Part shown: positions 1 to 64,000 of the stretch, one piece after another | Layout: each line of letters begins with the position of its first letter | Numbering within the stretch: the stretch's first letter is position 1 | Source: Candidatus Puniceispirillum sp. | GTDB taxonomy: Bacteria > Pseudomonadota > Alphaproteobacteria > Puniceispirillales > Puniceispirillaceae | Direction: 5' to 3' | Length of the DNA: 64,000 bases | NCBI GenBank assembly: GCA_028383305.1 | Contig: JAOEVD010000001.1 | Coordinates: forward strand, 62,001 to 126,000 | The notes under the pieces: model-generated | Database searches by the model: none | Told to the model about the DNA's origin: nothing | Seen by the model: the letters and a program-made list of their open reading frames with translations, nothing else | Program-made: the position numbers and the translations under genes

Positions 1-641
1 TCATCCTCGAGATCATCCTCCGGAATGTCATCGCCAAGCGGGTTGACGGTATTCTGGTCGATCAGGGGGTTGCCATTGATTTTGGCGTAAGTGGCTTCAA
101 GATCGATAATATCACGAAGCGGGACAACGCCATCGGCAATCTGGTCACGCCAATGCATCAGGGCGCGAATGGTCAATGGCGATTCACAAATGCCACCAAT
201 CATCATTTCGCGGCCAGCTTCAATCCGTTTGGCAATGGCGATTTCGCCCTCGCGCGACAACAGCTCGACACTGCCCATTTCGCGAAGATACATCCGCACC
301 GGATCATCGGTACCCGAAACATCACTATCCGACAGATTGCCAGCGGCGCGGCCTTCTTCGGCGGCTTCGTCATCACTATCGCTTTCGGCGCTGTCAACAA
401 CGGACACACCCATCTCGCTTAAAGATGACATCACATCATCAATCTGTTCGGATGTATAATCTTCGGCAGGAAGCGCCGCGTTCAGCTCGTCATGCGTAAC
501 AAATCCGCGCTCCTTGCCAAGCTTCATCAAGGTTTTGATGGTTTGCTGGGCTGCGTCAAGGCTGGCCGCTTCGGCTGCTTCTGAGGCGTTCTGATCAGGT
601 TCGGCTTGTTTTTTTGCTTTACTGGCCATTTTGTTGCTCAT
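1..641 (-). CDS. rpoD: RNA polymerase sigma factor RpoD (sigma-70), N-terminal part
   Basis: Primary sigma factor that directs RNA polymerase to housekeeping promoters. The gene runs off the left edge, so only about the first 213 codons are visible. The N-terminus has a region 1.1-like stretch (KTLMKLGKERGFVTHDELN), an acidic linker, then region 1.2 with DPVRMYLREMG and the following LLSREGEIAIAKRIEAG, which is diagnostic of group 1 sigma factors. The ATG at 641 is preceded by AGGAAC, a fair ribosome site; a second in-frame ATG lies four codons on. It sits 110 bp downstream of dnaG on the same strand, the usual macromolecular-synthesis arrangement. The catalytic DNA-binding regions 2-4 are outside the window. 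Confidence 0.93.
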   Translation of the reverse strand, partial: MSNKMASKAKKQAEPDQNASEAAEAASLDAAQQTIKTLMKLGKERGFVTHDELNAALPAEDYTSEQIDDVMSSLSEMGVSVVDSAESDSDDEAAEEGRAAGNLSDSDVSGTDDPVRMYLREMGSVELLSREGEIAIAKRIEAGREMMIGGICESPLTIRALMHWRDQIADGVVPLRDIIDLEATYAKINGNPLIDQNTVNPLGDDIPEDDLED

Positions 642-751
642 GTTCCTGTCCGGCTGTGCAAGCAACCAGATGCGCTTGATCCGGTGTTGTTGCATCAAAT
701 GTCATTTGCCTGCCATTTCGGCAGAGCCTGTGGGCAAACGCCCGGTATTAT

Positions 752-2434
752 CTATTTTTTTGGGGTGCCGGCCTGCGAAAACAATCCGGACTTACCGCCG
801 ACAAGTTGAAGTAATTCATCTAGATGTATCGCAGCTTTGTCATTTGACAATTGGCGCGGATCAAATGGCAGCCTGGCTTTCATGTCATCCCCCGTCACTG
901 CCGTCAATACATCACCTAAATTCGATACTTGTAGATGATAGATTATCGCTGCTGCGTCAAGGTCTGGATCGCGTATTACCGCGTCAATAAGTACTTTTTT
1001 CAGACTTTCGAGTGATTGATCCCCCGAATCGAGCATCAACAAAGCCTCAAAATTGGCAGAAACCAAGGATGGGTGCGCCAATAAAAGTGCCACAACCGCA
1101 CGATGTCGATTAATCAACCCTGTTTGTGGCCGAGACGCACGCCGCGGCGCCACCATTGAAGATATGCCGCGAATTTGATTACGCATTGCGGCGATTCGGC
1201 TTTCGATTTCATCACCATAGGCACTTCGCACCTGATTATTGCCAATGCTGCGAACATGGCCGCGAACCGCCTGCCAAAATTGCGCACGCGCCTCGGGCTG
1301 GCGAATATCAAATTCGGCCTGACTCTGTTCCCACAAACTATCAACAAGTGACCGCGCCGTGCCAATCACTTTGCGAAACCCCTCAGGCCCGCTTGCCGCG
1401 ATCAGATCGTCAGGGTCTTTGCCTTCGGGAAGCACCGCCAGCCGCGCCGATCGTCCGGGCTCAAGAAGCGGTAAAATCCGCTCAAGCGCCCGCGTTTGCG
1501 CCCGCTGTCCGGCAGCATCACCATCAAAACACAAAACCGGTTCATCATGCAATTTCCATAACAGCGCAATCTGTTCGGGCGTCAAGGCGGTGCCAAGCGG
1601 TGCCACTGCCGCGGCAGCGCCACTGTGATGAATGGCAATCACATCCATATAGCCTTCAGCAACGACAAGTTGCAGATTCCGGCGAAGCCCTTCACGCGCT
1701 TGAACCCAGCCATATAGCATGGCTTTTTTCGAAAAGGTCGGCCCCTCGCTCGAATTCAGATATTTTGGCTGGGCATCACCAAGCGCCCGCGCACCAAAGG
1801 CAATCACCTTGCCTTGTCTGTTTTCGATTGGAAACATCACGCGGTCACGAAAATAGTCATAAAGACTGCCATCACGATCCGATTTGCGGATGACACCGGC
1901 GACAAGCATATCCTCATCGGAAAAGCCCTTATCCTTTAATGCGGCACGCAGCCCCATTCGCGGCGAATAGCCAATCCGGTAGGTTTTAACAATCGCCGAA
2001 TCAAGCCCGCGCTGCTTTAAATAGCGGGTTGCATCGCGGCCATCATCACGCCGCAATGCGGCTTCAAAAAACAAGGTCGTTTCTTCCAGAATATCAAGCG
2101 CGGCCTTGCGCTGACGTGATACGGCCGGATCTTGTTGCACTGTGCGCGGCACAGCCAATCCGGCCATTTCAGCAAGACGTTCAACCGCTTCCACAAATTC
2201 CAAACCGTCCATTTCACGAAGAAACGAAATCGCATCGCCATGAACGCCACACCCAAAACAATGATAGAAACCATCATCGTCAACAACGGAAAAAGACGGC
2301 GTTTTTTCGGCATGGAACGGGCATAGACCGCTATGACGGCGGCCTTTGCGGATAAGCTTCACCCGCCGCCCAACAACATCAGACAGTGGCACGCGTTGGC
2401 GAAGATCTTCGATAAATTCGGGCGGTACCGCCAT
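752..2434 (-). CDS. dnaG: DNA primase DnaG
   Basis: Synthesises RNA primers for lagging-strand replication together with the replicative helicase. Domains in order: an N-terminal CHC2 zinc ribbon with C38, H41, C59 and C62 (CPFH ... HCFGCG); the catalytic core; and a TOPRIM fold with AEGYMD (E260) and the metal-binding DGDAAG (D304, D306). The C-terminal helicase-interaction part is short, so the 560 aa protein is somewhat smaller than many alphaproteobacterial primases. It lies between yqeY and rpoD on the same strand. A candidate promoter with a palindromic spacer sits about 130 bp upstream. A long antisense ORF at 1126-1893 is a reading-frame shadow. Confidence 0.96.
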   Translation of the reverse strand: MAVPPEFIEDLRQRVPLSDVVGRRVKLIRKGRRHSGLCPFHAEKTPSFSVVDDDGFYHCFGCGVHGDAISFLREMDGLEFVEAVERLAEMAGLAVPRTVQQDPAVSRQRKAALDILEETTLFFEAALRRDDGRDATRYLKQRGLDSAIVKTYRIGYSPRMGLRAALKDKGFSDEDMLVAGVIRKSDRDGSLYDYFRDRVMFPIENRQGKVIAFGARALGDAQPKYLNSSEGPTFSKKAMLYGWVQAREGLRRNLQLVVAEGYMDVIAIHHSGAAAAVAPLGTALTPEQIALLWKLHDEPVLCFDGDAAGQRAQTRALERILPLLEPGRSARLAVLPEGKDPDDLIAASGPEGFRKVIGTARSLVDSLWEQSQAEFDIRQPEARAQFWQAVRGHVRSIGNNQVRSAYGDEIESRIAAMRNQIRGISSMVAPRRASRPQTGLINRHRAVVALLLAHPSLVSANFEALLMLDSGDQSLESLKKVLIDAVIRDPDLDAAAIIYHLQVSNLGDVLTAVTGDDMKARLPFDPRQLSNDKAAIHLDELLQLVGGKSGLFSQAGTPKK

Positions 2435-2563
2435 AATTCAGAGCTCCGCTTGGCTGGTCAGCAAAAGGGCGTTAAGTGATGGGGCCACTGCTAGCCAGCA
2501 ACCGTGGGTTACCGATATCATAGATCGAGGCGTCAAAACCACCAAATTTGGGTAAGGGCGATT

Positions 2564-2592
2564 ATTATAGCATCAGGCGCGCCTGATCAGAA
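2564..2592 (-). promoter_or_regulatory. Candidate dnaG(-rpoD) promoter with a 16-bp palindrome between -35 and -10
   Basis: Read on the minus strand, a perfect TATAAT (2569-2564) is preceded at 17 bp by a weak -35, TTCTGA (2592-2587). The spacer is almost entirely the perfect palindrome ATCAGGCGCGCCTGAT (2572-2587). A palindrome in this position could be bound by a spacer-binding regulator; an uninterrupted 16-bp palindrome without a T-run is a poor terminator. The leader to dnaG would be about 120 nt. The promoter is inferred from sequence only. Confidence 0.45.
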
Positions 2593-2645
2593 TGTTGCAA
2601 ACCCGCAATGAATAACGAGACTCTTCGGCATGGTGAAAAGACCGA

Positions 2646-3107
2646 TCAGCCTTTTCCCATCAGGGATGTCTTGACCGCCTGACTGGCAGCCGAAAAATCC
2701 ATCTGGCCAGCGTAATTGCTTTTCAAAAAGCCCATGACCTGCCCCATGTCCTTGACCGATGCCGCACTCGTTTGTTCAATGGCTGCGGCAATTGCCGCGC
2801 TCATTTCGTTATCACTTAGTTGGGCTGGCAAAAACCGTTTGATGATGGCAATCTCGGCTTCTTCAGCGGCGGCCAGTTCGGGGCGCTCTCCATCATTGTA
2901 CATTTTTGCTGATTCGGTGCGTTGCTTTATCATCGTCTGTAACAGGCCAAGGATATCATCATCGCTGATGCCATCAGGATTGCCATTGCCTCTTGCCGCG
3001 ATGTCACGATCTTTCAGGGCAGCCATGATAAGCCGCATCGTGCCTAGGGCCGCCTGATCCTTATCCTTTAATGCCTGCTTCATTGCTGCTGCAATATTTT
3101 CGCGCAT
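2646..3107 (-). CDS. yqeY: GatB/YqeY domain protein
   Basis: A 153 aa stand-alone YqeY protein, the family related to the tail domain of GatB, the tRNA-dependent amidotransferase subunit. Its exact role is not settled; tRNA or amidotransferase association is usually proposed. The whole protein matches the family in length and in motifs such as the start RENIAAAMKQALKDKD, the QRTESAKMY segment and the C-terminal DMGQVMGFLK. It is divergent from carA, 190 bp away, and upstream of dnaG-rpoD on the same strand, a common arrangement in Alphaproteobacteria. It may be cotranscribed with dnaG, though a candidate dnaG promoter lies between them. Confidence 0.9.
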   Translation of the reverse strand: MRENIAAAMKQALKDKDQAALGTMRLIMAALKDRDIAARGNGNPDGISDDDILGLLQTMIKQRTESAKMYNDGERPELAAAEEAEIAIIKRFLPAQLSDNEMSAAIAAAIEQTSAASVKDMGQVMGFLKSNYAGQMDFSAASQAVKTSLMGKG

Positions 3108-3297
3108 GAGAATGTAATCCTTTATGAAACCAATCGAGGTGTCGCCCCAACCAAACGACGCGGTTTTACGCGACTATAGCAAATGCCGCAAGTCCTCCTG
3201 CTTTGGCTTGACCAATGGCGTCCGCTCGGGTAAGACAACAGCCGTTTGGCGAACGTTGATTTGCTAACGGTTTTCTTATAACAGGATATGGGATCAA

Positions 3298-4491
3298 ATG
3301 GGGCAGAAAATCAAGTCTGGCCAGTATTTTGCTGCGCTCCGCGCCAATCGGGATAATCCGACAGCAGCCCTCGTTCTTGAAGATGGATCTGTCTTCACCG
3401 GCTTTGGATTCGGTGCCGCCACCACCAATGTTGGCGAAATATGTTTCAACACATCAATGACTGGCTATCAGGAAATTCTGACCGATCCTTCCTATGCCGG
3501 ACAAATCATCACCTTCACCTTTCCACATATTGGCAATGTTGGCGCAAATGATCAGGATTTCGAGACCATTACACCGGCCGCCTTGGGATTGATCGTTCGT
3601 CAAGCCGTCACCAATCCGGCAAGCTGGCGGGCGACAAGCGATCTTGACAGCTGGTTGAAAAAGCATAATTTGCCTGGGATTAGCGGCATTGACACGCGCG
3701 CGCTGACCCGCCGCATCCGCGATCTTGGCGCACCACGCGGCGCGTTGTGTTATGCGCCTGATGGCAATATTGATATTAACGCGCTAAAGGCACAGGCTGC
3801 CGCATGGCCTGGTCTGAAAAATATGGATCTTGCGGTTGATGTTACCTGTGACAATCCACATGATTGGCATCAGGGAAGCTGGCAGATGGACAAATCAGCC
3901 CCGCTTGAAACGCCATCCAAATATAAAGTTGTGGCTATGGATTTTGGCTGCAAACACAATATTTTGCGCAGTCTTAAAGACGCCGGCTGTGCAGTTCATG
4001 TTGTGCCAGCTAACGCTACAGCTGACGAAATCATGGCTTTGCAGCCAGACGGGGTGTTTTTATCGAATGGCCCAGGTGATCCAGCTGCAACAGCCGCTTA
4101 TGCTGGCCCACAGATTGCCAAGCTGATTGATCAAAATATGCCGGTTTTTGGCATTTGCATCGGTCATCAGCTTATGGCCTTGGCGCTTGGTGCCCAAACC
4201 CACAAAATGCACCGCGGTCATCGCGGCGCTAATCATCCGGTCAAAGACCTTGCCACTGGCAAAATCGAGATCACCAGCCAGAACCATGGGTTTGTGGTCG
4301 ATCCGGGCAGCCTGCCTGCCAATCTGGAAGTGTCGCATATTTCGCTATTCGATCAATCGGTCGAAGGGCTGCGCCATACCAGCAAACCTGCCTTTTGTGT
4401 TCAATATCACCCTGAATCATCACCCGGACCACATGATTCGCGGTATCTGTTTGAACGATTTACCGACCTGATGGAAAAAACGAGAGCTTAA
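3298..4491 (+). CDS. carA: Carbamoyl-phosphate synthase small (glutaminase) subunit
   Basis: Hydrolyses glutamine and channels ammonia to CarB for carbamoyl phosphate, the precursor of arginine and pyrimidines. The 397 aa protein has the N-terminal small-subunit domain (VGEICFNTSMTGYQEILTDP) and a class I glutamine amidotransferase domain with nucleophile C287 (FGICIGHQ) and H371/E373 (QYHPESSPGP). It ends 3 nt before carB, so the two form an operon and are probably translationally coupled. It is divergent from yqeY. No attenuator or pyrimidine-responsive leader could be identified in the 190 bp upstream. Confidence 0.97.
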   Translation: MGQKIKSGQYFAALRANRDNPTAALVLEDGSVFTGFGFGAATTNVGEICFNTSMTGYQEILTDPSYAGQIITFTFPHIGNVGANDQDFETITPAALGLIVRQAVTNPASWRATSDLDSWLKKHNLPGISGIDTRALTRRIRDLGAPRGALCYAPDGNIDINALKAQAAAWPGLKNMDLAVDVTCDNPHDWHQGSWQMDKSAPLETPSKYKVVAMDFGCKHNILRSLKDAGCAVHVVPANATADEIMALQPDGVFLSNGPGDPAATAAYAGPQIAKLIDQNMPVFGICIGHQLMALALGAQTHKMHRGHRGANHPVKDLATGKIEITSQNHGFVVDPGSLPANLEVSHISLFDQSVEGLRHTSKPAFCVQYHPESSPGPHDSRYLFERFTDLMEKTRA

Positions 4492-4494
4492 GGT

Positions 4495-7400
4495 ATGCCG
4501 CGCCGCAACGATATCAAATCTATTCTCATTATCGGCGCTGGCCCCATTATTATTGGGCAGGCCTGCGAATTCGACTATTCTGGCGCACAGGCCTGCAAGG
4601 CACTAAAGGCCGATGGCTATCGCATCATTCTGGTCAATTCCAATCCAGCAACGATCATGACTGATCCGGACATGGCCGACGCCACCTATATCGAGCCAAT
4701 CACCCCGGGCACCGTTTCCAAAATCATCGAAACCGAGCGCCCCGACGCATTATTGCCGACAATGGGTGGCCAAACCGCGCTGAATACCGCGCTTTCGCTT
4801 TATAATGATGGCACTTTGGAAAAATACGGCGTTGAAATGATTGGCGCACGAACTGCCTCAATCGAAATGGCCGAAGACCGCGAATTATTTCGTCTGGCGA
4901 TGGAACGGATTGGGCTTGAATGCGCCCGCGCCAGCACGGTCAATAATTTCGCCGATGCACTGGCTGCCCTTGATAAGGTTGGTTTGCCAGCGATTATTCG
5001 CCCATCTTTCACCCTTGGTGGTGAAGGTGGTGGCGTTGCTTATAACCGCGCCGAATTTGAAATCATCGTTGGCAATGGCCTTCGCCTGTCACCAGTGTCA
5101 GAAGTGCTTATCGAAGAATCGCTTCTTGGCTGGAAAGAATTTGAGATGGAGGTTGTGCGCGACACGACCGATAATTGCATCATTATCTGTTCAATCGAAA
5201 ATATTGATCCGATGGGTGTCCATACCGGCGATTCGGTTACGGTTGCACCCGCGCTGACCCTGACCGACAAGGAATATCAGGTGCTTCGTGATGCTTCATT
5301 GGCGGTGCTTCGTGAAATTGGCGTCGATACTGGCGGGTCAAATGTGCAATTTGCCGTTTGCCCAAACACCGGCCGTGTCATTTTAATCGAGATGAACCCG
5401 CGCGTCAGTCGCTCATCAGCGCTTGCCTCAAAAGCAACCGGTTTTCCGATTGCCAAAGTCGCTGCCAAATTGGCGGTTGGATATCGGCTTGACGAGCTGG
5501 TCAATGACATTACCGGCGTCACCCCGGCTAGTTTTGAGCCAACCATTGATTATGTTGTAACCAAAATTCCGCGCTTTACCTTTGAAAAATTTGCCGGTGC
5601 CGAACAGAATCTTTCGACCTCGATGAAGTCGGTTGGCGAGGCCATGGCGGTTGGCCGGTCATTTGAAGAAAGCCTGCAAAAGGCGCTTCGCTCGATGGAA
5701 ATTGGCCTGACAGGTTTGAACAATGTCGATATGCCTGCACCTGATAGCGCGCTTGGCGAAGACCCGCTTCGTGGCTGGCTTGGCGAGCTGGTTCCAAACC
5801 GAATTTTACGCATTGCGATGGCATTGCGAAGCGGCATGTCAATTGCCGAAGTGCATAGCGCAACAAGCTGGGATATCTGGTTTCTGGAACGAATTGCGGC
5901 CATTATTGAGGCTGAAAGCGCCGTTATCGATAATGGCTTGCCAGATGATGCGGTATCGCTTCGCCATCTGAAATCACTTGGCTTTGCCGACAGCCGCCTT
6001 GCCGAGCTTGCCAATCTTGATGATGCCACCGTTCGGGCGATGCGCGTAACCGCAGGGGTCAAACCTGTTTATAAGCGGATTGATACTTGCGCTGCCGAAT
6101 TTGCATCTGATACCGCCTATATGTATTCAACCTACGAAGTCAACGGCCAGGCCGAATGTGAGTCTGATCCAAGTGAGCGGAGAAAAATTGTCATCCTTGG
6201 CGGCGGGCCAAACCGCATTGGTCAGGGAATCGAATTTGACTATTGCTGTGTTCATGCTTGCTATGCGCTGTCCGAGGCGGGCTATGAAACCATCATGATC
6301 AATTGTAACCCGGAAACGGTTTCAACCGATTATGACACGTCCGACCGGCTGTATTTTGAGCCTTTGACCGACGAAGATGTGATTTCGGTTATCAAGCGCG
6401 AGGCCGAAAATGGCGATTTGCGCGGCGTTATTGTTCAGCTTGGTGGCCAAACCCCATTGAAAATCGCCGCCGCCTTGGAAGCCGAAGGCATCCACATCCT
6501 TGGCACCAGCCCGGATGCAATCGACCTTGCCGAAGACCGTGAACGTTTTCAGAAACTCTTACAAAAGCTGGATCTGTTGCAGCCCGAAAACGGCATCGCC
6601 CATTCGGCTGAAGAAGCCCGCGCAATTGTTAACCGTATCGGCTTGCCGGTTGTCATCCGGCCATCCTATGTTCTTGGTGGGCGGGCAATGGAAGTCGTTC
6701 ACCAGGTCACCGATCTTGAACGCTATATGCGTGATGCCGTTGTTGTATCGGGAACCAACCCTGTATTGATTGACCGTTTTCTCAATAATGCCATCGAAGT
6801 TGACGTTGATGCGTTATGCGACGGCACTGACGTCTATATCGGCGGCATCATGGAACATATCGAAGAAGCGGGTATTCATTCTGGCGATTCGGCTTGTTCT
6901 TTACCGCCACAGCATTTGTCTGACGAAATTCTTGCTGAAATCCGCCGCCAAACCTCCGAGCTTGCCTTTGCCTTGAATGTTGTCGGTTTGATGAATATCC
7001 AATTTGCCATCCGCGAAGATAAAATCTATCTTCTTGAGGTGAATCCACGCGGCAGCCGCACGGTGCCGTTTGTGGCGAAAACCACCGGCGTTCCGCTTGC
7101 CAAAATCGCCTCACGCGTGATGGCTGGTGAAAAGCTAGCAAGCCTTAATCTCAAAGATCTTGATTTGCCGCATGTCGCGGTGAAAGAAGCGGTTTTCCCA
7201 TTTGCACGGTTCCCCGGTGTTGATGTGTTCCTTGGCCCTGAAATGAAATCAACGGGCGAGGTCATGGGCATTGACCGCAGCTTTGGCGCGGCATTTGCCA
7301 AAAGTCAGCAAGGTGCCGGTGTTGATTTGCCGCTATCAGGCACTGTCTTTATTTCGGTCAAGGATGAAGACAAACAAGCCTTTGTTGAAATTTGCCAAAA

Positions 7401-7743
7401 CCTTGTCGAAGACGGCTTTAAGATTCTGGCAACCGGCGGTACTACCGATGCCTTGAACTCGGCAGGGGTTCCGGCAACACGGATCAATAAGGTGATGGAA
7501 GGCAGGCCGCATGCTGTTGATGCGATGCTGTCTGGCGAAATTCAGCTTGTTTTCAACACCGCCAAGGGTGCTGGGGCTATCAAGGATTCTTTCTCGCTTC
7601 GGCATAATGCCCTCACCAATAAAATCCCCTATTACACAACGGTTTCCGGAAGCCGCGCCGCAGCTGAAGCCATTCGCGCCCTTCGTCAAGGACAACTTGG
7701 TGTCCGCACCTTGCAGGATTATCTTGCAGATATTAAGCGTTAA
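4495..7743 (+). CDS. carB: Carbamoyl-phosphate synthase large subunit
   Basis: Makes carbamoyl phosphate from bicarbonate, ammonia and two ATP. The 1082 aa protein has the expected two homologous halves. The N-terminal half (carboxyphosphate synthetase) opens with [19 protein letters not shown] and the second half (carbamate kinase) with [19 protein letters not shown] near residue 565. Both carry the ATP-grasp signatures ([11 protein letters not shown] and [11 protein letters not shown]). A C-terminal MGS-like allosteric domain ([16 protein letters not shown]) follows from about residue 940. Length and domain order are normal. It follows carA by 3 nt, and greA lies 68 bp downstream on the same strand. 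Confidence 0.98.
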
Positions 7744-7811
7744 CCGTTAACCTACGGTAAGAATATTAGGTAACGCCGCGTTGCGGCTCGCGTAAATGGA
7801 TTTGTAAAACG

Positions 7812-8300
7812 ATGGAAAAAATACCTTTCACCCCACAGGGGCTTGATGTAATTAAAGAAGAGCTTGCACATCTCAAAGGCACCGAGCGTCAGGCTGTGAT
7901 CAATGCCATTGCCGTTGCTCGCGAACATGGTGATCTGTCGGAAAATGCCGAATATCACGCTGCACGTGAAAAACAGTCATTCATCGAAGGGCGTATTTCC
8001 GAGCTTGAAGATGTGACAAGCCGCGCCGAAGTTATCAATGCTGAAAAACTAAATGGTGAAAAGGTGACATTTGGCACAAGCGTTGGTGTTGTTGACGAAG
8101 AAACCGACGAAGAATCGCTTTATCATATCGTTGGGCCTTACGAGACCAACATTTCCAAACGCATGATTTCAACATCATCACCTGTTGCGAGGGCCGTCAT
8201 TGGCAAAAGTGTTGGTGACTCGGTTGAGGTGCAAACCCCGGGCGGCATGCGGTCTTATGAGATATTGTCAATCGCCTTGTTTGACATCACCAAGGTATAG
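7812..8300 (+). CDS. greA: Transcription elongation factor GreA
   Basis: Binds backtracked RNA polymerase through the secondary channel and stimulates cleavage of the stalled transcript. The 162 aa length and layout are typical: an N-terminal coiled coil with AREHGDLSENAEYHAAREKQ, including the acidic tip that coordinates the catalytic metal, then a C-terminal FKBP-like domain with VGPYETN and SPVARAVIGKSVGDSVEV. It follows carAB on the same strand, as in many Alphaproteobacteria. The downstream gap to the convergent Lrp-type gene is 46 bp and includes a weak inverted repeat (CCAAGC ... GCTTGG), which is not a convincing terminator. Confidence 0.96.
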   Translation: MEKIPFTPQGLDVIKEELAHLKGTERQAVINAIAVAREHGDLSENAEYHAAREKQSFIEGRISELEDVTSRAEVINAEKLNGEKVTFGTSVGVVDEETDEESLYHIVGPYETNISKRMISTSSPVARAVIGKSVGDSVEVQTPGGMRSYEILSIALFDITKV

Positions 8301-8346
8301 GAAAATCAACCAAGCTTGAGCAAAACCAAACTAGGCTTGGCAGTCG

Positions 8347-8826
8347 CTAGGCTTGGCTTATTGGCACACCAACAAGCTGTTTTGCCGACCGGATCGACAA
8401 GGCGGTTTTCACATGGCTGACATTTTTTGCTGGTGTCAGATGGCTGGTCAGAAATTTCTGAAAATCATCCCAATCATGCGCAACGATTTTCAATAGAAAA
8501 TCGGTTTCGCCCATCAGCATATGGCATTCGCGCACTTGCGGCCATGTGGATACCAGCGTTTCAAAATCCTGCAAATCGGTTTCGGCCTGGCTGGTCAGGC
8601 CAACAAAGGCAAATACCTGAACGCTATAGCCAAGCGCGTCCGAATCAATATCGGCATGATAGCCTTTGATAATACCGGCATCTTCAAGCGCGCGAACCCG
8701 ACGAAGGCACGGCGGTGCCGAAATACCGGCATTTCTGGCAAGATCAACATTCGTCATGCGTCCATGATCCTGCAAATCATTCAAAATCTGTCGATCAACC
8801 GAGTCCAGTTTGATTTTTTCAGCCAT
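8347..8826 (-). CDS. Lrp/AsnC family transcriptional regulator
   Basis: A 159 aa feast/famine regulator. The N-terminal winged helix (about residues 6-65) shows LDSVDRQILNDLQDHGRMTN and the recognition-helix signature AGISAPPCLRRVRALEDAGII. The C-terminal RAM/AsnC ligand-binding domain follows (VRECHMLMGETDFLLKIVAHD). Such proteins usually sense amino acids and act on a neighbouring gene or globally. It is divergent from the ELM1-family gene, 92 bp away. The specific ligand and target genes cannot be told from the sequence. Confidence 0.93.
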   Translation of the reverse strand: MAEKIKLDSVDRQILNDLQDHGRMTNVDLARNAGISAPPCLRRVRALEDAGIIKGYHADIDSDALGYSVQVFAFVGLTSQAETDLQDFETLVSTWPQVRECHMLMGETDFLLKIVAHDWDDFQKFLTSHLTPAKNVSHVKTALSIRSAKQLVGVPISQA

Positions 8827-8918
8827 AAATACAGCGCCAGCATTGATAAAGCGTTATGGTAAGTTCTGCATAGTAAACGCGCCACCCATCATTCGACAAG
8901 CGATATTGCGTAATATTA

Positions 8919-10028
8919 TTGCCTGAAGACCGCGCCCAAGTTACTTATAGTTATCAGCTCGACCAAGATGGAGTCATTACCTTGCCCGCATCCACCCCTT
9001 TGCCACCTTCGGGCAAAACCGCTAAAACCATCGGTAAAAATGCCCAGATTTGGGTGATTAGCGATGGCACGGCAGGCATGCGGCTGCAGGCGATTGCGCT
9101 TGGCGAGGCGTTGATCGCTGCCGATAAAACAAATCAGACTAGCCTTGACGATATCATTATAAAACCATCTTGGTGCCTTCGGCATTTGCCTCGGCTTGTT
9201 CCTTTCCTGCCAAAGGCCTTGCTATCACCATGGCTTGGGTCAATTGGCGGTCGCCTAAGCAAGGACAAACCGGCGATCATCATCACTTGTGGTCGGCGTA
9301 TGGCGGGAACTTCGATTGCGCTTAACCGGCTTTCAAAGGCGTATGCGCTTGGCACCCGCACAATCCATATTCAAGATCCGCGCCTGTTACCAAATTATTT
9401 TGATATTTTGATCGTGCCGCAACATGATCCGGCACGCGGGGCAAATGTCCTGACAAGCATGGCATCGTTAAACCGTCTTGATATGCCAAAAATCGCCGAT
9501 GCGGCAAGTCAGCTTGGCGAGAAATGGCGCACCCTTCCCGCACCGCGCGTGGCGGTGCTGCTTGGCGGAACCAACCGGCGCTATGCTATTTCGGCGATGA
9601 TGGCAAAGGGTATGGCAAAACGGCTTGCCGATTTTGCCACCAAAACTGGCGCTAGCCTTGCGCTCATCCCATCACGGCGCACACCTGTTAGTCTTGTGAC
9701 CCAACTTACAGCCGCGCTTGGGTCCTTGCCCTATGCGGTCATGGATCAAGCCGAAAATAACCCCTATCCAGGGATTTTGGGGCTCGTTGATGCGGTAATT
9801 GTTACATCTGATTCGGTCAATATGATTTCTGAGGCGACAATCACCGGCCTACCAATTCTGATTGCCGAATGGCAAAGAGAAACCGGCCGAATTGGCGCGT
9901 TCCATGATGCGATGATGGCAGCAGGGCATACTGCACCATTGCGCGACCAGCTTCCGCAAGACGACTTTACTCCGCTTTTTGAAATGCCCACAATTGTAAA
10001 ATCGGTTTTGGCGCGGCTTAACAGCTAA
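8919..10028 (+). CDS. ELM1/GtrOC1 family protein (DUF1022)
   Basis: Belongs to the family named after plant ELM1 (mitochondrial fission); the bacterial members are of unknown function and have a glycosyltransferase-B-like look. Family marks are WVISDGTAGMRLQAIALGEAL near residue 45, IIITCGRRMAGTSIALNRLS, IHIQDPRLLPNYFDILIVPQHD, VAVLLGGTNRRYAIS and VTSDSVNMISEAT. The start is uncertain. The reading frame opens at a TTG (8919) with no clear ribosome site, and family members usually begin close to the WVISDG motif, so a downstream start, for example the TTG near 8981, is possible. It is divergent from the Lrp-type gene. Confidence 0.85.
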   Translation: MPEDRAQVTYSYQLDQDGVITLPASTPLPPSGKTAKTIGKNAQIWVISDGTAGMRLQAIALGEALIAADKTNQTSLDDIIIKPSWCLRHLPRLVPFLPKALLSPWLGSIGGRLSKDKPAIIITCGRRMAGTSIALNRLSKAYALGTRTIHIQDPRLLPNYFDILIVPQHDPARGANVLTSMASLNRLDMPKIADAASQLGEKWRTLPAPRVAVLLGGTNRRYAISAMMAKGMAKRLADFATKTGASLALIPSRRTPVSLVTQLTAALGSLPYAVMDQAENNPYPGILGLVDAVIVTSDSVNMISEATITGLPILIAEWQRETGRIGAFHDAMMAAGHTAPLRDQLPQDDFTPLFEMPTIVKSVLARLNS

Positions 10029-10073
10029 AGTGCCATCAGCCGTGCTACGGGTGACTCGTGAAATAAAGGGTGA

Positions 10074-11051
10074 TTAGTGAAATAATTTGCGGTCATCATT
10101 GGGGAACATGCCATCATAAAGACCGGCAACCTGTTCACCATATCCGTTATAGAGTTGCGTTCTTACATTCTTGTTACTGCCAAGCAGCCGTTCGGTTTTT
10201 TGCGACCAACGCGGATGCGGCACATCGGGATTCACATTTGCCCAAAATCCATATTCATTCCCATTCAACTGTTCCCAAAAAGACACGGGCTGTTTGTCGG
10301 TAAAGGTAAAGCGCGTAATTGATTTGACCGATTTAAATCCATATTTCCACGGTGTCACCAACCGGATTGGCGCGCCGTTCTGCGCTGGCATTGGCTTGCC
10401 GTAAATGCCGGTTGCCAAAAAGGCCAGTTCATTTGTGGCTTCGGCAAGGGTTAGCCCCTCAACATAGGGCCATGGATACCAGCTTTGCTTTTGCCCGGGA
10501 GCAATTGATGGGTCAAGAAAAGTTTCCATCTGCAAATATTTGGCTTCGGGCTTTGGATTTGCCAGCTTGACCAAATTGGCCAATGGCACGCCGCTCCACG
10601 GCACCGCCATCGCCCATGCCTCAACGCATCGATGCCGGTAAAGTCGTTCTTCAAGCCCACCTGCCTTGGCAATCAAATCTTCGGAATCAAGCTGCATTTC
10701 AGTTTCAACCAAGCCGTCAATTGTGACCATCCACGGATCAGTAACCAGCTTTTGCGCCCGTTTCCAGATATTCTTTGATGATCCAAATTCGTAAAAATTT
10801 GTATAGGTTGTTGCATCATCTTCGGGCGTGATATCGCGGTCGAGCCGATAGGCCATATTGCGCGGCGCTGGATAACCTTCAATGGCAGCGGCCGCCGCCG
10901 CCACAAACCCACCAACGCCAGTCAGGGCCGTCGTTAGCCCAAGACCAGCAAAACCTGCGGCGCGAAGCCATTCTCGACGGTTTAGGTAGATATGTTCAGA
11001 TGTTGCATCGGTTTCAGCCATTGCCCAACTTGGGCGTTTTTTAATCAGCAT
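10074..11051 (-). CDS. msrP: Protein-methionine-sulfoxide reductase catalytic subunit MsrP (YedY), Tat-exported
   Basis: Periplasmic molybdenum-cofactor enzyme that reduces methionine sulfoxide in envelope proteins. A Tat signal is visible at R25-R26 (NRREWLRAAGFAGLG) followed by an alanine-rich hydrophobic stretch. The molybdenum-binding cysteine is C142 in YRHRCVEAWAMAVPWSG. Other family motifs include SWYPWPYVEGL and VTPWKYGFKS. The ATG at 11051 is supported by AAGGAG eight bases upstream. The usual partner, the haem membrane protein MsrQ, is not adjacent; the downstream neighbour is the convergent ELM1 gene. Electrons must come from an unlinked MsrQ or another donor. Confidence 0.93.
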   Translation of the reverse strand: MLIKKRPSWAMAETDATSEHIYLNRREWLRAAGFAGLGLTTALTGVGGFVAAAAAAIEGYPAPRNMAYRLDRDITPEDDATTYTNFYEFGSSKNIWKRAQKLVTDPWMVTIDGLVETEMQLDSEDLIAKAGGLEERLYRHRCVEAWAMAVPWSGVPLANLVKLANPKPEAKYLQMETFLDPSIAPGQKQSWYPWPYVEGLTLAEATNELAFLATGIYGKPMPAQNGAPIRLVTPWKYGFKSVKSITRFTFTDKQPVSFWEQLNGNEYGFWANVNPDVPHPRWSQKTERLLGSNKNVRTQLYNGYGEQVAGLYDGMFPNDDRKLFH

Positions 11052-11163
11052 TGGCTATCTCCTTCGGCGATAAGGCGTTAGTGATGTCTATATTTACCCA
11101 GTTAATATGGCAAAGATGCGGCATAATCTTGCGGTACCCGCACCGATCGCGACATCAGACATT

Positions 11164-12366
11164 TCACGACAGGCTGGCAGTTACTTTGGCAATTCTTTGC
11201 ATCGCATCGGCCAAAACATCATCCGCCGCAGCATAAGAAATTCTGAAATAAGGTGACAGACCAAAGGCAACCCCCGGCACCACCGCCAATTCACCCGCCT
11301 CAAGAAGATAGCTGACAAAATCGCTATCGCTTTCGATGATTTTACCATCAGGCCGCTTTTTCCCGATCAATTTGGCAATCGAGGGATAGACATAAAAAGC
11401 CCCATCGGGAAGCGGACAATCAATCCCGTCAATTTTGTTCAGCGCTTCACAAACAAGCTGGCGACGACGGGCAAAGGCAGCGCGGTTTTCAGCCATGAAA
11501 TCCAACGGTCCATCAAGTGCGGCGATCGCCGCATATTGCGCCATTGAATTCGGGCTTGATGTTGATTGCGATTGCACCTTTGCCATTGCCTTGATCAAGG
11601 ACACCGGCCCACTGCCATAGCCAATGCGCCAGCCAGTCATGCAATAGGATTTCGACACACCATTGACGGTTAGAATACGGTCTTGCAGATCGGGTGCAAT
11701 CGTTGCCATGGTCGTAAATTTGAAATCGTCATAAACCAGATGTTCATAGATATCGTCGCTGATCAAATGCAATTGCGGGTGGCGGCGCATGACCGCGGCA
11801 AACGCCATCAAATCATCCTCATCATAGCCAACCCCGCCTGGGTTTGACGGGCTGTTCAGGATAAGCCATTTGCTATTTAGCGTTATGGCCGCTTCCAGAT
11901 CTTCGGCGCTAACCTTCATGGGATTGGCACCGCTTCCCCTTACAAAGACCGGTTTTGCCTCGCAAATTTCGACAATGCCGGCAAAACTAACCCAGTAAGG
12001 TGTTGGGATAATCACTTCATCGCTTGGGTTCAGACTAGCCATTAGCGCGTTAAACAAAACCTGCTTGCCGCCGGTGCTAACCGTAATCATATCGGCCGTG
12101 CAGCTAACATTGTTTTCGCGCGTAAATTTTCGGCAGATCGCTTGCTTCAATTCGGGGATACCGTCAACTTGCGTATATTTTGTTTTGCCTGCTTTCATCG
12201 CCGCAATCGCAGCATCCTTGATATGCTGCGGCGTATCAAAATCAGGTTCACCAGCAGCAAGCCCAATCACCTTGCGGCCTGCGCCTTTCATATTCAATGC
12301 CATGTCGGTAATCGACACCGTTGGTGATGGCGCGATGCGGTTTAGCCTGTCCGAAATTAGACCCAT
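11164..12366 (-). CDS. Pyridoxal-phosphate aspartate aminotransferase (class I)
   Basis: Transfers the amino group between aspartate and 2-oxoglutarate; enzymes of this subgroup often also accept prephenate or other substrates. The 400 aa protein shows AAGEPDFDTPQHIKDAAI, TKYTQVDGIPELKQAI, the NSPSNPGGVG motif and the PLP lysine in VNGVSKSYCMTGWRIGYGSGP, followed by the C-terminal arginine segment YFRISYA. The start is placed at the ATG (12366) because AAAGGAGA stands about 10 nt upstream; the open frame extends 32 codons further without support. It is divergent from uvrB, 111 bp away. Confidence 0.92.
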   Translation of the reverse strand: MGLISDRLNRIAPSPTVSITDMALNMKGAGRKVIGLAAGEPDFDTPQHIKDAAIAAMKAGKTKYTQVDGIPELKQAICRKFTRENNVSCTADMITVSTGGKQVLFNALMASLNPSDEVIIPTPYWVSFAGIVEICEAKPVFVRGSGANPMKVSAEDLEAAITLNSKWLILNSPSNPGGVGYDEDDLMAFAAVMRRHPQLHLISDDIYEHLVYDDFKFTTMATIAPDLQDRILTVNGVSKSYCMTGWRIGYGSGPVSLIKAMAKVQSQSTSSPNSMAQYAAIAALDGPLDFMAENRAAFARRRQLVCEALNKIDGIDCPLPDGAFYVYPSIAKLIGKKRPDGKIIESDSDFVSYLLEAGELAVVPGVAFGLSPYFRISYAAADDVLADAMQRIAKVTASLS

Positions 12367-12477
12367 TGATCCGGTCTCCTTTTCCCTTTGAAATTTATGG
12401 GGTGCTTTGTGGTTTAGGACAAGTGCTTTTCGCCGCGCCCCCTTTCTTCTTTGGGCGAACATGCCTATCTTAAGGGC

Positions 12478-14610
12478 ATGAACGAAACCAATAACGACAA
12501 TCTCATCATCACCCGATCAAGCGGCCGAGCAAATTTTGACCTAACATCAGAATTTAAACCGGCTGGTGATCAGCCAACTGCGATTGCCGAACTGATCGAA
12601 GGCATTCAAACGGGCGAACGCGATCAGGTTCTGCTTGGGGTGACAGGATCAGGCAAAACCTTTACCGCCGCGCATGTTATCCAGAAAATCAAGCGGCCAA
12701 CGCTGATTTTGGCGCCAAACAAAACATTGGCAGCCCAGCTCTATGGCGAGATGAAGTCGTTATTCCCTAAAAATGCGGTCGAATATTTCGTTTCCTATTA
12801 TGATTATTACCAGCCCGAAGCCTATGTGCCGCGTTCAGATACCTACATCGAAAAAGAATCTTCAATCAATGAACAGATTGACCGGATGCGCCATTCCGCA
12901 ACCCGCGCCCTTCTTGAACGTGATGACGTAATCATTGTCGCGTCGGTATCATGTATCTATGGCATTGGTTCAGTTGAAACCTATTCCAGCATGACGATGA
13001 AACTTAGCACTGGTGAAACTGTTTCACGGCAAGATTTGCTGCGCCAGCTAACCGAGCTTCAATATCGCCGCAATGATACAAATTTTGTGCGTGGCACATT
13101 TCGGGTTCGCGGCGACTCGGTTGAATTATTTCCGGCACATCTTGAAAATAGCGCATGGCGCATTTCACTTTTTGGCGATGAGATCGAAGCCATTTTTGAA
13201 TTTGACCCGCTAACCGGTTCAAAAAATGCGAAACTGGATAGCATCACAATTTTTGCCAATTCGCATTATGTGACGCCGCGACCAACCTTGCAGCAGGCCT
13301 GCAAACAGATCAAACAGGAACTCAAAAGCCGCATTGCCGAATTCACCGCCAATAATCAGCTTCTCGAGGCCCAGCGTATCGAACAACGCACGCAATTTGA
13401 TGTTGAAATGATCGAGGCGACTGGTGCCTGTGCCGGTATTGAAAACTATTCGCGCTATCTCTCTGGTCGTGGGCCGGGTGAACCACCGCCAACGCTGTTT
13501 GAATATCTGCCAGAAAATGCGCTTTTGATCATTGATGAAAGCCATGTCACGGTTCCCCAGCTTGGCGCGATGTACAAGGGCGATTTTGCGCGCAAATCAA
13601 CCTTGTCAAATTATGGCTTTAGGCTGCCATCATGCCTTGATAACCGGCCTTTAAAATTTGAAGAATGGGAAGGATTCAGGCCACAAACCATTTTTGTTTC
13701 AGCCACCCCGGGCAAATGGGAGCTGGAGCGAACCGGCGGTGTCTTTAGCGAACAGGTGGTGCGGCCAACAGGATTGATTGATCCAGATTGTATTGTGCGG
13801 CCAACGGTCAATCAGGTTGATGATATCATTGCCGAATGCCGCGACGTTGCCGCCAAGGGTCAGCGTGCGCTAATTACAACCCTAACCAAAAAAATGGCCG
13901 AAGCCTTGTCCGAATATATGTATGAGTCGGGGCTACGTGTTCGCTATCTGCATTCAGACATTGATACGCTGGAACGGATCGAAATCATGCGCGATCTGCG
14001 CCTTGGCGTTTTTGACGTGCTGATCGGCATTAACCTGCTTCGTGAGGGGCTTGATATCCCCGAATGTTCGCTTGTTGGCATTTTGGACGCTGATAAGGAA
14101 GGCTATCTTCGGTCGCGAACATCACTTATTCAGACCATCGGGCGCGCTGCACGAAATCTCGATGGGCGCGTTATCCTATACGGCGACCGCGTAACCGATT
14201 CAATGGAATATGCGCTGGATGAAACCAACCGGCGGCGCGAACGCCAAACAGCCTATAACAAAGCCCATGGCATTACGCCTGAATCGGTTCGCAAAGACAT
14301 CGCTGATGTTCTGGATTCGGTTTATGAACGTGGTGACCATCTAACGCCAAAAGCTGGTGCAAAGTCAGGCGATCTGATCGGCAGCAATTTCAAAACCGTG
14401 CTTGCTGATCTTGAAACCAATATGAAAGCCGCTGCGGCCAATCTGGAATTTGAGGAAGCAGCAAGATTGCGCGATGAAATTCGCCGCATGGAAGCCGCCC
14501 AGCTTGGCCTGTTTGAACCCGGGGTTCCATCCGCCATCGCCGAAAGGCATGGGTTTCCTGCTGGGGGCACCTCCGGCGCGCCAATTAAAAAGCGTGGGCG
14601 GCGGCGCTAA
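12478..14610 (+). CDS. uvrB: Excinuclease ABC subunit B
   Basis: Damage-verifying helicase of nucleotide excision repair, loaded by UvrA and partnering UvrC. Visible parts are Walker A ([10 protein letters not shown]), the beta-hairpin region with [13 protein letters not shown], the DEAD-like box ([18 protein letters not shown]), motif VI (QTIGRAARN) and a C-terminal UVR domain ([18 protein letters not shown]) that contacts UvrC. I place the start at the ATG (12478) just after AAGGGC; an in-frame TTG lies 9 codons upstream. The protein is 710 aa. No alphaproteobacterial LexA box (GTTC-N7-GTTC) was found upstream by eye. uvrC follows after a 609 bp gap. Confidence 0.97.
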
Positions 14611-15219
14611 GGCTGATAAACGCCAAAGAACCAAGGCGTCACATCGCTTTGCGCCAATCGCAAAAATCACCGTAAAACAGCGGCTAATCGCCAGTGGTTT
14701 TGCACAAGTTCTGCAAAAATGCATTGATTCGGTTAGGTGGCTTTAAAATTTACGCCAATTGAATGTCTTTTTACCCTTGAAATATCTTAACTATCTGTAT
14801 TTATTATTTTTTAATTTTATGCCTATTTTTTAGGCAAAGGGTAATTTTTCTCAGAAAAACAGTACACCATAAAAAAAATTAGGGGTTTTTCCACAGGTTT
14901 ATCCACAGCAATCGGGGAAAACAATTTTTAGCATTTCCGGAGATAAAATCTAACTGATTCGCAAATTCCGCATTTACGCAGCGGGACAGCATCCATATCC
15001 TTGTATTCTGGCGTAAATCATCGATCGATTATAGATCAATCGCGGTCAAGGATCACCAGCATGACTTGAAAATCACTTCATTGCCGACTGCAGCAATGAC
15101 TTTGCTTGGGAAATTTTTTATACTGCTGTCCGAGCCAGGTCGAACCCCGAACCTCCGTCAAAAATTCGGCAACCATAAAGCCAGCAACCAAAGCCAGAAC
15201 CGCGGCCAAACTCCAATAG
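14611..15219 (+). other. 609-bp intergenic region with an AT-rich tract and DnaA-box-like sites
   Basis: No gene is supported here. From the left it holds a short hairpin after uvrB (ACGCC ... GGCGT), a TTTTGCACA site, a strongly AT-rich tract from about 14750 to 14880 with a small hairpin (TGCCTA-TTTTT-TAGGCA, 14820-14836), two tandem DnaA-box-like sites, and GATC-containing sequence around 15020-15055. The final 100 bp are GC-balanced and lead into uvrC. A stretch near 15140 resembles part of a tRNA T-arm on the minus strand, but no cloverleaf can be drawn. Confidence 0.7.
14887..14907 (+). promoter_or_regulatory. Tandem DnaA-box-like sites
   Basis: TTTTCCACA (14887-14895, one mismatch to TTATNCACA) and TTATCCACA (14899-14907, perfect consensus) lie in the same orientation, 12 nt apart, directly right of the AT-rich tract. 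A third site with one mismatch, TTTTGCACA, is at 14698-14706. The layout (boxes flanking an AT-rich element in a large gap) resembles a replication origin or a DnaA-binding regulatory site. No dnaA, dnaN, parAB or hemE is in the window, so an origin role is unproven. Confidence 0.5.
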
Positions 15220-17115
15220 GTGAAACATAAAGTGGAAGACGCACCGAACATGCCGCCAAATTTGAAACGCGGTATTGCCTATTTGAAAACCGAGCTTAGG
15301 ACTTTGCCAAGTCAGCCCGGGGTTTACCGCATGCAAAATGCGGCTGGCGAGGTGCTGTATGTTGGCAAGGCGCGCAATCTTGTCCGCCGCGTCACAAACT
15401 ATACCCAACCAAATCGCCTATCCAACCGGATCATGCGCATGGTTGGCGAAACCCAAAAATTAGAAGTCATTGTCACAAAATCTGAAATCGAAGCGCTGCT
15501 TCTTGAGTCAAATCTGATCAAGAAAATGCAGCCACGATATAATATCCTGCTTCGTGACGACAAAAGCCTGCCGCAAATTCTGCTAACCGACGATCATGAA
15601 TTTGGCCAATTAACCAAACATCGTGGCCGGAAAAACCGCAAAGGCGATTATTTCGGGCCATTTGCCTCGGCCGGATCGGTCAACCGCACCGTGGCCGACC
15701 TTGCCCGCGCCTTTATGCTTCGCACCTGTTCTGACAACGTGTTTGCAGGTCGCACGCGCCCCTGTTTGCAATATCAAATCAAACGTTGCTCTGCGCCCTG
15801 TGTCGGGCTTGTTAGCCGCGAAGATTACTCCAAGCAAATGGCGCAAGCCCGCCGTTTCCTAAATGGCGAATCTGCCAATGTGCAACGCGAATATGCCGCC
15901 CGCATGCATGCGGCGGCAGAAACGCTGGAATTTGAAACGGCGGCCATCTGGCGCAACCGCATTCGCGCCTTGACCGGTATTCAGGCCAATCAAGACATCA
16001 ATCTGCCAACTGTTAGTGATGCTGATATCATCGCTGCGGCGCGAAGTGGCGAGCGAAGCTGCATTCAGATTTTCTTTATCCGTGGCGGATCAAATTATGG
16101 CAACCGGTCCTATTTTCTGACGCATCTTGCTGATACCCCGGCCAATGAGGTAATTGGTGCCTTTATCGGCCAATTTTATGAAGACAAAGAACCGCCTGCC
16201 GAGATCATGCTTAGCGAAATGCCCAAAGATCACCGCCTGCTGAGCGAGGCATTGACCCGTAATGCAGGCCATAAGGTCACGCTTAGCTGTCCAGTGCGCG
16301 GCAACCGGCGCAAAGTCACAACAATGGCACTTAAAAATGCCGAAGAAGCGCTTGCCCGCCATCTTGCGAATGCATCATCACAACGCCGTCTTTTGCGCGA
16401 ACTGGCAGCCGCGCTTGATCTGGGTGAACCGCCAACGCGTATTGAAATTTATGATAATTCGCATATTCAAGGCAAGCATGCGGTTGGCGGCATGGTTGTT
16501 GCGGGGCCCGATGGTTTCGAAAAGGGCGCCTATCGCCGCTTTAACATCAAGGATGAAGGAAAATTTGCAACGGCCATTGGTGATGATTTTGCCATGATGC
16601 GGCAGGTGATCCATCGGCGATTTTCACGCGCCTTAAAAGAAGATGCCGACCGCCAGTCGGGCAATTGGCCTGATTTGCTGTTGATTGATGGTGGGGTTGG
16701 CCAGCTATCGGCCGTGCATGAGGCACTTGATGATCTTGGGCTTGTTGATCTAAAAGTTGTTGCTATTTCAAAAGGGCCTGACCGGCATGCCGGACGCGAA
16801 CAATTTCATATCCGTGGCTGCGCCAGCTTTACCCTTGCACCCGACAGCGCAGCCATGCATTTTTTGCAACGGCTTCGTGACGAATCACATCGCTATGCCA
16901 TCGGCACGCATCGCGCCAAACGAACCAAGACCGAATTCACCAATCCGTTAGACGCGGTTCCGGGCATTGGGCCAAAGCGCAAAAAGGCACTTTTGGCGCA
17001 TTTTGGCTCGGCGCGCGCGGTTTCTGCCGCTGGACTCAGCGATTTAGAGGCTGTTGAGGGAATTTCGAAAAAATATGCTCAACAAATCTATGATTGGTTC
17101 TATAGTGGCTCTTAG
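15220..17115 (+). CDS. uvrC: Excinuclease ABC subunit C
   Basis: Makes the dual incisions in nucleotide excision repair. Domains in order: GIY-YIG nuclease near residues 25-100 (PGVYRMQNAAGEVLYVGKARNL), the cysteine-bearing segment RPCLQYQIKRCSAPC, a UVR domain near 205-245 for UvrB contact, the RNase H-like nuclease (IEIYDNSHIQGKHAVGGMVV; LLLIDGGVGQL) and two C-terminal helix-hairpin-helix motifs (DAVPGIGPKRKKALLAHFGS). At 631 aa the length is normal. The frame opens at GTG (15220); the ATG eleven codons in is an alternative. pgsA follows after 81 bp on the same strand, a conserved pairing in Alphaproteobacteria. Confidence 0.96.
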   Translation: MKHKVEDAPNMPPNLKRGIAYLKTELRTLPSQPGVYRMQNAAGEVLYVGKARNLVRRVTNYTQPNRLSNRIMRMVGETQKLEVIVTKSEIEALLLESNLIKKMQPRYNILLRDDKSLPQILLTDDHEFGQLTKHRGRKNRKGDYFGPFASAGSVNRTVADLARAFMLRTCSDNVFAGRTRPCLQYQIKRCSAPCVGLVSREDYSKQMAQARRFLNGESANVQREYAARMHAAAETLEFETAAIWRNRIRALTGIQANQDINLPTVSDADIIAAARSGERSCIQIFFIRGGSNYGNRSYFLTHLADTPANEVIGAFIGQFYEDKEPPAEIMLSEMPKDHRLLSEALTRNAGHKVTLSCPVRGNRRKVTTMALKNAEEALARHLANASSQRRLLRELAAALDLGEPPTRIEIYDNSHIQGKHAVGGMVVAGPDGFEKGAYRRFNIKDEGKFATAIGDDFAMMRQVIHRRFSRALKEDADRQSGNWPDLLLIDGGVGQLSAVHEALDDLGLVDLKVVAISKGPDRHAGREQFHIRGCASFTLAPDSAAMHFLQRLRDESHRYAIGTHRAKRTKTEFTNPLDAVPGIGPKRKKALLAHFGSARAVSAAGLSDLEAVEGISKKYAQQIYDWFYSGS

Positions 17116-17196
17116 ATAATCCAGCTAGTTCACCTGAACCATCTTTAAGGGCTAGATTATAAACAAGGCTTTTCGCAAAGGATCGCAGGCGCATTC

Positions 17197-17766
17197 ATGT
17201 TTACACTTGCTTCGCTTCCAAATTGGATGACCGTTATGCGCATTGCCATCACGCCGCTGATTGCGGTTTTGATTTGGAGTGACGTCGCACCCTTTTATTA
17301 CCAATTGGCGCTGTATCTCTACACAATCGCCAGCGTCACCGATTATGTCGACGGCTATATTGCGCGGCGGCTTAAAGTTGAATCGCCGTTTGGCGAGATG
17401 CTGGATCCCATCGCCGATAAATTGCTGATCGCAGCAGTATTGCTGGCGCTTGCCAGTGTGCAAACTAGTGGATGGCTGTTTTTAGTACCGGCTTTGATGA
17501 TTCTCATTCGTGAATTTATGATTTCGGGATTGCGCGAATATCTGGCAAAACAAAATGTATCAGCACCTGTCACCAAGCTTGCCAAATGGAAAACAACCGT
17601 GCAGATTTTGGCGCTTGGCTTTTTGATGGGCGCGCCAGGCTTTCCGGGCTTTCCTTTCGCGCATGAGATTGGGCTAATCCTTTTATGGATTGCCGCGATT
17701 CTGACCGTGCAGACAGGGTCAGGCTATGTTAGGGGTGCCTTGGGGCATGTAAATAGCCTTCGCTAG
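17197..17766 (+). CDS. pgsA: CDP-diacylglycerol--glycerol-3-phosphate 3-phosphatidyltransferase
   Basis: Inner-membrane enzyme making phosphatidylglycerol phosphate, the committed step to phosphatidylglycerol and cardiolipin. The CDP-alcohol phosphotransferase signature D-x2-DG-x2-AR-x8-G-x3-D-x3-D is complete, in TDYVDGYIARRL followed by GEMLDPIADKLL. Several hydrophobic segments span the 189 aa protein. It starts at the ATG at 17197 near LPNWMTVMRIAITPLIA, the usual N-terminus. It lies between uvrC and moaD on the same strand. Confidence 0.95.
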   Translation: MFTLASLPNWMTVMRIAITPLIAVLIWSDVAPFYYQLALYLYTIASVTDYVDGYIARRLKVESPFGEMLDPIADKLLIAAVLLALASVQTSGWLFLVPALMILIREFMISGLREYLAKQNVSAPVTKLAKWKTTVQILALGFLMGAPGFPGFPFAHEIGLILLWIAAILTVQTGSGYVRGALGHVNSLR

Positions 17767-17894
17767 GCTGCATCATTGCCGCAAAATCACGATTAGGCCT
17801 TGATTGACCGCATTAGCTGTTGAATCATAGCAACGCACACTTGGCAGCTTCGTGATTACCGACTGCCCAACAATGATAAATGAGACCATAGATA

Positions 17895-18146
17895 ATGAAA
17901 ATTATGTATTTTGCATGGCTAAAGGAACATACCGGCTGTTCATTCGAGGATATGCCTATCCCAGATGGCGTTGATACCGTTGGCGCATTGATCCCGCATA
18001 TCACATGCAAATCAGCCGGTCATAAAACCGCCTTAAAAAATCTTGATGCGGTTCGGGTTGCGGTAAACCGTGTTTATGGTGACCTTGCCACACAAATTGG
18101 CGATCATGACGAAGTTGCCTTTTTCCCACCCGTTACAGGCGGCTAA
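17895..18146 (+). CDS. moaD: Molybdopterin synthase sulfur carrier subunit MoaD
   Basis: Small ubiquitin-like protein whose C-terminal glycine is thiocarboxylated and donates sulfur to make molybdopterin. The 83 aa sequence starts MKIMYFAWLKEHTG and ends VAFFPPVTGG with the essential Gly-Gly. The partner MoaE, often the next gene, is not present: a strong terminator follows directly. Molybdenum-dependent enzymes elsewhere in the window (MsrP, the Mo hydroxylase and perhaps the AOR) would depend on this cofactor pathway. Confidence 0.93.
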   Translation: MKIMYFAWLKEHTGCSFEDMPIPDGVDTVGALIPHITCKSAGHKTALKNLDAVRVAVNRVYGDLATQIGDHDEVAFFPPVTGG

Positions 18147-18148
18147 GA

Positions 18149-18182
18149 AAAAGCCACGGACCGCATGCGGTTCGTGGCTTTT
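18149..18182 (+). terminator. Rho-independent terminator after moaD
   Basis: AAAAGCCACG (18149-18158) pairs with CGTGGCTTTT (18173-18182), and an inner CCGC-AT-GCGG hairpin lengthens the stem. The outer A/T runs flank the stem on both sides, so it can act in both directions and also serve the convergent ilvE. Confidence 0.9.
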
Positions 18183-18215
18183 GCAATCTTCAGATCATTT
18201 CGGACGTTCGGTCTA

Positions 18216-19091
18216 TTAGGCGTGAACCAATGCGCTATAGCCTTCAACCATTTTGCGGCAAATTTTACCCGGAGTGAATTGATAGTCACCGATCCTGGAA
18301 ACTGGCGTAACCTCGGCTGCCGTGCCAGTTAAAAAACATTCCCGCATCGCGCCTAAATCATCGGGCTTGATATGCCGTTCGACCACTTCAATTTGCATTG
18401 ATTTGGCCATGGCAATCACGCTTTGGCGGGTGATGCCATTCAAGAAACAATCGGCAATCGGCGTATGAAGCGTGCCGGCATCATCAACAAAAAACACATT
18501 GGCGCCGGTGGCTTCAGCAACATAGCCGCGATAATCCATCATCAACGCATCTTGAAAGCCTTTGCGCTCGGCCTCATGTTTGGACAGCGTACAAATCATA
18601 TAAAGACCGGCTGCCTTGGCATGAACAGGTGCTGATTCAGGCGATGGCCGTTTCCAGCTAGCAATATCAAGCGTAATGCCCTTCATCTTGGTTTCAGGGT
18701 CAAAATAACTTGGCCATTCCCATGCGGCAATCGCCAGATGCGCGGTTGTTTGCTGCGCCGAAATCGCCATCATTTCGGAACCGCGCCAACAATAGGCCCG
18801 CACATAACCATCAACAATGTTATTGACTTCAATAACCGCCTGTTTGGCAACATCCACCGCATCATCTGAAATCGGCAGATCAAAATCCAGCAATTTACTT
18901 GATTGGCGAAGCCGAACCGTATGTTCGCGCCCTTTGAAGATTTTACCGGCATAGACGCGCTCGCCTTCGAACACCAAACTGGCATAATGCAGCCCGTGAC
19001 TTAACGTATGCGCTTTTGCATCACGCCATGGCACAATTTCACCATCCATCCAAATGCTACCATCGCGATCATCAAACGGAATCAATGCCAT
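18216..19091 (-). CDS. ilvE: Branched-chain amino acid aminotransferase
   Basis: PLP enzyme catalysing the last step of valine, leucine and isoleucine synthesis and the first of their breakdown. This 291 aa fold-type IV aminotransferase shows HGLHYASLVFEGERVY, the region KAAGLYMICTLSKHEAERKGFQDALMMD holding the PLP-lysine area, GYVAEATGANVFFV and the ITRQSVIAMA and LTGTAAEVTPV motifs that distinguish IlvE from D-amino acid transaminase. It is divergent from the MarR gene and ends against the bidirectional terminator shared with moaD. Confidence 0.93.
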   Translation of the reverse strand: MALIPFDDRDGSIWMDGEIVPWRDAKAHTLSHGLHYASLVFEGERVYAGKIFKGREHTVRLRQSSKLLDFDLPISDDAVDVAKQAVIEVNNIVDGYVRAYCWRGSEMMAISAQQTTAHLAIAAWEWPSYFDPETKMKGITLDIASWKRPSPESAPVHAKAAGLYMICTLSKHEAERKGFQDALMMDYRGYVAEATGANVFFVDDAGTLHTPIADCFLNGITRQSVIAMAKSMQIEVVERHIKPDDLGAMRECFLTGTAAEVTPVSRIGDYQFTPGKICRKMVEGYSALVHA

Positions 19092-19211
19092 ATCCTGCTC
19101 TCCCTAAAAACAGCCAAAGCTTTTATCTCACGAATTTAAATGGTTCCATTTCGGCCATTTCATGCTAAAGACTACAGGTCTTTTTACCATTTACATTCTA
19201 TATTGGTCAAC

Positions 19212-19712
19212 ATGGCTGACGTAAAACCAATTGGCAAGGCTCTTTTTCTCCGCGAAGAAGAATTGCGCCGCGGCATTGAATTAATGTTTTTCGCTTACCG
19301 CGATTTCACCGGTGAAGCCGACTCCATTCTTGCTGAACAGAATATGGGGCGTGCGCATCATCGGGCAATCTATTTTATTGGTTGCAACCCCGGAATCACG
19401 GTCAGTGATCTTTTGACCATCCTTTGCATCACCAAACAAAGCCTGTCGCGTGTTCTGTCTGGGTTGATGCAAGATGGCTATGTCACGCAAAAACCGGGGG
19501 CAACTGACCGCCGCCAGCGTTTACTGTACCTTACCGAAACCGGCATCGTGCTTGAATCACGCCTAACCTCGTTGCAGGGGCGCCGTTTTGCCGCCGCCTA
19601 TCGTGAAGCCGGTGTTGATGCGGTTGATGGATTCCAACGGGTATTGCGGGGATTGCTTGATAGCGACACGATCGACCAGATCGACCAGCAAGATCAGACA
19701 AGCTATATCTGA
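19212..19712 (+). CDS. MarR family regulator, PetP-like by context
   Basis: A 166 aa winged-helix protein (start at the ATG in MADVKPIGKALFLREEELRRG; an upstream ATG in frame is less likely). The DNA-binding core is PGITVSDLLTILCITKQSLSRVLSGLMQDGYV with the wing ATDRRQRLLYLTETG. It is divergent from ilvE and followed by an OmpR-type regulator and kinase. In Rhodobacter a MarR-type PetP and a response regulator PetR adjoin petABC and are needed for cytochrome bc1 expression. Here the pair is unlinked from petABC, which lies about 12 kb to the right. The link is inference from gene order and family. Confidence 0.85.
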   Translation: MADVKPIGKALFLREEELRRGIELMFFAYRDFTGEADSILAEQNMGRAHHRAIYFIGCNPGITVSDLLTILCITKQSLSRVLSGLMQDGYVTQKPGATDRRQRLLYLTETGIVLESRLTSLQGRRFAAAYREAGVDAVDGFQRVLRGLLDSDTIDQIDQQDQTSYI

Positions 19713-19753
19713 TTACGATCATTGCGCCAGTCAAATCGAAATGACCAGAAAAG

Positions 19754-19805
19754 CGCTAAATGAAATGACGCTAAATTGAATTGACGTGAAATTGAGTTAA
19801 ATTGA
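19754..19805 (+). repeat. Three imperfect direct repeats upstream of the response-regulator gene
   Basis: Units CGCTAAATGAAATGA (19754-19768), CGCTAAATTGAATTGA (19769-19784) and CGTGAAATTGAGTTAAATTGA (19785-19805) follow head to tail and end about 47 bp before the response-regulator start. Their AT-rich, TTGA-containing character fits a regulator-binding array such as an autoregulatory OmpR-type site, or a simple local duplication. Confidence 0.5.
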
Positions 19806-19852
19806 CTGGCCTTAAATTCACTTAACCCAGCATTCAATCATAGAGGGGCTTT

Positions 19853-20548
19853 ATGTCAGAGCATCACATCCTTGTCATCGATGATGATGAAAGACTTCGC
19901 ATTCTGCTTCGCCGGTTTCTCGAAGAAAGTGGCTTTCGCGTCACTGATGCTGGCAATGCCAGCGAAGCGCGCAAAATTCTGCAAGGCATTGCCTTTGATC
20001 TTTTGGTTGTCGATATCATGATGCCTGGTGAAACGGGGCTTGAATTTCTGGCTGATATTCGCAAAGACAATGCAGTGCCGGCGCTGTTTCTGACAGCAAT
20101 GTCCGACACAGAAAACCGCATTGAAGGGCTGGAGGCGGGTGCTGATGATTATATGTCAAAGCCATTTGAGCCTCGCGAACTTGTGCTGCGGATCAAACGT
20201 ATTCTCCAGCGCAACCGCAGCAATGACCATTTTGACATGCAAATCAATTTTGGCCCGTTTCTGTTTGATCCCGATACCGGCATATTATCGAAATCAGGCG
20301 ACCGGCTGCATATCACAACGGCCGAGCAACAGCTTTTGACCAGTTTCGGCAAACGCCCCAATCAAATTCTATCGCGTGATGATCTTGGCGCAACGCTTGA
20401 TGGGCGCATGGAAGGCCGGTCAATTGATGTGGCTGTTGCCCGACTTCGCCGCAAGCTAGAGCAAGACCCCCGCCATCCTGTTTACCTGCAAACTGTGCGG
20501 AACCGTGGCTGGATGCTGCGCACCGACAGCGCCGCACCAAAACGTTAG
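19853..20548 (+). CDS. OmpR family response regulator, PetR-like by context
   Basis: Two-domain DNA-binding response regulator of 231 aa. The receiver domain has acidic residues D10-D12, phosphoacceptor D54 (LLVVDIMMPGETG), T81 and K103 (YMSKPFEP). The C-terminal winged helix has ITTAEQQLLTSFGKRPNQILSRDDL and the recognition-wing part RSIDVAVARLRRKLEQDP. The kinase gene follows after 12 bp, so the two are cotranscribed; a MarR gene precedes it. The MarR plus regulator arrangement resembles PetP/PetR, but the target is not shown by sequence. Confidence 0.93.
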   Translation: MSEHHILVIDDDERLRILLRRFLEESGFRVTDAGNASEARKILQGIAFDLLVVDIMMPGETGLEFLADIRKDNAVPALFLTAMSDTENRIEGLEAGADDYMSKPFEPRELVLRIKRILQRNRSNDHFDMQINFGPFLFDPDTGILSKSGDRLHITTAEQQLLTSFGKRPNQILSRDDLGATLDGRMEGRSIDVAVARLRRKLEQDPRHPVYLQTVRNRGWMLRTDSAAPKR

Positions 20549-20560
20549 GCAGGGCTGATC

Positions 20561-21880
20561 ATGCAATTGCGCAAATTTCTTCCCAAAACCCTGTTTGGCC
20601 GCATGCTGTCAATCATTTTGGTGCCGATGATTTTTGTGCAGGTCATTACCGTTTTCATTTTCTATGAACGTCACTGGGATACTGTCACCCGCCATATGGC
20701 GCAAAACCTAGCTGGTGAAATGGCCTTTCTGATTAGTGATATTGGCACAAATCCAGATCCTGAGAGTATCACGGCCATTACCGAAAAAGGCTGGCAATAT
20801 TTTAGCTTTCCGATCGATTTTCAAGCGGGCGCGGTTTTACCCGCCACCTCAATCGCCCCGCCGGAAACCTATGCCGAAACCATGCTTCGGCGTGAGTTGA
20901 GACGGCGGATCAAACTGCCCTGGATTCTTGATATCAGCACTGACCCAAATCTGATTTTCATCGATCTGCAAATGGAAAATGGCGTGTTGCGGATCTATGC
21001 AGGTCGTAAACGAATCTTTAGCTCAACAAGCTGGACCTTTATTGGCTGGACGGTTGGCAGTTCGATCATTTTGTTTGGCATTGCCTTGGTTTTCCTTCGC
21101 GGACAGGTGCGCCCAATCCACCGTTTGGCCACAGCGGCACGCCAGCTTGGCCTTGGACGCGCTGCCCCCGATTACCGGCTTGAAGGGGCGCGTGAGGTTC
21201 GGCTTGCCGGCCGAGCGTTTCAGGCAATGCGCTATCGCATCATGCGGCAATTGAATGAACGCACCGAAATGCTTGCCGGCGTTAGTCATGATTTACGCAC
21301 CCCACTGACCCGCATGCGTCTTCAACTGGCCTTGATGACCGATAATGAAGACACCAAAGCCATCAGCAGCGATATTAGCGAGATGGAAGAAATGATTGAC
21401 GGCTATCTTGCGTTTGCGGCTGGCGAGGGTGATGAGGTGCCGCAAGAGCTGGCAATTGATGACCTTTTGAACCGGCTGGTTACACAAGCGCAAAAAAGTC
21501 ACAAATTTGATATCACCCTATCACCGGTCAAAGATGATATTCCGGCGTTCCCAATGCGGCGCAATGCCATCCAGCGTGCCTTTTCCAACATCATTTCCAA
21601 TGCCATTCGCTATTCAACCCAAACCATTGTGGCAATCCGCATACGCAATGATGAAGTGATCATTACCTTTGATGATAATGGTGCTGGCATTCCGCAAGAA
21701 CGCCGCGCCGATGCAATACGCCCCTTTTTCCGGCTTGAGGAGTCGCGCAACCGACGCACCGGCGGTGCCGGTCTTGGCCTGTCGATTACCAGTGATGTGA
21801 TCCTAAGCCATGGCGGCGAACTAACGCTTGGTGACTCACCGCTTGGCGGACTTCGTGTTGCGATCAAATTACCTGTCTAA
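20561..21880 (+). CDS. EnvZ-like sensor histidine kinase
   Basis: Inner-membrane sensor of 439 aa partnering the upstream regulator. A first membrane segment (about 14-35) and a second (about 160-180) bracket a periplasmic domain of about 120 residues. A HAMP region follows (GQVRPIHRLATAARQLGLG). The dimerisation/phosphoacceptor helix is AGVSHDLRTPLTRMRLQL with H243. The ATPase domain has an N box (FSNIISNAIRYS), FDDNGAGIP and GGAGLGLSI. Its stop overlaps the stop of the convergent tRNA-binding protein gene (CTAA). The signal sensed is unknown. Confidence 0.93.
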   Translation: MQLRKFLPKTLFGRMLSIILVPMIFVQVITVFIFYERHWDTVTRHMAQNLAGEMAFLISDIGTNPDPESITAITEKGWQYFSFPIDFQAGAVLPATSIAPPETYAETMLRRELRRRIKLPWILDISTDPNLIFIDLQMENGVLRIYAGRKRIFSSTSWTFIGWTVGSSIILFGIALVFLRGQVRPIHRLATAARQLGLGRAAPDYRLEGAREVRLAGRAFQAMRYRIMRQLNERTEMLAGVSHDLRTPLTRMRLQLALMTDNEDTKAISSDISEMEEMIDGYLAFAAGEGDEVPQELAIDDLLNRLVTQAQKSHKFDITLSPVKDDIPAFPMRRNAIQRAFSNIISNAIRYSTQTIVAIRIRNDEVIITFDDNGAGIPQERRADAIRPFFRLEESRNRRTGGAGLGLSITSDVILSHGGELTLGDSPLGGLRVAIKLPV

Positions 21881-22215
21881 AACAGTTTTCCACCATCTGG
21901 CACCGGCTGATCTGGCGTGACCAGCACGACCTCGCCTGCGGCATCTGGCACGCCAAGCGTCAAGACTTCTGACATAAATGGCCCAATCTGGCGCGGTGGA
22001 AAATTGACCACTGCCATAACTTTTTTGCCAATCAATTCGTCTAGCTGGTAATGGGTGGTAATTTGCGCTGATGATTTGCGCGTTCCAATCGGCGCGCCAA
22101 AATCAATCTCCAGCTTATAGGCGGGTTTGCGCGCTTCGGGAAAAGGCGCGGCCGTAACAACTGTTCCGCATCTGATATCGAGTTTCAGAAAATCGTCAAA
22201 TGACGCCTCAGTCAT
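21877..22215 (-). CDS. csaA: CsaA-like tRNA-binding protein
   Basis: A 112 aa single-domain OB-fold protein of the CsaA/Trbp111 type, which binds the tRNA elbow and has been proposed to act as a secretion chaperone. Marks are FLKLDIRCGTVVTAAPFPEARKPAYKL, the QITTHY segment and the C-terminal FMSEVLTLGVPDAAGEVVLVTPD. I start it at the ATG (22215) in MTEASFDDF, which overlaps the end of the COQ9-type gene by 8 nt; the frame is open further upstream. It is the last gene of the ubiK-ybjN-proC-coq9-csaA run. Confidence 0.88.
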   Translation of the reverse strand: MTEASFDDFLKLDIRCGTVVTAAPFPEARKPAYKLEIDFGAPIGTRKSSAQITTHYQLDELIGKKVMAVVNFPPRQIGPFMSEVLTLGVPDAAGEVVLVTPDQPVPDGGKLF

Positions 22216-22891
22216 TATCAACACCATACCTCCCCGCTGATGCATCATCATGATGATCTTGATCGGCATGGTCGCCATGCTTGCCGCCAAACAGGCGAAG
22301 GCTGACGCCCCATTCTTCGGCTTTCACCATCCGTTGATCAAGCATTTTCATGGTTGCTGCAAGATCAGGGCTGTCATCTTTCATCCAAACGCGTGCTGTT
22401 GCCAAAAATACCGCAACAACTCCTTTGACCCGCAACATGCCTTTTAACCCATGCGCGGGGTCGCCAGCCATCACCAGAATACGCCAAACCACGGCTTCCA
22501 GCCCATCGAGTAAGCGCAACGCCAATTCAGGGTGATGGCGAGCCGACCGATTCAACTGATCAATCTGCGCACGATATGGGACATAGGTTTCAAACCGGTG
22601 CAGCAAGCCTTCGATGATTTTTTCGCGGATAGACACCTCGCCAGCATCTTCAATATCGTCAAAGCTTTCCATGACTGATTGGTGATCCAGCGCGGCTATC
22701 TTGGCCAAAACCAGCCGTTGCACACTGCCGCCAAGCGCGCCTGCCAACCCATGCTCAATACCTGCCATATCGGCAACCATATCAAGACCAATCTTATCGA
22801 TTTCATGCGTGGCCAAAAGCGTCCATGCCGCATCGGCAAGCGCGGCGCGTTTTTTATCATTTGAGTGCGGCGAGGCAGAATCCTGTAACAT
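22208..22891 (-). CDS. COQ9 family protein (ubiquinone biosynthesis accessory, TetR-like fold)
   Basis: Member of the COQ9 / rpsU-divergently transcribed family, whose eukaryotic representative presents lipid intermediates to COQ7 in ubiquinone synthesis. The N-terminal part resembles a TetR helix-turn-helix (AALADAAWTLLATHEIDKIGLDMVADMAGI), and the C-terminal COQ9 signature is clear (RVWMKDDSPDLAATMKMLDQRMVKAEEW). The tail is rich in His and Asp (GGKHGDHADQDHHDD), which may be incidental. It overlaps the csaA-like gene by 8 nt. UbiK, another ubiquinone-pathway accessory, is encoded four genes upstream on the same strand. Confidence 0.88.
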   Translation of the reverse strand: MLQDSASPHSNDKKRAALADAAWTLLATHEIDKIGLDMVADMAGIEHGLAGALGGSVQRLVLAKIAALDHQSVMESFDDIEDAGEVSIREKIIEGLLHRFETYVPYRAQIDQLNRSARHHPELALRLLDGLEAVVWRILVMAGDPAHGLKGMLRVKGVVAVFLATARVWMKDDSPDLAATMKMLDQRMVKAEEWGVSLRLFGGKHGDHADQDHHDDASAGRYGVDND

Positions 22892-23017
22892 CAGACATCC
22901 TTTTCACAAATTTGTAAAACAGTCTGAACAGATGATGGTACCGTTCAGCAGCTGCGGCGAATATAGCACAGATTCGGCATGAAATCTAAATAGAGGGTAT
23001 TTTGACCGTCTTTTGGC

Positions 23018-23848
23018 CTATTCGCCAAGTTCGATTGACCGCCCTTTTGCCGCGGCAACTGCCTTTATCATCAAGCTTGCCAATCCGTCATCGGCCATCA
23101 GAACCGCCAGTGCCGCCGCCGTTGTACCGCCTTTGCTTGTCACATTTTCGCGCAGAATAGCCGGTGCTGTATCAACCGCCGCCATCAGCGCGCCAGCGCC
23201 GCAAACCGTTGCCTTTGCCAATTCAGTTGCCAAATCATCGGGAAGCCCTGCTTTGATACCTGCCTCGGTCATGGCTTCGACCAGTAAAAACACATAGGCA
23301 GGTCCTGATCCAGACAAAGCGGTAACGCCATCCATCAGGGCTTCATCTTGAACATGCACAACCTGCCCAACAGCCGCCAAAAGCTGGCTTGCCAGATCAC
23401 GCACTTGATTGGGCGCCTGATTGGGCGCATCGGCATAAAGCACGGTAATGCCTTTGCCAATCGCCGCCGGTGTATTCGGCATCGCCCTGATGACAATCGC
23501 CGCATCACCAAGCCGTTGTTTCAACCAATCTGTTGAAATGCCAGCAGCGATCGAAAGATAGGCGCAATCAGCATGTTTCATCACGCCAAGATCAGCAATG
23601 GCGTCATCCATCATTTGTGGTTTAACGGCAAGAACGATCATTGTGCTAACTGGTGCGCCATCGGCAATCGCCGCCGCACAATCAGCATAAAGCCGAACAG
23701 TCTTTTGCCCTTGTAGCCAACCAAGATGGGTTTGATGCGGTTCGATTATGGTAAAATTGGCGTCAAGGTTAGTGTCAGCAAGCCAGCCTTCCAGCATTGC
23801 GCTTCCCATCTTGCCACACCCCAACAGCGTGATCTGCTGCTGCGCCAT
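23018..23848 (-). CDS. proC: Pyrroline-5-carboxylate reductase
   Basis: Reduces pyrroline-5-carboxylate to proline with NAD(P)H. This 276 aa protein has the Rossmann start ITLLGCGKMGSAMLEGWL, the central VIRAMPNTPAAIGKGITVLYAD and the P5CR signature MDGVTALSGSGPAYVFLLVEAM with TSKGGTTAAAL in the C-terminal dimerisation domain. It begins 5 bp after the YbjN-type gene ends and precedes the COQ9-type gene by 126 bp. Confidence 0.96.
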   Translation of the reverse strand: MAQQQITLLGCGKMGSAMLEGWLADTNLDANFTIIEPHQTHLGWLQGQKTVRLYADCAAAIADGAPVSTMIVLAVKPQMMDDAIADLGVMKHADCAYLSIAAGISTDWLKQRLGDAAIVIRAMPNTPAAIGKGITVLYADAPNQAPNQVRDLASQLLAAVGQVVHVQDEALMDGVTALSGSGPAYVFLLVEAMTEAGIKAGLPDDLATELAKATVCGAGALMAAVDTAPAILRENVTSKGGTTAAALAVLMADDGLASLMIKAVAAAKGRSIELGE

Positions 23849-23853
23849 GATAA

Positions 23854-24366
23854 TTAGGCCTCGCCATCGGTGGTAAATAATGCTGCCGCTGCCGCATCAC
23901 TTGCCGACAGCTGGTTACCCGCCACCTGAAAAATTGCTGGAAAACAATGTTCACATTCTCCAAGCATGATATCGACAACATCTTCAATCTGTTCAGGTGT
24001 CGCTCCACCAGCCCCGCGAAGCGGCAAAGTATGCCGCAATTCCAGCTCGCCAGTGCCAATATCGAGTGCCAGATGCCCCATAAATATCTGCTGGTTCAAC
24101 AATGCAGCAAGAAGCGCGATCTCGCCAAGACGGTCAGTTTCACATTGAACATCGATGCGGCAAGTGACCTGCATCGCTTCTTCATTGTTCTGCCATGTAA
24201 CAGCCAATTGGTAATCACACCATTTTCCCGGCACCTCAACAAGAACCGCATTTTCGGCACGCCGTTGCAACAGCCAGTCCTGATTGGTGACGAAACGCGT
24301 GACCAGTTCGATGGGATCGCCAAGAAGGATATCATGCTGATTTTGGCTAGGTGCCATGCGATGCAT
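23854..24366 (-). CDS. YbjN domain protein
   Basis: A 170 aa cytoplasmic protein of the YbjN family, whose fold resembles type III secretion chaperones and whose function in Alphaproteobacteria is unknown. It shows the typical ELVTRFVTNQDWLLQRRAENAVLVEVPGKW start region, the CRIDVQC strand, and ALLNQQIFMGHLALDIGTGELELRHTLPL. The start is either 24366 or an ATG three codons later; neither has a clear ribosome site. The ubiK - ybjN - proC order is conserved in this class. Confidence 0.85.
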   Translation of the reverse strand: MHRMAPSQNQHDILLGDPIELVTRFVTNQDWLLQRRAENAVLVEVPGKWCDYQLAVTWQNNEEAMQVTCRIDVQCETDRLGEIALLAALLNQQIFMGHLALDIGTGELELRHTLPLRGAGGATPEQIEDVVDIMLGECEHCFPAIFQVAGNQLSASDAAAAALFTTDGEA

Positions 24367-24539
24367 TCCGAAAATCTGGGATCGGCTTCATTGCCGATGA
24401 CCAGCTTTAAAATGCCAAATTCGGATCGCGCGTTCAATCTAATTCAATACAATATTTTGTGGCTCAAACAGACATGACCCACATCAAATTGTGTTTTTCC
24501 CGCCTTTTCCGCTGATTCGCGGCAGGTTCAAACCGTTGA

Positions 24540-24848
24540 TTATTTTCCGGTCTTTTTTGCCGCTGACTTGGCTTTTGCCGCTGGTTTGGCAGCCGCAGCA
24601 GCCTTGCCCGCCGACTCGGCCGATGATGCCATTGTCGATTCGAGAAATGCCAACCGCGCCGCAAGCGCTTCATGGCGGGTACGAAGCGCGTCAAATTCTT
24701 CGCGCGTCACAAGACCGCGGGCATTCAAGCTTCGTTCCATACGCTGGCGAATCAGATTATCCACTTCTTCGCGCATCCCGCCAAAGGCTGACGCCGCACC
24801 ATTTGCCATTTGCGCAATATCGGCCATGAAATTTGAACGCGGTGCCAT
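24540..24848 (-). CDS. ubiK: UbiK-type accessory factor (BMFP family)
   Basis: Small membrane-associated coiled-coil protein (102 aa) that in enterobacteria helps the UbiJ-organised ubiquinone biosynthesis complex. The conserved core is MADIAQMANGAASAFGGMREEVDNLIRQRMER followed by VTREEFDALRTRHEALAARLAFLE, ending in an Ala/Lys-rich low-complexity tail (residues about 83-102), common in alphaproteobacterial members. It is divergent from lgt, 204 bp away, and heads the run towards ybjN and proC; the 173 bp gap after it shows no convincing terminator. Confidence 0.87.
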   Translation of the reverse strand: MAPRSNFMADIAQMANGAASAFGGMREEVDNLIRQRMERSLNARGLVTREEFDALRTRHEALAARLAFLESTMASSAESAGKAAAAAKPAAKAKSAAKKTGK

Positions 24849-25052
24849 GATATCTCTCCTACTCGGTTTTCACCGTCCGGTTTAAGTAACCAGTGATTGT
24901 TACGATCTTTTCGCGTGACTGATGTTTCTTATCATAGATAATGCCGCTAGAGTAAGGTTGCAATCGCTGTTGATGGCGACAAATCGTGTCGCCGATGCAT
25001 GTTTTGATGACAAATGCCATTGCGGCGCTGCCAAAAGACCGAAAGACACGAT

Positions 25053-25910
25053 ATGACAATCCAGCCGAAACCCGTTGAATTTCTCCATAGCGCCATCACG
25101 CTTCCTGAGTTCAATGTCTTTGCCATTGATTTTGGCGGGTTTGGCATTCGTTGGTATGCGCTTGCCTATATCGCTGGGTTGCTTATCGGCATTTATATTC
25201 TGCGCCGTGAAACGCGGTCACCTCATGCGGTGATGACAGCCGAGCAGACGGATTGGCTGCTTAATTATCTATTGGTCGGCATCATTCTTGGTGGGCGGCT
25301 TGGTTATGTGTTTTTCTATAATACTGCCTATTATTTGGAAAATCCACTTTCGATCCTGCATGTCTGGCAGGGTGGCATGTCCTTTCACGGCGCGTTGATC
25401 GGCGTTGGGCTTGCACTTTTCACGATGGCAAAGCGGCATAATATTGCGTTGCTGGCCTTAAGCGACAGGGTGGCGATGGTCACACCGATTGGCCTGTTTT
25501 TGGGGCGCTTGTCCAATTTTATCAATGGCGAGCTTTATGGCCGCGTTACCGATGTGCCTTGGGCGATGATCTTTCCGCATAGTGATGGCCTGCCGCGTCA
25601 CCCAAGCCAGCTTTACGAGGCTGGACTTGAAGGGGTTCTGCTTGGGCTTGCCATGTATCTATGCTGGCGGCGGGGCTGGCTAAAGGCAACCGGACGGCTG
25701 ACCGGCCTGTTCCTATTTGGCTATGGTCTGGCGCGGTTTCTCGTCGAGTTGGTGCGCCAACCTGACGCACATATCGGTCTTCTTGCGGGCGGGCTTAGCA
25801 TGGGGCAAATATTGTCATTGCCGATGATGCTTTTGGGATTATATCTGCTTCGTTATGCCTTGCGGCCAAGCCATGATGAAAGCCATGATCAAAGGCGTGA
25901 TTATGAATGA
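25053..25910 (+). CDS. lgt: Prolipoprotein diacylglyceryl transferase
   Basis: Inner-membrane enzyme that transfers diacylglycerol from phosphatidylglycerol to the lipobox cysteine of prolipoproteins. The 285 aa protein has about seven hydrophobic segments, FGIRWYALAYIAGLL, the HVWQGGMSFHGAL motif with the catalytic-region histidine, and the Lgt signature GRLSNFINGELYGR. I take the ATG at 25053 (MTIQPKPVEF) rather than the upstream frame opening because the family begins just before the first membrane segment. It overlaps the MidA-like gene by 8 nt. Confidence 0.95.
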   Translation: MTIQPKPVEFLHSAITLPEFNVFAIDFGGFGIRWYALAYIAGLLIGIYILRRETRSPHAVMTAEQTDWLLNYLLVGIILGGRLGYVFFYNTAYYLENPLSILHVWQGGMSFHGALIGVGLALFTMAKRHNIALLALSDRVAMVTPIGLFLGRLSNFINGELYGRVTDVPWAMIFPHSDGLPRHPSQLYEAGLEGVLLGLAMYLCWRRGWLKATGRLTGLFLFGYGLARFLVELVRQPDAHIGLLAGGLSMGQILSLPMMLLGLYLLRYALRPSHDESHDQRRDYE

Positions 25911-27057
25911 ACCGCATCCTTCGCAAACCGCAAAAGACACTGCCCTATTTGAAGCAATCGCCAACCAGATTGAACAAGACGGGCCACTATCTCTCGCGAA
26001 TTATATCGGCCTTGCGCTTTTTGATGCAGATCACGGCTATTATCACAAAAAAGACCCGTTTGGGGCAGACGGCGACTTTACCACTGCACCTGAAATTTCC
26101 GGCCTGTTTGGCGAGATGTGCGGGCTTTATCTAGCGCATATGGCCGACCTGTCAGGCCATGGCCAACCGGTCATTCTAGAGCTTGGGCCGGGTCGCGGCA
26201 GTCTGATGGCCGATATGCGGCATGTCTGGTCGCAAATCATGCCGCAACTGGCCAAAGCCCCGGTGCATCTTGTCGAAACCAGCCCCGCACTTCGCCAGCG
26301 GCAAAAAGACCGGTTAGCGCCAGCCGATCTTTATTGGCATAAAGATCTTGACGATTTACCAGCCACACCAATTTTTGGCATTGCCAATGAATTTTTCGAT
26401 GCCTTGCCAATTGATCAAGCGATTTGGCGCGACGGTCAAAATGGTACCGCCGGTTCATGGCGGCACCGGCTTGTCGGGCTTATCGATGGGCGGCTTGGCT
26501 TTGTTGATGGCGCACCGCTTAGCAAAGCCGAAATCGACATTTGGCATTTGGCGTCACGACCCACACCAGCCGATGGCAACATTGCCGAATATTGCGCGGT
26601 GGCGGATGCCTATGCGGCCAAGTTGGCAACACATATTGCATCTTATGGCGGGGCTTGTTTAGTTATCGATTATGGACGTGATGGGCCAAGTGGCGACAGC
26701 CTGCAAGCCGTTGCCAATCAACAGCCCGTTGACGTGTTTCACCAGCCAGGAGATGCCGATTTGTCGCATTGGGTTGATTTCGTTGCTTTGCGTCGAACCG
26801 CAACAAATTGCGGCGCTCGCCTTGTGGGGCCCGTAACACAAGGTGATTTTCTGCAAGCCATCGGCATTGCCCAACGAACCGAAGCAGTCGCAAAACTTGC
26901 CGGTGCCGAAACAAGGCGCGGCCTTTATGCCGCGGTTGACCGGCTTGTCAGCAGCCAGCACATGGGATCGGCTTTCAAAGTTGCCATGATACTTCCATCT
27001 GGAACCGGCCTGCCCCCCGGCTTTGCAGCTGCCGATGATCAAGGATCAACAGCATGA
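25903..27057 (+). CDS. MidA/NDUFAF7-type SAM-dependent protein arginine methyltransferase
   Basis: Member of the family whose mitochondrial form (NDUFAF7/MidA) dimethylates an arginine of the complex I 49-kDa subunit during assembly. The 384 aa protein shows YIGLALFDADHGYYHKKDPFG, FTTAPEISGLFGEM, the SAM site VILELGPGRGSLMADMRHVW, ANEFFDALPIDQ and ACLVIDYGRDG. The start is the ATG at 25903, overlapping the lgt stop; its own stop overlaps pgeF (ATGA). The lgt - midA - pgeF order is conserved in Alphaproteobacteria and suggests translational coupling. Confidence 0.92.
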   Translation: MNEPHPSQTAKDTALFEAIANQIEQDGPLSLANYIGLALFDADHGYYHKKDPFGADGDFTTAPEISGLFGEMCGLYLAHMADLSGHGQPVILELGPGRGSLMADMRHVWSQIMPQLAKAPVHLVETSPALRQRQKDRLAPADLYWHKDLDDLPATPIFGIANEFFDALPIDQAIWRDGQNGTAGSWRHRLVGLIDGRLGFVDGAPLSKAEIDIWHLASRPTPADGNIAEYCAVADAYAAKLATHIASYGGACLVIDYGRDGPSGDSLQAVANQQPVDVFHQPGDADLSHWVDFVALRRTATNCGARLVGPVTQGDFLQAIGIAQRTEAVAKLAGAETRRGLYAAVDRLVSSQHMGSAFKVAMILPSGTGLPPGFAAADDQGSTA

Positions 27058-27905
27058 TCGCCACGGTGCCAGTCAATCTTGAAGGTGGACCCCAATGTTA
27101 TCAGCATGCTGGCTGGCAGGATGACGCGGCGCGGAGATGGCACATAAGGCATGGGTTTTTCACCGCCACTGGCGGGGTAAGCACCGGTCTTTATCAAAGT
27201 CTGAATTGCGGTTTTGGATCGAATGATGACCCGGCATTGATTGCCGAGAACCGGCGACGCGTTGCCAACAGCCTTGGGTTTCAACCTGACCAGATGTTTG
27301 GCCTTCGCCAAACGCACTCGGCACGCGTTGTGACGATTGACTCGGCCAGCGACGCCAGCATTGATGCTCGCGCCGACGCTGATGCGCTGATCACACACAA
27401 ATGCGGCTATGCACTTGCAATCCTGACCGCCGATTGCGTTCCGGTGCTGTTTGCCGCACCGGAAATGGGGGTGATCGGTGCAGCGCATGCCGGATGGCGC
27501 GGCGCGGTTGATGGTGTATTGGAAGCAACGATTGCCATGATGGCCAAACAAGGGATTGCGCCCGATCAAATCGAAGCCGTCATTGGCCCCGCCATTCAAC
27601 AGGCCAATTATCAGGTTGGTGATGATCTTCGCTATGCCGTTCTTGCAGCGCATGATGATGCTGAGGTTTTTTTTGACCCCGATCAGAATATGGATGGGAA
27701 ATACCGGTTTGATCTTCCCGGATTTGTCCAATCCCGCCTTCGCCAGGCCGGGATGGGCAAAGTGACCGATCTTGGCATTGATACTTATGGCGAATCATCT
27801 GGCCTGTTTTCGCACCGTCACGCAACGCATGCCGCTTTGCCTGATTCAGGCCGCCAAATTTCAGTGATCGGCCTTGTGCAAAACCCAATCCCAAAAATGA
27901 CCTAA
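27054..27905 (+). CDS. pgeF: Peptidoglycan editing factor PgeF / multicopper laccase-domain (YfiH) protein
   Basis: A 283 aa YfiH-family protein. Members act as copper-dependent polyphenol oxidases in vitro and, in E. coli, remove L-Ser misincorporated in peptidoglycan precursors; purine nucleoside activity is also reported. Family motifs are HGFFTATGGVSTGLYQSLNCG, the metal-site sequences LRQTHSARV, LTADCVPVLF and GAAHAGWRGAVDG, and AVIGPAIQQANYQV. The start overlaps the MidA stop by 4 nt. It is the last gene of the lgt cluster. Confidence 0.93.
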   Translation: MIATVPVNLEGGPQCYQHAGWQDDAARRWHIRHGFFTATGGVSTGLYQSLNCGFGSNDDPALIAENRRRVANSLGFQPDQMFGLRQTHSARVVTIDSASDASIDARADADALITHKCGYALAILTADCVPVLFAAPEMGVIGAAHAGWRGAVDGVLEATIAMMAKQGIAPDQIEAVIGPAIQQANYQVGDDLRYAVLAAHDDAEVFFDPDQNMDGKYRFDLPGFVQSRLRQAGMGKVTDLGIDTYGESSGLFSHRHATHAALPDSGRQISVIGLVQNPIPKMT

Positions 27906-27919
27906 AAGAGACAATAACC

Positions 27920-27988
27920 ATGCCGCATCTCTATATTTTCCTCGGATTGATGTTTCTTGCATTGATGGCATCTTGCTTTATTGCCTAG
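27920..27988 (+). CDS. Possible 22-residue hydrophobic small protein
   Basis: An ATG-started 22-codon frame follows pgeF by 14 bp and would encode one membrane-spanning segment (MPHLYIFLGLMFLALMASCFIA). GAGACAATAACC upstream offers at most a weak ribosome site. It could be a real membrane miniprotein or a chance frame in the gap before prs; no family is recognised. Confidence 0.3.
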   Translation: MPHLYIFLGLMFLALMASCFIA

Positions 27989-28029
27989 GCATGGTGCGAC
28001 AGTTTTTAACAAAATTCTGGCATATCTTC

Positions 28030-28062
28030 TTGCCCCGTCCGACCGTGATTGCTATAGCAATC
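28030..28062 (+). promoter_or_regulatory. prs promoter with a 16-bp palindrome over the -10
   Basis: TTGCCC (28030-28035), a 17-bp spacer and TATAGC (28053-28058) form a plausible sigma-70 promoter ahead of prs. The perfect palindrome GATTGCTATAGCAATC (28047-28062) covers the -10, as expected for a repressor operator. The right half recurs inside the start of prs (ATAGCAATCG near 28123-28132). No known alphaproteobacterial operator was matched. Confidence 0.45.
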
Positions 28063-28103
28063 GTCCAAGACAAAGCGGGTCGTCCTACACAGGTTTTTGA
28101 CGC

Positions 28104-29033
28104 ATGAAGATTTTATCCTGCAATAGCAATCGACCGCTGGCTGAGGCCATCGCCGCTTATTTGGATGTTCCCCTTACCAAAGCCGATGTAAAACGCTTTG
28201 CCGATATGGAAGTTTTTGTCGAAATTGGCGAAAATGTCCGCGGTGAAGATGTGTTTGTTGTGCAATCAACATGTTTTCCGGCAAATGACAATGTGATGGA
28301 ACTCTTGGTGGCACTTGATGCGCTTCGCCGTGGATCTGCTCGCCGGATTACCGCTGTCATCCCTTATTATGGTTATGCACGCCAAGACCGTAAGTCTGGC
28401 CCGCGTACGCCAATCTCAGCGAAATTGCTAGCCAATCTTATCACCTCGGCGGGGGCTGATCGTGTTTTGACGATTGATCTTCACGCTGGGCAGATTCAGG
28501 GCTTTTTCGATATCCCAACCGATAATCTGTTTGCCGCACCGGTTTTTGTAAGCGATATCAAAGAACGTTATGATGGCTCGAAACTGATGATCGTATCACC
28601 TGATGTTGGTGGTGTTGTGCGGGCGCGGTCATTGGCACGCCGCCTCGAAGCTGATCTTGCCATTATTGATAAACGCCGGCCAAAAGCCGGGGTTTCTGAA
28701 GTGATGAATATCATTGGCGATGTCGAAGACCGCCATTGCATCATGGTTGATGATATTGTCGATTCCGGCGGCACGTTATGTAACGCTGCGGTTGCCTTGA
28801 TGAAAGCTGGTGCGCTTTCGGTTGATGCCTATGTGACACATGGTGTTTTGTCGGGTGGTGCAGTTAGCCGTGTTGCCGCCTCACCGCTGAATTCGCTTGT
28901 CACAACCGATTCGATTCCGGCCACCGAAGCGGTTCGGGTTGCCCGCAATATCCGGCAATTATCGATTGCGCCACTTCTCGGCGAAGCGATGCTTCGGATC
29001 AATGAAGAACGGTCAGTTTCGACGCTGTTCTAG
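28104..29033 (+). CDS. prs: Ribose-phosphate pyrophosphokinase (PRPP synthetase)
   Basis: Makes PRPP from ribose 5-phosphate and ATP for purine, pyrimidine, histidine, tryptophan and NAD synthesis. The 309 aa protein carries [20 protein letters not shown] (catalytic loop region), [32 protein letters not shown] and the PRPP-binding motif [16 protein letters not shown]. Its length and organisation are those of class I enzymes. It leads the block prs - rplY - pth - ychF, a conserved order in Alphaproteobacteria. Confidence 0.97.
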
Positions 29034-29155
29034 GCGGCCTTGTGAATCACTGCTGAAAACGCAAAAACGCTTGTATTTTCCCGATAATAAGCCTATTAAT
29101 CCGCTGCCGCGCACCCCTGGAGGCGCGGTACATTGTTTTTAAAAAGGAGTTAGCA

Positions 29156-29809
29156 ATGTCTGACAATACAACCATTAGCGCAGAACAGCGCGAACGGGTC
29201 GGTAAGGGGTCCGCCCGTGCGGTACGCCGTGCAGGTCGAGTCCCTGCCGTCATTTATGGCGACAAAAAGGACCCATTGGGCATCACCCTAGAGACGCGTG
29301 AGATCACTAAGCTTGTTCATCAGCCCGGCATTTTTGGTCGGCTTTTAGATATTCAGGTTGGCAGCGGTAAACATACTGTTCTTACCCGTGATATTCAGTT
29401 TCATCCGGTGACCGATAATGTCCTTCACATGGATTTCCTCCGCGTATCAGGCTCGGCCAAAGTGGCTGTTGCTGTTGCTGTTGAATTCATCAATGAAGAT
29501 GAATGCCCTGGAATTAAGATTGGCGGCGTATTGAACGTTGTTCGTTACGAAGTTGAACTGCTATGTCCAGCAACGACAATCCCGGAAAAAATCACGGTTG
29601 ACCTTAGCGGTTTGAAGATTGGTGATTCGGTTCATATCAGCACCATCGAATTGCCAGATGGCGTTACCCCGACAATTACCGATCGTGACTTCACGGTTGC
29701 GACCATCGCCTCGCCTGGCGGCGGCGTGAAGAATGAAGATGGCGAAGATGCCGAAGCTGGTGAAGGTGAAGACGCCGGCACCGCGGACGATAGCGCATCT
29801 GACGACTAG
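29156..29809 (+). CDS. rplY: 50S ribosomal protein L25/Ctc family
   Basis: Binds 5S rRNA. The 217 aa form has the N-terminal L25 domain (about residues 7-96: GKGSARAVRRAGRVPAVIYG) and the C-terminal TL5/Ctc beta domain (VAVAVEFINEDECPGIKIGGVLNVV), with a short acidic tail at about residues 190-217. It starts at the ATG at 29156 after AAAAAGGAG, a strong ribosome site. It precedes pth by 32 bp. Confidence 0.95.
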   Translation: MSDNTTISAEQRERVGKGSARAVRRAGRVPAVIYGDKKDPLGITLETREITKLVHQPGIFGRLLDIQVGSGKHTVLTRDIQFHPVTDNVLHMDFLRVSGSAKVAVAVAVEFINEDECPGIKIGGVLNVVRYEVELLCPATTIPEKITVDLSGLKIGDSVHISTIELPDGVTPTITDRDFTVATIASPGGGVKNEDGEDAEAGEGEDAGTADDSASDD

Positions 29810-29841
29810 GCTTTTGCCAATCCAACCCGAACGGGACAATC

Positions 29842-30477
29842 ATGCGTCTATTTGCAGGACTGGGAAACCCCGGATCAAACTATGCCATGAACCGGCACAA
29901 TGTCGGTTTTTTGGTTGTTGATCGTCTTGCCGACCGGCATGGATGTTCACCATGGAAAAAAAAGGGGCCATCGCTGATTAGTGATGGCCGCATCGGGTCT
30001 GAAAAAATCATCCTTGTGAAGCCGCAAAGCTTTATGAACAAATCTGGCTTACCAATTGCCGAGATTGCGCGGTTTCACAAGATCGATACCAATGATATTT
30101 TTGTGTTCCATGACGAGCTTGATCTTGCAGCCGGAAAGCTGCGCGTCAAAACGGGTGGTGGCCATGGCGGTCACAATGGGCTTCGTGATATCGACCGGCA
30201 TATCGGTGTTGATTATTGGCGCGTCAGAATTGGCATTGGTCGCCCCCCGCATGAGGCGATGGATGTCAAATCATGGGTTCTGGCCGATTTCGGCCGTGAT
30301 GAACAAACGGGCTGGCTGCCAACGCTTTTATATGCAATGGCGGATGAAGCCGACCGGCTTGTTGCGCATGATGATGGCGGCTTTATGAGCCGCGTTTCCT
30401 ATCTTGCACCAGCACCACAGCCAAAAGGCGATAACGGCGAAGACAAACCTGCTGGCGCCGGATCAAAACAAAATTAA
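29842..30477 (+). CDS. pth: Peptidyl-tRNA hydrolase
   Basis: Releases peptides from prematurely dropped peptidyl-tRNA. The 211 aa protein starts MRLFAGLGNPGSNYAMNRHNVGF with the catalytic histidine H19, continues with KPQSFMNKSGL and FVFHDELDLAAGKLRVKTGGGHGGHNGL, and ends in a charged low-complexity tail of about 25 residues. It lies between rplY and ychF; the ychF reading frame is open back into the end of pth but its start lies past the pth stop. Confidence 0.96.
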   Translation: MRLFAGLGNPGSNYAMNRHNVGFLVVDRLADRHGCSPWKKKGPSLISDGRIGSEKIILVKPQSFMNKSGLPIAEIARFHKIDTNDIFVFHDELDLAAGKLRVKTGGGHGGHNGLRDIDRHIGVDYWRVRIGIGRPPHEAMDVKSWVLADFGRDEQTGWLPTLLYAMADEADRLVAHDDGGFMSRVSYLAPAPQPKGDNGEDKPAGAGSKQN

Positions 30478-30499
30478 CCAAAGACAGGATTTACCGGAT

Positions 30500-31600
30500 A
30501 TGGGATTTAATTGTGGCATTGTTGGCCTGCCAAATGTGGGAAAATCAACCCTGTTCAACGCTTTGACCCAAACAGCGGCGGCCGAAGCGGCCAATTATCC
30601 GTTCTGTACAATCGAGCCAAATACTGGACGCGTTGCGGTGCCAGATATCCGGCTTACCGCATTGGCCGAGCTTGCAAATTCTAAAACTGTTATTCCGACC
30701 CATCTCGAATTTGTTGATATTGCCGGCCTTGTTCGCGGCGCATCCAAAGGCGAAGGGCTTGGCAATCAATTTCTTGGCAATATCCGCGAGGTCGACGCGA
30801 TTGCGCATGTTTTGCGCTGTTTTGAAGATGGCGAAATCACGCATGTTGATGGCGATGTTGACCCGGTTCGCGATGCTGCCACTGTTGAAACCGAATTGAT
30901 GCTTGCCGATATTGATTCGCTTGAACGCCGAATGACGGCGCTGGTGAAAAAATCACGCGGCGGTGACAAGGACTCAAAGGCCGATCTGGCCCTTATGGAA
31001 AAGATCTTTGCCCATCTATCAGATGGCCAGCCTGCCCGCAGCACCCCCGGCCTGACCGACGATGAGACTGCCCGCCTTCCCCATTTGCAGCTATTGACCG
31101 CAAAGCCTGTTGTCTATGTCTGTAACGTTGCCGAGAGCGATGCAGCAACCGGCAATGCCTATTGCCAGCTTGTTGCCGACAAGGCCGCTGCCGAAGGCGC
31201 CGCCTATGTGATTGTCTCGGCTGCGATTGAATCAGAAATCGCCCAGCTTGACGAGGCTGACAAGACTGAATTTCTGGGCGAGATTGGGCTTGAAGAAGCC
31301 GGGTTGGCGCGGCTTATTCGTGCTGGTTACAGCTTGCTTGACCTTTTGACCTTTTTCACCGTTGGCCCAAAAGAGGCACGCGCATGGACGGTTGCCAAAG
31401 GCGCAAGCGCACCACAAGCGGCAGGTGCAATCCACACTGATTTCCAACGTGGCTTTATTCGGGCGGAGACGATCGCCTATGCCGATTATCTGGCCTGTAA
31501 GGGCGAAAACGGCGCTAAGGAAGCTGGTAGATTACGCATCGAAGGAAGCGACTATAAAGTCGTTGATGGCGATGTGTTTCATTTCCGCTTTAACGTCTAG
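30500..31600 (+). CDS. ychF: Redox-regulated ATPase YchF (Obg family)
   Basis: P-loop protein of the Obg/TRAFAC group that prefers ATP and binds ribosomes; linked to stress and translation. The 366 aa protein shows the G1 loop GIVGLPNVGKSTLFNALTQ, G2/G3 with YPFCTIEPNTG and FVDIAGLVRGASKGEGLGNQFL, a coiled-coil insert, and the C-terminal TGS domain (LLTFFTVGPKEARAWTV, then DYLACKGENGAKEAG). I start it at the ATG at 30500; the open frame begins earlier, inside pth. It is the last gene of the prs block. Confidence 0.96.
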   Translation: MGFNCGIVGLPNVGKSTLFNALTQTAAAEAANYPFCTIEPNTGRVAVPDIRLTALAELANSKTVIPTHLEFVDIAGLVRGASKGEGLGNQFLGNIREVDAIAHVLRCFEDGEITHVDGDVDPVRDAATVETELMLADIDSLERRMTALVKKSRGGDKDSKADLALMEKIFAHLSDGQPARSTPGLTDDETARLPHLQLLTAKPVVYVCNVAESDAATGNAYCQLVADKAAAEGAAYVIVSAAIESEIAQLDEADKTEFLGEIGLEEAGLARLIRAGYSLLDLLTFFTVGPKEARAWTVAKGASAPQAAGAIHTDFQRGFIRAETIAYADYLACKGENGAKEAGRLRIEGSDYKVVDGDVFHFRFNV

Positions 31601-31801
31601 GCCGCCAATTAGGGTAGCAGTTGAGATAGCCGTAGGGCTAACGCTTAAGCCACCAGCACAGGCGCGATTGCTCATAAGCACCAGCGATATGATCATTTAC
31701 CAACCATTGCCCACATTTTGCTGCCAATTGCGCTTGGCCATTGGCAGCATTTTGCCAAATCAGCAAAACCTTAAAACAGCTAAGGCGTAAAAGCTGGCAA
31801 G

Positions 31802-31827
31802 AAAAAACCCCGTCACAAGAACGGGGT
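31802..31827 (-). terminator. Rho-independent terminator of petABC
   Basis: On the minus strand, CCCCGT (31826-31821) pairs with ACGGGG (31813-31808) around a short loop and is followed by a run of six T (31807-31802). It lies about 40 bp beyond the cytochrome c1 stop. The 200 bp between ychF and this element hold no recognisable gene. Confidence 0.88.
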
Positions 31828-31868
31828 GATTTATTTTCAATATCTAGCCCTTTAATGGAGCTTGTCGC

Positions 31869-32624
31869 TTAATGGACGTCAGCCCATACGCGGCGTTTTG
31901 CCATATATGACACCATCACAAAGATGCCAAGGAAGAACACCGCAGCCACACCTATGCGTTTGCGGACTTCCATCTTTGGCTCGGCAGCCCACATCAAGAA
32001 CTGCACTAGATCATTTGAAATACCTTCAATCGAATCATCAGCATCACCGCTATAGGTCACATCTTGACCATAGAGTGGCTGGGGCATCGCAATCAGATGA
32101 CCAGGATAAGCCGCGTTATAATACATGCCGTCTGGCACTGTCATGCCTTCAGGCGCATCTTTATAACCAGCAAGAAGGCTGAACAGATAATCTGGGCCAT
32201 TACCACGTGCCTTGGCAATCAGTGACAAATCGGGTGGCAGGGCACCGTTATTGCTGGCACGTGCTGCATTGTCATTGGCATAGGGAGATGGAATACGGTC
32301 GGCAGCAATACCGGGACGCATAAACATTTCGCCATCGTCATTCGGGCCGTCCTGCACTTCATATTCGGCTGCAATCGCCTTGATCTCGTCATTGTTATAA
32401 CCAAGATCGGCGAAATTGCGGAATGCAATCAGCTTCATGCCATGACAGCCAGCACAGACTTCACGATAGGCCTGAAATCCACGCTGCATGGCGGCTTTGT
32501 CAAAAGTACCGAACGGGCCAGAAAAGCTCCAATCGCGCTTTTGCAATTCAACATCGCCACCAGCGGCCATCGCTGGGCCTGCCAAAGTCAAGGCAAACAA
32601 TGCTATAAAAAGACGTTTCAACAT
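31869..32624 (-). CDS. petC: Cytochrome c1 (cytochrome bc1 complex)
   Basis: Haem c subunit of complex III that passes electrons from the Rieske centre to soluble or membrane cytochrome c. The 251 aa precursor has a cleavable signal (residues 1-20, ending AMA), the haem-binding CAGCH with C57, C60 and H61, MPQPLYG with the methionine ligand region, and a C-terminal membrane anchor (about 223-243). Its start codon overlaps the cytochrome b stop by one base (TAATG), so translation is probably coupled. Last gene of petABC. Confidence 0.96.
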   Translation of the reverse strand: MLKRLFIALFALTLAGPAMAAGGDVELQKRDWSFSGPFGTFDKAAMQRGFQAYREVCAGCHGMKLIAFRNFADLGYNNDEIKAIAAEYEVQDGPNDDGEMFMRPGIAADRIPSPYANDNAARASNNGALPPDLSLIAKARGNGPDYLFSLLAGYKDAPEGMTVPDGMYYNAAYPGHLIAMPQPLYGQDVTYSGDADDSIEGISNDLVQFLMWAAEPKMEVRKRIGVAAVFFLGIFVMVSYMAKRRVWADVH

Positions 32625-33850
32625 TACGCTGTCCTCCCCGATGATCCAAGCACCGGTTCCGAAATCGATTTCGGCAAAGGTTTGGTTGTTTCAAACATGC
32701 TCAACAGCGGCAAAATGGCTAGGAAATGCAGGAAGTACCAAGCCGTCGCAACGCGAGACAAAATGACGTAGATTCCTTCAGCAGGCTTGCCGCCAAGATA
32801 GCCAAGCGCGATGGCATTGACAAAGAACAGCCAGAAGAAAATACGGAACAAAGGCCGGAACCGTGCCGAGCGAACCGGTGATCTGTCAAGCCAAGGCAGG
32901 ACAAATAGAACAGCAATCGCACCAAACATTAACAACACACCACCAAGCTTGTCAGGCACCGCCCGCAAAATCGCATAGAAGGGCAAGAAGTACCATTCAG
33001 GAACGATATGCGCCGGCGTCTGCAAGGCATCTGCCGGGATATAATTGTCTGGATGGCCCATTGCATTCGGGAAGAAGAACACAGCCATCGCCAGCAAAAG
33101 CAAGAATACCGCAATGCCGAACACGTCTTTGATTGTGTAATAAGGGTGGAATGAAATTGTGTCTTGCGGGCCTTTTGTATCAATGCCAATTGGGTTGTTT
33201 GACCCAAATCTGTGCAAAGCAACAATATGCAGAACCACAACACCAGCAATGATAAATGGCATCAAATAATGCAAGGAGAAGAACCGGTTCAATGTTGCAT
33301 TATCGACCGAAAAGCCACCCCACAGTAGGGTAACGATGCTTTCACCTACATAAGGAATGGCCGAAAACAGGTTGGTAATAACGGTCGCACCCCAAAAGCT
33401 CATCTGACCCCAAGGCAGAACATAGCCCATGAACGCAGTTGCCATCATCAGCAGGAAAATAACCACCCCAAGCATCCATAGCAATTCACGCGGTGCTTTG
33501 TAGGAGCCGTAATAAAGCCCCCTGAACATATGGAGATAAACAACAATGAAGAAGAAACTCGCCGTATTCATGTGAATATAGCGGATCATCCATCCATGGT
33601 TCACATCGCGCATGATCCGTTCGACTGAGTCGAATGCGTAATCAACGTGAGCCGTGTAGCTCATGGCAAGCACAATACCTGTCACAATCATAATGGCCAG
33701 CGATAGGCCTGCAAGGCTGCCAAAATTCCACATGTAATTGAGGTTTTTGGGCGTTGGATAATCATGCGCTGTATGATGCAACATTGAAAAAACAGGTAGC
33801 CGATGATCAATCCATCGTACTACCGGGCTTTTAAACTGAGTGGCAGACAT
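32624..33850 (-). CDS. petB: Cytochrome b (cytochrome bc1 complex)
   Basis: Membrane core of complex III that carries both b haems and the quinol oxidation and reduction sites. At 408 aa it has eight hydrophobic segments, haem-ligand histidines in [21 protein letters not shown] and in [19 protein letters not shown], and the Qo-site PEWYF motif ([19 protein letters not shown]). Start and length agree with alphaproteobacterial PetB. It sits between the Rieske and cytochrome c1 genes. Confidence 0.97.
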
Positions 33851-33889
33851 CGTTTTTGCACCTTTGATTTTCAGTGATTAGATAAACAA

Positions 33890-34450
33890 TTAGCCGACAC
33901 GGACAACCGAGTCGGATAGGAAACTATAAGGCGGGACTTCAAGATTTGTCGGCGCAGGGCCTTTGCGAATCCGGCCTGATGTATCGTAATGTGATCCATG
34001 GCATGGGCAGAACCAACCATCATAGTCACCACGCACCTCGCCAGTTTTCTGACCAAGTGGAACGCAGCCAAGATGCGTACAAACACCAACCAAAACTAGA
34101 TATTCAGGCTTTTCAGCGCGTGCCGTATCAACTTCTGGGTCACGCAGATCGTCGAGATTAGTATCATTTGCACGGGCAATTTCATCAGCGGTGCGATGCC
34201 GGATAAACACCGGCTTGCCACGCCATTTCACAGTGATCGACTGGCCAACAGCAATTTTCGAGATGTCAACTTCGATATTGGCAAGCGCCAAAGTATCGGC
34301 AGCTGGGTTCAACTGATCAATCAGTGGCCAAGCAACCGCTGCAGCGCCAACGCCTGCCATCGCATAGGTTGCCACAACGATAAAATCGCGACGTCCAGGT
34401 TCTTGAACATCACCTTTAGCGGAGTTTTTGTTTGTATCCGAATTAGCCAT
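33890..34450 (-). CDS. petA: Rieske iron-sulfur subunit of cytochrome bc1
   Basis: Carries the high-potential [2Fe-2S] cluster that accepts the first electron from quinol. The 186 aa protein has a twin arginine (R20-R21, [17 protein letters not shown]) before an uncleaved membrane anchor, consistent with Tat export. Cluster ligands are C124, H126 and C129 in CTHLGC and C148, C150 and H151 in CPCHGSH. AGAGGAC precedes the ATG. First gene of petABC; the 208 bp upstream contains a TTGACC but no convincing -10. Confidence 0.97.
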
Positions 34451-34658
34451 CTTGTCCTCTTTAACGCTGTTTTCCGAACATGTTATTCGACATGAATAAA
34501 AGTCGTTTCGATCTTGCTAGATCAAACATGCCGACTGGCAAAATTTGTTGGAGTTTTCCTAGCATGGTCAAGCCCTGTTTTCCTACCCTAATTTTGCATG
34601 ATTCGCGCAAAAATTTGCCTAAAACTAGTCAGTTTAATGATTCCAAACACCAAAACCA

Positions 34659-35525
34659 TCACGGCCAGCGCACTTCAGGCGGTAAACTCATCAAAATCGC
34701 TTCGATATTGCCTCCAGTTTTCAAACCGAATAACGTGCCTCGGTCATAAAGCAAATTAAATTCAACATAACGGCCACGGCGCACAAGCTGGGCATGACGA
34801 TCTTCGTCAGTCCAGGGTAAATCCATGCGGCTTTTGACAATCTCGGCATAACCATTTTTAAATGCGGTTCCAACATCGCGGGTAAAGGCAAAATCCTTGG
34901 CCCAATCGCCGCTATTCAAATTATCATAGAAAATCCCGCCAGCGCCACGCGGCTCATCCCGATGGGGTAAATAAAAATATTCATCACACCATTTTTTATA
35001 TTTTGGATAATAATCAGGATGATGGCTGTCACAGGCGGCTTTTAAAGCTGCATGAAATTCAGCGCCTGCTGCCGCATCGGGCAAAAGCGGGGTTAAATCA
35101 CCACCGCCGCCAAACCAGTTTTTCGAGGTCGCAATAAATCTTGTATTCATATGGGCAGCTGGTACATGCGGATTGCGCATATGCGCTACCAATGAGATGC
35201 CGGACGCCCAGAACCGGCCATCATCTTCAGCACCGCTGATTTGGCCTTTAAAATCATCTGAAAATGTGCCAAAGACAGTAGAGATATTCACCCCAACCTT
35301 TTCAAACACGCGGCCATGCAAAAGGCTGATCTCGCCGCCACCGCCGCCATCACGCTGCCAGTTCTTGCGCGCAAAACGGCCAGCCGAACGATCATCATCC
35401 CGGCCGACATCTTCAATCGCTTCAAAAACTGCGCAAATCTCATCACGAAGCGTTCGAAACCAGTCGCTTGCATCAGTCTTTTTCTGCGCAATTGATGGCG
35501 TGGATTGGCTTGCTATTGCGGCCAT
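34659..35525 (-). CDS. hemF: Oxygen-dependent coproporphyrinogen III oxidase
   Basis: Converts coproporphyrinogen III to protoporphyrinogen IX using O2, so the organism can make haem aerobically. The 288 aa protein shows the family motifs [70 protein letters not shown] and [23 protein letters not shown] choose the ATG at 35525 (GAAGGT upstream) over the in-frame GTG at 35537. It follows cca by 12 bp, as the last gene of that run. Confidence 0.95.
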
Positions 35526-35537
35526 GATTACCTTCAC

Positions 35538-36773
35538 CTAATTTCCAAAAAGCCATTCCAGCAACGTTGCTTTTCCGAGCGTGAAATTTGACGTCACCCA
35601 TCGGCGTTCGGCGCCTCTTAACATCTGGCCCAGACCCGGACCATTGTCAACGCCGTGCGACAATAAGTCTGCACCGCAGATAGGGTTTTGTGGTGGCGTC
35701 CATGCGGTGAATTCGGCGAGGCGCGACGCATCTAGCACTTGGCCATTGCGCCACGATTGAACGGCGAAAAGCAACGCCGCCATATCGCCAAGATAATAGA
35801 CAGCTTGCCGCCATCTTGCGCCGCTTAACATCGTCATGTCATCTTCGCTAAGTCCACGATCAAGCCGGGTAAGACAACGTTCTTCAGCGCGGCTTAGCCG
35901 CAGCCGCTTTGCCAAAAGCGCGGCTGATCCAGACGGCATGGCCACAGCCAAATTGACCAACCACGCAAAATCGACATTCTCGCCAAGACCGGCAATCATT
36001 GACCCGATGTCATCATCATTTGCCAAGCGTGATGGGTCAAGCGATAGGCCGAGTGCAGCTTGGTCAATTTTACTTTCTTGCATCAGACCAATGACATCTT
36101 TGAGGCGACCACCAAACATAATGCGCCGCATTTCATTGGCCACACGCTCACCAGACAGGCCAGCGCATAGGTTGGCATGTTCGCGCAACGCCTTTTCGGC
36201 ATGCGGCTCAATACCCGTCGCGGCAAAGCGCGGCAAAAACCGGCAATAGCGAATCATACGCAAGGCATCTTCTTGTACCCGCAGGCCAGCATCACCAGCA
36301 AAGCGCAACCGGCCAGCCTGCAAATCTGCCCTGCCGTCAAGCGGATCAAAAATGCCGCCATATTTATCAAGATATAAGGCATTGATGGTGAAATCGCGCC
36401 GCGCCGCATCACGCGCCCAATCCTGATCATGCGCCACGATTGCATGACGCCCATCGGTTTCCAGATCGACGCGTGTTTGGGTTAATTCGATTTGATCATC
36501 ATCGTCATACAGCGTGATTGTGCCATGTTTCAGGCCGGTTTCAACAACGCGCATGTCGCAAGCCACCATATGAGTTGCCACGGTTTTGATTGGCAAATTA
36601 ATCGCCATATCAATATCACCAACCGGATAATTGGCAAGCCAATCACGAACCGCCCCGCCAACAATGCGCGCCTCACCGCCTAGCGCCTGCGCTTGGGCAA
36701 AAATTTGCATGACAAGCGGCCGCCGCGCCCAATCGGGCAAGCCGCCAAAATCATGGTTACTTCGGCTGCTCAA
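35538..36773 (-). CDS. cca: CCA tRNA nucleotidyltransferase (or poly(A)-polymerase-like)
   Basis: Adds or repairs the tRNA 3' CCA end. The 411 aa class II nucleotidyltransferase has IVGGAVRDWLANYPVGDIDMAI with the catalytic GDID, RRDFTINALYLD, the flexible loop area DPLDGRADLQAGRLRFAGDA, and RIQEDALR-like RVQEDALRMIRYCRF. The C-terminal half is helical and less conserved. Its start overlaps the end of the small membrane protein gene by 17 nt. A distinct poly(A) polymerase function cannot be excluded from sequence alone. Confidence 0.9.
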   Translation of the reverse strand: MSSRSNHDFGGLPDWARRPLVMQIFAQAQALGGEARIVGGAVRDWLANYPVGDIDMAINLPIKTVATHMVACDMRVVETGLKHGTITLYDDDDQIELTQTRVDLETDGRHAIVAHDQDWARDAARRDFTINALYLDKYGGIFDPLDGRADLQAGRLRFAGDAGLRVQEDALRMIRYCRFLPRFAATGIEPHAEKALREHANLCAGLSGERVANEMRRIMFGGRLKDVIGLMQESKIDQAALGLSLDPSRLANDDDIGSMIAGLGENVDFAWLVNLAVAMPSGSAALLAKRLRLSRAEERCLTRLDRGLSEDDMTMLSGARWRQAVYYLGDMAALLFAVQSWRNGQVLDASRLAEFTAWTPPQNPICGADLLSHGVDNGPGLGQMLRGAERRWVTSNFTLGKATLLEWLFGN

Positions 36774-37032
36774 AACCGCCCCCGGTCACTGTTCCATTTT
36801 CAATTTTAGCGGGCGAGTAGGTTGCATTCGCCGGTGCGCTATCTGACTCAAGCCACCAGACGCCAAGCGCAAAAACAACGAATCCAACAAACGCCCCCAA
36901 AATATAATTATTAGTGATCGCTTTAACTGGCTTGCCGGTTTTGATGGCCTTTCGCATCTGCCAGTTTCGTACATATCCCATAACCAGAAATGCCGCACCA
37001 AGGGCGGACAAAATTACCAGTAAGGCTCGCAT
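36757..37032 (-). CDS. Small two-segment membrane protein (DUF6111-like)
   Basis: A 91 aa protein with one hydrophobic segment at the N-terminus (ALLVILSALGAAFLVMGYV) and another in the middle (YILGAFVGFVVFALGVWWL). It lies between the NUDIX hydrolase and cca genes on the same strand, the position usually held by the DUF6111 protein in Alphaproteobacteria, and overlaps cca by 17 nt. The assignment to DUF6111 rests mainly on position and size. Function unknown. Confidence 0.7.
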   Translation of the reverse strand: MRALLVILSALGAAFLVMGYVRNWQMRKAIKTGKPVKAITNNYILGAFVGFVVFALGVWWLESDSAPANATYSPAKIENGTVTGGGFEQPK

Positions 37033-37129
37033 CTTGAATCCACTCCAATGTTGTTTCTATTTCGTGTCACCATTTTGGTGATTAGCTTATCGCCATATCG
37101 ATTATATATGGAGTTTGCGCGCGGCAAGA

Positions 37130-37780
37130 TCAAACAGCCATGCCAATACGCCGATGAAGATCGTTCAACACGCGCGCCGAAAGCCCCCAAATCAGATGAT
37201 CATCATGGTCAACAACCCAATAATCATTGCGCCGACCGTCGGTTTCGCGCGGTACCAAACGGAAATTTCTGGGATTGATGACATGCGACAGGGTAAGGGT
37301 AAAAATTAAATCAACTTCGGCCGGATCAGCCACCAAACCATCCAGACCGTCATCCCCACCAACAATACCAACAATAGGCTGGACGATAAATCCCGCCGGA
37401 CTGCGCACCGCGTCAAGCCCGCCAGCGATGCTAACCGATTGTGGCATAAGGCGCACTTCTTCAAAAGCCTCACGAAGCGCCGCCGAAACCGGCCCATCAT
37501 CATCAGGTTCGACCTTACCACCTGGAAAGCTGATCTGTCCTGCGTGATGCGCCAGATGTTCGGCGCGCTTGGTCATCAAAACATGCCAGTGTCCCGCCGA
37601 TCGCAGCAACGGAACCAGAATCGCCGCCGGCCGATCGGGCACTGGCGCCGCGTCAAGCCCCATTGCCGCCATATCGGCAAGCGGGTTCAAACAGGCATCA
37701 AGACGCTGTTGCAAATCCAGATGGGTGATTTGCAACGCGGTGCTTGTCGTTGTGGCTGGATTATCAGACAAGCGGGACAT
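37130..37780 (-). CDS. NUDIX hydrolase, CoA pyrophosphatase type
   Basis: Predicted to cleave CoA or related nucleotide diphosphates to 4'-phosphopantetheine and 3',5'-ADP. The 216 aa protein has LVPLLRSAGHWHVLMTKRAEHLAHHAGQISFPGG (UPF0035/NudL signature) running into a NUDIX box GGKVEPDDDGPVSAALREAFEEV. Its start codon shares a base with the DUF1285 stop (TGATG), indicating coupled translation. It sits in the conserved run DUF1285 - NUDIX - DUF6111 - cca. Confidence 0.92.
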   Translation of the reverse strand: MSRLSDNPATTTSTALQITHLDLQQRLDACLNPLADMAAMGLDAAPVPDRPAAILVPLLRSAGHWHVLMTKRAEHLAHHAGQISFPGGKVEPDDDGPVSAALREAFEEVRLMPQSVSIAGGLDAVRSPAGFIVQPIVGIVGGDDGLDGLVADPAEVDLIFTLTLSHVINPRNFRLVPRETDGRRNDYWVVDHDDHLIWGLSARVLNDLHRRIGMAV

Positions 37781-38298
37781 CAGGCCTCCAACGCAAAAAA
37801 TTGATCATGGCTCCATACACCAAGCCGGCCATCTGGCCCGACCTCGGCATAATCGGCAAGCTGGTAATAGACCGGCCGCGATAATTTGGCCAGCAAACCG
37901 TCACGCACCTCAATGTAGGGGCGAAGATCGGGCGATTGCTTGGCAGCGCGCAATTGCAGCGGGTGCTCAATGTCCAGCAAAACCGTTTCATCAATATTGC
38001 TGTGAAAGCATATTTCATTTTGCTGGGGTTGGACGCCAGTTTTTACCGTCATATCACGAATGATAAAAGGCGCGTCATCAACCGTAATCCGCCCCTTTTC
38101 GGCAGGCGTTGCCAGCCAGTAATCACCGTCGTCATCAAGAACCAGAATTGAAGCAAATAATTTGACCAGCTCAAAACGGCGAATTTCATCACCGTCATGG
38201 AACCAGCGGCCATCACTGGCAATCCGAATGTCAAATTGCTGCGCGGCAACATGGCGCAAACGCTCAAGGCTGATTTTAGGTGAAATTGGTGTTTTCAT
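37780..38298 (-). CDS. DUF1285 domain protein
   Basis: A 172 aa protein of the DUF1285 family, for which no biochemical role is established. Recognisable features are IRIASDGRWFHDGDEIRRFELVKLFASIL, the segment DGDYWLATPAEKGRITVDDAPFII and LRPYIEVRDGLLAKLSRPVYYQLADYAEV near the C-terminus. It is first in the run leading through NUDIX to cca and hemF, an order typical of Alphaproteobacteria. Confidence 0.88.
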   Translation of the reverse strand: MKTPISPKISLERLRHVAAQQFDIRIASDGRWFHDGDEIRRFELVKLFASILVLDDDGDYWLATPAEKGRITVDDAPFIIRDMTVKTGVQPQQNEICFHSNIDETVLLDIEHPLQLRAAKQSPDLRPYIEVRDGLLAKLSRPVYYQLADYAEVGPDGRLGVWSHDQFFALEA

Positions 38299-38525
38299 GG
38301 CCGCAGTTTAGCAACTCTTGATCTCATACCAACAAGATTTTGCAAAAAATACATCACAGAAACGCATGATCCGTCGCATGGCGCGCAAAATTTTGTCGCG
38401 CGCAGAAACCTTTTATAAACCCTTTTCTGGCATGCTTCGTTTTGGGGCTAGCGGTCAAGATGCTTTTTTACAAGAGCCCAATCCCCATTCGCCGACGGTT
38501 CAACGGCTAGGGCAGTGATTGTTAT

Positions 38526-39302
38526 ATGCGAGCAAATATTACGATAAATGATGCTGGTATTATTCTTGCTGCTTCTAATGCCCCACCGCCAATTGGCGGC
38601 GCAGCCGTCTCACGCGTTAATCAGAAAATGTCCATCACGCTTGGTGCCAAGCCAGCCTTGCCTGCCTTACTATCATTGATCCGCGCCCTCAGAGCTGTCA
38701 AAACCACGATCGGACTTTATCATTCTGACGAAAATGACGGCACGCAAATCATCCAGACTAAAGTTTGCATTCATCTGGCGCAAATGGCGCTGTCCAGTTT
38801 GGAAAGCGAACATCGCAATTTATTTCAAAGCAAAATCGAATTGGTAACACCGCAGCTTTTAACAGTTGGCAATGTGCCCGATGATCTGTCGCGGCTGGCG
38901 CGCATGCCGCTTGATACACCCGATGTGTTATCGGCGCTGATCAAGGTTTATGATGCGCGTATGAAAAATCTTGTTCTTGCCGGCCAGTCATTATCAATGA
39001 AATTATGTTTTATCGTTGTTCCCGAAAATTTGGCTTGGCCAAAGCCGCCGCCTTTATTGGCGCAATCACTCGAACATTGTCTTGACCTGACCTTTAATTA
39101 TTGGCTTGCCATTATCTATGAAACGGCAATGGCCATCCGCGGGCCGTTTTACCAGCATGGCATGATTCGAATTGATCAATGGCCAGAACGCCAATTTAAA
39201 CGCATTATCTATCCAATCATTCCGGCCAATGAACGCGCCAGCAACCACCGCATTCTGTCAACAGTCCGCCTTTTGGATGATCCATATACGCCAATTATCT
39301 AG
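38526..39302 (+). CDS. Hypothetical protein (258 aa), no family recognised
   Basis: Not recognised. The 258 aa product is mostly soluble-looking, begins MRANITINDAGIILAASN, and contains several alpha-helical stretches, a proline-rich patch (LAWPKPPPLL) and an aromatic segment (LTFNYWLAIIYETAMAIRGPFYQHG). There is no signal peptide or obvious catalytic motif. It stands alone on its strand between the DUF1285 run and the broken ArsR gene, with gaps of about 230 and 190 bp. Codon use looks like that of its neighbours. Function unknown. Confidence 0.65.
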   Translation: MRANITINDAGIILAASNAPPPIGGAAVSRVNQKMSITLGAKPALPALLSLIRALRAVKTTIGLYHSDENDGTQIIQTKVCIHLAQMALSSLESEHRNLFQSKIELVTPQLLTVGNVPDDLSRLARMPLDTPDVLSALIKVYDARMKNLVLAGQSLSMKLCFIVVPENLAWPKPPPLLAQSLEHCLDLTFNYWLAIIYETAMAIRGPFYQHGMIRIDQWPERQFKRIIYPIIPANERASNHRILSTVRLLDDPYTPII

Positions 39303-39489
39303 GGTTAGACAGGGCTCAAACATCCCAGACCACCCCATCAAAAAAAATAAACCCTTAAAAAGGTTAGTCTAATTGTAAAAAATGCAATTAAATTCAAATT
39401 ATTCCGCGATATTAGAGGTTTCCTAACTTTTCTTTTATAAACTCAACCATGGAAGTCGCAAAAATTTGAAAAGAAATCAGGAGAACAAA

Positions 39490-39819
39490 ATGGCAAGGTC
39501 ACCTTACTTTGAAGATGAACTGTTAAAGGTCACTTCAATATTAAGAGCAATCGGCAACACCAAAAGGCTATGCATCCTGAATGAATTATCAGATGGTCAG
39601 GAACGATCCGTGTCTGAGTTGGGAAATATAATCGCAACACTTAGCCAATCGGCTTTGTCGTAACATCTAGGTCGATTGCGACGCGCCAACATCGTGCGAA
39701 CACGCCGCGAGCCGCAGACGATTTACCACTCAATTGATGATCACGATGTGCTTCGTGTTTTGCGCTTATTGTCGCATATTTACGAAGATGACCCAGTGAT
39801 GCGCCGAACCCGTCATTAA
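39490..39819 (+). pseudogene. ArsR-family regulator interrupted by an in-frame TAA
   Basis: An ArsR/SmtB-type winged-helix regulator (109 codons) whose frame is intact except for one TAA at 39661-39663. Before the stop, SILRAIGNTKRLCILNELSDG leads into LSQSALS; after it, HLGRLRRANIVRTRREPQTIYHSI continues in the same frame. In the family the interrupted position is the glutamine of the recognition helix (LSQSALSQHL), so CAA to TAA is the simplest change. AGGAGA before the ATG at 39490 shows a once-functional start. The truncated 57-codon product would lack most of the recognition helix and wing. It precedes TauE/SafE and TIGR02186 genes, which it may have controlled. A sequencing error is the main alternative. 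Confidence 0.85.
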
Positions 39820-40132
39820 CCGAATTTTGGCGCAGATTTATCTAATTTGTTTTTCACAAAGCAACGCAATTCAATGATTTTATAGCTTTATCGTTGCTTC
39901 ATTAACCCCTGCGTCAAAAGCTTTTGCGCCCTTGCCCGGCCAAATTAAATTTGCAGATCAAACCAGAAATCAACCCATTTCGGCGCAAGCAAGGAGCAAA
40001 CCAAAGAGGCGGATTGCCCTTGCATCGAATGGCACTCTATGCGAAACCGGATTAGTAAAACAGTTTTATGTTTTTTGGGGTTGCTCCGACCTGCCCTTTT
40101 GCGTCAAATCCACATTCCTGATGCTGGCATCA
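39820..40132 (+). other. 313-bp gap between the broken ArsR gene and TauE/SafE
   Basis: The TauE frame is open through most of this gap, but its translated sequence there (residues 1-67 of the extended frame) has no family resemblance. No terminator, RNA gene or clear promoter could be identified; the left part is AT-rich (39835-39905) and could hold promoter elements. Confidence 0.5.
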
Positions 40133-41047
40133 ATGTATATTTATTTACCTATTGCTGAAATTTCGATGCATATCGGCATCATCATCGGTCTTGGCGGTGG
40201 TGTTGGGTTCCTATCCGGGCTTTTCGGCGTTGGTGGCGGCTTCTTGATGACACCATTATTGATCTTTTTTGGTATTCCGCCAGCGGTTGCCGTTGCGACC
40301 GAAGCCAATCAGATTGTGGCATCATCAGTATCGGGCGTTTTGGCGCATATGCGGCGCGGCAATGTTGATTTCAAAATGGGCGGTATTTTGCTGCTTGGCG
40401 GCGTCATTGGGTCATCGCTTGGCGTGGTGCTTTTCACCACGCTTCGCGAAATGGGTCAGATTGATCTTGTGATCAAGCTGTCTTATGTGGTGTTTCTTGG
40501 CATCATCGGGTTTTTAATGCTTTTGGAGAGCGTCCGAACCATTTTACGCACGCGTCGCCCGGGCAGCCGCAAAACCAAATTGCATCAGCATAATTGGCTT
40601 CACGGCTTGCCGTTAAAAATGCGATTCCGCCGGTCAAAGCTCTATATCAGCGCACTTTTGCCACTTGCCATTGGCGCCTTTGTTGGTGTTTTGGCAGCGA
40701 TCATGGGTGTTGGTGGCGGCTTTATCATGGTGCCAGCGATGATCTATCTTCTTGGCATGCCAACCTCGGTTGTTGTCGGCACATCTTTGTTCCAGATTAT
40801 TTTTGTGACAGCAAACGTCACTTTCTTGCAATCGGTACAAACCCAGACGGTTGATTTCATGCTTGCCGGATTGCTGTTGTTTGGCGCGGTTATTGGTGCG
40901 CAGTTCGGCACAAGGGCAAGCGCATTATTGCGCGGCGAACAACTTCGCGGGCTATTGGCGCTGATGGTGATGGCAGTCTGTATCAAGCTTGGTTTTGATC
41001 TCGCCCTTCGGCCTGATGATCTGTTTAGCGTGGAGCTGTTGAAATGA
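40133..41047 (+). CDS. TauE/SafE family sulfite/sulfonate exporter
   Basis: Predicted inner-membrane anion exporter for sulfite, sulfoacetate or related compounds. Both family repeats are present: GGGVGFLSGLFGVGGGFLMTPLLI in the first half and AAIMGVGGGFIMVPAMIYLLG in the second, with about eight membrane segments. I start it at the ATG at 40133 (MYIYLPIAE), the usual N-terminus of this subgroup, giving 304 aa; an ATG four codons upstream is an alternative. It overlaps the TIGR02186 gene by ATGA. An ArsR gene upstream and TIGR02186 downstream is a recurrent alphaproteobacterial arrangement. Confidence 0.9.
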   Translation: MYIYLPIAEISMHIGIIIGLGGGVGFLSGLFGVGGGFLMTPLLIFFGIPPAVAVATEANQIVASSVSGVLAHMRRGNVDFKMGGILLLGGVIGSSLGVVLFTTLREMGQIDLVIKLSYVVFLGIIGFLMLLESVRTILRTRRPGSRKTKLHQHNWLHGLPLKMRFRRSKLYISALLPLAIGAFVGVLAAIMGVGGGFIMVPAMIYLLGMPTSVVVGTSLFQIIFVTANVTFLQSVQTQTVDFMLAGLLLFGAVIGAQFGTRASALLRGEQLRGLLALMVMAVCIKLGFDLALRPDDLFSVELLK

Positions 41048-41814
41048 TCCGCGCACGCCATTTCATGCTCAGCTTTATTCTGCTGCTCGGCATGACCAGT
41101 CTTGCCGCGGCAAATTCCAGCCATCTGGTTGCTGACCTATCAAAATCAAATATCGCCATTACCAGCGGATTCCACGGCACCGATTTATTGTTATTCGGAG
41201 CGGTTGATGGCGCGGTTGGTGATGATATTCTGGTCGTGATTAGCGGCCCGCCAACCAATATCGCCCAGCGGCGCAAAGCAAATCGTGCTGGCATCTGGAT
41301 TAATGTCGAAACAAATATTTGGCAAAAGGCACCAAGCCTTTACACCATTCTTGCCACCAGCCCGATAGACAAGATTGCCAACCCTGAAACGCTTGCCTCG
41401 CTTGCGATTGGCACAAATAATATTGGGCTGGAAATCGCGGCCGAGACGCCTGTTGCTGGCCAGTCAAAACCAACGGCAAATGAGTTTATTGCTGCGCTTC
41501 AGGCCAACATGGCAAGCATTGATTTATGGCCAGATCAAACTGGTAATGTCACCTTGACCGAAAACGCCCTGTTCCGCGCTGAGGTGAAATTGCCAGCAAA
41601 TATTCTGTCCGGTGCTTATAATGTACGGGTCATGCAATTCCGCAATGGTGTTGCAATCAGCGAAGACATCACCAATCTTTATATCAAGAAAGGGGGATTA
41701 AGTGCTGGCATTTACAATTTCGCGCACAATTATTCAGCACTATATGGAATATTTGCGATCCTATTTGCGGTTGCTGCTGGCTGGTTGGCCGCAGTGGTAT
41801 TCCGGCGCACATAA
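41044..41814 (+). CDS. TIGR02186 family membrane-anchored protein
   Basis: A 256 aa protein of a family found next to TauE/SafE genes in Alphaproteobacteria; function unknown. It has a signal peptide (residues about 1-23, ending AAAN), a periplasmic beta-rich domain with ITSGFHGTDLLLFGAVDG and VVISGPPTNIAQRRKANRAGIWIN, and one C-terminal membrane segment (about 233-253) followed by FRRT. The overlap with the exporter gene argues for a joint role, perhaps as an accessory of sulfite or sulfonate export. Confidence 0.87.
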   Translation: MIRARHFMLSFILLLGMTSLAAANSSHLVADLSKSNIAITSGFHGTDLLLFGAVDGAVGDDILVVISGPPTNIAQRRKANRAGIWINVETNIWQKAPSLYTILATSPIDKIANPETLASLAIGTNNIGLEIAAETPVAGQSKPTANEFIAALQANMASIDLWPDQTGNVTLTENALFRAEVKLPANILSGAYNVRVMQFRNGVAISEDITNLYIKKGGLSAGIYNFAHNYSALYGIFAILFAVAAGWLAAVVFRRT

Positions 41815-41852
41815 ACCTTCATGCCCCCGATGATTGTGGAGATCTAGATATT

Positions 41853-42338
41853 ATGGCAAAAGCAAAGGCAAAACCAAAACAGCCGGTCTTTCTTGTTGTT
41901 GTTGATGATAGCGAGGAAATGCATCAGGCATTGCAATTTGCCTGTGGACGCGCCCGTTCGGTCAGTGGTCGCGTAGCATTAATGTATTGTATTGTTCCTG
42001 CTGAATTTGAATATTGGGCTGGTGTCGGTGAATTAATGCGCGAAGAAGCGCGTGAAGAAGCCGAAGCAAAAATGGCCATCCATGCCGATTATGTTAAAAC
42101 GCTGACCAACGGAACGCCAATCCTCTATGTCCGCGAAGGTGATATTCGTGATGAATTGTTGGAATTGATTGATCAGGAACATGAGATTAGCCTTCTTGTT
42201 CTTGGTGCCGACACGCAGTCGGAAACGGCTGGCCCTCTGATTACATTCCTGATGGCACACGGCGCATCACGTTGCCGTGTTCCCATCACTGTCGTTCCCG
42301 GGAATCTGTCAGACGAACAGCTTGATGCGCTGTTCTAG
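41853..42338 (+). CDS. Universal stress protein (UspA family)
   Basis: A 161 aa single-domain USP. The N-terminal strand FLVVVDDSEEMHQALQFAC, an acidic/alanine-rich helix (REEAREEAEAKMAIHADY) and the C-terminal LLVLGADTQSETAGP - LITFLMAHGASRCRVPITVVP match the family; the ATP-binding G-x2-G-x9-G motif is not clearly present, so it may be a non-nucleotide-binding member. It lies 38 bp after the TIGR02186 gene and 30 bp before the cyclophilin on the same strand. Confidence 0.88.
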   Translation: MAKAKAKPKQPVFLVVVDDSEEMHQALQFACGRARSVSGRVALMYCIVPAEFEYWAGVGELMREEAREEAEAKMAIHADYVKTLTNGTPILYVREGDIRDELLELIDQEHEISLLVLGADTQSETAGPLITFLMAHGASRCRVPITVVPGNLSDEQLDALF

Positions 42339-42368
42339 TCACATTCCCTTTTTTGCAAGGATTTTGGT

Positions 42369-42884
42369 ATGAAGTCTTTTCTATTACGCATGCTAGGAGT
42401 TGGGTTTTTAATTATGAGTGAAACAAGCGTGGCCGCGACCGGCTCAAATCTTCTACTTGAAACAAGTCAGGGACAGATTGAAATCAAACTGCTTCCCGAC
42501 ATTGCCCCAAACCATGTTGCCCGCATTTCCGAACTGGCAGCGTCTGGATTTTATGACGGCATTATTTTCCATCGTGTGATCCCCGGATTTATGGCGCAGA
42601 CAGGCGATCCAACAGGCACCGGCATGGGTGGATCAGGAACCAAATTAACAGCCGAATTTAGCGATTATGAATATCGCAATGGCACTGTTGGCATGGCACG
42701 TTCAATGAGCCCTGATAGCGGTGACAGCCAGTTCTTTATCTGCTTTGACGGCTGTGGCCACCTAACCGGCCAATATACCGTTTGGGGACAGGTTGAAAAA
42801 GGCATGGATGCTGTTCAAAAGCTGGCTGTTGGTGAGCCGCCTGCCGAACCCGATCAGATCATTTCAGCAAAATTAATTGATTAG
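42369..42884 (+). CDS. Cyclophilin-type peptidyl-prolyl isomerase, exported
   Basis: Catalyses cis-trans isomerisation of prolyl bonds. The 171 aa precursor has a likely signal peptide (residues 1-23, ending SVAA) and the compact bacterial cyclophilin fold: FYDGIIFHRVIPGFMAQTGDP, GTGMGGSGTKLTAEFSD, NGTVGMARSMSPDSGDSQFFICF and YTVWGQVEKGMDAVQKLA. Catalytic-site residues of the FHRVI, QTGDP and SQFFI motifs are present. A strong terminator follows. Confidence 0.93.
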   Translation: MKSFLLRMLGVGFLIMSETSVAATGSNLLLETSQGQIEIKLLPDIAPNHVARISELAASGFYDGIIFHRVIPGFMAQTGDPTGTGMGGSGTKLTAEFSDYEYRNGTVGMARSMSPDSGDSQFFICFDGCGHLTGQYTVWGQVEKGMDAVQKLAVGEPPAEPDQIISAKLID

Positions 42885-42912
42885 GCAATCGCCAATCGCA
42901 TGATCGCAAAAC

Positions 42913-42940
42913 AAAAGCCGGACTTTTGTCCGGCTTTTTT
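42913..42940 (+). terminator. Bidirectional Rho-independent terminator
   Basis: AAAAGCCGGAC (42913-42923) pairs with GTCCGGCTTTT (42928-42938) around TTTT and is followed by more T. It ends the cyclophilin transcript and, read in the other direction, could serve the convergent rarD-type gene. Confidence 0.93.
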
Positions 42941-42996
42941 GCATCCCACGTCAAAGCACCCGTATCAAAACGCCCCATTATCAAGACGCTCAAATG

Positions 42997-43899
42997 TTAC
43001 GGTGCCGGAACGGTAAGCCTTGCCACCCGCGCCCGTGTTGTAAAATAAACTGCAATCCCAATCCATATCAGCCCAAAAGCCACTGAATCACGCGGCATAA
43101 ATTCCTCGGAAAAAACCACCACGCCAAGCAAAAGCTGCATGGTGGGATTGCTGTAAAACAATAGGCTTGCCATCGTCATATTCAAAGCGCGATTACCCTT
43201 TAAAAACAGCACAAGCGGCAAAACCGTAATGCCACCAGCCAGCAGCGCCAGCGCAATATTGACCGCACCACCGCCAAAAAACGGCGCTTGCCCATTTGCG
43301 GCCATCCACAATAGAAACCCAATGGCAAAGGGCAGTAAAAATAGGGTTTCAATAAATAGCCCTTGCAACGGATCCATATCTATCTGTTTGCGAATAACAG
43401 CATAAAGCGAAAAGCTGCCTGCCAGCGCCAAAGAAATCCATGGCACATCCATAATCATCATCGCCTTTGCCATCACGCCGAGACAAACGAGCCCAATGGC
43501 AAGCCATGCCCATTTATCGAGCCTTTCGCCAAGCACAAGAATGCCAAGCAACACTGTGCAAAGCGGATAAATGAAATAGCCAAGCGCTGCCGACACCACC
43601 TGTCCGGTTTGCACGGCATAGACATAAATCCCCCAATTTAGCGATAAAAACAATGTTGTGATAAAAAAATTTAACAAATTCTTAGGCTGCTTGATCGTGA
43701 TCCAAATCTCGCCAAGCTGGCCCGCAATCCAGCAAATGATAAACAACAATACAGCCGACCAAAGTGACCGATGCACGACAATTTCATAAGGATCGTCAGC
43801 ATCAATAAATTTGATATAAAGAGGAGCAATTCCCCATAAAATTCCGGCGCTTAGCGAAAAGCAAATACCCACAAGACTGGTTTTCTTGGGATTTTCCAT
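42997..43899 (-). CDS. rarD: RarD family EamA-type transporter
   Basis: Inner-membrane drug/metabolite exporter family protein of 300 aa with about ten membrane segments in two EamA repeats. RarD marks are GILWGIAPLYIKFI, EIVVHRSLWSAVLL, LNWGIYVYAVQTGQVVSAALGYFIYPL and the second-repeat NRALNMTMASLLFYSNPTMQLLLG. The substrate is not established for the family; chloramphenicol sensitivity named the gene in Pseudomonas. It is divergent from cspA, 302 bp away. Confidence 0.9.
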   Translation of the reverse strand: MENPKKTSLVGICFSLSAGILWGIAPLYIKFIDADDPYEIVVHRSLWSAVLLFIICWIAGQLGEIWITIKQPKNLLNFFITTLFLSLNWGIYVYAVQTGQVVSAALGYFIYPLCTVLLGILVLGERLDKWAWLAIGLVCLGVMAKAMMIMDVPWISLALAGSFSLYAVIRKQIDMDPLQGLFIETLFLLPFAIGFLLWMAANGQAPFFGGGAVNIALALLAGGITVLPLVLFLKGNRALNMTMASLLFYSNPTMQLLLGVVVFSEEFMPRDSVAFGLIWIGIAVYFTTRARVARLTVPAP

Positions 43900-44201
43900 A
43901 AATCGGCATCCACCACGAAATTACGACAAATAATGGTCATTCAGATTGAAATCGGGGCATCGCTTTGGGCATTGCCACCACTTCATTTTCACGCAGATAA
44001 ACCGGCCCGACGTCAGCACTCAAGCCATCGAGGATCATTTATTGTTTGACTTTATATATTGCTGTTCCCATATGTATTTTGCCGAAAGGGCTTTATGAGA
44101 CTAGAATCCAGCAAAGGTTCGAGGCCGCATAGAAGTCGTGTTAAAAAGATAATGGGCTGCGATCACCGGCAGATCAAGGCTGAAGTTGGAGACTAGACAA
44201 T
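43900..44201 (+). other. 302-bp divergent region between rarD and cspA
   Basis: No gene is seen. TTGACT followed by AT-rich TTTATATATT (about 44046-44063) is the best promoter-like stretch for cspA, which would leave a leader of over 100 nt, as is common for cold-shock mRNAs. The last 100 bp before cspA may fold as this leader; no defined thermosensor could be drawn by hand. GGAG stands about 10 nt before the cspA ATG. Confidence 0.45.
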
Positions 44202-44411
44202 ATGGCACAGGGTACTGTGAAGTGGTTTAACACCCAAAAAGGTTATGGCTTTATCAATCCGGATGATGACGGCAATGATGTATTTGTACATATCACTGCT
44301 GTCCAGAATTCAGGCCTGAACGGTTTGAACGAAGGTCAGAAGGTATTTTACGAACTCGAAGAACAGCGTAACGGCAAAATGGCCGCTGTTGGTCTTTCAG
44401 TCGTCGAATAA
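44202..44411 (+). CDS. cspA: Cold-shock protein (CspA family)
   Basis: Single-strand nucleic-acid-binding OB-fold protein of 69 aa that melts RNA structure. RNP1 (KGYGFINP) and RNP2 (VFVHI) are intact; start MAQGTVKWFNTQKGYGF is typical of alphaproteobacterial members. A Rho-independent terminator follows 66 bp after the stop. The long upstream gap suits a regulated 5' leader. Confidence 0.96.
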   Translation: MAQGTVKWFNTQKGYGFINPDDDGNDVFVHITAVQNSGLNGLNEGQKVFYELEEQRNGKMAAVGLSVVE

Positions 44412-44477
44412 GCTATCGCCTTTTGCTATAAAACAAATTGTACTTTGGCCATGTTAATCATGGACTAAATGCAGGTG

Positions 44478-44508
44478 GGTCGCCCGATGATTTGGGGCGA
44501 CCTTTTTT
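44478..44508 (+). terminator. Rho-independent terminator after cspA
   Basis: GGTCGCCC (44478-44485) pairs with GGGCGACC (44495-44502) and is followed by TTTTTT (44503-44508). It abuts the end of the decayed Kef-type gene on the other strand. Confidence 0.92.
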
Positions 44509-44509
44509 G

Positions 44510-45682
44510 TTATTCGGGCTCGGCCAGATTGGACAACAGCGCAGCAGGATCATGAATCTGATAGCGAATCACCAAATAATGAAGCACCCCACTCCATAAG
44601 GGTGATAGAAACAGGCTTGCCGCAATCACCGCCAGCAGGAAATCCGCTTCAAAACTTGTAAAAATGTCTGATGCGACCCCGCTTGTTGTCAAAAACAAAG
44701 CTGAATTCGCTGATTTGCGGGGTGACAAGCGATGACACAAGCGCCCATCCAAGCAGGGCTTTGATAAACAGGACACCAAAGGTCACACCGACAACCACCC
44801 CCAATGGCTTTTGACATATTCCAGATCAACAAGCAGCCCAATCGAGACGAAAAACACCACAAACAATAGCGATTGCACCGGCTGAATTGCATCCAGAACG
44901 GCTTTACGTAAATTTGTATGGGCAAGCGCCAATCCGGCGCAAAACGCGCCAAATACAGGTGATAATGCGATATAGCCAGTCAGGCTTGCCGCCAAAACAC
45001 AAATGCCAAGGCTGAACAGGATCACCAACTCGACATTCCCTTCCAGCAGCACTGCCATAGGCAATCTTTGACGGGCGGTTTTGCCAATCCTTATCAGCAA
45101 CGCCGCCAATATCAGTAATGCAATCACCACCCGCACCAGCAATAATGGCCATTGCTGGAACACATCAGCGCCCGATTGTGCAAAAACCAGCATCGGCACA
45201 ACCGCGATATCCTGCGCCACCAGCACACCAACGGTCAGCTGGCCTGCACGGATGCGGCTTTGGCCAAGCCGTTGCAATACCATCAAGGCCACCGCCGTTG
45301 ATGATAAAGTCAGAATAAAACCGATCAGCAGGATTTGTGGCAATGTCCAATTGAAATAGGCACTCACCGATAGCGCCATAAAAATACAACAACAAATCTG
45401 GCCAAGCGTCGCAACCACCGCCGGCCGCAAAACCCATAAAAAAGCCATCACCGATAATTCAATACCAATGACGATCAGCAGCAAAATCACGCCAAATTCG
45501 GAAAGCGATGAAATTTTATCCGAATAATCAACAAGGCCAAGCCAGGCAGGCCCAAAGGCCAGCCCAGCCAGAATATAACCAACCAATGGTGGCTGTTTAA
45601 GCCAGCGCACGATCAAGCCAACGCTAACTGCGCTTAGCCTCAAAAATGTTGTTGGTAATATTTCGCTTTCATGGCCATGCAT
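44510..45682 (-). pseudogene. Decayed Kef-type cation/proton antiporter gene
   Basis: The first 299 codons encode the N-terminal part of a Kef/CPA2 antiporter (KQPPLVGYILAGLAFGP, FGVILLLIVIGIELS, SSTAVALMVLQRLGQ, VFFVSIGLLVDLEYVK). Then the frame breaks. The family sequence resumes in a second frame (GVTFGVLFIKALLGWALVSSL ... ISEFSFV) after a run of five C (44798-44802), and in a third frame (LTTSGVASDIFTSFEADFLLAVIAASLFLSPLW) after a run of five A (44691-44695), ending at 44510. About 15-20 residues expected between LVTP and ISEFSF seem to be missing. With two frame corrections the product would be near 390 aa without a TrkA domain. Homopolymer sequencing errors could explain the frameshifts but not the gap. 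Confidence 0.75.
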
Positions 45683-45905
45683 ATCTTAACGCTAGCCAAA
45701 TTCATGATTAAATTAAATGAGTCTAAGCAATAATTTAGCATAGGAACGAACATCAAAAGACAGCGCCAATGACCAAACAGACAATCGCGCTAGCAATCTT
45801 GTCTATGCGAAATGGCCAGTTCAATGTGAATAGCTTTGCATGACCATTTTCATGTCCCCCTCACGCAATCAATCACGTCATCACACGCGCAATCCTCAGG
45901 CAATC

Positions 45906-47015
45906 CTAAAGAAAAGGAAGCAGCACTATTCGGGCTGACCGCGGGCCATCATCCATATGGATTGTTACTGTTTGGCCCTTGTCGATCAGGGCGGTTGACA
46001 CCATACCAACACCGATGTTTTCACCAACGCGGGGTGAATAAACACAAGCGCTGACATAGCCAGCATTTTCCCTATCAAAGCTGATTAAAAGCCGGTCTTC
46101 ATTTGTTATCACAAGGGCGGGGCCATCAATGATGAACCCCATAAACCGGCGGCTGATACCCGCCTTCTTCATGGCGATCAGCGCATCCTTGCCAATAAAA
46201 TCATGCGGCTGGTCGAGCGCGATGAATTTATCCATGCCAAGTTCAAATGGGTTGGTTCTGGAGTCAGTATCAGCACCATAGGAAATCAGGCCGCTCTCAA
46301 TCCGTTCGATGTAATTTGGCGTTCCGGGCCCGATATCATACGGCTTGCCAGCTTCGGCAACACGCACCCACAAATCATCGCCGCGGCTAGAATCACGAAG
46401 ATACAGCTCATAGCCGCCTTGCTTTGACCAGCCAGAGCGCGCCACAACCAGCGGAATGCCATCAAGTTCAGTGACGCGAAATCCAAAATATTTCAGTTCA
46501 CGAACCCAATCACCAAAAAGGTCAGACACAACATCAACTGCCTTTGGCCCCTGAATGGCAAGCGGCGAGACATCTGGCTCATAAACGTCGACATCCAGCC
46601 TTAACGTGCCGGCAACCGCGCTTGCCCATAATTGAATATCGCTATCGGCAATCGACAGCCAGATTTCATCTTCAGCCACTTGCAGCAATACCGGATCATT
46701 GATGATTGCGCCGCTGTGATTGCAGATTGGTACATATTTTCCCTGCCCAATGACCAAACCATCAAGATTGCGCGGGGTCAACAACCGCGCCAATGCCAGC
46801 GCGTCCGGCCCTTTCAGCGCAACCTGCCGCTCAACCGCGACATCCCACATGGCAACACCATTGATCAGCCGATCATACTCAGCCGCCGGATCGCCATAGC
46901 TTGTTGGCATATACATATGATTATAGACACTAGCCGCGGCCAGACCGGCCTTACAGCTCGACTGAAAAAACGGGCTTTTGCGAACCCGCGCACCAATGGA
47001 TAATTGTACCGCCAT
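45906..47015 (-). CDS. DmdA-like (dimethylsulfoniopropionate demethylase / GcvT family) protein
   Basis: A 369 aa tetrahydrofolate-dependent aminomethyltransferase-family protein whose length and sequence pattern match DmdA, the enzyme that moves a methyl group from DMSP to tetrahydrofolate in marine bacteria. Characteristic stretches are VYNHMYMPTSY, MWDVAVERQVALKGPDAL, LLTPRNLDGLVIGQGKYVPIC, ISIADSD-like LSIADSDIQLWA, EPDVSPLAIQGPKA and VVARSGWSKQGGYELYL. AGGGG lies eight bases before the ATG. It follows the threonine-aldolase gene by 120 bp on the same strand. Other GcvT-like demethylases are the alternative; it is not the glycine-cleavage T protein, since gcvH/gcvP are absent. Confidence 0.75.
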   Translation of the reverse strand: MAVQLSIGARVRKSPFFQSSCKAGLAAASVYNHMYMPTSYGDPAAEYDRLINGVAMWDVAVERQVALKGPDALALARLLTPRNLDGLVIGQGKYVPICNHSGAIINDPVLLQVAEDEIWLSIADSDIQLWASAVAGTLRLDVDVYEPDVSPLAIQGPKAVDVVSDLFGDWVRELKYFGFRVTELDGIPLVVARSGWSKQGGYELYLRDSSRGDDLWVRVAEAGKPYDIGPGTPNYIERIESGLISYGADTDSRTNPFELGMDKFIALDQPHDFIGKDALIAMKKAGISRRFMGFIIDGPALVITNEDRLLISFDRENAGYVSACVYSPRVGENIGVGMVSTALIDKGQTVTIHMDDGPRSARIVLLPFL

Positions 47016-47135
47016 AACAGCCCCTCAAAAACAGATGATCCCACCGCGCTCGAACGGCGCGATAGTGCCATAAGTTAGGCCGAAACAATTATTCCCTTTA
47101 CGCCATCTTATCGGCTGTTTTTGTTCAAATGCGCC

Positions 47136-48185
47136 CTATTGAAAAAAATCGGCGAGTTCAGCAGCAAATTGATCAGCTGCTTTCACATCAATATCAAGAT
47201 GGGTAACAAGCCGGATCACGCGATCACCACCGCCAAGCAAAATACCGCGCGATGCGAGATGCACCCGAAGCGGGTCTGCCGCCCCTTCGGGAACCGTTAT
47301 AAACAACATATTTGTTTCAACCAGATCAGCATCAACTGCGATTGGTCCAATTTTATTCAATTGATCGGCAAGTCGCCGCGCCATGGCATGATCATCGGCA
47401 AGCCGGTCAATATGGTGATCAAGCGCATAAATGCCTGCCGCCGCCAGAATGCCAACCTGGCGCATGCCACCACCAACCAATTTGCGCATCCGGTGTGCCC
47501 GCGCAATAAAATCATGCGCACCAACAAGAACCGATCCTGCCGGTGTGCCAAGTCCCTTTGACAGGCATAAGGACACACTATCAACTGAATCAACAATCTG
47601 TTTGGCAGGCACGCCAAGCTTGACCACGGCATTCATCAGCCTTGCCCCATCAAGATGCACGCCAAGCCCGCTATCTTTGCCAGCTTTGGCAAGGCCGTCA
47701 ATAACCCCAACATCATGTACATGACCAGATATGGTATTTTCAAGACATAGCAAACGGCTAATCGGACAATGCGGATCATCTGGCTTAACGGCCTCGGTGA
47801 TTTGTGATGGTGTCATCAAACCGCGATGGTCGGTTCCAATCGCCTCCATCATCACGCCGCCAAGAACCGAAACCCCACCAGCCTCATAACGATGAACATG
47901 ATAGCAATCACCGACCAGCAATTCATCACCGCGCTGGCAATGCGATAAAAGCGCAACAAGATTAGACTGGGTACCACTCGCAACAAACAGGCCAGCCTGT
48001 TTGCCAAGAAGCGTGGCAACCTTGTCTTGAAGCTCATTAACCGTGGGGTCATCCCCATAAACATCATCACCCACTTCGGCTGTTGCCATGGCTTGGCGCA
48101 TTGCCGCTGTTGGTTTTGTTACAGTGTCGCTTCGAAGATCTATAAATGCCGGTTTGTTATGCAAGGCCACGTCCTGATAATTCAT
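47136..48185 (-). CDS. ltaE: Low-specificity L-threonine aldolase-type PLP enzyme
   Basis: Cleaves beta-hydroxy-alpha-amino acids to glycine and an aldehyde. The 349 aa fold-type I enzyme shows DLRSDTVTKPTAAMRQAM, EVGDDVYGDDPTVNELQ, LFVASGTQSNLVAL, CLENTISGHVHDV, HLDGARLMNA and the PLP lysine K210 in SLCLSKGLGTPAGSVL. Its start overlaps the stop of the ferredoxin-reductase-type gene (ATGA), so it belongs to the same operon as the heterocycle genes. It could simply supply glycine or act on a pathway aldehyde; the natural substrate is unknown. Confidence 0.88.
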   Translation of the reverse strand: MNYQDVALHNKPAFIDLRSDTVTKPTAAMRQAMATAEVGDDVYGDDPTVNELQDKVATLLGKQAGLFVASGTQSNLVALLSHCQRGDELLVGDCYHVHRYEAGGVSVLGGVMMEAIGTDHRGLMTPSQITEAVKPDDPHCPISRLLCLENTISGHVHDVGVIDGLAKAGKDSGLGVHLDGARLMNAVVKLGVPAKQIVDSVDSVSLCLSKGLGTPAGSVLVGAHDFIARAHRMRKLVGGGMRQVGILAAAGIYALDHHIDRLADDHAMARRLADQLNKIGPIAVDADLVETNMLFITVPEGAADPLRVHLASRGILLGGGDRVIRLVTHLDIDVKAADQFAAELADFFQ

Positions 48186-49417
48186 TGTTCATTCCCCGCT
48201 GCAACAAAACCTTTGAGATCAAAATCGCCATTGCCAATATCGTCAGGATCAGGCGACAGTCCAAGATCAAGACATTTTTTGCCAAGCATATAGCCCGCCG
48301 GATCACGAACAGCCTCAACCGCGGCCAATTTTCCATTGTCGCCATAGCTCCAGACGGAAAAACCACCTTCGCGTTTTCCAGATCGCAGTTGATGCCGAAG
48401 ATCGGGCGATGCCAGCGGCACAATACCTGCCGATTGCAGACGAACATCAAATTGTTCCGACCAGAACCACGGCGCTGCTATTGCCGGTTGGGCAAGGCCG
48501 CAAATGGCAGCCGCAGCGCGCGCAGCGGTCATTTGCGCATTATTAACCGATTCGATTCGCAAAGCCGCACCATCAATCAGCGCCACATCACCAATCGCAA
48601 AAATATCCTGAACCGAGCTTTGCATCATTGCGTCAACTAGAATGCCATTACCCGCCTCAATCCCGGCCGACGCTGCCAGATCCAGATCAGGCAGAACGCC
48701 GATCCCGACAAGCAGTAATTCAGCCGCAATCTGGCGACCATCATCAAGCTGCACGCCATTAAAGGCACCGTCCTTTTGCAAAATGTCCTGACAATTTGCG
48801 CCGATATGCAGCCCAACATCATGGCTTTGATGCAATTCGGCAAAAAACGCCGAAATCTGCGGGCTTGCCACCCGCGCCAACAGCCGGTCAGCCATTTCGA
48901 TCACATCAACGCGAAGCCCAAGCTTGGTCAAACTTGCAGCAACCTCCAGCCCGATATAACCGCCGCCAATCACCACCGCATGCTGGCGACCCGAAACCGC
49001 CTTGCGCAAAGCATATGCATCATCAGGATGGCGAAGCACAAACACTCCATCAAGACCCGCCGCCGCCACAAGCTGTCGCGGAACCGCCCCAGTGGCAAGC
49101 ACCAGCTTGTCATAGTTATGCTGACTGTCATCATCGAGATTTAGCTGTTTTTGCAGCGGATCAATCAACACCGCCTCCCGCCCATCAAGCAATTCAATAT
49201 CATGCGCGGCAAACCAGTCGGGTCGCCGTAAAAGAAATTTGGCATCATCTTTACCATCAGCCTGCAAAAAAGCCTTTGATAATGGCGGGCGTTCAAGCGG
49301 CGCATCGACCAGCCGGTCAATGATGCAAATTCGGCCAGCATAACCATTTGCCCGCAATTGTTCAGCGCAGGAAACCCCTGCATGACTGGCACCAACGATA
49401 ATGATTTGATCTGCCAT
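48182..49417 (-). CDS. Ferredoxin reductase-type FAD/NAD(P)H oxidoreductase
   Basis: A 411 aa flavoprotein of the putidaredoxin/rubredoxin-reductase family that transfers electrons between NAD(P)H and a small iron-sulfur protein. FAD site IIIVGASHAGVSCAEQLRANG, LERPPLSKAFL, second nucleotide site AVVIGGGYIGLEVAASLTKLGLRVDVIE, and SVQDIFAIGDVAL are present, with the C-terminal reductase domain (APWFWSEQFDVRLQSAG). It is translationally coupled to the threonine aldolase gene and 26 bp after the HAD gene. In this operon it could exchange electrons with the ferredoxin used by the ring reductase or the Mo hydroxylase; no ferredoxin gene is in the window. Confidence 0.87.
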   Translation of the reverse strand: MADQIIIVGASHAGVSCAEQLRANGYAGRICIIDRLVDAPLERPPLSKAFLQADGKDDAKFLLRRPDWFAAHDIELLDGREAVLIDPLQKQLNLDDDSQHNYDKLVLATGAVPRQLVAAAGLDGVFVLRHPDDAYALRKAVSGRQHAVVIGGGYIGLEVAASLTKLGLRVDVIEMADRLLARVASPQISAFFAELHQSHDVGLHIGANCQDILQKDGAFNGVQLDDGRQIAAELLLVGIGVLPDLDLAASAGIEAGNGILVDAMMQSSVQDIFAIGDVALIDGAALRIESVNNAQMTAARAAAAICGLAQPAIAAPWFWSEQFDVRLQSAGIVPLASPDLRHQLRSGKREGGFSVWSYGDNGKLAAVEAVRDPAGYMLGKKCLDLGLSPDPDDIGNGDFDLKGFVAAGNEQ

Positions 49418-49443
49418 GAAAATCCTATCCGCAAATTCCAGAG

Positions 49444-50187
49444 TTACCGCAAAGACCGGCGCGCCATTAAGGCAGGTAATTGATCAATCCTGCCAATAAC
49501 ATTCTCGTGATGAATATCTTGATGTGGGCGGTTGTCAACGCTGTCGGCAATACAGATGAAATCACCTGCCTTTGCCGCAATGGCCGCACCATAATCAGCC
49601 ATCGTATCCCCAACCATAATGCTTTCCGCTGGTGTCACACCGGCAATCTGGCAACAGTGCAAAAACCCATGCGGCTCGGGTTTTGACCCAAAGCCACTAT
49701 CCGCACCAACCACCGTACAAAATAAATCCAGAACGCCAATATCCTGCATGTTTCTTTTGGCGCTGCTCTCACTGTCATTGGTCAAAATCGCAAGCTGATA
49801 GCCATCCTTGTGAAGCTGGCGAAGCGGCGCTTCAACCTCGCCTTTTGGCACGGTCTGATTGCGCCCATGCCGATCGACCAATATTTGCACATCCTGCTTA
49901 TAACGATTATCCTGATCAAGCTTGATCATATGGCTTGGCAGCATTTTCTGCCAACAGCTGCGAATATCGGCAAAGGAACCGGCGGCAAATATACCGCGTG
50001 AGTCAATTTGGCCAGCAGCTTCATCAACGCCAATAGCCGCCAGCAATTCAACCCCGCCAATATCGCCATCCCAATCATCGGGAATACGGCTTGCGGTATA
50101 ATGCGCCACAGCCCGTGCCACCGGCAGCCATGTCGCCTCCAGATCAAGGATCACTCCATCTTTATCAAACACGATTAAATCAGTCAT
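49444..50187 (-). CDS. HAD family hydrolase (phosphoglycolate phosphatase-like)
   Basis: A 247 aa haloacid-dehalogenase hydrolase with motif I LIVFDKDGVILDLEATW (two aspartates), motif II LAILTNDSE, a lysine in GSKPEPHGF and motif IV IMVGDTMADYGAA. The start is taken at the ATG at 50187, just before motif I; the frame is open 48 codons upstream without support. It lies 155 bp after the UPF0280 gene and 26 bp before the reductase gene. Substrate unknown; phosphatase activity is expected from the family. Confidence 0.87.
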   Translation of the reverse strand: MTDLIVFDKDGVILDLEATWLPVARAVAHYTASRIPDDWDGDIGGVELLAAIGVDEAAGQIDSRGIFAAGSFADIRSCWQKMLPSHMIKLDQDNRYKQDVQILVDRHGRNQTVPKGEVEAPLRQLHKDGYQLAILTNDSESSAKRNMQDIGVLDLFCTVVGADSGFGSKPEPHGFLHCCQIAGVTPAESIMVGDTMADYGAAIAAKAGDFICIADSVDNRPHQDIHHENVIGRIDQLPALMARRSLR

Positions 50188-50342
50188 CAATATCCACAGC
50201 CCATAAACGGAACTCAATAAATGCGGCCCATAAAATGGGCGGAAAATCTCTTGCCGGCTAGAGTGAACGATTTTGACGCCATGACCAAGCCGCTTTTGCA
50301 AAATACCGCCAGCCCTGCACGCGCCAGTCATTCAATTGCCAA

Positions 50343-51317
50343 TCATTCATTGGCAATGATAAAGCTTCGCCCGCCAAGCCGCGCATAGGCGGTCATGATC
50401 TGCCCGTCATCACACATTTGGCGAGCAAGAGTTGCACCGGCGGCAAGCGCATGATCAATTTCATCGGCGCTTAAAGGGCCAACATCAACCGTGACAAGCC
50501 GGTCTTTTAAATCACTATCTGGCACAAGGCTGGCCGCAGGCTGGCGTATAATTGCCGGTGACGATATGGTAATCGCATTGGCAATCAAACTGGCGGCAAC
50601 ATCGGCAGCCGCCGCGTTTTGCGCCAGCACGGTAACCGAATCTGCAATCCCAAGTGACAGGCTTCGCCCCCGCCAACCGCTTGTCGCAATGCCGCCAATG
50701 CGATCATGGTCATGCAGCCTGATCTGGCCATGAAGGGGCATATGCCCACCACCACCTCCCAAAGCGGCCATCGCAAAATCGCTAAGATGCGTGTCGCGGT
50801 CATCGGCAATGCCGATATCAAAAAAGGCATCCTTGCCGAGATAGAGCGCAATATCACCGCCATTATTGACCGAAGCCCGATCGAGCTGATTGCCCATTGC
50901 CAGCAAAATTTCATCAGCAGCGCTTCCCGCAACGGCAATCATTGGGGTGATGAAATCAGCCTTGTCATAGCGCGGCAAATGCGGGCTGATCGCCGCCACC
51001 ATGCGTTTGGCAACGGGTCCTTTCAGGCGGTTGATGGTGTTGGAGTCGGCGGGCAATCGCAGCATCGTCAATTCATCGACCAACCGATCAAGCAGGCCGC
51101 AAAACGCATCGGCGGCGCAGGCATAGGCGGCAGCGACTTCGGCTTTGTCGCCTTCAGCGGTGATGATTAAATCAATCGGCCCATGTTGAAGATGTAATCG
51201 GTGATCAAGCCAATTTGCCATTGCCCCGCTTGGCATTCGAACCGGTTGCCCTACCACCGCAGGCAGATTCGCCGATAAAGCAGGTGGGCGAGCGGTTGTG
51301 GCGGCTGACGACAGCAT
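50343..51317 (-). CDS. UPF0280 family protein (ApbE superfamily)
   Basis: An uncharacterised member of the superfamily that includes the FMN transferase ApbE. The family core begins near residue 33 (MANWLDHRLHLQHGPIDLIITAEGD), includes the segment MVAAISPHLPRYDKADFITPMIAVAGSAADEIL and a glycine-rich NNGGDIALYL similar to the ApbE nucleotide region, and ends with RLGGRSFIIANE. Up to 32 extra N-terminal residues depend on the start (ATG at 51317, or later ATGs near 51236 and 51221). It starts 3 bp after the ring-reductase stop. Because 6-hydroxynicotinate reductase carries a covalent flavin, a flavin-attachment role is an attractive inference. Confidence 0.85.
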   Translation of the reverse strand: MLSSAATTARPPALSANLPAVVGQPVRMPSGAMANWLDHRLHLQHGPIDLIITAEGDKAEVAAAYACAADAFCGLLDRLVDELTMLRLPADSNTINRLKGPVAKRMVAAISPHLPRYDKADFITPMIAVAGSAADEILLAMGNQLDRASVNNGGDIALYLGKDAFFDIGIADDRDTHLSDFAMAALGGGGGHMPLHGQIRLHDHDRIGGIATSGWRGRSLSLGIADSVTVLAQNAAAADVAASLIANAITISSPAIIRQPAASLVPDSDLKDRLVTVDVGPLSADEIDHALAAGATLARQMCDDGQIMTAYARLGGRSFIIANE

Positions 51318-51320
51318 GGC

Positions 51321-52820
51321 CTATCGCCTTATTGGCCAAGGATTTTGCGGCTGCTGGGAAAATCGCCTTTTGCCAGCAAGATCGTGATCATTTTGTGGCC
51401 CGACCTTGCCAGCCAGGACATCATCAATCGACATGATATGATCAACATGGCCGCCAAGAGCGATATAATCATCTTTACGCATGGTAAATTCGATTGGCGC
51501 AACCAATGCTGGGGTTGGCACATAGCCAAACGCATTTTCGGGAAGGCTTGTCACATCAACCATCAGCGTGATGCCGCCGCCAGGCCAGATAAAGACCGGC
51601 GCCCCGCCGCAGGTTACCCGCGTTAAAGCGTCTTTGACCGAACGTGTTAGCATCACCGGATTTTCGGTTACACCGGCACGAAGCGACCCGCCAGCCCCAC
51701 CCATGAAACTGACCGAGGTCAATGCCGGTTCGCAATTTTCCTCAATCCGTTTGATTGATGGTTGCAAACGCACCGGCATGGCGGTTCCGACCGGCTGTAA
51801 ATCTTGATCAAGTTCGTAATAGGCAAATTGCTCGCCCGTCGTCGAGACCATCAATAAAGACTGTCCGGGCGTGGCGATCTTCGGATCGAATGGCCCAAGA
51901 ATGGCAAGCGGATCGGTTAGATTCGTGCCGCCCCATCCGGTGCCGGGCTCAGCCACCTGAAAATAACGGCCAGGTGTTGACCGGCGACCCAGAATTTTAA
52001 TGCCAGTCGCAGGCCAGCCGATAACTTTTCCTGCCTGATGTTCAGACATCACGCCGGTAATATGGTCATCGACAATGACCACCTCATCGACCAGATTATG
52101 CCATTGTGCGGCAAACATGCCAATTGTTGCCGACCCGCACCCAACCCGCATGCGCGCCTCGACAACGCCATTGATCACTGGCGCTTTACCCGCCTGCAAC
52201 ACAAGGCTTGATCCATCATCAACCTGCAAATCAACCGCGTCACCATTGCAAAGCGCCAATAGGGTGGCACAGGTGACACGGCCTTCTTTTTTACCGCCAC
52301 CGGTTAAATGATGCACGCCGCCCAATGACAGCATCTGTGATCCATATTCACCCGTTGTGACATGGCCAACCGGTTCACCATCAACCCGCACAAGCGCTCG
52401 TTCAGGGCCAATATGCCGGTCAGTGTCGATTTTGACCTTGGCACCGCAATAGCTGAAAATTCCTTCAGACACGACCGTCACCATATCAACATCATCAACA
52501 ATGCTGCTGACAATAAAGGGTGCTGGCTTGTAATCGGGATAGGTTGTGCCCGCCCCAACCGCAGTCACAAACGCATCTTGCGGGGTAATCAGATCACCAT
52601 CCCACGCGTCACTGCTATCAAGAAATGGCACTAATTCACCACCATCATCAACGCGGCGCTGCATCACCATTAATGGGTCAAGCCGGATAAGCTGGCCGCC
52701 CTCATTCGCATAGCGATCACAAGCCCCCGATTTGCCATCGGCGATATAACACATCACTGGACAGGCATCGCAGCGGATTTTCTCTTCAACGCGTTTGTCA
52801 CGACTGGTTTTTGCTGTCAT
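51321..52820 (-). CDS. hnr: 6-hydroxynicotinate reductase-like ring reductase
   Basis: Homologue of Eubacterium barkeri 6-hydroxynicotinate reductase, which uses reduced ferredoxin to reduce 6-hydroxynicotinate to 1,4,5,6-tetrahydro-6-oxonicotinate and contains covalent flavin and Fe-S clusters. The 499 aa form starts at the ATG at 52820 that overlaps the Mo-subunit stop (ATGA); the frame is open further upstream. Near the N-terminus C17, C20, C24 and C34 form a ferredoxin-like Cys set (RCDACPVMC). VGCGSAT (226-232) lies mid-protein. Other stretches: SEGIFSYCGAKVKIDTD, GGGKKEGRVTC and FIWPGGGITLMVDV. Family assignment is firm; the actual ring substrate is not known. Confidence 0.82.
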   Translation of the reverse strand: MTAKTSRDKRVEEKIRCDACPVMCYIADGKSGACDRYANEGGQLIRLDPLMVMQRRVDDGGELVPFLDSSDAWDGDLITPQDAFVTAVGAGTTYPDYKPAPFIVSSIVDDVDMVTVVSEGIFSYCGAKVKIDTDRHIGPERALVRVDGEPVGHVTTGEYGSQMLSLGGVHHLTGGGKKEGRVTCATLLALCNGDAVDLQVDDGSSLVLQAGKAPVINGVVEARMRVGCGSATIGMFAAQWHNLVDEVVIVDDHITGVMSEHQAGKVIGWPATGIKILGRRSTPGRYFQVAEPGTGWGGTNLTDPLAILGPFDPKIATPGQSLLMVSTTGEQFAYYELDQDLQPVGTAMPVRLQPSIKRIEENCEPALTSVSFMGGAGGSLRAGVTENPVMLTRSVKDALTRVTCGGAPVFIWPGGGITLMVDVTSLPENAFGYVPTPALVAPIEFTMRKDDYIALGGHVDHIMSIDDVLAGKVGPQNDHDLAGKRRFSQQPQNPWPIRR

Positions 52821-55576
52821 GACGGCCTGCCTTGGGCAGCCTGCGCTGCCACAACCGCCGCGCAAACTTTATCAGGTGTTGCTGGCAAATCATAAATCGC
52901 GGCACCCGTTGCATGGCGAATGGCGTTCAAAATTGCTGGTGCGGTTGGGATCAAAACATGCTCGCCAAGCCCCTTTGCCCCATAGGGGCCTTCTTCATCG
53001 GCAACTTCAACAATCACATGATCAAATTGCGGCACATCACCAATCGTCGGGATCAAATAATCATGCAGATTTTCAGTGCGGCCGGGTTGATAATCTTCCA
53101 TCAAAGCCATGCCAATGCCCTGCGCAACACCGCCTTCGATCTGACCTTCGACAAGCAAGGGGTTAATCGCCCGCCCGACATCATGCGCTGTTGTGATCTT
53201 ATCAAGCCGCACAAGGCCAAGCGCTGCATCAACCGACAATTCAACCATCTGTGCGCCATAGCCAAACACCGCATAGGGAATGCCTTGCCCCTTTTCATCA
53301 AGCGGGCTGGTTGGTGGATCATAGGTTTCTTCAGCCATAAACACATAGCCATAGTCATTGATCGGCATATCTGCTAATGCAATGCGCAATGTACCGCCAC
53401 CAGCATCAGCCAGCGTCAAGACCGCACCATCAAGCGCGATTTTGGCATTGGCATCAACATTCCCGTGCCGAAGCACCATATCGCGCAAAGCCATGCCCGA
53501 CAGCATTGCCGCCTTGCCCGAAACAAAGGTTTGGCGTGAAGCAGATGTTTTACCGCAATCAGGGGTGAGATCGGTATCACCGCCAAGAATTTGTACATCG
53601 TGAACCGGAACGCCCAACGCATCTGCGGCGATCTGGGTAATCACCGTATTGGCACCTTGGCCAATATCCATGGCGCCCTGATGCAGAACAATTCTGCCAT
53701 CGGCAGTGATGCCCATGCGCATTGTTGACGGGTTTGGCAATGACGTATTGCCGCAGCCATACCAACAGCTGGCAATGCCAACACCCTTGCGCCATGGGTT
53801 GTCATCACGAATTGCGGTCTGGTTAAAACTGGCTGCAGATGCGACAGCGGCATGCCAGCTATCTTCAAGCGCGGCAAAACAATCATCAATGCCAACACCG
53901 CTGTTAAAGACCTGACCGGTTACGGTTGGCACGCCATTTTTCAATGCGTTCAAACGCCGGAAAGCCAATCGGTCTATACCTAGTTTTTCCGCAAGCAAAT
54001 CAAAGGCGCATTCCTGTGCCACCGCTGATTGCGGCACACCAAACCCACGAAACGCGCCTGCTGGCGGTGCATTGGTATGAACTGCAACGCTATTGGCGCG
54101 GTAATCTTTTGTTGCATAGGGGCCGCTAGCATGGATCGGCACACGGTTGGCAACGGTTGGCCCCCAGCTGGCATAAGCGCCAGTGTTAAAAATACCATCA
54201 AACACAAAACCGCTAATCCGACCAGTTTCGTCACAGCCAACAGCAAGCCGGATATCGGAAGGGTGACGCTTGGTCGATGCTCGCATTGATTCGCCACGGC
54301 TATAGCAAATATGCGCTGGACGCCCTAACACCCATGCCGCAAGCGCAACATAGGGCTGAAAAGACACATCCAGCTTTGAGCCAAAGCCGCCGCCACAAGC
54401 CGATGGCACAACCCGAATGGCCTCAAGCTCCATGCCCATAATCTCGGCAAGGCTCTCACGATCCATTTGCGCCGCCTGCGTACAGCCATGAATGACAATC
54501 CGGTTGCCCTCACGGGTGGCATAGCCTGCCTCAGGCTCGATATAGGCATGTTCGATAAAGGGTGTTGTTGTATGAATCTCGACCTTATGCGCCGCCGCCG
54601 CAAGCGCCTGATCGGCGTCACCGGTTTCGACATAGCCACGAACAAGAATATTGCCATCACGATTTGCATGCATCTTGCGTGCGCCATCCGCCATCGCTGA
54701 TGCAGGCGATAGCATCGTTTCATGCGGGGTCCATTTGATTGGAAAATCGGCTTCGTCAAAATGCCTTATCACATCGGCATCACCAACAATCGCTGCCACT
54801 GCATCACCGCGATATAGGGCTGTTGTTTCGGCAAAAACCGGCTGATCGGCAAAGGGCGGAATCACCCCAAAACAATTGCGGCCGGGAATATCGCTGGCAT
54901 CAAGAACTGCCAAAATACCAGGATGGCTTGCCAGAAACTCTGTCTTATCGCCAATTTCAAAACTGCTGTAATGATGCGGGCTGCGGATTACCCTCACCAA
55001 CAGCGCATCTTGCGGCACCGCGTCATCACCATAGATCAGGCTGCCATCGACTTTGGGCTGGCCATCGAGATGCCGGATGGGGCTGCCAACATTCTGCCCT
55101 GCCTGTGGTCGCGGCGATATTTTGGCATCGCCACCAACCGCCAGAACCGCATCAATGATCTTGCTATAGCCGGTACAACGGCACAAAACCCCACCAAGCG
55201 CATCTTCGACATCATGCCGGTTTGGTGCGCGGTTTTCAGCCAATAACGCCGATGCCGCCACCATCATGCCCGGGGTGCAGATACCGCATTGTGCAGCCCC
55301 ATGCGCTAGAAAACTATCTTGTAATTTGGCAATTGTGCCATCAGCATGCAGTCCTTCGATGCTGGTCACTGCGGCACCTTCAACCTGCGCAATTGCTGTC
55401 AGGCAACTGCAAATCGGAGCGCCATCAAGAAGCACGCTACAAGCACCACAATCACCGGCGTTACAGCCAATCTTGGTACCCGGCAAATCCATTTCAGTAC
55501 GCAAAACATCACTCAAGCGGGTGCTGGCGGGAAGCTGGCTGGTGACTGGCTTGCCATTCAAGGTAAAACAGGTCAT
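52817..55576 (-). CDS. Molybdenum hydroxylase, fused [2Fe-2S] and Mo-cofactor subunit (xanthine dehydrogenase family)
   Basis: Hydroxylates a carbon next to a ring nitrogen, or oxidises an aldehyde, with water as oxygen source. This 919 aa chain fuses two normally separate parts. Residues about 1-155 are the iron-sulfur subunit with both clusters (C38, C43, C46, C58; and C97, C100, C132, C134). The rest is the Mo-binding subunit, with GGGFGSKLD, AGAFRGFGVPQ, GAMDIGQGANT and the catalytic glutamate E872 in GAKGLGE. The start at 55576 overlaps the FAD-subunit stop (ATGA), and its stop overlaps the ring-reductase start. Context points to nicotinate-dehydrogenase-type action; the substrate is inferred. 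Confidence 0.88.
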   Translation of the reverse strand: MTCFTLNGKPVTSQLPASTRLSDVLRTEMDLPGTKIGCNAGDCGACSVLLDGAPICSCLTAIAQVEGAAVTSIEGLHADGTIAKLQDSFLAHGAAQCGICTPGMMVAASALLAENRAPNRHDVEDALGGVLCRCTGYSKIIDAVLAVGGDAKISPRPQAGQNVGSPIRHLDGQPKVDGSLIYGDDAVPQDALLVRVIRSPHHYSSFEIGDKTEFLASHPGILAVLDASDIPGRNCFGVIPPFADQPVFAETTALYRGDAVAAIVGDADVIRHFDEADFPIKWTPHETMLSPASAMADGARKMHANRDGNILVRGYVETGDADQALAAAAHKVEIHTTTPFIEHAYIEPEAGYATREGNRIVIHGCTQAAQMDRESLAEIMGMELEAIRVVPSACGGGFGSKLDVSFQPYVALAAWVLGRPAHICYSRGESMRASTKRHPSDIRLAVGCDETGRISGFVFDGIFNTGAYASWGPTVANRVPIHASGPYATKDYRANSVAVHTNAPPAGAFRGFGVPQSAVAQECAFDLLAEKLGIDRLAFRRLNALKNGVPTVTGQVFNSGVGIDDCFAALEDSWHAAVASAASFNQTAIRDDNPWRKGVGIASCWYGCGNTSLPNPSTMRMGITADGRIVLHQGAMDIGQGANTVITQIAADALGVPVHDVQILGGDTDLTPDCGKTSASRQTFVSGKAAMLSGMALRDMVLRHGNVDANAKIALDGAVLTLADAGGGTLRIALADMPINDYGYVFMAEETYDPPTSPLDEKGQGIPYAVFGYGAQMVELSVDAALGLVRLDKITTAHDVGRAINPLLVEGQIEGGVAQGIGMALMEDYQPGRTENLHDYLIPTIGDVPQFDHVIVEVADEEGPYGAKGLGEHVLIPTAPAILNAIRHATGAAIYDLPATPDKVCAAVVAAQAAQGRPS

Positions 55577-56454
55577 GCCGCCACCCCTTTGGCAAAATTC
55601 GATTGCTGTTTGCAAAGCAGGCGGCGCGTAATTTCGCATGATGCCTGCAGCCGATAAGCGGCCGTTGCCCGCACATCATTTATTGGCGAAAGACCGGTGA
55701 AAAGATCTGGCGTAACCCGCGCGCTGGCGGTTGCCAATGCCGTATCACGCAATGCGTCCTCAAGCTGATCCATGCGTTTGGCAACTTCACTACACGCGCC
55801 AATCGACAAGGCCACATCACGAATGATGCCAGCTTCATCAACCGCCAGCCTCAATGCTGCCATGCTGATCGAAATCACCAGATAGGATCGCGCGCCAAGC
55901 TTTAAAAAGCCCGATTGTCCAGCTGTTGACGCTGCCGGTAACCGCAATGCGCTTACCATCTCGCCATCACCAAGCGCGGTTTTGCGATTGCCAAGAATAA
56001 ACGCCGACAACGGCAAATAGCGCAATCCAGACGCACCGGCAATTTCAACCTCGGCATCAAGCGTCAATAAAGGCGGCACGCCATCTGCGGCAGGCGAGGC
56101 GTTGCATAGATTGCCAATAATGGTGGCGCGGTTTTGAATTTGCACCGACCCGACTTCACGCGCGGCGGCCTTTAACCCGTCAAAGGCAGGGGGCACATCA
56201 GCGTCAATCAGCGTTCGCCAGCTGGCAGCCGCGCCAATCCGCCAATAGTCACCGTCAAATGCGACTGTGCTAAGCGCGGCAATTCCCGAAATATCCAAGA
56301 TCGCACCAGTCAATGGCCGATCCTGCAATCGAGGAAACACATCCGTACCACCGGCAAGAATGGTTCTTGGCCCTTTGGCAAGCGTGGCAATGGCTGCCTC
56401 TAGACTGTCGACCCGCACATAATCTGCGGCACCTGCGCCTATTTCGCCTTGCAT
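55573..56454 (-). CDS. FAD subunit of the molybdenum hydroxylase (CoxM/XdhB type)
   Basis: Passes electrons from the Fe-S clusters to the final acceptor. The 293 aa protein has the FAD-binding motifs RTILAGGTDVFPRLQ and VQIQNRATIIGNLCNASPAADGVPPLLTLDAEV and the C-terminal CO-dehydrogenase flavoprotein domain. GGAGAG lies just before the ATG at 56454. Its stop overlaps the start of the fused Fe-S/Mo subunit by 4 nt, so the two form one enzyme. It follows the aldehyde oxidoreductase gene by 52 bp. Confidence 0.9.
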   Translation of the reverse strand: MQGEIGAGAADYVRVDSLEAAIATLAKGPRTILAGGTDVFPRLQDRPLTGAILDISGIAALSTVAFDGDYWRIGAAASWRTLIDADVPPAFDGLKAAAREVGSVQIQNRATIIGNLCNASPAADGVPPLLTLDAEVEIAGASGLRYLPLSAFILGNRKTALGDGEMVSALRLPAASTAGQSGFLKLGARSYLVISISMAALRLAVDEAGIIRDVALSIGACSEVAKRMDQLEDALRDTALATASARVTPDLFTGLSPINDVRATAAYRLQASCEITRRLLCKQQSNFAKGVAA

Positions 56455-56506
56455 AAAACTCTCCGCGCCACAACCTTGCTTTGCATTCTAGACCTCATCC
56501 AAAATC

Positions 56507-58234
56507 TTATCGCCAACGGCTTTGCGCTTCCATAAGATTTTGCATTGCGGCATTCACTTCACGGCTGTAAAGGCGTGCCATTTTACCCGTTGGTGGCAAC
56601 GGCTCATCACAGAAAAATGACGGTAATTCATCATCTTCCTGATCAAAACCTGCGGCCTTGTTAAAGGCGGCTTCTAACCGCAATGTTTCAAAGCCAATGC
56701 CGGTGATAAATTCGGGCGTCACATCGGCGTCAAAGGAATCATTAATCGCATCGGCAATCAGTTTGAGATTATCATCTGTGACCGACCGACCAAACACGCA
56801 TAGCCCAAAGGAATCGGCAACCGCGCTGTTAATTTGCATACGCAGGCTTTCGGCAACTAATTCATCAATGGTTTTGTCATCACATTTAAAAGATGGCGCA
56901 TTGCCAACCGTATGATCAGCACCTTGCGCTGTTAGCATCATCGAAATGCCAGTCACTTCGATAATCCGCGGATCATAGGCACTGATGGCCTGCTGTTTGA
57001 TCACCGGCACCCGCGCAACGTCAAACGCCTTGCCAACCCGCGCCGTTCCCGACGCATAAAGACGGCCACGTTCATTGCCGAGGTGGATATCTTCAAGACA
57101 AGATTGCATAAAGCCAACATCACCAAAAGCGCCAATGCCAGCCTCCATCAAAACACCAATGGTGGCACCAAGCTCGATACTATCAACGCCAAGATCATTT
57201 GCCGTTTCATTCAATCTTGCCACATCATCGGGATCATCAAGTCCACAATTTGTGCCAAGCAAACCAATGGTTTCATATTCCAGCGGCGAAACCAGTTCGC
57301 GCCCCGTATCATCAACATAAACATTGCTGCATTTGATCAAACAGCCAGGCATGCAGGCATGTGATGTATCACCGCCGCGCCCGCCATTTAATTCGCGGAT
57401 AAAATCGCCACCCATGCGCAACGGCTCATCATCGGCACTGGTCAATTGGCCGGATGAAAAATTACGAACCGGCAAAGCACCAAGATGGTTGGTAAGATCA
57501 GCCACCATTGCGGTTCCAGTTGTTTTCAGGCTTTGCACCGCAACCGATTCGTCAAGCTTTTTGCCATAATCCTTGATCGCACCCATCAATTTCTTGCGGT
57601 CATTTACCGGCGGCATCCGATCCTTGTCGATGACCATCGCTTTGACCTTTTTGGCACCCATAACCGCGCCAACACCGCCGCGTGCCGCCAAACGTGACGG
57701 CCGGTTATCCGTATCCGAAAAGGCCACGCCAGCCATCAGGCCAAGATATTCACCAACCGGCCCACAAATCGCCAGTGAGGTTTTCTGACCATAGGTTTCA
57801 TGCAGCTTTTTGGCACAATCGAAATTGCCAAGCCCAAGATAAGGCGTCGCATCATCAAAACTGATCTCGCGATCTTTGGTAATGCGAATAATCACCCAAT
57901 CATCACTCGCACCTTGAAGGGTAATGCCCGAAATTAGCAATTGACCCATCGCAAAACCAAATGTGCCGCCGCTATTTGCCTCTTTAATGCCGCCAGTCAG
58001 TGGGCTTTTACAGCCAACGCTTAGCCGGTTTGCATTCGAAAAATTCGTTCCCGCAAAAGGCCCAGCCGAAAAAATCAGCGGGTTTTCCGGCGACATTGGG
58101 TCGATTGTGGCAATGTTCTGGTCAAGCAGCATCCGCGCAATCAGATAACGTCCAGATTCGGCAATTTCGCGACCGGACAAATCACGGCTGGCGGTTGTTT
58201 TGCTGCCAAGGTCGATAGTGATATATTTGCGCAT
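56507..58234 (-). CDS. Aldehyde:ferredoxin oxidoreductase family (tungsten/molybdenum) enzyme
   Basis: Oxidises aldehydes to acids with two electrons passed to ferredoxin. The 575 aa protein has the N-terminal AOR domain (SAGPFAGTNFSNANRLSVGCKSPLTGG, a pterin-binding region), LAARGGVGAVMGAKKVKAMV, Fe-S cysteines C294, C298 and C302 (ACMPGCLIKC) with C479 (DSFGLCVFG), and LEYETIGLLGTNCGL. Start at the ATG at 58234 after AGGATTTATT; the frame is open 11 codons earlier. It lies between the enamidase and Mo-hydroxylase genes. The aldehyde released by the enamidase is the likely substrate by context (inference); Mo versus W cannot be told. Confidence 0.87.
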   Translation of the reverse strand: MRKYITIDLGSKTTASRDLSGREIAESGRYLIARMLLDQNIATIDPMSPENPLIFSAGPFAGTNFSNANRLSVGCKSPLTGGIKEANSGGTFGFAMGQLLISGITLQGASDDWVIIRITKDREISFDDATPYLGLGNFDCAKKLHETYGQKTSLAICGPVGEYLGLMAGVAFSDTDNRPSRLAARGGVGAVMGAKKVKAMVIDKDRMPPVNDRKKLMGAIKDYGKKLDESVAVQSLKTTGTAMVADLTNHLGALPVRNFSSGQLTSADDEPLRMGGDFIRELNGGRGGDTSHACMPGCLIKCSNVYVDDTGRELVSPLEYETIGLLGTNCGLDDPDDVARLNETANDLGVDSIELGATIGVLMEAGIGAFGDVGFMQSCLEDIHLGNERGRLYASGTARVGKAFDVARVPVIKQQAISAYDPRIIEVTGISMMLTAQGADHTVGNAPSFKCDDKTIDELVAESLRMQINSAVADSFGLCVFGRSVTDDNLKLIADAINDSFDADVTPEFITGIGFETLRLEAAFNKAAGFDQEDDELPSFFCDEPLPPTGKMARLYSREVNAAMQNLMEAQSRWR

Positions 58235-58482
58235 AATAAATCCTGTTTGGCAGTGATGAGGCCTCAAATGATGAGCCTTAATTGAAATCAGATTGTCCGT
58301 GTTAATTCATTTGTATACTAACAATAATACATCTTGTAAACATCCAGCAGCGTCAATGCTTTGCGAACTAATGTCACATGGGCAATTACGTCAAAGCAAA
58401 ATGATGGATGTTTCGCCAGTTTCGGGTTGATAAATGGTCATGTGGCAATTGCCGGCCAAACAATCATATATGCAATAATTAC
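58235..58482 (-). promoter_or_regulatory. 248-bp gap before the AOR gene with TTGTATAC inverted repeat
   Basis: The only sizeable break between the enamidase and AOR genes. It holds TGTAT (58312-58316) and ATACA (58327-58331) as an inverted repeat, with TTGTATAC at 58311-58318, like the TTGTATACAA core of operators bound by FCD-type GntR regulators. On the minus strand TATTAT (complement of 58324-58329) could be a -10, but no good -35 is spaced correctly. No GntR gene is in the window. Confidence 0.35.
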
Positions 58483-59652
58483 CTATTCAATGATTTCGGG
58501 CATATGCGTCGCTGGCGGTGTATTTCGGCTGCGGTTGGTGCGCACAATCCCGTCAATAATTGTCATGCCAACCCCGGGCAAATTGCCTTGATGAATGCTT
58601 TCCAGCATATTGCGCCCGGGCGCGTGCTGGGCAGTATCCATCAGCACAAAATCGGCACTGCGGCCAATTTCGATGATGCCGCAATCAAGATCACGCATGC
58701 GCGCTGTATTGCCGGTGGCAAAACAAAAGGCAATTTCCGGGGGAATGTCACCGAGGCTGGACAGCATGGCAATCATCCGCAAAATACCAAGCGGCTGCAC
58801 TCCTGATCCGGCGGGTGAGTCAGTGCCAAGGATCACGCGTTCGGCCTGTTTGATCTCAAAGGCGGTTCGCATCGCCAACAAACCTGCGCGTTCATTGCCA
58901 TTATGCACAATCTCAATGCCGCGATTACAGCTTTCACAAAGGCAGGTTATCTGGTCATCGGGAAGCGCGGTATGGCCGCCATTGATATGACCAATAATAT
59001 CTGCATCAGCTTCAAGAACCACATCCTTGTCAATCAGCCCTGATCCCGGAATTGACGGACCGCCAGTATGGATTGTTGATTGAATGCCATATTTGCGCGC
59101 CCATTTGACCATCTGCGCGGCGGTTTCGCCAGCCTTAACCGAGCCAAGACCAACCTCGCCAAGCAGCTTGACGCCAGCATCGGCAAGCTCTTTAAAATCA
59201 GATTCGACCATGCCATCTTCAATGACCGGAGCACCTGCCAGCATTTTCACGCCTGATGGCCGGAAATTTTCATACCAACGCTGCGAGGCGATCGCCATCG
59301 CCTTTAATCCAACAATATCTTTTGGCCGTCCAGGGGCGTGAACCTCACCTGCCGAAATCATCGTTGTCACTCCGCCATGAAGGCAGGAATCAATCCAGTT
59401 TAGCTGTTGCTGGCGCGGCGTATAATCGCCAATCACCGGATGAACATGGCTGTCAATCAAACCCGGGGTCAATGTCACCCCATGCGCATACACCTTTACC
59501 GTCGCATTATCCAGATCCATATCCTTGGCATAGCCGATATCGGTAATCCGGCCATCGACCGAGACAACGCAATCACCATCAAGGATGGGCGCTTCCAGCT
59601 TACCCGACAGAATCTGGCCAATATTGGTAATCACAAGTTTTTCTGACGCCAT
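58483..59652 (-). CDS. ena: Enamidase-like amidohydrolase
   Basis: Homologue of E. barkeri enamidase, which hydrolyses 1,4,5,6-tetrahydro-6-oxonicotinate to ammonia and 2-formylglutarate. The 389 aa protein carries the metal set expected for the family: H69 and H71 (DSHVHP), E166 (GEVGLG, the bridging carboxylate position), H195 (IHTGGPSIPGSG), H222 (GHINGGHTA) and D278 (LGTDSPAGSG). Strong likeness extends over GDYTPRQQQLNWIDSCLHGG, PGRPKDIVG and the C-terminal RNTPPA. Start at the ATG at 59652 after AAGAGG. It lies downstream of the MarR gene and upstream of AOR. Confidence 0.85.
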   Translation of the reverse strand: MASEKLVITNIGQILSGKLEAPILDGDCVVSVDGRITDIGYAKDMDLDNATVKVYAHGVTLTPGLIDSHVHPVIGDYTPRQQQLNWIDSCLHGGVTTMISAGEVHAPGRPKDIVGLKAMAIASQRWYENFRPSGVKMLAGAPVIEDGMVESDFKELADAGVKLLGEVGLGSVKAGETAAQMVKWARKYGIQSTIHTGGPSIPGSGLIDKDVVLEADADIIGHINGGHTALPDDQITCLCESCNRGIEIVHNGNERAGLLAMRTAFEIKQAERVILGTDSPAGSGVQPLGILRMIAMLSSLGDIPPEIAFCFATGNTARMRDLDCGIIEIGRSADFVLMDTAQHAPGRNMLESIHQGNLPGVGMTIIDGIVRTNRSRNTPPATHMPEIIE

Positions 59653-59772
59653 GATATTATACCTCTTATCTTTTTTGCGATCATTTGCCAGCGCCGGCAG
59701 CATGAAATCATTATCTATTAGTCAGCAATCATGAGGCACCGGTCAAGGTAGATATTACAATCGCCCTTCGGC

Positions 59773-60222
59773 CTATAATTTATCAAGCAAGGTAAGCAGC
59801 CGCGCCAGCTCACGCTTGGTCAAATTTTCGGTTGTTTCCGTGGTGATGACCCGCGCCTGATCGATCGCCGCTTGAACTTTTGTTTGGCCTTCAAGGCTAA
59901 GCGAGATTTGCAACCGCCGCAGATCAGCACCATCTTGACGCGATTGCACCAGACCCCGATCAATCAGGCGCGAAATCACCCCCTTTGTCGTCGCTGCATC
60001 CATCGCAACAAGGCGACCAAGCTGGTTTTGTGACACTTCCCCAACTTCACGAAGCCGCACCAGAATGGAAAATTGCGTTGGCGTCATATCGGGAAGATGC
60101 CGCGAGAAAATCTCAAGATGACGCTGGCTGGCAAGCCGCAGCTTATAGCCGACCTGGTCTTCAAGCTGATAGTCATTAACCGTTTTCGGAACGGCAAAAT
60201 GGCTGGGATCAAAAACATTCAT
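59773..60222 (-). CDS. MarR family regulator of the heterocycle cluster
   Basis: A 149 aa winged-helix repressor. The core is FSILVRLREVGEVSQNQLGRLVAMDAATTKGVISRLIDRGLV with the wing DGADLRRLQISLSLEGQ. It is the first gene of the minus-strand run, 120 bp upstream of the enamidase gene, and divergent from the AA_synth gene. MarR proteins often bind aromatic acids, so a substrate-responsive switch for the pathway is likely. A 17-bp palindrome in the divergent gap is a candidate operator. Confidence 0.9.
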   Translation of the reverse strand: MNVFDPSHFAVPKTVNDYQLEDQVGYKLRLASQRHLEIFSRHLPDMTPTQFSILVRLREVGEVSQNQLGRLVAMDAATTKGVISRLIDRGLVQSRQDGADLRRLQISLSLEGQTKVQAAIDQARVITTETTENLTKRELARLLTLLDKL

Positions 60223-60315
60223 AGCAAAGGCAAATCCGGATTAGGTCAAAATAAAATGCAAATTCAAGCAGTGTCTTTAGATGTAACATCGCCAAGGCAA
60301 AAAGGCCAGATTTCA

Positions 60316-60332
60316 AAATAATGTCATTATTT
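60316..60332. promoter_or_regulatory. Candidate MarR operator palindrome
   Basis: AAATAATG-T-CATTATTT is a perfect 17-bp inverted repeat (8-bp arms) in the 264 bp between the divergent MarR and AA_synth genes, the typical size for a MarR dimer site. Nearby, GATGTAACATC (60280-60290) is another short palindrome, and GTTTG-ACAG-CAAAC (60390-60403) overlaps a TTGACA (-35 candidate, 60392-60397) for AA_synth. Confidence 0.5.
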
Positions 60333-60486
60333 CAATTGCTAGCCATCGCCGTCCAGATCCATCAAGCGGAGTCTCACAACGGATATATCGTTTGACAGCA
60401 AACAAAATATATTTTTTGATCGAAGGTTGTGAAATCATCATTTAACGTCAGCAGCATCCGGCGGCAAAGGCATAGGGGAACAGATC

Positions 60487-61074
60487 ATGGGATTGGCAAA
60501 AATTCGGAAAATCGTCACAATTGTCGAGGATACGCATGAAGAGGCAGGCCAGACCATTTCGCCGCCAACGCGCCGCGCCGCCGCCATTGCGGTGATCGAA
60601 AATCCTTTTGCTGGCACCTATCAAGATGATCTCGAGATGCTTATGTCAATTGGCGAAGAACTTGGCGGCCTTCTTGGTGAGCGCTGCGTTGCCGCGCTTG
60701 GCATCACCCCGCAACAGGCGCAAAGCTATGGCAAGGCCGCACTTGTTGGCGAAAATGGCGAGCTGGAACATGCCGCAGCCATTTTGCATCCCCGCCTTGG
60801 CAAACCGCTGCGTGCCGCTGTTGAAAAAGGGGCTGCCCTTGTCCCTTCAAACAAGAAACGGGGCGGTATGGGTCATCCCATTGATGTGCCGCTTGGTCAT
60901 AAAGACGCTGCCTATGTCCGATCACATTTCGATGGAATGGAAGTCAGCGTCAATGACGCCCCACGCGCCAATGAAATTCTGGTTATCGTTGCGGTTGCTG
61001 ACTCAGGGCGTCCCTTGCCACGTGTTGGTGGCCTGACGCATGATGAGGCTGAAGGCAAAGACGGGCTGCGCTAA
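60487..61074 (+). CDS. AA_synth family protein (PF06684, DUF1185)
   Basis: A 195 aa protein of the amino acid synthesis family, named without firm biochemical proof. Family features are VTIVEDTHEEAGQTISPPTRRAAAIAVIENPFAGTYQDDLE, VGENGELEHAAAILHPRLGKPLR, KKRGGMGHPIDVPLGHKDAAYVRSHFDGMEVSVNDAPRANEILV and the C-terminal GGLTHDEAEGKDGLR. It starts at the ATG at 60487 and is divergent from the MarR gene, suggesting shared control with the heterocycle run. Its role there is unknown. Confidence 0.85.
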   Translation: MGLAKIRKIVTIVEDTHEEAGQTISPPTRRAAAIAVIENPFAGTYQDDLEMLMSIGEELGGLLGERCVAALGITPQQAQSYGKAALVGENGELEHAAAILHPRLGKPLRAAVEKGAALVPSNKKRGGMGHPIDVPLGHKDAAYVRSHFDGMEVSVNDAPRANEILVIVAVADSGRPLPRVGGLTHDEAEGKDGLR

Positions 61075-61104
61075 TCATGCATCAGCCACGCGTGGCATCA
61101 TCAT

Positions 61105-61560
61105 CTATTTGCCATTGGCAAGCTGGGTAATCACCAAGCCGCCAAGAAGCATGCTTGCACCGCCAAGCTGTAGCAGATTTACCGGCCGGATTGGTGCGCC
61201 AAACAGACCAAAATGGTCAATCAGCAGCGAAAAGATAATCTGCCCCGATACCGCCATGACAATGAAATTGGCAACGCCAATTTTGCCGGCCAGAACCGTG
61301 GCGCTAATCACATAGAAGGCAACAACAAAACCGGCCAGATATTCAACCGGTTGCAACTGCCTAAAATCACCAATATTAGGAAGCCCTCGCCCCGCCAGAA
61401 CCGCCACTGTTATCGCCAAAAGAATGGCAACACCGAATAGCAGAACACTTGCATGAAGCGGCTCGCCAAGGGCGCGCCCAACACGGCCATTCAAAATACC
61501 GACAACCGGAATAAATGAGCCGGCAAGAAGCGCCCAGATCAGATATTTTATGTTAATCAC
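61105..61560 (-). CDS. Small DMT-superfamily transporter (YdcZ/DUF606 type)
   Basis: A 151 aa inner-membrane protein with about five hydrophobic segments (LIWALLAGSFIPVVGILNGRVG, SVLLFGVAILLAITVAVLA, YLAGFVVAFYVISATVLA, NFIVMAVSGQIIFSLLIDHFGLFG, LLQLGGASMLLGGLVITQL). This matches the DUF606/EamA2 type that usually forms dimers. It is the last gene of the Liv transporter run, 53 bp after NIPSNAP, and ends 30 bp from the convergent AA_synth stop. Substrate unknown. Confidence 0.82.
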   Translation of the reverse strand: MINIKYLIWALLAGSFIPVVGILNGRVGRALGEPLHASVLLFGVAILLAITVAVLAGRGLPNIGDFRQLQPVEYLAGFVVAFYVISATVLAGKIGVANFIVMAVSGQIIFSLLIDHFGLFGAPIRPVNLLQLGGASMLLGGLVITQLANGK

Positions 61561-61613
61561 CCTAGCATCTCCTCAAATGATCATGTCGATGCGGTGTTGC
61601 TACCCCTTTGCAA

Positions 61614-61937
61614 TCAGGGATGCGGGCCCCAAGGCGCAGCATTCAACAACTGGTTTTGCTGACTTAGCAATAAAGGACGAAGATCACCGGCAAAATCCAT
61701 AAAATCATCATTGGCAAAAAGGCTGTTCCAATGATTGCGACGATCGGCATCATCGTCAAATTTCCACAAATGCACAATCTGATGAAGTGGGCCGGTATCT
61801 GAAATGAAATACCCAACTAGCTTTTTGTCAAAGCCGCCCTTTTGTAAAGCTGGCCAGCCTTTTTGACTATAGGCCTCAACAGCATCTTTCATTTTCCCAA
61901 CAGTGACCTGATAGGTTCGTAATTCATAAATAGCCAT
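61614..61937 (-). CDS. NIPSNAP family protein
   Basis: A 107 aa ferredoxin-like (dimeric alpha/beta barrel) domain protein. IYELRTYQVTVGKMKDAVEAY at the start and PLHQIVHLWKFDDDADRRNHW in the middle are typical. Start chosen at the ATG at 61937 (MAIYELRT), two codons after the first ATG of the frame. Members of this family commonly lie in catabolic gene clusters, but no activity is established. It is between the DapA-like and DMT genes. Confidence 0.87.
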   Translation of the reverse strand: MAIYELRTYQVTVGKMKDAVEAYSQKGWPALQKGGFDKKLVGYFISDTGPLHQIVHLWKFDDDADRRNHWNSLFANDDFMDFAGDLRPLLLSQQNQLLNAAPWGPHP

Positions 61938-61997
61938 GATCAATCCTTATTTCAAAAATAAATCTAAACACCAAGCCAAGAACCGGGCGCGTCACGC

Positions 61998-62924
61998 CTA
62001 ATTTTGCAGGCCTGCGGCGACCAGCGCTTGTTTCAGCTTGGCAATTTCATCGGCCGCAAGCTTTTGCAAAGGCGGTCTGACAATCGCCTGATCCAACCTC
62101 CCCAAAAGCACAAGACATTCCTTCATCCGGTTATGCATATCCAGAAACGGCGCGCGGTAAAAAGCCTGTGCCAGCGGGTAAATCCGATCATTGACCACCC
62201 GCGCCATTGCCAGATCATCGCGCTGCATCGCGTTGAATAGCTCAACCTGCAAATCGGCGATCACACTTCCCGCGCCCGACAGCAAACCAGCAGGCTTCAT
62301 TGATAATGATGCCATTAACCATGATGAATGCGTTGACAATACATTCACCTTGCGCGGCAATGATTGAAAGGTTTTTATGTGACTTTCATGCAGCATCGGA
62401 TCATTGCACCAATCCTTGATCGCAACGACGCTTGGCACTTCGGCAAAAATTTGCAGCATCGTTGTAAACGGATAGCCAAGGCCGGTGCTTGCCGGATATT
62501 GAAACAGAATCAGCGGCAGATCGGTTGCATCGGCAATCATTTTGAAATGGGCAATTGCCATATCGGGGCGAAGCTGGCCGCCCATGCTCATGCTGTTTGG
62601 CGGGAACACCAACAGCGCCGCCGCGCCTTCGCTAGCCGCCATTTTCGCCACCGCAACAGCCGCATGGCTGCCATCGGCATAAACCCCATTTACCAGCGGC
62701 AGCGCATCCCCCACCTCGTCAAGCGATTCGCCCAGAAGCTGCTGTTGTTCGGCAAAGCTGAACGCATGAATTTCCGACGCATGGCCATTGACCGTGATCG
62801 CACTAAGACCCGCAACATCAGCAACATCACGCAAATGTTTTCGCGATGCCGCAATGTCAATTTCAAAATCTGTCTCAAAGGCTACCAAAGTTGCTGGTAT
62901 GACGCCTTCAGCCTTAAATTCCAT
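61998..62924 (-). CDS. DapA/NAL family aldolase-lyase
   Basis: A 308 aa (beta/alpha)8 class I aldolase. The Schiff-base lysine is K170 (VVAIKDW) and the proton-shuttling tyrosine is Y143 (LILFQYPASTGLGYP). The GTTGE loop of true dihydrodipicolinate synthase is replaced by NGHASE (residues 46-51), so a role in lysine synthesis is unlikely; a catabolic aldolase or hydratase/dehydratase acting on a 2-oxo acid is more plausible. It follows the livF gene by 16 bp, which links it to an imported substrate. Confidence 0.82.
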   Translation of the reverse strand: MEFKAEGVIPATLVAFETDFEIDIAASRKHLRDVADVAGLSAITVNGHASEIHAFSFAEQQQLLGESLDEVGDALPLVNGVYADGSHAAVAVAKMAASEGAAALLVFPPNSMSMGGQLRPDMAIAHFKMIADATDLPLILFQYPASTGLGYPFTTMLQIFAEVPSVVAIKDWCNDPMLHESHIKTFQSLPRKVNVLSTHSSWLMASLSMKPAGLLSGAGSVIADLQVELFNAMQRDDLAMARVVNDRIYPLAQAFYRAPFLDMHNRMKECLVLLGRLDQAIVRPPLQKLAADEIAKLKQALVAAGLQN

Positions 62925-62940
62925 TTAAATATTCACCTGA

Positions 62941-63585
62941 TCAAGCGGTAACGATCGAGCCTCGTTCGATAACGTAGGTTCGATCAATAACACCGGCGAC
63001 ATGTGCATCGTTGGACTCGGCAATAATAATCGAAACGCCTTCTTGTTTTAAAGACGCAAGAATTTCACCCATCCGTTGCGCCAAAACCGGCGCAATCCCT
63101 TCGGTTGGCTCATCCAATAACAATAGCGTCTGGCCAACCATCAATGCGCGTGCCAACGCGACCAATTTCTGCTGACCACCAGAAAGCGACGTTGCCGGCA
63201 TATCTTTAAATTTTTCACATTCAGGAATGATTTTATAGATCCATTCCAGACGCGCCGCATGGCCTGAAATATTGGTGGACCAGACAGGAACAAGGATATT
63301 CTGCTCGGCTGTCATCTCAGGAACAAGCCGCCGATCTTCTGGCATATACCCAAAACCCATATGCGCTCGGCGATAACCAGGCTCTTCTTTTAGGTCCTTA
63401 TCATTGTGATAGATACTACCATCAACAATTGGCAAAAGCCCCATCACTGATCGAAGAAATGTGGTTTTCCCAGCACCATTCCGGCCAATCAGGCCAATAA
63501 TTTCACCGGAATTTATCTCTAATCCAATACCTCGAAGTATCGGGGTCCCGTTGATATCAACGTCGAGAGCGTTAACTGCAAGCAT
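62941..63585 (-). CDS. livF: Branched-chain-amino-acid-type ABC transporter ATP-binding protein LivF
   Basis: One of two ATPases of a Liv-type (HAAT) importer. Walker A GLIGRNGAGKTTFLRSVMGLL, Q-loop region FGYMPEDRRLVPEMT, signature LSGGQQKLVALARALM, Walker B LLLLDEPTEGIAP and an H-loop-like IIAESNDAH (with N/D around the usual histidine position) are visible. At 214 aa it is slightly short. It lies 9 bp after the livG gene. The genes it shares an operon with (DapA-like, NIPSNAP, DMT) and its position beside the heterocycle run suggest a ligand other than branched-chain amino acids. Confidence 0.9.
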   Translation of the reverse strand: MLAVNALDVDINGTPILRGIGLEINSGEIIGLIGRNGAGKTTFLRSVMGLLPIVDGSIYHNDKDLKEEPGYRRAHMGFGYMPEDRRLVPEMTAEQNILVPVWSTNISGHAARLEWIYKIIPECEKFKDMPATSLSGGQQKLVALARALMVGQTLLLLDEPTEGIAPVLAQRMGEILASLKQEGVSIIIAESNDAHVAGVIDRTYVIERGSIVTA

Positions 63586-63594
63586 GACTAGATC

Positions 63595-64000
63595 CTATTT
63601 CTTTTTCTTGTGGTGCTCTTTTCCAATGACAAATTCTTGCACTTTCTTATCAGCCAATGCGTCCTTTGGAGGCATGTCAGCAATAATTTCACCCTGATAG
63701 AATGCCAGCACGCGGCTAACGTAACGCTCAACAATTTCCATGTCGTGCTCGACGAAAAGAACGGTAACACCATCCTCTTTTAAAGCGCCCATAACAATGT
63801 CCATGAAATCAAACTTTTCTTCAACGCTGATACCACTTGTTGGCTCGTCTAATAAAAGAATGCGGGGTTTGCTGACAACTGCCATTGCAATATCAAGGAG
63901 CTTTCGGACACCTTGTGCAAGCGCACTCACTGTGGCGTCCTTTTGCGGCTCCAACCTATAGCGTTTCAGAACTTCATCAAGTTTTGAACGCAAGTCCGGC
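63595..64000 (-). CDS. livG: Liv-type ABC transporter ATP-binding protein LivG, C-terminal part
   Basis: The gene continues past the right edge, so Walker A is not visible. The remaining 130 or so residues show a signature helix written LAQGVRKLLDIAMAV (the usual LSxGx is degenerate), Walker B ILLLDEPTSGIS, the H-loop VTVLFVEHDMEIVERY and the LivG-type C-terminus followed by a HHKKKK tail. The apparent first codon at 63993 is only a TTG in an open frame. The permease and binding-protein genes presumably lie to the right. Confidence 0.87.
   Translation of the reverse strand, partial: PDLRSKLDEVLKRYRLEPQKDATVSALAQGVRKLLDIAMAVVSKPRILLLDEPTSGISVEEKFDFMDIVMGALKEDGVTVLFVEHDMEIVERYVSRVLAFYQGEIIADMPPKDALADKKVQEFVIGKEHHKKKK

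Follow-up and report, generated by a model that had tools for sequence, protein, structure and literature searches.

The UPF0280 gene that follows hnr in this Candidatus Puniceispirillum sp. genome probably encodes some form of maturation factor dedicated to the 6-hydroxynicotinate reductase-type protein Hnr (we put the probability at about 0.75). The specific job that we tentatively assign to it, by sequence comparison and structure modelling, is covalent attachment of flavin, to which we give slightly less than even odds. The observed base for this proposal is that UPF0280 is co-inherited with Hnr, forms its own clade and has the fold of ApbE, an FMN transferase. With the GGD, TSG and Asp/Thr elements that it has kept, UPF0280 would use FAD and a metal ion, and the result would be an Hnr that carries flavin, or a group derived from flavin, covalently at a residue other than T232. 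The reaction would proceed without the histidine of the ApbE HxxDP motif. The first-pass annotation, made from the sequence alone, had suggested that UPF0280 serves Hnr as a flavin attachment factor. Service to Hnr is now strongly supported by identical genome sets, the separate clade (support 100/100) and the ApbE-like fold.

The hnr locus

The window analysed here is a stretch of 64,000 nt (positions 62,001-126,000, forward strand, of contig JAOEVD010000001.1, assembly GCA_028383305.1). Genes of the hnr region are given in Table 1. Between the start codon of UPF0280 (ATG at 51317) and the stop codon of hnr (51321-51323) lies a spacer of 3 bases. The earlier statement that UPF0280 begins 3 bp past hnr thus holds for both genes, their strand and their coordinates. 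The hnr start codon (ATG) is at 52820, and the gene overlaps that of the molybdenum subunit by 4 bases.

Table 1. Features of the hnr region, in coordinates of the window.
Feature	Coordinates	Strand	Remarks
Ferredoxin reductase-like flavoprotein (Pyr_redox_2, Reductase_C)	48182-49417	minus	downstream of UPF0280
HAD hydrolase	49444-50331	minus	directly downstream of UPF0280
UPF0280, Hnr-type branch, 324 aa, ApbE-like fold	50343-51317	minus	no Pfam match at E 0.001
hnr, 6-hydroxynicotinate reductase-type protein, 499 aa	51321-52820	minus	no Pfam match at E 0.001
MRVGCGSAT codons, Hnr residues 224-232	52125-52151	minus	coordinates derived by hand from gene start
Molybdenum hydroxylase, xanthine dehydrogenase family, N-terminus with fused 2Fe-2S, 940 aa	52817-55639	minus
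FAD subunit, molybdenum hydroxylase	55573-56454	minus
Aldehyde:ferredoxin oxidoreductase family protein (AFOR_N, AFOR_C)	56507-58234	minus	start uncertain, TTG at 58267 also possible
Enamidase orthologue (amidohydrolase), 45% identity to E. barkeri enamidase	58483-59703	minus
MarR-family regulator	59773-60222	minus
AA_synth (PF06684) protein	60487-61074	plus

By analogy with the pathway that E. barkeri is said to use, and because of the family and enamidase matches in the window, the genes appear to be the set expected for a nicotinate-like ring breakdown (hydroxylate, reduce, open). The ferredoxin reductase-like flavoprotein is possibly part of an electron donor chain for Hnr. The AA_synth family is present in 18 of the 20 Hnr genomes examined.

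Identity and features of Hnr

Relatives of Hnr occur in 26 plasmid records at 58-73% identity, and 17 of these are annotated as 6-hydroxynicotinate reductase. In all four plasmid regions inspected, UPF0280 lies directly 3' of hnr (in one it is named hypothetical protein). The window protein shares 44% identity with E. barkeri Hnr in an alignment of 36 sequences, and its pathway context, with molybdenum hydroxylase and enamidase both present in the operon, is in place. The original naming of the gene as hnr is thus backed by the plasmid annotations, the identity to E. barkeri Hnr and the nearby enamidase orthologue.

Cys17, Cys20, Cys24 and Cys34 are kept in every sequence that covers these positions, and Cys228 in 71/71. 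The GCGSA segment is near-invariant across the alignment and could well contribute to the active site or form a cluster loop. Among the 69 non-divergent sequences, the invariant residues able in principle to carry a flavin are T115, S123, T133, T156, S161, S230, S281, T327, T328, S379, Y94, Y124, Y159, H253 and H261, as well as C228. The N-terminal region is similar to the N-terminal part of a radical SAM family (TIGR04337 matches in 18/36, best E 0.0016). PF08669 (GCV_T_C) gives weak matches in 34/36 sequences (E up to 10; best 0.0002), the score of the window protein being under the Pfam cut-off. The Hnr structure model (pLDDT 66, built from 11 sequences) matched nothing in the PDB at Z of at least 5; the best match, at Z 4.6, was the GcvT C-terminal barrel (residues 125-212).

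Hnr of E. barkeri reportedly carries covalent flavin (a 2006 study). We know of no such report for any proteobacterial Hnr, and this weakens the case for flavin attachment.

Hnr and UPF0280 are found in the same genomes

We scanned genomes of the window's class for Hnr (289 genomes) and for UPF0280 (278 genomes, being the first sample without its last eleven). Hnr was found in 44/289 and UPF0280 in 40/278; over the 278 common genomes the two sets are the same, 40 and 40, from listings compared by hand. The pair lies on one contig in 39 of the 40, with gaps under about 160 bases, and is split over two contigs in the other (G231).

In the phylum of E. barkeri, 11/299 genomes encode Hnr. UPF0280 is present in 110/299, as 12 high-scoring genes (207-341 bits) and 102 low-scoring ones (29-98 bits), and the high-scoring form occurs in exactly the 11 Hnr genomes. 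Eleven of its 12 genes are at most 1.5 kb from hnr, and the twelfth is within 5 kb. The deltaproteobacterial phylum gave Hnr in 13/59 genomes (leaving out one weak 26-bit match, in G342); these 13 are also the genomes with high-scoring UPF0280, and the gaps between the two genes range from -15 to 332 bases. UPF0280 of any type is present in 42/59. Hypergeometric probabilities for this co-occurrence are 3e-49 (class), 3e-20 (E. barkeri phylum) and 2e-13 (deltaproteobacterial phylum), values that are overstated because the genomes are not independent. With identical sets of 40/40, 11/11 and 13/13, the neighbourhood count strongly supports the link between UPF0280 and Hnr.

The E. barkeri locus was reached by scanning genomes with the E. 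barkeri enamidase (the PDB 2vun sequence). Hnr is encoded at 10 of the 11 loci obtained and UPF0280 adjoins it at nine of these ten; at the tenth (L039) the contig stops inside or just past hnr. In E. barkeri VPI 5359 (locus L035), hnr is at 1830-3329 and UPF0280 overlaps its end. Two divergent second copies of Hnr (L092 and L173) showed no Hnr-type UPF0280 within the 1.5 kb flanks fetched, which counts against a maturation factor.

UPF0280 has an ApbE-like fold and part of the ApbE active site

The window UPF0280 scores 314.2 bits against NCBIfam NF003322 (PRK04334; cut-off 290), so the family assignment made at first pass is secure. The closest fold to its structure model (pLDDT 81) is DVU1097 (PDB 2o34; Z 19.4, rmsd 3.0, 210 residues aligned, 24% identity). 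DVU1097 comes from a different organism, Desulfovibrio vulgaris, and is presumably a DUF39-type (homocysteine) member of the family. Nineteen ApbE/Ftp entries follow at Z 13.4-14.8, and the next group, the uricase T-fold, is at 7.6. Comparison of the UPF0280 profile with one of five ApbE proteins gave E 4e-7, with alignment of the VN-GGD, ATSG and Asp-Thr elements.

The ApbE segment HHxxDPxTG, which holds the catalytic His, has no UPF0280 counterpart in the profile alignment. Matches to the HxxDP pattern in UPF0280 (3/64 Hnr-type, 1/45 core-type) fall elsewhere in the sequence. In Vibrio ApbE this His is the proposed general base, and the H257G mutant retains some activity, according to the accessible text of PMC12052999. 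S213, D239 and GGD are each present in 64/64 Hnr-type UPF0280 and in 43-45 of 45 core-type sequences; in our own mapping, S213 and D239 correspond to the Ser and Asp of the ApbE active-site triad, Ser241 and Asp285 in Vibrio ApbE. With HHxxDPxTG gone and the other elements aligned, UPF0280 appears to retain the half-site that should hold the adenylate and metal, the base having been lost or replaced. In the ApbE rows of the profile alignment, the Asp of HHxxDPxTG is sometimes Asn.

The protein is UPF0280 with an ApbE fold and is not classed as ApbE. The canonical ApbE model PF02424 does not match the window UPF0280; with the E limit at 1 it does find 20 of 34 alignment members (best E 7e-7), and E. 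barkeri UPF0280 exceeds the cut-off (30.8 bits) only when its neighbours are included in the frame.

Covalent flavin attachment is favoured by the genomes that UPF0280 shares with Hnr, by its separate clade and by the fold, profile match and conserved residues described above, and also because some Hnr genomes lack canonical ApbE and E. barkeri Hnr is said to carry the flavin. It is weakened by the missing catalytic His segment and by the absence of the ApbE target motif from the 71 Hnr.

A sister branch linked to DUF39 and the case for sulfur chemistry

UPF0280 and COG2122, which we take to be one family, are tied by the fold match to D. vulgaris 2o34 and by a UPF0280 branch that adjoins DUF39 (PF01837, HcyBio). 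Among the 299 genomes, 98/98 with DUF39 hold a low-scoring UPF0280. Of these low-scoring (core-type) genes, 97/102 have DUF39 no more than 1.5 kb away, and none has Hnr at 5 kb or less. In a tree, the 64 Hnr-type and 45 DUF39-type sequences separate at 100/100; the branch labels were taken from the scores, so that the tree is a check and not an independent discovery.

UPF0280 had been described at first pass as uncharacterised. This stands for its chemistry, which is not known, and does not stand for its genetics: the portions of PMC5764234 available report a homocysteine-synthesis phenotype, in which methionine rescues COG2122 mutants of D. vulgaris, whose fitness follows that of DUF39 (r 0.98). 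The same portions suggest a persulfide role for COG2122 and state that its homology to ApbE stops short of the flavin-binding region (PMC5764234).

We considered whether UPF0280 might instead serve Hnr by handling sulfur, or as an Fe-S/persulfide factor, with the flavin self-attached or added by canonical ApbE. The published phenotype and the proximity to DUF39 speak for this, as does position 211, where 44/45 DUF39-type sequences have Cys, leaving room for sulfur chemistry in that branch. E. barkeri UPF0280 has VCTSG at the position of A211, and Hnr itself has a conserved Cys set that includes the universal Cys228. However, position 211 is Ala in 53/64 Hnr-type sequences, not one Cys reaches 95% conservation in those 64, and both the fold and the residues kept are typical of an enzyme that binds FAD/AMP. 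We regard a sulfur factor as somewhat unlikely, at perhaps one chance in a few. The homocysteine function and proposed persulfide role of the sister branch, together with its Cys at the A211 position, do weaken flavin attachment.

We also asked about the clients. Two collinear stretches of Hnr and DUF39 look alike by eye, and hhalign gave E 0.29 (0.093 and 0.034 with deeper alignments). These scores were equalled by 24/150 and 4/150 column-shuffled controls, so that a remote relationship of Hnr to DUF39, which would have linked the two clients by common ancestry, did not pass its controls.

Partner subunit or pathway enzyme

Strict co-occurrence and overlapping or abutting genes suit a complex equally well, and UPF0280 could be a subunit that partners Hnr in structure or in catalysis, such as a flavin or substrate carrier. 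Because operon linkage fits such a partner as well as it fits a modifying enzyme, it detracts from the latter. However, E. barkeri Hnr was reportedly purified as a stand-alone enzyme, and elsewhere UPF0280 accompanies DUF39, a client without demonstrable similarity to Hnr. We consider a partner subunit unlikely.

Residence in a catabolic operon with enamidase and molybdenum hydroxylase might instead indicate that UPF0280 catalyses a step of a nicotinate-type pathway, its link with Hnr being purely metabolic. This is improbable, since all nine steps of the E. barkeri pathway are said to be assigned to other genes and the sister branch of UPF0280 acts in homocysteine synthesis beside DUF39.

The proposed attachment site and canonical ApbE

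The first-pass annotation had offered VGCGSAT, at Hnr residues 226-232, as possibly an altered flavinylation site, with T232 as the residue to mutate, or equally a cluster or substrate loop. The position of the segment is confirmed; its likeness to the target is at chance level. VGCGSAT agrees with the pattern used at first pass at 3/6 defined positions, eight stretches of Hnr reach this score, and a stretch with a 3/6 match was present in 1000/1000 shuffles of Hnr. According to the available text of PMC12052999, the residue that ApbE modifies is the final one of D-x-x-[S/T]-G-A-[S/T], and replacing the acceptor Thr by Ala abolishes flavinylation. VGCGSAT matches this published motif at 2/5 positions, and the motif occurs in 0/71 Hnr. 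Position 232 is T in 48, S in 12, A in 9, C in 1 and I in 1 of 71 rows; with the divergent L092 and L173 left out (69 rows), it is T in 48, S in 12 and A in 9. Each of the nine proteins with Ala is accompanied at its locus by an Hnr-type UPF0280. Given 9/69 with Ala, and the effect of losing the acceptor Thr on ApbE flavinylation, T232 is unsupported and is very likely wrong as the attachment site.

DGKSGAC (Hnr residues 28-34) agrees with the published motif at 4/5 positions. The form [S/T]GAC is present in 46 of the 66 Hnr that cover the region (two divergent copies left out), and G32-A33-C34 in 68/68. We rejected it as a flavin site, as Cys34 belongs to the C-x2-C-x3-C-x9-C set and the region resembles radical SAM proteins, making a cluster ligand likelier.

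We looked for PF02424 in 24 genomes, a hand-picked part of the Hnr genomes found, and it was absent from 10, including two (G197 and G203) listed as 100% complete and in one contig. The window's own genome, which is 84% complete, gave no PF02424 match. Thus, if all Hnr are flavinylated, canonical ApbE is not a general Hnr factor. E. barkeri encodes one canonical ApbE, which could flavinylate Hnr there and so weakens the reading of UPF0280 as flavin transferase. That canonical ApbE places FMN on T232 itself, as this ApbE and the Thr of E. barkeri Hnr might suggest, is highly improbable given the Ala-bearing proteins, the absence of the motif and the ten genomes without PF02424.

Wider significance

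It is possible, and in our view doubtful, that covalent flavin transferases include UPF0280/COG2122 as a second class, in which one branch serves Hnr and another DUF39. In that case DUF39, which forms homocysteine in methanogens and sulfate reducers, would be a covalent flavoprotein, and the role of COG2122 in sulfide assimilation would be flavinylation, not persulfide chemistry. The clean split between the branches predicts that COG2122 acts on DUF39 in the way that UPF0280 acts on Hnr. The family is common in anaerobes (110/299 and 42/59 genomes), and it is one with a known phenotype and chemistry that is not. Hnr is a purifiable client with a reported covalent flavin, making UPF0280 chemistry directly testable. 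In the literature searched, a limited collection, we found neither UPF0280 by name nor "6-hydroxynicotinate reductase" together with "flavin", and the accessible part of a 2025 ApbE review (PMC12052999) does not mention UPF0280, COG2122 or 6-hydroxynicotinate.

Comparison with known systems

UPF0280 shares with the ApbE/Ftp FMN transferases the fold and the VN-GGD, ATSG and Asp/Thr elements. Unlike them, it is without the HxxDPxTG segment, and its client Hnr is without the ApbE target motif. It is also without the lipoprotein-type N-terminal Cys (judged by eye), as are cytosolic ApbEs. The COG2122/DUF39-linked proteins belong to the same family and conserve GGD, Ser213 and Asp239, but form a separate clade, adjoin DUF39 as client and have another C-terminal part. 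E. barkeri Hnr has an N-terminal two-cluster ferredoxin domain, whereas the window Hnr has no such domain; the Cys motif and GCGSAT are found in both proteins. The E. barkeri cluster has the same partners as that of the window, namely molybdenum hydroxylase, enamidase, AA_synth and UPF0280.

Genes that accompany Hnr

A gene for an AA_synth protein (PF06684) is a further companion of the Hnr cluster. It is present in 18 of the 20 Hnr genomes checked, was also noted at four other loci (L031-L034) and, among the Hnr loci compared, often lies directly after UPF0280. Neither the aldehyde:ferredoxin oxidoreductase-family (AFOR) gene nor, at the corresponding place, the HAD hydrolase of the window was found in the annotation of the four plasmid Hnr regions examined. 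Elsewhere in the window, a GcvT-family protein scored 391.8 bits against the DMSP demethylase model NF009133 (cut-off 410).

Locations of genes discussed in the text
Gene	Location	Strand	Context
GcvT-family protein	window 45906-47015	-	
HAD hydrolase	window 49444-50331	-	directly after UPF0280
AFOR family	window 56507-58234	-	between enamidase gene and molybdenum hydroxylase genes
AA_synth (PF06684)	window 60487-61074	+	
AA_synth (PF06684)	Eubacterium barkeri VPI 5359 (L035) 11191-11772		

Two genomes that encode a normal Hnr also carry a second, divergent copy (L092, G470:C88; L173, G324:C240). In both copies the GCGSAT loop is changed, and Hnr-type UPF0280 is absent from the 1.5 kb flanks examined. 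These proteins possibly act on other substrates.

Similarity of Hnr to known enzymes

Residues 125-212 of the window Hnr weakly resemble the C-terminal barrel of GcvT, both by profile (34 of 36 Hnr members, best E 0.0002) and by fold (Z 4.6). Residues 11-43, which comprise a C-x2-C-P-x2-C start with GAC-x-RY, are similar to radical SAM enzymes of the AmmeMemoRadiSam family at their N-terminus, and TIGR04337 was matched by 18 of the 36 Hnr proteins (best E 0.0016).

Follow-up and report, generated by a model that had tools for sequence, protein, structure and literature searches.

Organisation of the locus

We analysed a stretch of 64,000 nucleotides (the window) from a marine SAR116 bacterium, whose genome measures 2.41 Mb and is 84% complete. 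It contains a minus-strand run of genes encoding a MarR regulator, Ena, AOR, an FAD subunit, a fused Fe-S/Mo subunit, Hnr, a UPF0280 protein, a HAD-type protein, a ferredoxin reductase and a threonine aldolase-like protein. The main features are:

59773..60222 (-): MarR regulator (PF01047)
58483..59703 (-): Ena-like enamidase, start probably at 59652 (phmmer match to 2vun)
56507..58267 (-): AOR, single-subunit (Class I-like) tungsten-type aldehyde oxidoreductase, start probably at ATG 58234 (PF02730 and PF01314)
55573..56454 (-): FAD subunit of Mo hydroxylase (PF00941, PF03450)
52817..55639 (-): fused [2Fe-2S] and molybdopterin subunit of Mo hydroxylase (PF00111/PF01799/PF02738/PF20256)
51321..52865 (-): Hnr, 6-hydroxynicotinate reductase homologue, start probably at ATG 52820 (assigned from annotated homologues)
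50343..51317 (-): UPF0280 protein, ApbE (flavinyltransferase) fold (NF003322 over cut-off)
49444..50331 (-): HAD-type hydrolase (PF00702), present in SAR116 loci only
48182..49417 (-): FAD-dependent NAD(P)H:ferredoxin reductase, HcaD/AndAa type (PF07992 and PF14759)
60487..61074 (+): AA_synth protein (PF06684)

The direct neighbours of the AOR gene are Ena and the FAD subunit, as expected from an earlier note on this DNA, which had placed it between ena and the Mo hydroxylase; position 59652, where that note ended its region, is an internal ATG of Ena (MASEKL...). By coordinates, Hnr is followed by UPF0280 after 3 nt, and AOR by the FAD subunit after 52 nt. The interval from Ena to the probable AOR start is longer, at about 250 nt, and two separate transcripts may therefore be made. 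Outside this run, a GcvT-type protein (45906-47015, minus strand), which scores 391.8 bits against a DMSP demethylase cut-off of 410, is kept beside the cluster in SAR116. Of 106 Hnr loci, 93 encode the PF06684 (AA_synth) protein, frequently as a tandem pair.

The Hnr homologue matched no Pfam or NCBIfam model. It is 96-98% identical to homologues from Candidatus Puniceispirillum and SAR116 MAGs, and the annotation 6-hydroxynicotinate reductase is carried by plasmid homologues that share 58-73% identity with it; the homologue from strain SG-6C is 42% identical to E. barkeri Hnr (PMC3511419). An N-terminal CxxCxxxC..C motif is invariant among the homologues. The predicted fold (model pLDDT 80) gave no Foldseek match with E < 0.001 and no VIA match with Z >= 5. 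A possible flavinylation site (GCGSAT, GTTYPD) was discarded, as 7 of 105 relatives have A or V in place of the T of GSAT. Ena matches E. barkeri enamidase (2vun) over its full length (phmmer E 2e-104, residues 22-404 against 3-385).

Sequence features of AOR

Both AFOR_N (PF02730) and AFOR_C (PF01314) score above cut-off in AOR, which is the sole AFOR_C match found by searching the whole genome and has 1aor as its best PDB match. Its residues T252, E332, Y431 and H452 align with the active-site Thr 243, Glu 313, Tyr 427 and His 448 of PfAOR, the residues named for aldehyde-oxidising WORs (PMC13328260), and are kept in 27 relatives of the subfamily. The four [4Fe-4S] cysteines (Cys305, 309, 313 and 490) likewise align with PfAOR and are conserved across the subfamily, in which the cluster spacing is C-x3-C-x3-C in place of C-x2-C-x3-C. 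The cluster contains no small Fe-S ORF or ferredoxin gene, and no ferredoxin-like or NADH-binding partner subunit for AOR. By its domains, residues, cysteines and single-subunit make-up, AOR is thus predicted to be a Class I AOR/WOR. It shares with the Class I tungsten oxidoreductases PfAOR and BmWOR the AFOR domains, the active-site residues, the single subunit and a presumed ferredoxin acceptor, but differs from them in its cysteine spacing and in forming a distinct subfamily tied to Hnr. Ferredoxin is the acceptor of all four characterised single-subunit WORs (PMC13328260). Feasibility in air has been demonstrated for BmWOR, a ferredoxin-dependent enzyme whose host is an obligate aerobe and which is active under air together with its ferredoxin (PMC9424855). 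A relative at 52% identity is found on Thermus plasmids, beside cmr genes and with no Hnr within the 20 kb read.

AOR recurs with Hnr across genomes

We surveyed 385 alphaproteobacterial genomes, with the AOR subfamily defined by at least 60% identity and genome-wide presence or absence taken from searches. The AOR subfamily is present in 16 of these genomes, the next best AORs reaching only 34% identity, and Hnr homologues are present in 68. All AOR-subfamily genomes except one (G359) also encode Hnr, that is 15 of 16 versus 68 of 385 overall (Fisher p = 1.8e-11), and 53 of the 68 Hnr genomes have no AOR of this subfamily. The AOR variant is a minority also in a phylum-wide sample (mostly complete genomes from few families), where AOR was found only in the window's genome and Hnr in 32. 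At least five different arrangements of AOR with an Hnr cluster were seen, including:

SAR116 loci: Ena-AOR-FAD-XDH-Hnr
L048 and L050: AOR-Hnr, with a 3-nt gap before or after the stop
L056: AOR-FAD-XDH-Hnr
L064, L077 and L092: FAD-AOR facing Hnr
L156 and L157: Ena-AOR at the far end, with a tight Ena-AOR junction
L146: AOR-AA_synth facing Ena

On the Hnr tree, AOR linkage requires five state changes, and Ena is present in all 12 informative loci in which AOR is linked to Hnr. The two genes lie apart in many genomes, and these unlinked AOR loci share no common neighbour that would point to a partner. The recurrence across genomes rules out a chance neighbourhood of AOR and Hnr. The comparison thus lends good support to AOR being part of the ring-degradation pathway, a tie that the earlier note had assumed from the one locus, and, given the constant company of Ena, a role for AOR on the Ena product would be the simplest reading.

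AOR and Fpr are mutually exclusive in Hnr genomes

The electron donor of E. barkeri Hnr is ferredoxin, as the earlier note also states. An Fpr-type ferredoxin-NADP reductase is encoded in 18 Hnr loci, usually adjoining Hnr, and none of these loci contains AOR. The clusters of Roseobacter and Stappia relatives share the Hnr-UPF0280-AA_synth core with the window, but in them Fpr (once with FdxA) replaces AOR and, mostly, HyuAB replaces Ena. The locus with FdxA is L097, where this 7Fe ferredoxin (4454-4861) lies beside Fpr, HyuAB and Hnr.

At the genome level, Fpr occurs in 0 of 15 Hnr genomes with AOR versus 22 of 53 without (p = 0.0014). The pattern holds by family, 0 of 9 AOR families versus 12 of 24 others (p = 0.012), a comparison that covers nine AOR families and Fpr-type reductases and for which independent-pair tests on the Hnr tree are under-powered. 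The Fpr calls themselves are clean: true Fpr all have E < 1e-66 and remote kin E > 1e-12, with nothing in between. Among the 53 AOR-less Hnr genomes, 31 also have no Fpr, so other donors must exist.

The SAR116 genus carries FdxA (gene at G000:C6:50313-50621). Fpr is absent from the SAR116 genus genomes searched, and two sister genera have it. We found no Rnf match over cut-off in SAR116, and a POR-family match (PF01558) in a frame of 1159 aa, which is probably an indolepyruvate-type ferredoxin oxidoreductase and could reduce ferredoxin. The exclusion of Fpr by AOR, together with the presence of FdxA without Fpr in SAR116, is what would be expected if AOR supplies reduced ferredoxin.

Glutarate as the probable end point of the pathway

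Two loci of the same family, Granulosicoccaceae (L064 and L092), carry a glutaryl-CoA dehydrogenase (GcdH) gene between AOR and Hnr, in line with the earlier proposal that the pathway ends in glutarate. The L064 protein scores 571 bits against Burkholderia GCDH versus 215 bits against the best-scoring acyl-CoA dehydrogenase that bears another name. In SAR116 genomes, a GcdH orthologue (66-67%) is encoded elsewhere, so that the genes of an Azorhizobium-type glutarate pathway, namely clustered hydroxylase, Hnr and ring-opening enzyme plus GcdH in the genome, are all present. According to PMC3511419, the nicotinate route of A. caulinodans runs through THON and glutarate, and in this organism and Bradyrhizobiaceae SG-6C the genes for Hnr and the first three steps are clustered with a transporter and conserved unknown genes; the end point is glutarate, as is probable here. 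The same text mentions neither an AOR nor another aldehyde enzyme for these strains, in contrast to the operon described here. Glutarate as a bypass, which the earlier note had put forward, was hence known already, as was aerobic ring reduction; nor does the latter depend on AOR, as that note had proposed, given the 53 of 68 Hnr genomes that have none of this subfamily.

The order of the last steps probably differs from that in the earlier note, in which oxidation to a 1,1-dicarboxylate came before loss of CO2. 2-Formylglutarate is a beta-formyl acid, from which ready loss of CO2 is expected, making glutarate semialdehyde the likelier AOR substrate, and in 1992 Kitts reportedly placed decarboxylation before oxidation in the Azorhizobium pathway. 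The anaerobic nicotinate fermentation of E. barkeri resembles the pathway considered here in having the hydroxylase, Hnr and Ena and in yielding 2-formylglutarate as the aldehyde. There, as Alhapel is said to have described in 2006, the aldehyde is reduced and then passed to a B12 mutase, whereas here oxidation to glutarate is most likely.

A possible ferredoxin loop between AOR and Hnr

We propose that the cluster encodes an Azorhizobium-type pathway for nicotinate or a close pyridine. The Mo hydroxylase would form 6-hydroxynicotinate, Hnr would carry out a two-electron ring reduction to THON, and Ena would open THON to ammonia and 2-formylglutarate, which would lose CO2, probably unaided, to give glutarate semialdehyde. 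AOR would then oxidise glutarate semialdehyde (or 2-formylglutarate) to glutarate, for glutaryl-CoA dehydrogenase, and its two electrons would pass through ferredoxin to re-reduce Hnr, with AOR standing in for the NADPH:ferredoxin reductase of relatives. The AOR and Hnr reactions are both two-electron reactions. Such a loop with glutarate as its end point may be the best explanation of the locus; we consider it plausible, with an even chance of being correct, and it has independent comparative support from other genomes. Several findings speak against it: the cluster has no ferredoxin gene, Hnr genomes with neither AOR nor Fpr point to other donors, the reductase at 48182-49417 and the POR-family protein might reduce ferredoxin in SAR116, AOR is often unlinked to Hnr, and G359 encodes AOR but not Hnr. 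Somewhat more tentatively, the module could be redox-closed in an aerobe, dearomatising the ring without a need for NADPH, in a lineage that dispensed with ferredoxin-NADP reductase. If so, tungsten-type enzymes of an uncharacterised group in ocean-surface aerobes would gain a physiological role, the source of low-potential electrons for dearomatisation of the pyridine ring in aerobes would be explained, and the Azorhizobium pathway would have a candidate enzyme for its aldehyde-oxidising step.

Alternatively, AOR may make glutarate and deliver its electrons to respiration or to ferredoxin for general purposes, with Hnr fed by NAD(P)H through the reductase at 48182-49417 or another one, so that no loop exists. 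The gene for this reductase lies within the same tight run as Hnr, Fpr adjoins Hnr in relatives and most Hnr genomes manage without AOR. However, the reductase (for which the HcaD/AndAa models are the best matches, below cut-off) is confined to SAR116 loci, and AOR-Hnr linkage recurs without it; moreover, enzymes of the HcaD/AndAa type usually serve [2Fe-2S] ferredoxins, not FdxA. Together with the mutual exclusion of AOR and Fpr, this makes the separate supply of Hnr by NAD(P)H unlikely, if still a serious possibility.

It is also conceivable, though improbable, that an N-heterocycle other than nicotinate is degraded and that AOR acts on a different aldehyde, which would be compatible with either redox scheme. 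Nicotinate as substrate is a reading by homology, and generic aldehyde oxidoreductases give the hydroxylase a higher score than does nicotinate dehydrogenase, which is split in two chains. Against this, NicAB takes the place of the XDH-type hydroxylase in several Hnr loci, Ena matches E. barkeri enamidase from end to end, and the core genes are those described for nicotinate degradation in A. caulinodans and SG-6C (PMC3511419). The fused hydroxylase is probably a nicotinate 6-hydroxylase.

Finally, AOR might be a general aldehyde detoxifier, guarding the cell against aldehydes from this pathway or from other reactions, that lies beside Hnr because both answer to the same inducing substrate, with no redox coupling, as other Class I WORs detoxify (PMC9424855, PMC13328260), AOR is unlinked to Hnr in many genomes and the Thermus plasmid relative has no Hnr nearby, but this is rendered more improbable still by the presence of Hnr in 15 of 16 subfamily genomes and by the tight junctions of AOR with Hnr (L048 and L050) and Ena (L156 and L157).

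Accessory and alternative enzymes in Hnr loci

The AF2 model of the UPF0280 protein has a pLDDT of 90.6, and its only Foldseek matches with E < 0.01 are DUF375 (2o34) and ApbE-family structures. Since E. barkeri Hnr holds a covalent flavin, this ApbE fold makes UPF0280 a candidate flavinyltransferase, and so a possible maturase, of Hnr, which links a previously unassigned ApbE-fold protein to this reductase. In addition, we note a Rieske oxygenase gene in 51 Hnr loci (L032, L048, L055 and others), absent from the window's own group; a [2Fe-2S] ferredoxin gene precedes the Rieske gene in L078, L084, L108 and L174.

Ena and HyuAB never occur in the same Hnr locus (36 and 31 loci, respectively, with HyuAB and Ena kept apart in, for example, L032, L035, L055 and L061; p = 2e-7, uncorrected for kinship), and they are probably alternative ring-opening enzymes. 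HyuA is nearest to the alpha subunit of caprolactamase, with a score below cut-off, so that HyuAB probably opens the lactam ring of THON at the expense of ATP.
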